A stretch of DNA of 24,455 bases from the IMG/VR virus record IMGVR_UViG_3300034190_000036, positions 1 to 24,455 of that record, one strand, 5' to 3'. Source of the DNA: a virus. Positions 1 through 24,455 of the stretch are shown piece after piece. A model generated the notes under the pieces. The model was given only the letters and a program-made list of their open reading frames with translations, searched no databases and was not told the origin of the DNA. The position numbers and the translations under genes are program-made. Position 1 is the stretch's first letter, and every line of letters starts with the position of its first letter.

Positions 1-1
1 A

Positions 2-67
2 GCTTTGCGTCCTAACTCCTGCTGGCAGGGTTATCAGGGTTTACGGGAGCTGGTCCACAATGGTTAA
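2..67 (+). CDS. possible C-terminal end of an upstream gene (partial)
   Basis: This frame is open from the window edge to a TAA at 65-67 and encodes about 21 residues (ALRPNSCWQGYQGLRELV, then HNG). It would overlap the next start by 8 bases, a style used elsewhere in this window (terS/terL). The residues look protein-like and not random, but I recognise no family and the start lies outside the window. The frame of the following gene is also open to the window edge, so one of the two readings may be chance. Confidence 0.35.
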   Translation, partial: ALRPNSCWQGYQGLRELVHNG

Positions 68-653
68 AAAAGCAAAAGCCAAGTCGGATAAGGCTAAAGC
101 GGCGATGGCCAATCGTGGCACGTTTGAGAGCAAGCATACGAACTATGGCAAGCCAATACACTACAAGGTAGCAGCAGCGGTCGAGCCGTTTAGCTTCGCG
201 TCAGCAGCGGCTGCTAAGGTGTGGGGAGATACGCTGGTTGATTGCGTGCCGCCAGCATACGCGCTGCGTTACCGTGAGCTGAGAGGTAATCTGGAAGCCG
301 CAATGGTCGCAGAAGACTACACGCTGTGTGTCGAGCTGGCCACAAGCCTGATTAAAGCGCTCAAGGTGATGAACGTGAAGGCAAGGCAGGATGGACATGA
401 GCCGCCAAAAGTTGACGGGCATATAGCCGAGTTCAAGGGGAAGACATACTGCTTCCTCGCCAGCGGTGATCTGGCAGCTGTCAGGCGCAAGTATCCAACG
501 TGGGCCGTGTATCATATCAGCGAGGTCTGCGCCGTTATGAGCGTGCGCACAGATGAGATGATGGCAGCTGTGACGAAAGAGTTCGCCGGGGCGAAGGTTG
601 TGGAAGTCCGGGCGTTTGATGATGAGATTAACTTTGAGCTAAAAGGAGAGTGA
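60..653 (+). CDS. hypothetical phage protein, 197 aa
   Basis: I do not recognise this protein. The N-terminus is strongly basic (MVKKAKAKSDKAKAAMANRG), which could contact nucleic acid. It is followed by a mixed alpha/beta body and an acidic C-terminus. The ATG at 60 has a GGGAG at about 45-49 at usable spacing. The reading frame is open back to the window edge, so a more upstream start cannot be excluded. It ends one base before the ATG of the DUF6378-like gene, so the two are probably translated together. No signal peptide or membrane segment is visible. It lies upstream of the packaging genes and, by position, may belong to a replication or nucleotide module; that is inference only. Confidence 0.7.
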   Translation: MVKKAKAKSDKAKAAMANRGTFESKHTNYGKPIHYKVAAAVEPFSFASAAAAKVWGDTLVDCVPPAYALRYRELRGNLEAAMVAEDYTLCVELATSLIKALKVMNVKARQDGHEPPKVDGHIAEFKGKTYCFLASGDLAAVRRKYPTWAVYHISEVCAVMSVRTDEMMAAVTKEFAGAKVVEVRAFDDEINFELKGE

Positions 654-654
654 G

Positions 655-951
655 ATGACGAAGAATGTACGCACGACCGTGCTAGAGGAAGCCATCGGTC
701 TAATTAACGGGCCAAGGCAGGCGCACTATGGGACGCCGCAGGAGAACTTCGGTGCAACGTCGCACATGTGGTCAGCATATCTGGGCATCAAGGTATCGCC
801 CGGCGACGTGTGTCGGCTCATGTGCCTGCTGAAGTTGGCGAGGCTGCGCAATGGGCCGCATCACGATAGCAGCTGCGATGGCGCTGCATACTTGGCGCTG
901 GGCTGTGAGCTGGATGAGGGCATGCTTGACGTGCCGACAGAGCAGCCTTAA
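655..951 (+). CDS. DUF6378-like protein, 98 aa
   Basis: The sequence carries the signature I associate with DUF6378. It has an N-terminal GLINGPRQAHYGTPQENF block (residues 15-32), a WSAYLG core, then SPGDVCRLMCLLKLARLR and an H/D-rich GPHHDSSCDGAAYLALG (residues 67-83). Small proteins of this family are frequent in phages, often near nucleotide-metabolism genes, and their biochemical role is not established to my knowledge. The His-His-Asp...Asp arrangement could bind metal, which is inference. The start is set by the strong AAAAGGAGAG just upstream, which lies inside the end of the preceding gene. A hairpin terminator follows 41 bases after the stop, so this is probably the last gene of its transcription unit. 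Confidence 0.8.
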   Translation: MTKNVRTTVLEEAIGLINGPRQAHYGTPQENFGATSHMWSAYLGIKVSPGDVCRLMCLLKLARLRNGPHHDSSCDGAAYLALGCELDEGMLDVPTEQP

Positions 952-992
952 CGTAAGCAGCAGGCAGCGCATCCTCCCGCGCTGTCCGACTT

Positions 993-1040
993 GCCCTCGA
1001 CGGTTTTTGCATCCAGTTTGTCCGTCGGGGGCATTTTTGT
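993..1040 (+). terminator. Rho-independent terminator
   Basis: An 11-bp stem pairs GCCCTCGACGG (993-1003) with CCGTCGGGGGC (1022-1032) through ten Watson-Crick pairs and one G-U. The loop is 18 nt. ATTTTTG follows directly. It sits between the DUF6378-like gene and the 69-aa gene and would end the upstream transcript. The loop is long and the T tract short, so termination may be partial. Confidence 0.7.
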
Positions 1041-1053
1041 GAAAGGTGGGAGA

Positions 1054-1263
1054 ATGTCCTATCGAATTAAGTTGACCTTAGACATAGCGTGCGAGGACAA
1101 TCAGGCGGCTGAGGATGAGATTGATTGGCTGGCCGATTACGTTGGCGACAGGTTAAGTGAAGGCGCAGACGTGCAGCGGATCGTGCAAGCAATGGTTGAG
1201 GCTCTGGTTGAGCTGTCCGACATTAACGAGCTGATGGGCGCAGAAGGCAACACAATACACTGA
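1054..1263 (+). CDS. small hypothetical protein, 69 aa
   Basis: It begins MSYRIKLTLDIACEDNQAAE and is acidic and mostly helical; I recognise no family. I chose the ATG at 1054, which has GAAAGGTGGGAG immediately upstream. The in-frame TTG at 991 is rejected because it would translate through the terminator hairpin. Even the chosen start is only 14 bases downstream of the terminator, so expression relies on read-through or on an unseen promoter. The stop is followed by AGGTGA and a possible GTG-start ORF. Confidence 0.65.
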   Translation: MSYRIKLTLDIACEDNQAAEDEIDWLADYVGDRLSEGADVQRIVQAMVEALVELSDINELMGAEGNTIH

Positions 1264-1275
1264 GGTGAGCTGTGC

Positions 1276-1398
1276 GTGAGCGTGAGGGGTGCTGAAGCTC
1301 TCCGCGACACTGGTTGGCATCGACGCGTTGGGTGCGCTCGCTTAATTGAACGCTTGTTCAATTACAAGCCAGAATGTGGCAGCAATGTGGCGAAATGA
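1276..1398 (+). CDS. possible 40-aa ORF with GTG start
   Basis: A GTG at 1276 is preceded by GAGGTGAG at 1262-1269, an almost ideal Shine-Dalgarno at good spacing. The stop is TGA at 1396-1398. The product starts (M/V)SVRGAEALRDTGWHRRVG and has two cysteines. I know no family. Against it: it is short, has a non-ATG start and contains the palindrome at 1343-1364. For it: the tight coupling to the gene just upstream. Confidence 0.35.
   Translation: MSVRGAEALRDTGWHRRVGCARLIERLFNYKPECGSNVAK
1343..1364. promoter_or_regulatory. 9-bp inverted repeat, possible operator
   Basis: Perfect half-sites TAATTGAAC and GTTCAATTA flank the spacer GCTT. The size and symmetry fit a dimeric repressor site, and there is no T tract after it to suggest termination. 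It lies upstream of the packaging operon, where a late-gene control site would be expected. It also lies inside the possible 40-aa ORF. The function is inference. Confidence 0.4.
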
Positions 1399-1578
1399 GG
1401 TGGGATTATACCTCGCAAAAGTCAATGCACTGTAATCATTGCATATTAAATTTAACATAATGCGGATTATGCGTCTTAGCTGGCGGAATGAGGCAAAACA
1501 CCCCCACCCGGTCAGGATTTCGACGGGGGAGTGTGTGTGTAGTTTCCCGCACACACGCTTGCCCCACCCGGCCCCCTC
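1399..1578. other. non-coding leader region before terS
   Basis: I see no supported gene here. The first part (about 1420-1470) is AT-rich and holds the palindromes TTAAATTTAA (1446-1455) and CATAAT-GCGG-ATTATG (1456-1471). The second part holds two copies of CCCCACCCGG (about 1502-1511 and 1562-1571) flanking a GT/CA hairpin (GTGTGTG at 1533-1539 with CACACAC at 1550-1556). The hairpin has no T tract. The region could hold regulatory or packaging-initiation (pac) signals, but nothing in the sequence decides between these. Confidence 0.4.
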
Positions 1579-1608
1579 TTGCCAACCGATGCTCACTCAG
1601 AGTAAAAT
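1579..1608 (+). promoter_or_regulatory. sigma70-like promoter for the packaging/late operon
   Basis: TTGCCA at 1579-1584 matches the -35 box at 5 of 6 positions. TAAAAT at 1603-1608 matches the -10 box at 5 of 6. The spacer is 18 nt. Transcription would start near 1615, leaving a leader of about 17 nt that contains the CGGGAG ribosome binding site (1619-1624) for terS. It is the best promoter candidate I can find ahead of the large + strand block. A phage-specific late promoter elsewhere cannot be excluded. Confidence 0.5.
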
Positions 1609-1631
1609 TTAAAAAAACGGGAGTTACCACG

Positions 1632-2132
1632 ATGGCTGGGAAGGCTTTACGCAAGCGCATTTTGGCTGATGTCGCCAAAAACGGCGGCGCTGAGTATATA
1701 TTTGATCGCTTATCGTCTGGCACTACGCTGACGGCGATGGCGAAGGAGTTTGAGTGCAGTCGGGAATATTTGCGCAACAGTTTGCATACTGTGCCGGAGT
1801 ACAAGGCGGCGCTGGAGAATGCCAAGCTGACGGCAGCTGACGCGTTGGTTGAGCAGGGCTTGGAGATGGTTGACGCGTTAGATGGCGGCAGCTCCACGCA
1901 GGAGATTGCTGCCACGCGTGAGAAGGTGCAGTGGCGCAAGTTTATGGCTGGCTCGTATAATCAGGAGCGTTACGGCAATCGGCCTCAGACCAATGTTACG
2001 ATTAGCGTGAGCGACATGCACTTGGACGCGCTACGCAAGGTTAATGCTGACTTGGCTCAGATTGATGCTGAGGATCGCCAGCGTGAGGCAATGGCTATTG
2101 ACGCGGATTACGAGGATGTCACTGATGAGTGA
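1632..2132 (+). CDS. terS: terminase small subunit (Sf6-like), 166 aa
   Basis: TerS recognises phage DNA and hands it to the large subunit for packaging. Residues about 21-61 form a helix-turn-helix region (FDRLSSGTTLTAMAKEF, then an ECSREYLRNS recognition helix). A helical part follows, ending in the VQWRKFMAGSYNQERYGN block (99-116). That resembles the VDxRKWxAxxxxPxxYG signature of Sf6-type small terminases. The C-terminus is acidic, as expected for the TerL-contacting tail. I chose ATG 1632 because CGGGAG precedes it; the frame is open to 1488 but that stretch reads like non-coding GC hairpin sequence. It overlaps terL by 8 bases, so the two are translationally coupled. The family call rests on motif and position. 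Confidence 0.85.
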   Translation: MAGKALRKRILADVAKNGGAEYIFDRLSSGTTLTAMAKEFECSREYLRNSLHTVPEYKAALENAKLTAADALVEQGLEMVDALDGGSSTQEIAATREKVQWRKFMAGSYNQERYGNRPQTNVTISVSDMHLDALRKVNADLAQIDAEDRQREAMAIDADYEDVTDE

Positions 2133-3525
2133 AGCTAACCCGTTAGAAGAGTTTGTGCTGCGTTACCGCGATGACCCTGCGTTATTTGTGCAGGAGGTTC
2201 TGGGCGCTACTCCGCACGATTATCAGGCTGAGTTTTTGCGGGCTGTTGCAGACGGTGAGCGCAAGGTTAGCATTCGCAGCGGTCATGGCACAGGCAAGTC
2301 CACGTCGGCCAGCTGGATTATGCTTTGGTTTGTTTTGCTGCGTTTTCCGAATAAGGTTGTTGTCACAGCACCCACATCCGGCCAGCTGTTTGATGCTTTG
2401 TTTGCGGAGTTGAAGCGCTGGATTAACGAGCTGCCGCCGCAGTTGAAGGTTTTGCTTACGGTTAAGTCTGACCGGGTTGAGTTGAATGCTGCACCGAGCG
2501 AGGCTTTTATTTCGGCTAGGACAAGCCGTGCGGAGACGCCGGAAGCGTTGGCTGGGGTTCACTCAGAGAATGTGCTGTTGGTTGTGGACGAGGCTTCTGG
2601 TGTGCCTGAGAAGGTGTTTGAGGCTGCTGCTGGTTCGATGTCTGGCCATGCTGCGACTACGATTTTGCTGAGCAACCCGACGCGTTCATCTGGCACGTTT
2701 TACGAGAGCCAGACGCGGATGGCTGACAGCTGGTGGACACGGCGTTGGTCGTGCATAGATAGCCCGCTTGTGTCTGACGAGTTTGTTGACGAGATGCGCG
2801 CAAGGTATGGCGAGGAAAGCAATGCGTTTCGCATTCGTGTGCTTGGCGAGTTTCCTATGGCGGATGACGACACGATCATTCCGTTTCACTTGGTTGAAAG
2901 CGCGATTCATCGTGACATTGAAACAACGCCTGACGTTAAGCCAATTTGGGGTTTAGATGTTGCGCGCTTTGGCACGGACAAGACGGCTTTATGCAAGCGT
3001 TATGGCAATGTTGTGACTGAGATTACCAGCTGGCAGGGCTTGGATTTGATGCAGACAGTTGGCCGCGTTATGGCCGAATACGAAGGCTTGCCGCCTTCTA
3101 TGCGGCCTAGCGAGATACTAGTTGATAGTATTGGAGTTGGCGGCGGTGTGGTTGACAGGCTGCGCGAGCTTGGCGCGCCAGTCAGAGGGATTAATGTTGG
3201 CGAGGCTCCGGCCATGGGCAAGACCCACATGAACCTGCGCAGCGAATTGTGGTTTAAAACAAAAGGTTGGCTTGAGGATCGGTCATGCAAGCTGCCGAAG
3301 GACGACCAGCTGCTCGCGGAGCTGACTGCGATTAGATACAGCTTTACATCGTCAGGCAAGATGAAGGCTGAGAGTAAGGATGAGATGCGCAAGCGTGGGT
3401 TGAAGTCGCCTGACCTTGCGGATGCGCTTTGCCTGACAATGGCCAGCGATGCTGCAACTGCATTGTCTGGTGCGATGTCAAGTTGGAAGCAAACTATTAA
3501 ACGCAACTTGAAGGGTATTGCATGA
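2125..3525 (+). CDS. terL: terminase large subunit, ATPase and nuclease, 466 aa
   Basis: TerL is the motor that pumps DNA through the portal and the nuclease that cuts the concatemer. The ATPase motifs are complete: Walker A GHGTGKST (53-60), Walker B LLVVDE (151-156) and coupling motif LLSNPT (181-186). The RNase H-like nuclease domain starts at IWGLDVARFGTDKTAL, with first acidic residue D278. A second Asp is D334 (ILVDSIGVGGG) and the third is D430 or D433 in SPDLADAL. No intein or frameshift is visible and the length is normal. I chose ATG 2125 (MSEANPLEEF), which overlaps terS by 8 bases; the further upstream in-frame ATG at 2044 lies deep inside terS. It ends with an ATGA overlap into the next gene. 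Function is near certain. Confidence 0.96.
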   Translation: MSEANPLEEFVLRYRDDPALFVQEVLGATPHDYQAEFLRAVADGERKVSIRSGHGTGKSTSASWIMLWFVLLRFPNKVVVTAPTSGQLFDALFAELKRWINELPPQLKVLLTVKSDRVELNAAPSEAFISARTSRAETPEALAGVHSENVLLVVDEASGVPEKVFEAAAGSMSGHAATTILLSNPTRSSGTFYESQTRMADSWWTRRWSCIDSPLVSDEFVDEMRARYGEESNAFRIRVLGEFPMADDDTIIPFHLVESAIHRDIETTPDVKPIWGLDVARFGTDKTALCKRYGNVVTEITSWQGLDLMQTVGRVMAEYEGLPPSMRPSEILVDSIGVGGGVVDRLRELGAPVRGINVGEAPAMGKTHMNLRSELWFKTKGWLEDRSCKLPKDDQLLAELTAIRYSFTSSGKMKAESKDEMRKRGLKSPDLADALCLTMASDAATALSGAMSSWKQTIKRNLKGIA

Positions 3526-3710
3526 AGCCAGTTCCGTTCCACAAGCTGTCACCTAAGATGAAAAATATCCGCATGAACCAGTGGATTAAAACTTACATTG
3601 GGAAGGGTTTGAGCTTGGAGGAAGCGCAATTTGCGGCTCGCTGGCGCGCCGGCCATTGGAAGCTGAGTGCGCGCATGGAAAAGATCATGGATGACTTGGG
3701 CGAATTGTGA
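3522..3710 (+). CDS. small hypothetical protein after terL, 62 aa
   Basis: This is a basic, helical protein (MKPVPFHKLSPKMKNIRM...) with no recognised family. The ATGA overlap with terL shows coupled translation. The pattern GLSLEEAQFAARWRAGHW suggests a short helix-turn-helix-like fold, which is speculative. Its position directly after terL suggests a packaging or early-assembly role, but nothing in the sequence proves it. Confidence 0.75.
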   Translation: MKPVPFHKLSPKMKNIRMNQWIKTYIGKGLSLEEAQFAARWRAGHWKLSARMEKIMDDLGEL

Positions 3711-3712
3711 TA

Positions 3713-3732
3713 TGCGGGGAATACACCCTGCA
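3713..3732 (+). other. short hairpin after the 62-aa gene
   Basis: TGCGGGG (3713-3719) pairs with CCCTGCA (3726-3732), with one G-U and a 6-nt loop. No T tract follows, so it is not a standard terminator. It may protect or process the mRNA between the terL unit and the next genes. Confidence 0.3.
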
Positions 3733-3784
3733 TGGCCTTTGTCAAACAAATGTGCTAATGTGCAGAAAAATGAGGATTGACATT

Positions 3785-3865
3785 ATGACACCATGTAAAG
3801 GCTGCCCCACCCCCACCGCTTGCAAACGTGCTGGCACTTGTTTGAAGAAAAAATACGGGAAATAA
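3785..3865 (+). CDS. 26-aa four-cysteine microprotein
   Basis: The ATG at 3785 follows a GAGG at 3772-3775 and the ORF ends with TAA at 3863-3865. Four cysteines at residues 4, 7, 13 and 19 give the pattern CX2CX5CX5C, followed by a lysine-rich tail (LKKKYGK). That spacing could bind one zinc ion as a minimal knuckle. The rich Cys/Pro/Lys composition, good ribosome binding site and exact fit between two genes support a real gene. It ends 3 bases before the next start. I have the impression of similar peptides in marine phages but cannot name a family. The function is unknown; nucleic-acid or protein binding is the natural guess. Confidence 0.6.
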   Translation: MTPCKGCPTPTACKRAGTCLKKKYGK

Positions 3866-3868
3866 GTT

Positions 3869-5599
3869 TTGGTAGGTTTGCTTTCCGCCAAAGATTACGC
3901 TGGCTACGCTGACGAGGGGCGCAGGCTTGCTGTTGACGTGCCGAATGTCACGCCGATGGATGCGGCTCGCTTTATAGCTGAGGCCACGCCGATCATTGGC
4001 GACGCGATGGCGGCCAAAGAGATTTACGACGAGGCTACATCTGAAAACCCGAATTGGGCTTTAGTTGGCGCGCTGGGCGGTGCTGCCGTGTTGGGCTTGT
4101 TCCCCGGTATTGGTGACGCAGCAGCGAAGGCTGTTAAGTCTGGTGCGCGTGGTTTGCTTGATACAGCCAAGCGCGTTGAGGTTGACCCCAATGCGATGGG
4201 TTCGCTGCTCGGTAATGTGCGGTTGAAGCCGAAGGGTGATGCGCAAGATGAAATAACGCTCTTTCATGGTTCACCTTATGATTTTCGTGATTTTGATTTA
4301 GGTCAAGTTGGGAAGGGCGAGGGTGCGCAAGATTTGGGGCGCGGCTTCAGCTTGACCGATGAAGAAATTGTTGCTCATTCTTATATGAACCCAGCCTCTC
4401 GCTGGGGCGACTTAGGGGCAATGGAGCGTTATCGGCAAGCTGGTCCCGGAAGGACGTATGAAGTTGCGGTGAAGGCCAGTCCAGATCAAATTCTTGACTG
4501 GAAGCGTCCGTGGAAGGATCAGGTTCCAGAGGGTACGCCTCTTTACGAAAAAATTCAAGAAAGCATGGTCAAGAGCTATGCAGATGACTCAGAAATGCAA
4601 AAGCTATTCCAACAAGCTAATTTATCTAGCGCGTGGCGCGATGACTTCGGAATGGAAGACGCGGCCATAAAGAGTGGTTTTGTGGGCAATAAGCGGAAAA
4701 ACTTTAGTGGAGATACCGAGTTCACAATTTTTGACCCGTCAAGAATGGAGATGAGAAAGGTTTTTGACAATGAAGGGCGTCAATTGCCTCTGTCACCACC
4801 ATCTCCCGCAGAAGAAATCGCTGGCCTTTTGTCATCTGGTCGCGCTGACGAAGTTACAGATGAGATGCTTGGCAAGCTGACGCCCAACGACAATATGGAG
4901 TTGTTTGAATTGTACCAGAGCGGTGCAACGGGCATGGACCTTCCGATGGATGTCGCTTCGCGGATGCAGAGAGCCGCCGAACAGTCAATGGTGACGGGTT
5001 ACCATGGGACGATACCCAATAGAAAAGATGATATATACAGGTCCATCGACGAATATCCGGACAACCCAGATATAAAAGAATTTGACATTAATAGGTCAAC
5101 GAGAGGCCAATCTGGTAAGGGGATATATTTCGCCCCGCCGCACAATATTGAACTAGCAAACAAATTTGCTCAAGTCCAAAGTGCAAACCCAGAAAGAATA
5201 AAATCTCTTGATCCAAATAATCCTGAAATAAAAGGTGTTGTTTATCCTTCTATGGTTCGAGCAAATAACCAAGCCAATCACCAGCAAATGCGGAAAGCTC
5301 AATACGATTATGAAAATTTGCAAAGAGAGCAGGGAAAATCTGCTGGCTATAGTGGATTAAGTGATACTGTTTATGATACTTTAAAGCCGCAAGGATTTTC
5401 GGGTGTGGACCAAAAGCATGAATTTACAACATTTTACCCAGAAAATGTCCGCTCCAAATTTGCCCGTTTTGACCCACGCTTGTCTCATTTAAAAAACCTG
5501 TCGGCGGCAATAGCATCTATCCCCGGCGGCTTACTAGCCTTACAAGAAATGCAAAAACGTGCTAATGAAGAGCAACAAAGGCAAGGACTGTTACAGTAA
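3869..5599 (+). CDS. protein with two tandem ADP-ribosyltransferase-like domains (polyvalent-protein type), 576 aa
   Basis: Residues 30-95 (PIIGDAMAAKEIYDE, then a Gly/Ala-rich hydrophobic stretch WALVGALGGAAVLGLFPGIG) could be membrane-active. Domain 1 (129-291) has ITLFHGSPYDF, then GKGEGAQDLGRGFSLTDEE and EFTIFDPSRM, the pattern of the ART-PolyVal family. Domain 2 (376-535) repeats it: GYHGT, GKGIYFAPPHNIELANKFA, then HEFTTFYPENVRSKFARF. Candidate active-site residues are H133/H379, the F/Y after RG/GKG, and E284/E518. A linker (307-372) joins them. The natural reaction would be ADP-ribose transfer from NAD to a host target, inferred from the fold. The start is probably TTG 3869; the next in-frame Met is residue 30, so the exact start is uncertain. 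The ART segments are much more AT-rich than the rest. The stop overlaps the adaptor start by one base. Confidence 0.75.
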   Translation: MVGLLSAKDYAGYADEGRRLAVDVPNVTPMDAARFIAEATPIIGDAMAAKEIYDEATSENPNWALVGALGGAAVLGLFPGIGDAAAKAVKSGARGLLDTAKRVEVDPNAMGSLLGNVRLKPKGDAQDEITLFHGSPYDFRDFDLGQVGKGEGAQDLGRGFSLTDEEIVAHSYMNPASRWGDLGAMERYRQAGPGRTYEVAVKASPDQILDWKRPWKDQVPEGTPLYEKIQESMVKSYADDSEMQKLFQQANLSSAWRDDFGMEDAAIKSGFVGNKRKNFSGDTEFTIFDPSRMEMRKVFDNEGRQLPLSPPSPAEEIAGLLSSGRADEVTDEMLGKLTPNDNMELFELYQSGATGMDLPMDVASRMQRAAEQSMVTGYHGTIPNRKDDIYRSIDEYPDNPDIKEFDINRSTRGQSGKGIYFAPPHNIELANKFAQVQSANPERIKSLDPNNPEIKGVVYPSMVRANNQANHQQMRKAQYDYENLQREQGKSAGYSGLSDTVYDTLKPQGFSGVDQKHEFTTFYPENVRSKFARFDPRLSHLKNLSAAIASIPGGLLALQEMQKRANEEQQRQGLLQ

Positions 5600-6219
5600 T
5601 GGCAATCACAACTTACGCAGAGCTAAAGTCTAGCATAGCCAACTGGCTGAACCGCGATGATCTTACGTCGGTCATTCCTGATTTTATCAGCTTGACTGAA
5701 GCTGGCATTAACCGTGACTTACGGCATTACAAGATGGTTAACCGCGTCGATGCTACGCTTGATAGCCGTTATGTACAGGTTCCGGCTGATTGGCTTGAAA
5801 CTTTGCGTTTTAGCTTGACCACTGATGGAACACGCCCGCTAGAGATGGCGAGCCTCGACGATATGATTAAGTATCGCCAGAACAACTCAAATGCCAGCGG
5901 CGTGCCTAAATTTTACTCTCACGCTGGCGAGAGCATTGAGGTGTTTCCAACGCCAGATGGTGAGTACGGTATGCAGCTTATGTATTATCAGTCTATTCCT
6001 GACTTGACTGATGCGAATACTTACAACTGGTTACTGCAAGACTCGCCTGACGTTTACTTGTATGGCGCTCTTGTTCAGGCCGCACCATACTTAAATGATG
6101 ACGCTAGAGTGCAAACATGGGCGGCGTTGTATTCGTCAGCCATGCAGTCTTTGCAAAAAGCCTCAGACGACACACGATTTGCTGGTTCTGGCCTTAGAAT
6201 GCGTGTGACTAGCTATTAG
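5599..6219 (+). CDS. head-to-tail adaptor protein (SU10-type), 206 aa
   Basis: It begins MAITTYAELKSSIANWLNRDD and continues VIPDFISLTEAGINRDLRH, the typical opening of the phage SU10 adaptor family. The middle holds VQVPADWLETLRF and SHAGESIEVFPTPDG, also usual for it. The C-terminal half is helical and rich in Tyr/Ala (DVYLYGALVQAAPYLND). Adaptors of this type form a ring below the portal and connect it to the nozzle and fibres. The length is normal. The start overlaps the previous stop in TAATG. The match to the SU10-type portal further downstream supports the call. Confidence 0.85.
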   Translation: MAITTYAELKSSIANWLNRDDLTSVIPDFISLTEAGINRDLRHYKMVNRVDATLDSRYVQVPADWLETLRFSLTTDGTRPLEMASLDDMIKYRQNNSNASGVPKFYSHAGESIEVFPTPDGEYGMQLMYYQSIPDLTDANTYNWLLQDSPDVYLYGALVQAAPYLNDDARVQTWAALYSSAMQSLQKASDDTRFAGSGLRMRVTSY

Positions 6220-6267
6220 TCGCATGATGGTGTATAGAAGTCACAGATATATCTAACGGAGCATAGC

Positions 6268-6648
6268 ATGAGCTTTTCAAATTACTTAGAAACCGAAATC
6301 CTAGATTTCGCGTTCACAACAGGCACCGCCACCCGACCAACTGCTTGGTACATTGCGTTGTACACTGCGCCGCCAAGTGACAGTGGAGGTGGTACTGAAG
6401 TATCAACTGGGGGTTACGCCCGTCAGTCCGTGACGTTTTCCGTATCAGGTGACACTGCCTCGAACACTGGTGCCGTTGAGTTCCCAACTGCTACAGCGTC
6501 TTATGGGACTGTTACGCACGTTGGTGTTTTTGACGCCAGCTCTTCTGGTAACTTGCTCGCCTTCTCAGCTCTTAACGTGTCTAAGGCAATCGACACTGGC
6601 GATGTATTCCGCATCCCAACTGGCGACCTAGACATTACGTTAGACTAA
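6268..6648 (+). CDS. phage structural protein, Gp80-like, 126 aa
   Basis: MSFSNYLETEILDFAF, WYIALYTAPPSDSGGGTEV, GGYARQSVTF and GTVTHVGVFDASSSGNLL are the conserved blocks of a small beta-rich tail-associated family (Gp80-like) found in many phages. It is probably a fibre or baseplate-side structural protein; the precise role is unknown. The ribosome binding site ACGGAG lies upstream of ATG 6268. The 48 bases before it hold no other gene. It is the first gene of the fibre block and ends just before the next ATG. Confidence 0.7.
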   Translation: MSFSNYLETEILDFAFTTGTATRPTAWYIALYTAPPSDSGGGTEVSTGGYARQSVTFSVSGDTASNTGAVEFPTATASYGTVTHVGVFDASSSGNLLAFSALNVSKAIDTGDVFRIPTGDLDITLD

Positions 6649-6650
6649 TC

Positions 6651-7376
6651 ATGGTCGGTTACGGTTCAAGTAATTTTGGCACCCGGTTATTTGGGTTTGA
6701 CGGCACCGTAAAAGATGCCGCCGCTCAAGTAACCGCAAGTGCGTCTTTTGCTTCCGTAGCCTTTAAGACAGCTGCGGGTGTTTCCGCAATATCATCAACG
6801 GCAGGTGTAACGGCCAGCGGCCTAAAAGTTCTTGACGGGTCGGCAAGTGTCACGGCAACGTCAACTGGCTCAGCCGCTGCTGATATTATTGTTGATGCCG
6901 CAGCTACAATTTCGGCTGTTTCTTCAGCAGACGCAACAGCGGAAAAAGAATTTCGCTTTACTGTTTTGATAACTGCAACCGGGACAATGGCAACGGTGGG
7001 TGTCAAGAACGCTTCGGCGTCAATGACGATTTCACCGCAGCTTACGGTTACGTCTGATAGTTTGCGCGTGAGAGAGGGTTCTGCCGACGCCGTTTCGTCT
7101 GCCGCCTTTAGTAGTAACGCCGTGTATGAGGCTGTTGGGGCTTCGCAATGCTCTCCAGTTGTTAATGTTGTAACCGCCGCCGCCGCAACTTATCGCGGTC
7201 ATGGAGGCATGACTTCATCGTCTCAAACTATCGCCAATGGCCAAATTACGGCTAGAGGTGAGGCGACAGCTTCTGGCAAGTCAACAACAGTTGTGTCCGC
7301 ACGATACAAGTGGAATGATGCGGCAGACCCGACTACTTCGTGGTCTAAAGCAGATTATTTAGAAAGGGCCGCGTAA
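6651..7376 (+). CDS. Ala/Ser/Thr-rich fibre-like structural protein, 241 aa
   Basis: The N-terminus [16 protein letters not shown] looks like the short aromatic/Gly lead of many phage fibre-associated proteins. The body is a long low-complexity run of alternating Ala, Ser, Thr and Val ([12 protein letters not shown]..., [13 protein letters not shown]...), consistent with repeated beta strands. The C-terminus ([22 protein letters not shown]) is more complex and probably a folded tip. No enzymatic motif is seen. It starts 2 bases after the previous stop and overlaps the next gene by one base (TAATG). A structural role in the fibre complex is inferred from composition and position. Confidence 0.65.
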
Positions 7377-7564
7377 TGGCTGATGGAACTACAACAAACT
7401 ATAGCTTTGTTAAGCCCGAAGTCGGCGCGTCCGAAGACACTTGGGGAACGAAGTTAAACGCAAACTGGGACAGTGTTGATACTGTTCTTGAAAACATTCA
7501 AGATGATGTGGACGTAAAGGCGTCAACAGGCAAGGCCATTGCTATGGCAATCGTTTTCGGTTAA
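7376..7564 (+). CDS. short fibre-anchor-like protein, 62 aa
   Basis: [19 protein letters not shown] and [10 protein letters not shown] form the motif that commonly opens phage tail-fibre proteins. Here it forms nearly the whole protein, with a short tail ending in AIAMAIVFG. It could be a free-standing attachment adaptor or the remnant of a longer fibre. It is translated by TAATG overlap from the preceding gene. Confidence 0.7.
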
Positions 7565-7576
7565 AGGAGAAAATCA

Positions 7577-7951
7577 ATGGCCGCACCAAACGTAGTAAAT
7601 GTTGCAACAATTACAGGCAAAACTGCCACGGTTGCACTTTCAACAACATCCGCCACAACGCTGGTCAGCAACGCTGCATCCAGCGGCAAGGTGTTTAAGA
7701 TCAACATGATCCAGATTGCTAACGTAGACGGCACAAACGCCTGTGACGTTACGGTGGACATGCACAGCGCAGCATCTGGCGGCGGCACAGCATACTCGCT
7801 GGTTTCAACTGCATCGGTCCCTGCTGACGCTTCATTGATTGCTGTCGATAAGAACACAGCGTTGTATCTTGAGGAAGACAAGTCGATCACAGCAACTGCC
7901 AGTGCAGCTAACGACCTTGAAGTCATCGTGAGCTACGAAGAAATCTCGTAA
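7577..7951 (+). CDS. small beta-rich virion protein, 124 aa
   Basis: The protein alternates Thr/Ala/Val strands (NVATITGKTATVALSTTSAT, then FKINMIQIANVDGTNACDV and a charged C-terminal LEVIVSYEEIS), consistent with a single beta-sandwich. Proteins of this look sit among fibre genes in marine phages, though I cannot name a family with certainty. A perfect AAAGGAG lies 8-9 bases before ATG 7577. It is followed by AAGGAG and the first propeller gene, so it probably serves the same fibre complex. Confidence 0.65.
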   Translation: MAAPNVVNVATITGKTATVALSTTSATTLVSNAASSGKVFKINMIQIANVDGTNACDVTVDMHSAASGGGTAYSLVSTASVPADASLIAVDKNTALYLEEDKSITATASAANDLEVIVSYEEIS

Positions 7952-7962
7952 GGAGAGCCGCC

Positions 7963-9420
7963 ATGCGTTTGATCGGCAATGTAGAGAAAGACGCTCAGGT
8001 AAGGGCGGTGGCTTCTGGTGCTTTGCCCAGCGGTGATACTGTTATTGTGAACAGCGATGGGACTGTGAGTGTTGTAGGTGGGTCAAGTGCTAGTCAAACC
8101 TTGGGTTCTGCCGTTGACTTTGAAACAGGAACAACAGAGTTTACACAAATTGCGTATGATGCAGCAAACGATAAGGTTGTAATAACTTTTCAAGAAGGCG
8201 GAAGAGGTCAAGCAATCGTCGGAACCGTCAGCGGCACGTCCATATCGTTTGGAACGCCCGTTATTTGGGACTCAGGTTCCCAGACACAGGTAATTGCGCC
8301 AATATCATATGATGCTGCTTCTGAAAAATTATTAATTGCTTATAGAAACCCAAATGCTGCCGGTGGGGGATATGCAAGAGTCGGTACTGTTAGCGGCACG
8401 TCCATATCCTTTGGAACTGCCGCAGCGTTTGAAAGTGCCAGCGTTTATCCCAATGCTTCTGTCTACGACTCAGGCAGCGGGAAAGTAATTATTACTTATC
8501 GAAAAGCAACTGACAGCTATAGGGGGTACGCCGTTACGGCTACAATCAGCGGGACATCTGTCAGTTTTGGGACGCCTGTAAAATTTAGTAGCGGTAACTC
8601 AGGAATTTATACGTCGATGGCGTATGATGCGACGAGCAACAAAACAGTAATAGTTTGGACAGACAGTGATTACCTCACTCAATTACGGTATCGTGTGGCT
8701 ACAGTTAGCGGAACATCTATAAGTTACGGAACAGTTGGGAATGTGCATACGTTTTCTGCTTCTCCGACGCATTCTGCTGTGACATTTGACGATGTTAATA
8801 ACAAATTTGTTGCTGCTTTTAGAGACCTTGACAATAGCAATTACGGGTCGGTGTGTCTTGGTACTATTAGTGGAACGGATATGGTTTGGGACGCCACGCC
8901 TACAGTGTTCAACTCTGGAAATTCTGAGTATATGAAGATGACTTTTGACAGTAACGCTGGAAAGGTTGTTATTTTCTTCAGAGATGGTTCTGACGGCGAT
9001 GCAAGCAAACTTGTTGTAGGAGAGGTTTCGGGGTCTGCTATAAGTTTTGGGTCGCTAGTGGAAGTAGGCACTAGAGCTTTTGAAACATCATTGGCTTTTG
9101 ACTCCACAAGCAATGTTGTAGTTATAGCCTATAGAGACCTAGATGACGGCAACGATGGAACGTCTAACGTGTTCCAAAACGCCTACACCTCTACCAACCT
9201 CACCGCCGAGAACTTTCTTGGCTTCGCTGCGCACACATACGCTGACACGCAGAGTGCCTTGGTCAACTCGACCTGCACCGTGGACCGCAATCAGACGAGT
9301 TTAACTGCGGGTCAGACTTACTATGTTCAAACTGATGGCTCTCTAGGCACAACGGCGGCTGATCCGTCTGTCGTGGCTGGCACTGCCATCTCCTCTACTG
9401 AAATCATCGTGAAAGGTTAA
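7963..9420 (+). CDS. propeller-type receptor-binding protein A, 485 aa
   Basis: This is the first of three paralogs. N-terminal cap: residues 1-40 (VASGALPSGDTVIVNSDGTVSVV). Residues about 46-404 hold seven imperfect repeats of about 50 aa built on [YF]DxxxxKVVIxYR...VGTVSGTSISFGTPV. Seven such beta repeats are best read as a seven-bladed propeller. The C-terminal cap (405-485) has TSTNLTAENFLGF and GQTYYVQTDGSLGTTAADPSVVAGTAIS, a module I associate with marine phage fibres. It is the most divergent of the three: repeats 4 and 5 lose part of the consensus. AAGGAGAGCC precedes ATG 7963. The role as a host-binding protein is inferred from position, repeat structure and variability. Confidence 0.7.
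   Translation: MRLIGNVEKDAQVRAVASGALPSGDTVIVNSDGTVSVVGGSSASQTLGSAVDFETGTTEFTQIAYDAANDKVVITFQEGGRGQAIVGTVSGTSISFGTPVIWDSGSQTQVIAPISYDAASEKLLIAYRNPNAAGGGYARVGTVSGTSISFGTAAAFESASVYPNASVYDSGSGKVIITYRKATDSYRGYAVTATISGTSVSFGTPVKFSSGNSGIYTSMAYDATSNKTVIVWTDSDYLTQLRYRVATVSGTSISYGTVGNVHTFSASPTHSAVTFDDVNNKFVAAFRDLDNSNYGSVCLGTISGTDMVWDATPTVFNSGNSEYMKMTFDSNAGKVVIFFRDGSDGDASKLVVGEVSGSAISFGSLVEVGTRAFETSLAFDSTSNVVVIAYRDLDDGNDGTSNVFQNAYTSTNLTAENFLGFAAHTYADTQSALVNSTCTVDRNQTSLTAGQTYYVQTDGSLGTTAADPSVVAGTAISSTEIIVKG
8098..9174 (+). repeat. seven protein-level repeats of propeller A
   Basis: Seven copies of a roughly 50-aa unit are visible in translation; each contains a [FY]Dxxx(x)K/VVVI strand and, in most copies, a GTxSGTSISFG strand. 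At the DNA level they are diverged. Sampled lines are AT-rich (21 of 60 G+C at 8281-8340), unlike the flanking caps (34 of 60 at both 7981-8040 and 9181-9240). Confidence 0.65.
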
Positions 9421-9424
9421 ACTG

Positions 9425-9688
9425 ATGAAGACCATCGTTGAAACATCCAGCGGCTTGAGCAAGTACCTTCTTGCTGATGACGTGACTATTACTGCTACTG
9501 CAGAGAGCATCACTGTAGGTGATCCTGCACAGTTCATCATTGGTGACTTGAACAGCACCACAGTGACCGTCACTGACAACGTGACCAACTCCCCTGCGGA
9601 TTGGTCTGGCAACAAGTATTTCTTCGACGGTACGACTTGGACGTTGAACCCTGATTGGGTAGACCCAACACTAGACGACGAGGAATAA
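9425..9688 (+). CDS. small conserved-looking fibre-region protein, 87 aa
   Basis: It begins MKTIVETSSGLSKYLLADDV and continues with VGDPAQFIIGDLNSTTVTV and a tryptophan-rich C-terminus (NKYFFDGTTWTLNPDWVDP). I have the impression of similar small proteins near fibre genes of marine phages but know no proven function. Its place between propeller genes A and B, with 4-base gaps on both sides, suggests it works with them, for example as a tip or an assembly factor; that is inference. Its acidic tail DPTLDDEE is unlike the neighbours. Confidence 0.65.
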   Translation: MKTIVETSSGLSKYLLADDVTITATAESITVGDPAQFIIGDLNSTTVTVTDNVTNSPADWSGNKYFFDGTTWTLNPDWVDPTLDDEE

Positions 9689-9692
9689 TCAT

Positions 9693-11153
9693 ATGCGCAC
9701 CATTGGTACACCCAGCACGCAAGCACGGAAGCTGAACGCCATTGCCAGTGGTGCGTTGCCCAATGGTGATCCTGTTATCGTTAATGCTGACGGGACGGTG
9801 AGTGCGGCGTCTGAGACAAGTGTTAGCCAAGCATACGGAACTGCGGTTGTTTTTGAGGCGGGTGCGCCCAATGTTGTTTCATCAACATTTGACAGCAGCA
9901 GCAACAAGGTTGTCATAGCTTACGCTGACGCAGGGAACTCTAACTATTGCACTGCGGTTGTTGGCACTGTTGATCCATCTGACAACTCAATTACCTTTGG
10001 ATCACCTGCCGTTGCATCATCTAATTACGCTGAGTTTCTTGGCGTTACGTTTGACAGTAATAGCAACAAAGTTGTCATATGTTTTAGTGATGCAAGCAAT
10101 TCAAATCACGGCAAGGCGGTCGTCGGCACCGTCAGCGGCGACACTATTAGCTTCGGCACTGAGGTTGTTTTTGAGGCAAATACAACAGCCGACATGGCGG
10201 CCACATTTGATAGCAGCGAAAATAAAGTTGTTATTGCGTACAAAGACAGCGCAAATTCAAATAAGGGGACGGCAATAGTCGGGACGGTAAGCGGCACGTC
10301 TATTAGTTTTGGGACTGCTGTAGTGTTCGAGCAAGGTTCAACAATACAAATTGGAGCCACTTTTGACACCAGCAACAACAAAGTCGTAATTGTCTATGAT
10401 GACCTTACAAATTCTAATTATGGCACCGCTGTTGTCGGCACTGTAAGCGGTACGGCTATCAGCTTTGGCACTCCTGTTGTTTATGAGTCGGCATTGTCTT
10501 ACGCCAACACTGCTGTTTTTGACTCAACCAATAATAAAATTGTTGTTATTTATAGAGACGGTGGAAATTCCTTTTACGCAACTTCGGTGGTTGGTACCGT
10601 CAGCGGCGACACTATTAGCTTCGGCACTCCTGTAGTTGTTTTTGCTGCAAGCAATATTGTAACAAGCACTTTCGACAGCGCTGGTGGCAAGGTAATTGCG
10701 TTTTATAGAGACTTCGCTACTCCAAGCGATGCCGCCATTAAAGTTGGCACCGTTAGTGGCACTTCTATCAGCTTTGGCTCTGAGGTTATCGTGGGTACCT
10801 CTGGCGGCAACATCTACGTTTCCGCTACATTTGATAGCAACTCAAATAAAGTTGTTGTCTCATATAGTGATGCAAGTAACTCAAACGCTGGGACTTCCGT
10901 AGTATTCCAACCAGCCTACACCTCCACCAACCTAACCTCCGAAAACTACATCGGCCTATCCAGCAACGGCTACCCTGACACTGCTGGGGCCACCATTGAT
11001 GTGCAAGGTGCGATAAACGACAGGCAATCAGGTTTGACTGCGGGTCAGGCATACTACGTCCAGACGGATGGCACACTAACCACAACCGCTGGAGACCCAA
11101 GTGTCTTCGCTGGCACAGCCATATCGGCAACCAAGATGATCGTGAAAGGCTAG
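9693..11153 (+). CDS. propeller-type receptor-binding protein B, 486 aa
   Basis: This is the second paralog and the most regular. The N-cap (1-40) contains IASGALPNGDPVIVNADGTVS. Seven repeats (about 46-405) each carry FDSxxNKVVIxYxDxxNSxxGTAVVGTVSGxxISFGT. The C-cap (406-486) carries TNLTSENYIGL, SGLTAGQAYYVQTDGTLTTT and AGDPSVFAGTAISATKMIVKG. The first half-strand (AYGTAVVFEAG) and the last (AGTSVVFQPA) could close the ring, as propellers usually do. Two repeats share a 33-nt perfect match (10128-10160 and 10596-10628). The propeller fold is inferred from repeat number and pattern. Host receptor binding is the likely role. Confidence 0.72.
   Translation: MRTIGTPSTQARKLNAIASGALPNGDPVIVNADGTVSAASETSVSQAYGTAVVFEAGAPNVVSSTFDSSSNKVVIAYADAGNSNYCTAVVGTVDPSDNSITFGSPAVASSNYAEFLGVTFDSNSNKVVICFSDASNSNHGKAVVGTVSGDTISFGTEVVFEANTTADMAATFDSSENKVVIAYKDSANSNKGTAIVGTVSGTSISFGTAVVFEQGSTIQIGATFDTSNNKVVIVYDDLTNSNYGTAVVGTVSGTAISFGTPVVYESALSYANTAVFDSTNNKIVVIYRDGGNSFYATSVVGTVSGDTISFGTPVVVFAASNIVTSTFDSAGGKVIAFYRDFATPSDAAIKVGTVSGTSISFGSEVIVGTSGGNIYVSATFDSNSNKVVVSYSDASNSNAGTSVVFQPAYTSTNLTSENYIGLSSNGYPDTAGATIDVQGAINDRQSGLTAGQAYYVQTDGTLTTTAGDPSVFAGTAISATKMIVKG
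10128..10160 (+). repeat. 33-nt perfect direct repeat, copy 1
   Basis: It encodes the VSGDTISFGT strand of propeller B and is identical to the copy at 10596-10628, while the flanking blade sequence differs. Confidence 0.85.
10596..10628 (+). repeat. 33-nt perfect direct repeat, copy 2
   Basis: Identical to 10128-10160, with its start 468 nt downstream in the same reading frame. It is a possible site for unequal recombination or gene conversion between blades. Confidence 0.85.
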
Positions 11154-11156
11154 ACC

Positions 11157-12629
11157 ATGAGAACTATCCCAGAGTTACAAGAGGGTACGCATAGGGCCAA
11201 GGCTTCTGGTACTCTGCCGAATGGTAAGCCTGTTATCGTTAATGCTGACGGCACTGTTAGTGTTGTTAATTTGGCGTCTTCAAGCCAGTCCGTTGGAAGC
11301 TCTACTGCTTTTTCCGTATCTTCAATTTCTTGGGTTTCGTCCACCTTTGATAGCAGCAGCAATAAGGTTGTTATTGCTTATCAAGATGACGGATTTCCAA
11401 GAGGCTACGCAGTCGTTGGTACTGTCAGCGGCGCGTCCATATCCTTCGGAACTCCTGTAATGTTCAACAGCGGAGCTTCAACGTATATTGCTTGTACCTT
11501 TGACAGCAACTCTAATAAAGTTGTTATAGCTTATCGCCAGTCTAATACAGCAGGCTATTCTGTAGTCGGAACCGTTAGCGGGACTAGCATTAGCTTTGGC
11601 AGCACAATTACCTTTAACAGCACAAGTGGATGTCTATTTGTGGGGCTGACTTTTGACAGCAGTTCCAACAAGGCAGTTGCTGTTTGGCGGGACCAAGAGC
11701 AAGGCAATGACGGATATGCCGCTGTCGGGACTGTAAGTGGAACATCAATTAGCTGGGGAACTCGTGTAAGGTTTCAAACTGGGTCTAGCTCTACAAATTT
11801 CCTCTCCGCTGCGTTTGATAGCAATGCAAACAAAGTTGTTATTGCATATAGTAACGCCTCTAATTCTAGTTATGGTACGGCAATTGTCGGAACCGTTAGC
11901 GGGACTAGCATCAGCTTTGGCTCTGCAACCGTGTATGAAAGCTCAACTGTCTATGACACTTCTTGTGTCTATGACGCAAGCGCCCAAAAAATTGTTATTG
12001 CGTATGTTGACGCTGGTAATAGCTCAAAAGGCACAGCAGTGGTCGGAACCGTCAGCGGCACTAGCATCAGCTTTGGAACACCTATTTATATCGGGGGCGG
12101 CTCTGGCGTTACAATTGGGGACACAGGCCCAACGGGTATAGCCTATGATGCTAACGCCCAAAAAGTTATTATTGCATATGAGGACGAAAGCAATAATTCG
12201 TATGGCACAGTCGTTTCGGGAACTGTAAGCGGAACCTCAATAAGTTTTGAAACTCCACTTGTTTTTGCAAACAACAGTTCTGGAGTTGTATATACAAGCG
12301 CAACTTACGATAGCTTTAATCAGAAGGTAGCGGTTTCCTATGTAAACTCAAACGATAGTGATGGTTATGGCGCAGTATTTTCGCCAGCGGCACAGGCCAC
12401 CAACCTCACCTCCGAGAACTACATTGGCATGTCTCAGGGCGGCTCTGTAGCAGACGGTAGCAGCGCCACGGTAGACATCATCGGCTCACTCAGCACAAAC
12501 CAGTCTGGCCTCACCGCAGGGCAGCAATATTACGTCCAGACAGACGGGACGATAGGAGAGACCGCTGACGATCCGAGTGTCTTTGCAGGGACAGCAATAT
12601 CTGCTACAAGTTTAGTAGTAAAAACATAA
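11157..12629 (+). CDS. propeller-type receptor-binding protein C, 490 aa
   Basis: This is the third paralog. The N-cap has KASGTLPNGKPVIVNADGTVSVV. Seven repeats lie at about residues 45-408, nearly all with VGTVSGTSISFG. The C-cap (409-490) has TNLTSENYIGM and QQYYVQTDGTIGETADDPSVFAGTAIS. Loops between blades differ from A and B (for example QEQGNDGYAAV and GGGSGVTIGDTGP), as expected of surfaces that contact different receptors. It starts 3 bases after the stop of B with AAAGG upstream, so B and C are probably made together. It could be a third receptor-binding subunit or a redundant copy. Confidence 0.7.
   Translation: MRTIPELQEGTHRAKASGTLPNGKPVIVNADGTVSVVNLASSSQSVGSSTAFSVSSISWVSSTFDSSSNKVVIAYQDDGFPRGYAVVGTVSGASISFGTPVMFNSGASTYIACTFDSNSNKVVIAYRQSNTAGYSVVGTVSGTSISFGSTITFNSTSGCLFVGLTFDSSSNKAVAVWRDQEQGNDGYAAVGTVSGTSISWGTRVRFQTGSSSTNFLSAAFDSNANKVVIAYSNASNSSYGTAIVGTVSGTSISFGSATVYESSTVYDTSCVYDASAQKIVIAYVDAGNSSKGTAVVGTVSGTSISFGTPIYIGGGSGVTIGDTGPTGIAYDANAQKVIIAYEDESNNSYGTVVSGTVSGTSISFETPLVFANNSSGVVYTSATYDSFNQKVAVSYVNSNDSDGYGAVFSPAAQATNLTSENYIGMSQGGSVADGSSATVDIIGSLSTNQSGLTAGQQYYVQTDGTIGETADDPSVFAGTAISATSLVVKT
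11289..12380 (+). repeat. seven protein-level repeats of propeller C
   Basis: Seven roughly 50-aa units with [FY]DSxxxKVVIAYxx and GTVSGTSISFG. Two of the strands share a long near-identical DNA stretch (about 11565-11600 and 11885-11920, one mismatch seen). Confidence 0.65.
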
Positions 12630-12638
12630 GGCGAAGCC

Positions 12639-14117
12639 ATGCCGTTAATTCCTCTCAACATCCCAGCAGGCCAATACAGAAACGGCACTGAGTTTCAGTC
12701 TCAGGGCCGCTGGCGTGACGCAGACCTTGTTCGGTGGCATGAGGGGGCGTTGCGCCCAGTGGGCGGATGGCGTCAGCGCGGAAGCGTGAACATCGACGGC
12801 GTTGCTCGTTCAATGGTTGCGTGGGAAGACAATTCAAGCAACAGGCGCATAGCTTTTGGAACGCACAACAAGCTCTACGCTATGGGGTCAGGCGATACGG
12901 TCAGCGACATTACTCCAGCCGGGTTCACGTCTGGCAGAGTGGACGCCACGGCGTTTACTGGGTACGGCGCGAAAACCTTTGGCGGTGGCCTTTACGGGCT
13001 TCCGGTAGAGGATACCAACAACATCCTCAAAGCAACCACATGGTCGTTGGAAAATTGGGGTGAGTACCTTTTGGGATGCACAGCCGACGACGGCAAGATT
13101 TACCAGTGGCAGCTCGACAATTCTACTCCAGCCGCCGTTTTGTCAAATGCGCCAGTAGACTGCTCCGCAATGATGGTAACGGAAGAGCGCTTTGTGTTTG
13201 CTCTGGGTGCTGGAGGAAACCCCAGAAACGTCTCGTGGTCCGACCGTGAAGACAACAACACATGGACACCCGCAGCCACAAACGAAGCTGGTGACATCGA
13301 AATACAAACAAACGGTGTAATATTAAAAGGTCTCCGCACACGCGGTCAGGCGTTGATACTTACCGACCAAGACGCCCACACAGCAACATATAGTGGCCCG
13401 CCATTTGTGTACGGTTTCCAAAGAGTTGGAACATCATGCGGGTTGATTGCTGCAAACGCTGCCGCGTCAATAGATCAGGGCGTTATTTGGATGGGGCAGC
13501 GCTCGTTCTTTACTTACAGCGGCGGTGCGGTCCAAGCGCTGCAATGCGACGTTGCCGATTATGTGTTTAGTGACATGAACAGCGACCAGAAGTCCAAAGT
13601 ACACGCCGTTGTCAACAGCCGCTTCAACGAAATTTGGTGGTTTTACCCCAGCGGATCAAGCATCGAGTGCGATAGGTATGTTGCGTATGACTACGCAGAA
13701 AACGTATGGATGACAGGCACTATTGACAGAACTGCCGGTGTGGATCGCGGCGTATTCCGCCAACCTCTTTGGATTTCTGCAGAGGGAATTCTATACGAGC
13801 AGGAAATAGGATTTAGTTACAGCGGAGTTTCGCCATTCGCAGAAACAGGGCCAATCTTGCTTGGAGCCGGGGATCAAGTGATGAGTGTGAAGGGTTTAAT
13901 ACCTGACGAAAAAACACTCGGGGATGTCAGTGCTTCTTTCAAAACTCGCTTTTACCCAACGGGCGAGGAAAAGACGCACGGCCCTTACAGCATGGAAAAT
14001 CCAACGAGCCTAAGATTTACGGGCCGACAGGTGAGAATGCGCGTCACGGGAGACGCCTCCTCAAGCTGGCGTGTCGGCATTATGCGGCTTGACGCGGTAG
14101 CTGGCGGTCGCAGATGA
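12639..14117 (+). CDS. tail nozzle/hub protein (P22 gp10 or T7 gp12-like role), 492 aa
   Basis: The N-terminus (LNIPAGQYRNGTEFQSQGRW, DADLVRWHEGALRPVGGWRQ) is typical of short-tailed phage proteins annotated as packaged-DNA stabilisation or tail tubular/nozzle proteins. The rest is beta-rich (WSDREDNNTWTPA, VIWMGQRSFFTYSG, RFNEIWWFYPSGSS) and reads like a propeller-containing tube protein. Such proteins close or extend the tail channel below the adaptor. The length is in the expected range. The start follows AAGGCGAAGCC. It overlaps the next gene by 4 bases (ATGA). The role is inferred from family resemblance and position, not from a catalytic motif. Confidence 0.65.
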   Translation: MPLIPLNIPAGQYRNGTEFQSQGRWRDADLVRWHEGALRPVGGWRQRGSVNIDGVARSMVAWEDNSSNRRIAFGTHNKLYAMGSGDTVSDITPAGFTSGRVDATAFTGYGAKTFGGGLYGLPVEDTNNILKATTWSLENWGEYLLGCTADDGKIYQWQLDNSTPAAVLSNAPVDCSAMMVTEERFVFALGAGGNPRNVSWSDREDNNTWTPAATNEAGDIEIQTNGVILKGLRTRGQALILTDQDAHTATYSGPPFVYGFQRVGTSCGLIAANAAASIDQGVIWMGQRSFFTYSGGAVQALQCDVADYVFSDMNSDQKSKVHAVVNSRFNEIWWFYPSGSSIECDRYVAYDYAENVWMTGTIDRTAGVDRGVFRQPLWISAEGILYEQEIGFSYSGVSPFAETGPILLGAGDQVMSVKGLIPDEKTLGDVSASFKTRFYPTGEEKTHGPYSMENPTSLRFTGRQVRMRVTGDASSSWRVGIMRLDAVAGGRR

Positions 14118-14764
14118 GCAGAATTGTTCCACCCCTCGCGCCAGACATTCGGCAATGGGCTGAGAATTTGCGCATATATCTTAGCCGCGCTTTAGACCAG
14201 ATGAGCTTCAAGGAGACCTATTCGTCTGCATCCGAAAATGGCGTCTTGCTGTGGGATAACGTAAACGGCTATCCTGTGGTCAGCAAAAACGGCGAGTGGC
14301 GTCAGGTTGTGCTGGAAGATGGCCAGTATGCTGGCGGCGTTACAACGGATCAGACTGCTGCGTCTACAAACACAGCGTACGCTTTGACGTACACATCAAG
14401 CATTGCCGATGGCATTACAAACGGCACACCAGCCTCCCGCATAGTTTTTGAAGAGGCTGGCGAGTACATGATTAGCTTTTCGGCTCAAATTTCATCTACG
14501 TCCAGTTCAACTGTAAACTTTTGGTTTTGGCCCCGCGTCAACGGCGTTGACGTTGCTGGGTCAACGATGAAGAACGCACTGCATCAAAACGGGGCGACGC
14601 TTGTTGTATCTCGGTCTGTTATCTTTAACTTTGCCGCCGGAGATTACTTGGAAGCCATGTGGGCTGTTGACAGCACCAGCGGATTTCTTGATGCAGCTGC
14701 GGCAACGGCGTTTGCACCAGCAGCGCCGTCCTCAACCATTGCGATAACGAGGCTGCACGGATGA
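14114..14764 (+). CDS. virion protein with a C-terminal TNF/C1q-like jelly-roll, 216 aa
   Basis: Residues 1-40 are a helical lead (PDIRQWAENLRIYLSRALDQM). The C-terminal part (about 80-216) has the strand pattern RIVFEEAGEYMISFSAQ, VNFWFWPRVNGVDVAGSTM, SRSVIFNFAAGDYLEAMWAV and a final TIAITRLHG. That matches the C1q/TNF-like jelly-roll seen in many phage fibre and capsid-decoration proteins. It is probably a trimeric external protein. It is translationally coupled to its neighbours by ATGA overlaps on both sides. Confidence 0.65.
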   Translation: MSRIVPPLAPDIRQWAENLRIYLSRALDQMSFKETYSSASENGVLLWDNVNGYPVVSKNGEWRQVVLEDGQYAGGVTTDQTAASTNTAYALTYTSSIADGITNGTPASRIVFEEAGEYMISFSAQISSTSSSTVNFWFWPRVNGVDVAGSTMKNALHQNGATLVVSRSVIFNFAAGDYLEAMWAVDSTSGFLDAAAATAFAPAAPSSTIAITRLHG

Positions 14765-15123
14765 ATGAAGAACTAGCACGCTGCAAGCCTTGGATTGAGG
14801 CAGCTTTAAGCTACAGCGGTGGCACGCATGACTTCGATGATATAGTAGCTGGCTTGCAAAAAGGTACGCTGCAACTGTGGCCTACGCCAAGGGGGTGCAT
14901 AGTCACTGAAATAGTGGTATATCCGAAGAAACGCGTGTTAAACGTATTTCTAGGTGGCGGTGAACTGGACCAGATTTTAGATATGCACGATGATGTGATA
15001 GAATGGGGCAAGGCTCAAGGTTGCAGCGCTCTAACAATGTCCGGCAGGTTTGGCTGGAAGAAACCATTGAAGGCGCACGGGTGGGAAGCTCAGCACGCCT
15101 CATATGTTAAGGAGTTTGATTAA
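14761..15123 (+). CDS. GNAT acetyltransferase-fold phage protein, 120 aa
   Basis: The order of blocks fits a small GNAT-fold phage family: an N-terminal helix with SGGTHDFDDIVAGLQKG, then LQLWPTPRGCIVTEIVVYP, a central VFLGGGELDQI and a C-terminal GRFGWKKPLKAHGWEAQ. GNAT enzymes usually move an acetyl group from acetyl-CoA to an amine; the classical acyl-CoA loop is weak here, so activity is not assured. It lies between tail and ejection genes, overlapping the previous gene by 4 bases and the next by 1. It may modify a virion protein during assembly or be a structural descendant. The family is fairly sure, the role unknown. Confidence 0.7.
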   Translation: MNEELARCKPWIEAALSYSGGTHDFDDIVAGLQKGTLQLWPTPRGCIVTEIVVYPKKRVLNVFLGGGELDQILDMHDDVIEWGKAQGCSALTMSGRFGWKKPLKAHGWEAQHASYVKEFD

Positions 15124-16142
15124 TGTCAGGCGGAAAAGGTGGATCAACATCCTCAACGGTCACAGTACCAAAGTACATTGAGGATGCGGCAAAGGCTAAT
15201 TTAGCCAAGGCCGATGAGATTTCAAAAATTGGCTACACGCCATATTACGGTCCAGACGTTGCCGCGTTTAATCAAATGCAGCAAGCGGGCTTTCAAAACA
15301 CAGCCGGGATGGCTGATGCGTTTGGTCTAGCTGGCGGCGGAACTGGCATGGAGGGTATGCCCATGCCGACCACATACGCTGGTGGGGTTCAAGGCTATTC
15401 TTCTGCGCCAATGTTTGAGCAGTCTATGGCTGAGCTTGAAGCTCGCCGCCCCGGCCAATACGCTGCAATCAATGCACCGTTTATTGACCCCGTAACTGGC
15501 GCACAGCCTGCGGCCCCATACGGAACTGGCGCTGCGATGCCAAAATACTCGTTCAGAAATATGCTCGGGGATAGTTATACGGCTGGCACAGATTACACTG
15601 GCTCTGGTGGATCGGACAATACTGGGGCGATGACTGTGGATCAGCAGAATGCCTCTTTTGGCATTTCCCCCTCTGGCACAATATCAGCCGCTTTGCCGGG
15701 TGGCGTAAATGACCGCAATTTGGGTCGCCCTGTGAACCAATTTATCGCAGGGGCGACAAGCCCGGCCCAGCAGTCAGGTGCGCCAACAAGCAGCTCGAGA
15801 CCTGTTGGCAGGGACTCGGCTGGCACAAGCGACACTGGCGGCTGCGTAGTGGCGACACACGCAGTCAACTCAGGCGCGTTTACCCCTGCAATGAAGCGCG
15901 AGGCCGTTGTGTGGTGCATGAAGGCCCTGCACGGCAAATGGTGGGGCGAGGCTGTGCGGCGTGGCTATCGCTACTGCGGCAACAAGAAGATTGAGCAAGG
16001 CAAGGCGCGTGAGCATTACGGTGAGTTTCGCCGATATGTTGATTTTGCCAGCGGCAAAAAGCGCACATTGCGTGGCGCATTTACGTTTACATTCCGAACT
16101 GCACAGTTTTTTGCAGTAGGCTTAATTAAGAGGGACGCATAA
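15123..16142 (+). CDS. candidate ejection protein with a Cys-led C-terminal module, 339 aa
   Basis: The first 30 residues (GGKGGSTSSTVTVPKYIEDAAKANLAKAD) are the short Gly/Ser/Thr lead typical of internal virion proteins. Residues 60-238 are a Gly/Ala/Pro-rich, probably disordered linker. From C241 a separate module begins (CVVATHAVNSGAFTPAM), followed by WCMKALHGKWWGEAVRRGYRY, an HYGEFRRY strand and a hydrophobic end (TFTFRTAQFFAVGLI). The next protein also ends in a Cys-led module, so the two may share an assembly or membrane step. Its start overlaps the previous stop (TAATG). The ejection role is inferred from composition and position. Confidence 0.65.
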   Translation: MSGGKGGSTSSTVTVPKYIEDAAKANLAKADEISKIGYTPYYGPDVAAFNQMQQAGFQNTAGMADAFGLAGGGTGMEGMPMPTTYAGGVQGYSSAPMFEQSMAELEARRPGQYAAINAPFIDPVTGAQPAAPYGTGAAMPKYSFRNMLGDSYTAGTDYTGSGGSDNTGAMTVDQQNASFGISPSGTISAALPGGVNDRNLGRPVNQFIAGATSPAQQSGAPTSSSRPVGRDSAGTSDTGGCVVATHAVNSGAFTPAMKREAVVWCMKALHGKWWGEAVRRGYRYCGNKKIEQGKAREHYGEFRRYVDFASGKKRTLRGAFTFTFRTAQFFAVGLIKRDA

Positions 16143-16143
16143 G

Positions 16144-17580
16144 ATGGGTAGTTCAGCAACAGGTGGCAAGGGTTCTGGGGCTGGCGGCGGAAGGCCAGCC
16201 GTTCCGACCCTGTCAACCAACGGCGACGGCCAATTTGGCCCCAGCGGCTACGCGCCACTTCCGCAGCCGGGCGGTTTCAACGTCAACCAAGCGGCAGCAG
16301 GCGGACTGCAGAGCGCCATGCAGGGTACGCAGGAAGCAATGCGTTATCAACCCATGGCAGTTAGGCCCACTGATTATTCAGCGGCCCAAGCGGGAAGCCA
16401 AGGCTACGACGCGGCTCAGGCAGGAAGCCGAGGCTATGAAGCAGCTCAAGCCGCTCAACAAGCTGCCTTAGCTGCCGATCAAGTACGCGCAGGGCAAATT
16501 GCTGGCACTGACCTTGGCGCATATACAAACCCATATGAAAGCCAAGTCGTTCAGCAGTCTTTAGGCGACCTTGAGCGCAGCCGTTTAATGCAGCAAAACC
16601 AGCTTGGCGCGCAAGCATCCTCTGCTGGAGCTTTTGGCGGATCACGCCAAGGAATTGCTGAGGCAGAAACAAATCGTGCATTTGCGGATCAAGCAGCCCG
16701 TACAGCTTCCGGCTTGCGTCAATCTGGATACCAGCAAGCGCAGCAGCTTGCCGGGCAAGATATTGCCAGTCAAATGCAAGCGGCGCTGGCCAATCAAGGC
16801 GCAAATTTACAAGCCGGGACCACAACCGCACAACTTGGGCAGCAAGTGAACCTATCGAACCAAGCCGCCCTTAACCAAGCTGGGCAATTTGGCGCGGCAG
16901 CGGCTAACCAAGCTGAGTTGGCAAACCAAGCCGCCCTTAACCAAGCTAGGCAATTTGGTGCGGCGGCGGCTAACCAAGCAGCGTTTGGAAATCAATCAGC
17001 ATTAAACCAGCAGCGTCAATTTGGTGCAACGCAGGGCATGACAGCTCAACAGTTAAATCAAGGCGCAGGCTTGCAGGGCGCTCAATTCCGTTTAGGTGCT
17101 GCGAACCAGATGGGCGGTTTAGGGCAGCAAGCATTTAACACATCTCAGGCCATTCAGCAGCAGCAAATGCAGCAAGGCTTAATGCAGCAGGGATTGCAGC
17201 AGCAGCTCATTGACGCAGCACGCGGGCAATATGCGGGCTATACTGGCGCGCCACAGCAATCGCTTGGATTGCCACTTGCCGCGTTGGGCGCAGCTCCAGC
17301 TCCCGAAAGTACAACTAACACTATGAAGCCCGGCTTGTTTAATTATTTGCAGCTTGGCGCTCAAGCAATGTGCTGGGTTGCCCGCGAGGTTTATGGCGAG
17401 GATGATCCCAAGTGGCTGCAATTCCGCGAGTGGGTTATCGGTTATTCACCAAACTGGTTCTACAAAGCGTACAGCAAATATGGCGAAGGTGTGGCAAAGG
17501 TTGTTGCAAAAGTGCCAGCCCTTAAACTTGTCATTCGCCCGTTTATGGACGCTAAGCGCAAGGCAATTGGATTTAAGTAA
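16144..17580 (+). CDS. Ala/Gln/Gly-rich internal virion protein, probable DNA ejection, 478 aa
   Basis: Residues 78-101 hold AAQAGSxGYx repeats. Residues 128-190 contain the block TNPYESQVVQQSLGDLERSR, then GAFGGSRQGIAEAETNRAFADQAAR, familiar from phage internal/DNA-transfer proteins. Residues 239-297 hold three 22-aa repeats (NQAALNQAxQFGAAAANQA) encoded by 66-bp tandem units. After a Gln-rich stretch (330-355) the protein ends in a Cys-led module from C410 (CWVAREVYGEDDPKWLQFREW, then SPNWFYKAYSKYGE and LKLVIRPFMD) that resembles the CFI-box-type C-terminal domain. The low complexity and helix content fit a protein that unfolds and passes through the tail. It overlaps the lysozyme gene by one base. 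Confidence 0.7.
   Translation: MGSSATGGKGSGAGGGRPAVPTLSTNGDGQFGPSGYAPLPQPGGFNVNQAAAGGLQSAMQGTQEAMRYQPMAVRPTDYSAAQAGSQGYDAAQAGSRGYEAAQAAQQAALAADQVRAGQIAGTDLGAYTNPYESQVVQQSLGDLERSRLMQQNQLGAQASSAGAFGGSRQGIAEAETNRAFADQAARTASGLRQSGYQQAQQLAGQDIASQMQAALANQGANLQAGTTTAQLGQQVNLSNQAALNQAGQFGAAAANQAELANQAALNQARQFGAAAANQAAFGNQSALNQQRQFGATQGMTAQQLNQGAGLQGAQFRLGAANQMGGLGQQAFNTSQAIQQQQMQQGLMQQGLQQQLIDAARGQYAGYTGAPQQSLGLPLAALGAAPAPESTTNTMKPGLFNYLQLGAQAMCWVAREVYGEDDPKWLQFREWVIGYSPNWFYKAYSKYGEGVAKVVAKVPALKLVIRPFMDAKRKAIGFK
16858..17037 (+). repeat. 66-bp tandem repeat, about 2.7 copies
   Basis: Units begin at 16858, 16924 and 16990 with AACCAAGCCGCCCTTAACCA in the first two and a diverged form in the third. 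They encode NQAALNQAGQFGAAAANQAE-like repeats inside the 478-aa protein. The first two are nearly identical, which points to a recent duplication. Confidence 0.8.
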
Positions 17581-19163
17581 TGCCACAAGGTTTTATCCCA
17601 CTTTCAACGCAAATGGACTTCCTCTGGAATGAAGTTCAAGGCAAAGAGAAATCTGGCTTCGGCAAGTTTCTTTCGGCCAATGCGTCTTCGCCAGAAGACT
17701 ATGCAACTTTGTGGGATAAATACTATGAGCGCTCCGGCGGCGCTGGTGACGAAAAGGCTCGCAACTACGCGAGCAGCGTTTACGCAGCAATGGCCGATGG
17801 CACATCCAACGAGGCTCCAATATCGCCAAACGCCAAGTTTGCTTATGGCTACCTCACGCAAAGGGGTCTCACTCCGCAGCAAGCCGCAGGCATCACTGGC
17901 CGCCTGATGGCTGAGAGCTATGAGGATATGAACCCAGACGCACGCAACACTCTTGCCGGCGGTCAGGGTACATACGGCATTGCACAGTGGCGGGGCAGCC
18001 GGATGAATGATCTTGCAAACTTTGCGGGCGTTGACGTGTCGGACATTACATCACTGCCAGCAACCACTGCCAGCGGCGGTTTACTTTCAAGCAATCAAGG
18101 GGGTCAAGACATGGCCATTTCTAATAAGCCTCCATACATGATGGGTGGCGAGCAAACCTACAACGCGCCAAACATGGGGCAGCAAGGCGGCCTGAGCGGG
18201 CTTCTGTCAACCCTCAAGGACAAGGCAACTGCCGTTAATCCTGAGACTGGGCTGACAGGTTTGCAGACTTTTGCGGCTGCGCTTGATCCGTTGATCATGC
18301 CAGAGCTGCGCGGCGGTGGTGAGGCTATTCGGAAGTCTGGCGCGCAACGTGCTGCGGCTGACCGGAGAAATAAGACCGTTGAGATGCTGCGGGCTAGAGG
18401 TCGTGCTGATTTGGCTGACATGGTTGAGCGCGGGATGATTTCCCCGGCTGATGCGGCTAGTCAGATGTTGGCTGCGCCGAAGGATGACAGGACTGCTGGG
18501 ATCAAGGAATACCAGCAAGCTGTTGCCCAAGGATTCAAGGGTACGTTTTTGGATTATAAGACTGCACTTCAGAAAGCCGGAGCTACTAGCGTGACTGTTG
18601 GCGGCGAAGGTGCAGAGGCATTTGACAAGGAATTTGGAAAACTTGACGCACAATCCTTGGCTGATGTCGCAAAGGTCGGCGCAACGGCCTCAAGAAGCCT
18701 TGCGCAAATTGGTCGTCTTGAGGCATTGCTAAGCAACATTGACAGCGGCATGGGCGCGAGCATTCAGCAATTCGCAGGTAATTTCGGCATCCAGACTGAT
18801 GGTCTTGATGACATCCAAGCGGCGTCAGCGCTAATAAACGCCCTCGTGCCTGCGCAACGCCCGCCGGGGTCCGGCCCAATGTCCGACGCAGACTTAGAGC
18901 TGTTCAAGCAGTCTCTGCCTCGCATAATCAACTCTCCCGGCGGCAACCAAATTATTATCAACACTATGCGCGGGCTTGCCGAGTATGATGCAGAGGGTGC
19001 TAGAATTGTGCAGAGGTTGCGTAGAAAGGAAATAACGCAAGCGGACGCATTTGAGCTTCTAAACAGTCGCGCAGACCCGTTTGCAGCTTTCAAAGCTCCA
19101 ACTGGGGCAGCACCCACTGGCGGCTTAACTCGCCAAGATGCTTTAGACATTCTGGGCGGATAA
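17580..19163 (+). CDS. virion-associated protein with permuted tail-lysozyme domain, 527 aa
   Basis: Residues 85-160 carry FAYGYLTQRGLTPQQAAGI, then MAES (E112 is the likely catalytic Glu) and YGIAQWRGSRMNDL (132-145), the first half of the Phage_lysozyme2 (tail lysozyme) fold. Its usual second half (QxxFxxxELxG ... YERP ... RxxYA) is missing after residue 160. It is found instead at residues 11-70: QMDFLWNEVQGKEKSGF, YYERSGGAGDEKARNYA. The enzyme would cut cell-wall peptidoglycan during DNA entry. Residues 180-527 are helical with no known motif (ELRGGGEAIRKSGAQR..., ending GGLTRQDALDILGG) and probably join the ejection complex. The start is fixed by the TAATG overlap. Confidence 0.75.
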   Translation: MPQGFIPLSTQMDFLWNEVQGKEKSGFGKFLSANASSPEDYATLWDKYYERSGGAGDEKARNYASSVYAAMADGTSNEAPISPNAKFAYGYLTQRGLTPQQAAGITGRLMAESYEDMNPDARNTLAGGQGTYGIAQWRGSRMNDLANFAGVDVSDITSLPATTASGGLLSSNQGGQDMAISNKPPYMMGGEQTYNAPNMGQQGGLSGLLSTLKDKATAVNPETGLTGLQTFAAALDPLIMPELRGGGEAIRKSGAQRAAADRRNKTVEMLRARGRADLADMVERGMISPADAASQMLAAPKDDRTAGIKEYQQAVAQGFKGTFLDYKTALQKAGATSVTVGGEGAEAFDKEFGKLDAQSLADVAKVGATASRSLAQIGRLEALLSNIDSGMGASIQQFAGNFGIQTDGLDDIQAASALINALVPAQRPPGSGPMSDADLELFKQSLPRIINSPGGNQIIINTMRGLAEYDAEGARIVQRLRRKEITQADAFELLNSRADPFAAFKAPTGAAPTGGLTRQDALDILGG

Positions 19164-19173
19164 GGAGCCAATC

Positions 19174-21120
19174 ATGGCAGAGACAATGACATCGGCGGAA
19201 TCCTCTCAAATTCTTCAGGCCATCAAGGTTTTGGAAAAACTAGAGGCTGACGGTACAATCACAGCGAGTGAGCAGGCCGCCTTAGATCGCGCCCGAGAGA
19301 AGCGGAAGCCAGCCAAGCAAGCCGAGCTTGAAACTCGCGCCACATACGGCGGCTTTACAGCTGGCGCGATGATGAACCTGAACGACGAAGCTCGCGGCGC
19401 ATACAACTTTGCCAATGAGCTTTTGAAGTCGGGCGACATGGAGGGCGCAAAGGCGGCTTACGCGAAGTATCGCGACCTTCAACGCCAGATTGACGAAGCA
19501 TTGCAGCTTCTAGCCCCCGAGGAATACGCTAGAGGGCAGACTTCTGGTGCGGTTACAAGCATGGTCGCCCCCGGTGGCGTGGCTTTCAAGGCTGGGTCGA
19601 AATTTCCAGTTTTGGGTCAGATAGCTACGTCCGGCGGCGTAGGCGCTACTGCCACAGCTCTGCCGCAATTTGGCGGCGGCGAAGGCGGCTTCACTGAAAG
19701 AGTTTCAGAAATTGACCCGTTGACCACTGCGGTCGGCGGCACGATAGGCATGGCTTCGCCCGTCGCTGGTCGAGTGGCTGGCGCAGTGACACGCGGCGCT
19801 CAAGACTTAACTCGTCGCGGTGTGGGCGGCTACAGCGGCGCTGCATCACGCAGGGTGGCCGGCCAGCTCTCTGGCCCACAAGCAACTGGTCAAGACATTC
19901 AGTCATACCTCAGCAGCCTTGGGCCGGAAGCTATGCTGGCCGACATACCGGGCCGCCCCCGCACGATGGCTCAAGGTTTGGCAACCATACCCGGTCAAGG
20001 TCAAGAAGTTTTGACCCGTGAGATAGGCGAGCGCGGCGCGGGCGCAGGTCAGCGCGTTGAAGATGTGATGACGCAACGTATTGACCAACCCAATGTTGGC
20101 TTTCAGGAAACTCTGGCTCAGCAAGAGCGCAAGTCTGGCGTGCTTGGCCCAATGTATGAGGCTGCCACTCAAAGCGATAAAATGTTTGACGTAAACACAC
20201 TGCGCAGCGCATTGGTCTTGTATGGCAAAGATGCTTCCCGCTCAGTTCGCTCTCAAATGAATGCTGTTCTGAAAGACTTAGGCACAAAAGGCGACGTTAG
20301 CGCTGAAAAGCTGCACAACGTCCGGTCAGCTCTCAGTGACGTAATATTCAGAGAGGGTGGCAGCGTTGCTGTAAATCTCAAGCCATTCCTGCACAAAATT
20401 GACGACAAGCTGGACGAGCTACCAAGTTACGCAGCGGCTCGATCAGGCTACTCAGAGGCTTCCGCAATTCAGCGAGCCGTTGAGGACGGCGAAAAGGTGT
20501 TTACTGGCGGAAAAACCTCTGCACTCTCTCCCCGTGAACTTGAGGCGAAACTCGCCGGCATGTCTGACATGGAACGCGCAGCCTTCCAGAAGGGCGCACG
20601 GGATTACATTGGCTCACTTATGGGGACATCACGCAACGATGCCGCCGCCGCTTGGGGTGAGTTTGGCAAGAGCTGGAACGCTGAGAAGCTGAGAATGCTT
20701 GTTGGCGACGAAAGCGCAGCGGCCATCACCCAGCGCTTGCTGGCTGAAAAAGAGTTTGCCAAGACGTCATCGGACGTGCTGGCCGGATCGCAGACCGGGT
20801 TCCGCACAGAAGCGCAGGCTGCATTGCGTGACCTTCGTGACCCTGAGAGCTTCAATGCTCCGAGCGTTGGCCAGCGCGTTAAGGCTGCCATAGCTGCCCC
20901 GGTCAACAAGATCATGGATGAAATCATGTATGGCACTGGTGACATTCGCCGTGAAATTGGCGAGATACTTACCTTGCAAGGTGCAGAGCGCGACGCAGTG
21001 GTGCGTCAACTTTTGGGTGAGGCTTCACGCCTGCAAGACAAAACAAAGCTGCAAAGGCTTGCAGATATGTTGACACAGGTTGGCTTGATGGCATCCACGC
21101 CAGCAATCACAAACGAATAA
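19174..21120 (+). CDS. large helical internal virion/ejection protein, 648 aa
   Basis: It is almost entirely helical and rich in Ala, Gly, Arg and Glu. An N-terminal segment (1-60) looks like a coiled coil. Residues about 123-172 are Gly/Ala-rich and mildly hydrophobic (SGAVTSMVAPGGVAFKAG, TSGGVGATATALPQFGGG) and could enter a membrane. The C-terminal half has repeated amphipathic helices (KLHNVRSALSDVIFREGG, RDAVVRQLLGEASRLQDK). No enzymatic motif is visible. It is the largest member of a run of low-complexity genes between nozzle and portal, so I infer a P22 gp16 or T7 gp16-like ejection role. AAGGAGCC precedes ATG 19174. Confidence 0.6.
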   Translation: MAETMTSAESSQILQAIKVLEKLEADGTITASEQAALDRAREKRKPAKQAELETRATYGGFTAGAMMNLNDEARGAYNFANELLKSGDMEGAKAAYAKYRDLQRQIDEALQLLAPEEYARGQTSGAVTSMVAPGGVAFKAGSKFPVLGQIATSGGVGATATALPQFGGGEGGFTERVSEIDPLTTAVGGTIGMASPVAGRVAGAVTRGAQDLTRRGVGGYSGAASRRVAGQLSGPQATGQDIQSYLSSLGPEAMLADIPGRPRTMAQGLATIPGQGQEVLTREIGERGAGAGQRVEDVMTQRIDQPNVGFQETLAQQERKSGVLGPMYEAATQSDKMFDVNTLRSALVLYGKDASRSVRSQMNAVLKDLGTKGDVSAEKLHNVRSALSDVIFREGGSVAVNLKPFLHKIDDKLDELPSYAAARSGYSEASAIQRAVEDGEKVFTGGKTSALSPRELEAKLAGMSDMERAAFQKGARDYIGSLMGTSRNDAAAAWGEFGKSWNAEKLRMLVGDESAAAITQRLLAEKEFAKTSSDVLAGSQTGFRTEAQAALRDLRDPESFNAPSVGQRVKAAIAAPVNKIMDEIMYGTGDIRREIGEILTLQGAERDAVVRQLLGEASRLQDKTKLQRLADMLTQVGLMASTPAITNE

Positions 21121-21133
21121 AGGGCAGCGGCAC

Positions 21134-23218
21134 ATGGAACTTAAACCAAAATCACGCAGCGAAATCGAAGGCATTGTGCAGGACGCAATCTCTGATGCGG
21201 TGGACTTTGTTGAGGGCGAAATCAGCGAGGACCGCATCAAGGCGCAGCGCTACTATGACGGTGAGGTTGACCTTGGCTACGAGGATGGCCGAAGCAAGGT
21301 AGTTGCCACAAAAGTACGAGATACTGTACGTTCTGTGAAGCCAAGCCTGATGCGCATATTCCTCAGCACAGCCAAGCCAGTTGAGTTTGTGCCGCGCGGA
21401 CCAGAGGACGTGGCGATGGCTGAACAAGCCACTGAGTTCATGCACCATGAGTTTACCCGGCTAAACGGATACCGCGTTCTGAATGACGCCTTCCAAGATG
21501 CGCTGGTCAAAAAACAAGGCATCGTGAAGGCATACTGGATGACATATCCAGAGGCCGAGATTTACACGTTTTCTGACCTGTCCGACGACGAATACACATA
21601 TTTAATCGAAGACGACAGCGTGACTGTGCTGGAGCATACGGTTGAAATGTCCATTGAGATTGATCCAATGGGTATGGAAATTGAGATGCCAGTCCACAGC
21701 GTTAAGCTGAGCCGCCAGAAAGATATGGGCGAGCTGTGCATTGAGAGCGTTCCGCCGGAAGAGTTTTTCATCAACCGTGACGCACGCTCATTAACCGACG
21801 CTTATATCGTTGCTCACCGCACCGACATGCGCGCTGGCGATTTGATCGCAATGGGCTTTGACCCAGACGTAGTGCTGGACTTGGATAGCTTTGAAAGCGG
21901 CTCTGATATGACAGAGGCCGAGATGTATGAGCGCCGTGGTTACGACATGGACACCTCAGACGAGGACATTGAAGACCCATCCATGCGCAATGTTGCCGTG
22001 ACTGAAGCGTATATGCGCATTGACGTTGACGGCACTGGCATACCAGTTTTGCACAAATTAATCTGTGGCGGCACGTCATACGAATTGCTGGACTTTGAGC
22101 CATGCGATGAGTTGCCGTTTGCCAAGTTTGAGGTCGATCCAGAGCCACACGCGTTCTATGGTCGTTCACTGGCCGAGATTGTTATGGATGACCAAGACGC
22201 AGCAACCTCCGTTCTGCGCTCTATTCTTGATAACGTGGCGATGACGAACAACCCTCGCCTTGGCATTGTTGAGGGTGCGGTCAATATTGACGACGTTCTC
22301 AACAACGAGATCGGCGCAATTGTGCGTATGCGCGCGCCCGGCTCAGTCCAAGAATTGTCCGTTCCATTTACTGCCGGGCAGACACTTGGCGCGCTGACAT
22401 ATCTAGACGGCCTCGTAGAGAGCAAGACAGGCGTTTCTAGGGCGTCAATGGGCCTAGACCCTGATGCAATGCAGTCAACTACAAAGGCCGCTGTGCAGGC
22501 TACTGTGCAGGCCGCAGCTGGTCAGGTTGAGGTTATGGTTCGCAATCTTGCCGATGGTATGCGTGATCTATTTGGCATCATGCTGCGCTTGATGAGCAAA
22601 AATGTTGACGAAGAGCAAATGATGCGGATGAATGGCATGTTTGTGCCTGTTGATCCTCGCGTTTGGAATCAGTCAATGGATGTTGCCATTAACGTGGGCC
22701 TCGGCACTGGCCGCGAGGAAGAGAAAGCAATGGCGTTGAGCCAAGCGCTGCAAATGCAGATGACTGTTTACCAAAATTACGGCCCAAGTAACGGTCTTGT
22801 CAGCCTCACCAACATTCGCAACGCGCTGGCCGACCAGCTGGCGATTACAGGCATAAGAAACGCTGACCGCTATTTTGCGCCAATGACGCAAGAGATTGAG
22901 CAGCAAATGCTGCAAATGCAGCAACAGGCACAGGCCCAGCAAGGCCAAGCCTCTGATCCAAACGCTGCGTTCTTGCAGGCTGAGCAAATGAAGGCTCAAA
23001 CTAAGGCTCAGACAGACATGGCCAAGCTGCAACTTGAAATGCAGAAGGCAGCGGCCAACGACGATCTCAAGCGGGATCAAATGGCGCAAGACTTGTTGGT
23101 AAACGCCGCCAAGATTTATGGCGAGTACGGCACGTCGGTTGACGTGGCCCGCATCCAAGCTGAGCAAGACAAAGCCCGCATGATTGGCGGAATGGCTCAA
23201 GGGATGCCGCAGCAATGA
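21134..23218 (+). CDS. portal protein (SU10/P22-type), 694 aa
   Basis: The portal is the dodecameric gate for packaging. The N-terminus has DRIKAQRYYDGEVDLGYEDGR, then SKVVATKVRDTVRSVKPSLMRIF, the conserved opening of the SU10-type portal family. The core has KQGIVKAYW, ESVPPEEFFINRDARSLTDA and AFYGRSLAEIVMDDQDAATS, and near residues 420-470 the block TYLDGLVESKTGVSRASMGL. The C-terminal 115 residues (from 579) are Gln-rich and predicted coiled coil (QEIEQQMLQMQQQAQAQQGQ), matching the barrel end of long portals. The length is normal. It ends in an ATGA overlap. Its place far from terL is unusual for podoviruses. Confidence 0.9.
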   Translation: MELKPKSRSEIEGIVQDAISDAVDFVEGEISEDRIKAQRYYDGEVDLGYEDGRSKVVATKVRDTVRSVKPSLMRIFLSTAKPVEFVPRGPEDVAMAEQATEFMHHEFTRLNGYRVLNDAFQDALVKKQGIVKAYWMTYPEAEIYTFSDLSDDEYTYLIEDDSVTVLEHTVEMSIEIDPMGMEIEMPVHSVKLSRQKDMGELCIESVPPEEFFINRDARSLTDAYIVAHRTDMRAGDLIAMGFDPDVVLDLDSFESGSDMTEAEMYERRGYDMDTSDEDIEDPSMRNVAVTEAYMRIDVDGTGIPVLHKLICGGTSYELLDFEPCDELPFAKFEVDPEPHAFYGRSLAEIVMDDQDAATSVLRSILDNVAMTNNPRLGIVEGAVNIDDVLNNEIGAIVRMRAPGSVQELSVPFTAGQTLGALTYLDGLVESKTGVSRASMGLDPDAMQSTTKAAVQATVQAAAGQVEVMVRNLADGMRDLFGIMLRLMSKNVDEEQMMRMNGMFVPVDPRVWNQSMDVAINVGLGTGREEEKAMALSQALQMQMTVYQNYGPSNGLVSLTNIRNALADQLAITGIRNADRYFAPMTQEIEQQMLQMQQQAQAQQGQASDPNAAFLQAEQMKAQTKAQTDMAKLQLEMQKAAANDDLKRDQMAQDLLVNAAKIYGEYGTSVDVARIQAEQDKARMIGGMAQGMPQQ

Positions 23219-23457
23219 CAACAGAAATACGCATAGAGGCCGATGAGGCTCGCCGTTTAAAAAACGACACTGCATTTAAGCAGTTTATGCAGAGTGTGCG
23301 CGAAAACCAAATGCAGGTTTTTGCGAGCAGTGGGGCAGCTGACGTGGCTGCCCGTGAAGAGGCGCACGCGATAATCCGTGCGCTTAACCAGATCGAAGTG
23401 ACCCTTGACGCTGCACTTGCAGCAGAGACGCTTTTGGATCGCAAACAAAGGACGTAG
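23215..23457 (+). CDS. small helical protein between portal and scaffold, 80 aa
   Basis: The protein is short, amphipathic and helical (EADEARRLKNDTAFKQFMQ, then AAREEAHAIIRALNQIEVTL). It resembles no family I can name, though similar small genes often sit between portal and scaffold. It overlaps the portal stop by 4 bases (ATGA) and ends 5 bases before the scaffold start. A role in head assembly is the natural inference. Confidence 0.7.
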   Translation: MTTEIRIEADEARRLKNDTAFKQFMQSVRENQMQVFASSGAADVAAREEAHAIIRALNQIEVTLDAALAAETLLDRKQRT

Positions 23458-23462
23458 CACCG

Positions 23463-24437
23463 ATGGAATCGACTACCCTAGATGACGCAGTAGAAAGCCT
23501 ACTCGCACCCTCAGAGGAGACTTCTGAGGGCAGTAATTTTGACGAAGCTGTGGACGCAATGATTGAGCCTGATGACGATCAGACTGAAGAAGTTGAGGTT
23601 GCAGACGAAGAGCAAGATGACGTTGAGGCATCCAGCGATGAATATGATGATGTCGAAATTGACGACGAAGACCTAGTAGAGGCACAAGCTGAAGACACCA
23701 ATCTCATCCCCGTCAAAGTTGACGGAAAAGAAGAGATGTGGACACTGGATCAGTTAAAGCAATCTGCTGCGGGACAAGCGGCAATTAATAAGCGGTTTCA
23801 GGAAGCTGCCGAGGCGCGAAAGCAAATCGAACAGCGTGCAGCCGCATTGCAACAGCAACAACAGCAACTCTTGCAGTTGCACCAGCAGGCGCAAAACGGT
23901 GGTTTGCAAGCCCCAACCCCGCCAACACGCGAGTTGTTTGAAAGTGACCCAATCGGGTACATGGAAGAAAAGCTCAAGTATGACGAGAGTAAGGCACAGT
24001 ACGACCAAAACTTATTCCAAATGCAACAAATGCAGCAGCAACAAGCTCAGCGGCAGACGCAGGCGCACCAGTCGTATCTGCAAGAGCAGGCTGAAATCTT
24101 GAAGCAACACATCCCAGAGATGGCTGACCCAGAAAAGGGTGAGCGATTGAAGGGTGAGCTGGTTAATGTTGGCATGGAATATGGCTTTACGGCAGACGAA
24201 ATGGCTGCCGTGTCAGATGCACGTTATGTGCGAGCGTTGAATGACGCCCGCAAGTACCGCGCACTGGTGGCCAAGCGCAAATCAACACAGGCCAAAGGTG
24301 AGAAAGCCCGGCCAGTGGTGAAAGCTGGTGCGAAAAAGCGGCAAGACGGAAATGTTGCAACTCGTAAAAAAGCGCAGTCGCGCTTGCAGAAAACTGGCTC
24401 AATCGACGACGCATTGAGCTTGATCTTAAATCAGTAA
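23463..24437 (+). CDS. head scaffolding protein, 324 aa
   Basis: The composition is that of phage scaffolds: an acidic N-terminus (residues 17-80 rich in D/E), two Gln-rich coiled coils (about 110-145 and 175-210) and a basic C-terminus (265-310, KRKSTQAKGEKARPVVKAGA). A short motif appears three times: LDDAVESLL (6-14), FDEAVDAMI (26-34) and IDDALSLIL (314-322); it could bind the capsid protein or other scaffold chains. No protease motif is seen. Scaffolds direct coat assembly and then leave. The position after the portal and before the next ribosome binding site, probably that of the coat gene, supports the call. Confidence 0.85.
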   Translation: MESTTLDDAVESLLAPSEETSEGSNFDEAVDAMIEPDDDQTEEVEVADEEQDDVEASSDEYDDVEIDDEDLVEAQAEDTNLIPVKVDGKEEMWTLDQLKQSAAGQAAINKRFQEAAEARKQIEQRAAALQQQQQQLLQLHQQAQNGGLQAPTPPTRELFESDPIGYMEEKLKYDESKAQYDQNLFQMQQMQQQQAQRQTQAHQSYLQEQAEILKQHIPEMADPEKGERLKGELVNVGMEYGFTADEMAAVSDARYVRALNDARKYRALVAKRKSTQAKGEKARPVVKAGAKKRQDGNVATRKKAQSRLQKTGSIDDALSLILNQ

Positions 24438-24455
24438 GTCTTTGAAAGGACACAC
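24438..24455 (+). promoter_or_regulatory. ribosome binding site of the next gene (window end)
   Basis: GAAAGGA followed by CACAC lies at the window edge, so a start codon is expected within a few bases. After a scaffold the usual gene is the major capsid protein; the gene itself is outside the window. Confidence 0.6.

Follow-up and report, generated by a model that had tools for sequence, protein, structure and literature searches.

A probable natural circular permutation of a gp13-type lysozyme domain in an ejection-type protein of an SU10-like phage

Can the two halves of a phage lysozyme change places in the chain and still form one enzyme? The question is raised by a gene in IMG/VR record IMGVR_UViG_3300034190_000036, of which we analysed positions 1 to 24,455 (24,455 nucleotides, referred to as the window). 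The gene (17580-19163, + strand) encodes a 527-aa ejection-type protein in which the GxxQW and YER...RxxYA blocks of Phage_lysozyme2 are both present. Our answer is that this protein of an SU10-like phage is very probably headed by a natural permuted gp13-type lysozyme, which most likely cuts peptidoglycan during DNA delivery.

Gene layout and genomic context

All features described here are on the + strand. The ATG of the gene shares bases with the preceding stop codon (TAATG), and there is an in-frame TAA at 17574-17576, directly 5' of the ATG, so that the start is firm on the upstream side. The second half of the Phage_lysozyme2 domain comes first, at residues 8-71 (17601-17792), and contains the motifs YERSGG and RNYA. 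A short linker of approximately residues 72-81 (17793-17822) follows, connecting what are the C- and N-terminal ends of the canonical domain. The first half bears AAGI..MAES and YGIAQWRGSR and spans residues 84-159 (17829-18056), with a match to positions 2-67 of the Pfam profile PF18013 (17829-18032, residues 84-151) and to positions 3-75 of an HMM built from canonical-order domains only. Within it, the codon at 17913-17915 specifies Glu112, which aligns with Glu45 of phi29 gp13, the suggested catalytic residue of that enzyme (PMC10394673). Profile scoring detected no second lysozyme half in the low-complexity linker after the domain (18057-18179). The C-terminal body (residues 201-525; 18180-19154) is common to proteins which have an SLT transglycosylase in place of the lysozyme, and residues 279-507 of it are common to one protein bearing a canonical lysozyme.

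The window also encodes an SU10-type portal protein (21134-23218), an SU10-type adaptor protein (5599-6219), terminase genes and a scaffolding protein, and together these genes identify a short-tailed phage of the SU10-like kind. A cassette (14114-21120) that includes the lysozyme gene recurs in the viral contigs L134, L152 and L241, which are permuted, and in L079. Cassette comparison places in it both the Ala/Gln-rich upstream gene (16144-17580) and the downstream gene (19174-21120), which was assigned to phrog_5880. At its C-terminus the product of the upstream gene is extended by a segment (CWVAREVYG...FREWVIG...) that also occurs in L241 but not in L079 and L134.

Order of the two halves

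We compared the 527-aa protein to PF18013 (Phage_lysozyme2, phi29 gp13 type), for which the curated cut-off is 28.2 bits. The whole protein scored 83.3 bits, with profile positions 75-140 preceding positions 2-67. Each half also exceeded the cut-off alone, with 35.0 bits for residues 1-77 (E = 1.9e-8) and 57.7 bits for residues 78-180 (E = 1.9e-15). The initial annotation was thus right that the second half is encoded before the first; its exact block limits gave way to residues 8-71 for the second half and approximately 82-159 for the first.

The canonical-only HMM has 144 positions and was derived from 15 canonical-order domains. In the native order the protein matched it in two segments that adjoin on the profile, first 75-141 and next 3-75, with 117.1 bits, so that all positions of the parent profile are present once, in rotated order, on a single chain. 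When the sequence was rotated we obtained one continuous match (3-141) with 125.9 bits. Other rotations of the domain gave lower scores of 101-106 bits, and the gain over the split match was only ~9 bits. For PF18013, too, a single uninterrupted match from N- to C-terminus is absent natively and arises only on rotation. The permuted proteins L134, L186, L197 and L214 behaved in the same way against the canonical-only HMM.

The break point was checked against Bacillus phage Moonbeam, where the domain is canonical. The stretch aligned with query residue 159 and the one aligned with query residue 8 overlap there by 3 nt, and therefore the two halves are contiguous in the canonical order; a cut just after SDITSLP, as originally proposed, is correctly placed. 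A complete lysozyme within residues 80-230, the arrangement set against this reading at the outset, was not found: residues 160-260 scored -1.3 bits and nothing lysozyme-like was detected past residue 160. A profile of the permuted family matched the phi29 gp13 crystal chain in reversed order, with query residues 76-151 aligned to chain positions 10-83 and query residues 33-70 to chain positions 120-157, the latter match being weak alone (7.4 bits).

Predicted structure

Structure prediction of the N-terminus had been suggested as a check. We modelled residues 1-160 with AlphaFold2, template-free and with 45 natural permuted sequences as input, and obtained a single compact domain with a pLDDT of 89.2 and a pTM of 0.88; pLDDT values below 50 occurred only at linker residues 76-78. 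A model from 18 near-identical sequences was of low quality (pLDDT 68). In the model Glu112 is located at the end of helix 99-113 and is followed by short strands, and a Glu at a helix end followed by short strands has likewise been described for gp13 and GH184 (PMC10394673).

A Foldseek search against BFVD returned phage tail lysozymes and a relative of phi29 morphogenesis protein 1, over 76-87 columns or about half of the domain. Against the PDB neither model gave a significant match; a sequential aligner such as this has little power to recognise a permutant. The top fold match in BFVD, A0A6J5MAM7, is a protein of 737 aa aligned over 161 columns with an rmsd of 18.9, and it could be permuted or tandem.

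The model also bears on a competing explanation, according to which the protein is the remnant of a tandem lysozyme whose halves complement each other between chains, in a domain-swapped oligomer, and not within one chain. Permuted proteins are known to arise when a domain is duplicated in tandem and then trimmed. The 161-column match with its high rmsd is what a tandem target might give, and ejection proteins such as those of T7 act as oligomers (PMC8954989). However, the monomer is predicted with confidence as one compact domain, the linker between the old termini has only 4-10 residues, and no tandem or three-half architecture was found among ~120 distinct proteins, so we consider complementation between chains improbable. 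The loss of the outer halves from a tandem domain, which the initial annotation had offered as an alternative, could have led in evolution to the same arrangement; a tandem intermediate was not found.

Taken together, the profile order, the abutting break, the continuous rotated match, the single-domain model and the conservation of the order in ~90 proteins support the original proposal that residues 1 to ~160 form a circularly permuted Phage_lysozyme2 domain.

Distribution and conservation of the permuted form

In scans of IMG/VR the permuted order recurred in dozens of contigs, which come from a large number of independent metagenomes. A search for homologues in both orders, also suggested initially, yielded 90 non-identical proteins with the second half followed by the first, 31 canonical proteins and 0 tandem proteins; the 90:31 ratio depends on the queries used. 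Within the permuted family the identity to the window protein falls to ~32%. Across 45 sequences 17 positions are invariant, including Q11, E18, E50, R51, E112, G133, Q136, W137 and R141. Pairwise dN/dS was at most ~0.15 in both halves and, on these estimates, both are under purifying selection. Judged from its sequences, the permuted form represents a conserved group of predicted viral enzymes and not a fluke.

In all permuted proteins that include their N-terminus the domain starts at residue 6-13, whereas canonical domains start anywhere from residue 5 to residue 997. Some permuted domains head proteins of ~890-1090 residues with another body (phrog_11190, virion structural protein). The bodies of such proteins in L197-L215 resemble virion structural proteins of jumbo phages such as vB_PcaM_CBB at ~22% identity. 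We also built a tree from rotated together with canonical domains. All permuted sequences lay to one side of a single branch, whose support is modest (85/43); this is compatible with a single origin of the permuted form without proving it. Two irregular cases were noted. In L151 an apparent frameshift at 2980-3700 splits the permuted gene, due to either a sequencing error or a pseudogene. In L241 the second piece showed an extra overlap (profile 5-100), which we judged to be a spurious extension.

The conserved positions allow us to weigh a further explanation, namely that the domain is a lysozyme-derived module that binds peptidoglycan without catalysis. Gp13-type enzymes show no conserved Asp that could act in catalysis, and for want of functional data the family has not received a GH number (PMC10394673). 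Against this, the 45 diverged sequences all retain Glu112 as well as the GxAQW and ER motifs, and an SLT transglycosylase holds the same position in related proteins. We regard a non-catalytic module as quite improbable.

It is very improbable that residues 11-70 are an unrelated domain merely resembling a lysozyme second half. The second-half match is indeed weaker than that of the first half (35.0 compared to 57.7 bits with PF18013), but with the canonical-only HMM the second half scored 42.3 bits and the first 79.4 bits, and the best of ~900 scored shuffles per half reached only 10.9 bits for the second half and 6.3 bits for the first. Moreover, the second half passes the PF18013 cut-off alone, residues 11-70 supply exactly the missing profile positions, and the model shows a single domain. 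An assembly or annotation artefact, conceivable for a contig of an uncultivated virus, has a practically negligible probability given the same order in so many independent contigs and at such low identity.

Comparison with known systems

The N-terminal domain of phi29 gp13 (PDB 3csq, 3csr, 3ct5) and the window protein are alike in the catalytic Glu, GxxQW, YER, RxxYA and helix content. They differ in that the halves are swapped in the window protein and the domain occupies the very first residues of a protein of the ejection type. Permuted lysozyme-like enzymes with joined old termini have been engineered from T4 lysozyme (e.g. PDB 1P5C); those are man-made, belong to another lysozyme family and have another break point (PMC2395249). 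In the open-access literature we found these engineered permutants only and no report of a natural permuted lysozyme. The window protein may thus be a natural example of a rearrangement that engineers have until now introduced artificially into a different lysozyme.

In a search of 50,697 phage genomes no record was found to span the permuted junction and no named phage that was searched had the swapped order, and scans of GTDB genomes gave no permuted member. Apparent full-length permuted matches in Staphylococcus silviaviruses were rejected as over-extension through a stop codon; the domain there is canonical. For annotation this is a warning, as order-sensitive tools split such a domain into two hits or overlook its fold.

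Related genes differ in their N-terminal modules. In Rhizobium phage RHph_I3_18 (QIG75013.1) the homologous C-terminal body is 38% identical over 242 columns and PF18013 is again in the N-terminal part, but in canonical order (residues 128-252). In the uncultivated viral proteins L079-L084 the C-terminal body is 57-59% identical and the gene neighbours are the same in L079, where they were compared; the N-terminal module, however, is an SLT transglycosylase (PF01464 in L079), which also matches phrog_342, a T7-type internal virion protein family. The permuted domain would thus be an evolutionarily stable natural permutant, whose place is taken in related genes by a domain in canonical order or one of unrelated fold. 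It offers a natural experiment on what chain order does to a virion enzyme as it folds, is unfolded mechanically and is ejected.

Proposed function

Order, conservation, selection and predicted fold are computed here, and from the domain swapping and the neighbour genes we infer the activity, the virion location and the use at entry. The C-terminal body carries no functional annotation. The old C- and N-termini would be joined through a linker of about 4-10 residues, with the new ends in the loop before the helix beginning TQMDFLW. The chain would refold as one lysozyme-like domain with Glu112 at a helix end in the active cleft, and this domain would head an internal virion protein of the ejection type in a short-tailed, SU10-like phage. 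Peptidoglycan glycan strands would be cut locally as the phage delivers its DNA, as is done by the N-terminal transglycosylase of T7 gp16 (residues 1-156; PMC8954989). Local cutting of peptidoglycan during DNA entry is the most likely role because a canonical lysozyme or an SLT transglycosylase is swapped into the same gene family, and swapping of functional domains among ejection proteins has been described (PMC8954989). T7 gp16 and the window protein share an N-terminal wall-cutting domain of ~160 residues (here by homology) and an extended region behind it. The T7 domain has an SLT-type fold in normal order, and no sequence homology to the window lysozyme domain was found.

We think it unlikely that the permutation was selected and is not neutral, in the sense that placing the old C-terminal lobe first, right at the beginning of the chain, alters the order of unfolding and refolding through portal and tail. 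The proposal of the initial annotation that permutation may help threading through the tail is speculative. If the permutation was selected, it would make a working lysozyme deliverable through a narrow channel.

Other genes of the window

Two further regions were recorded. Three consecutive long paralogues (485, 486 and 490 aa, 41-52% identity) without a confident family match are encoded at 7963-12629. Between the terminase and adaptor genes, at 3869-5599, we observed a gene for a 576-aa protein with a weak but above-cut-off match to the ADP-ribosyltransferase domain of polyvalent proteins (PF18760).
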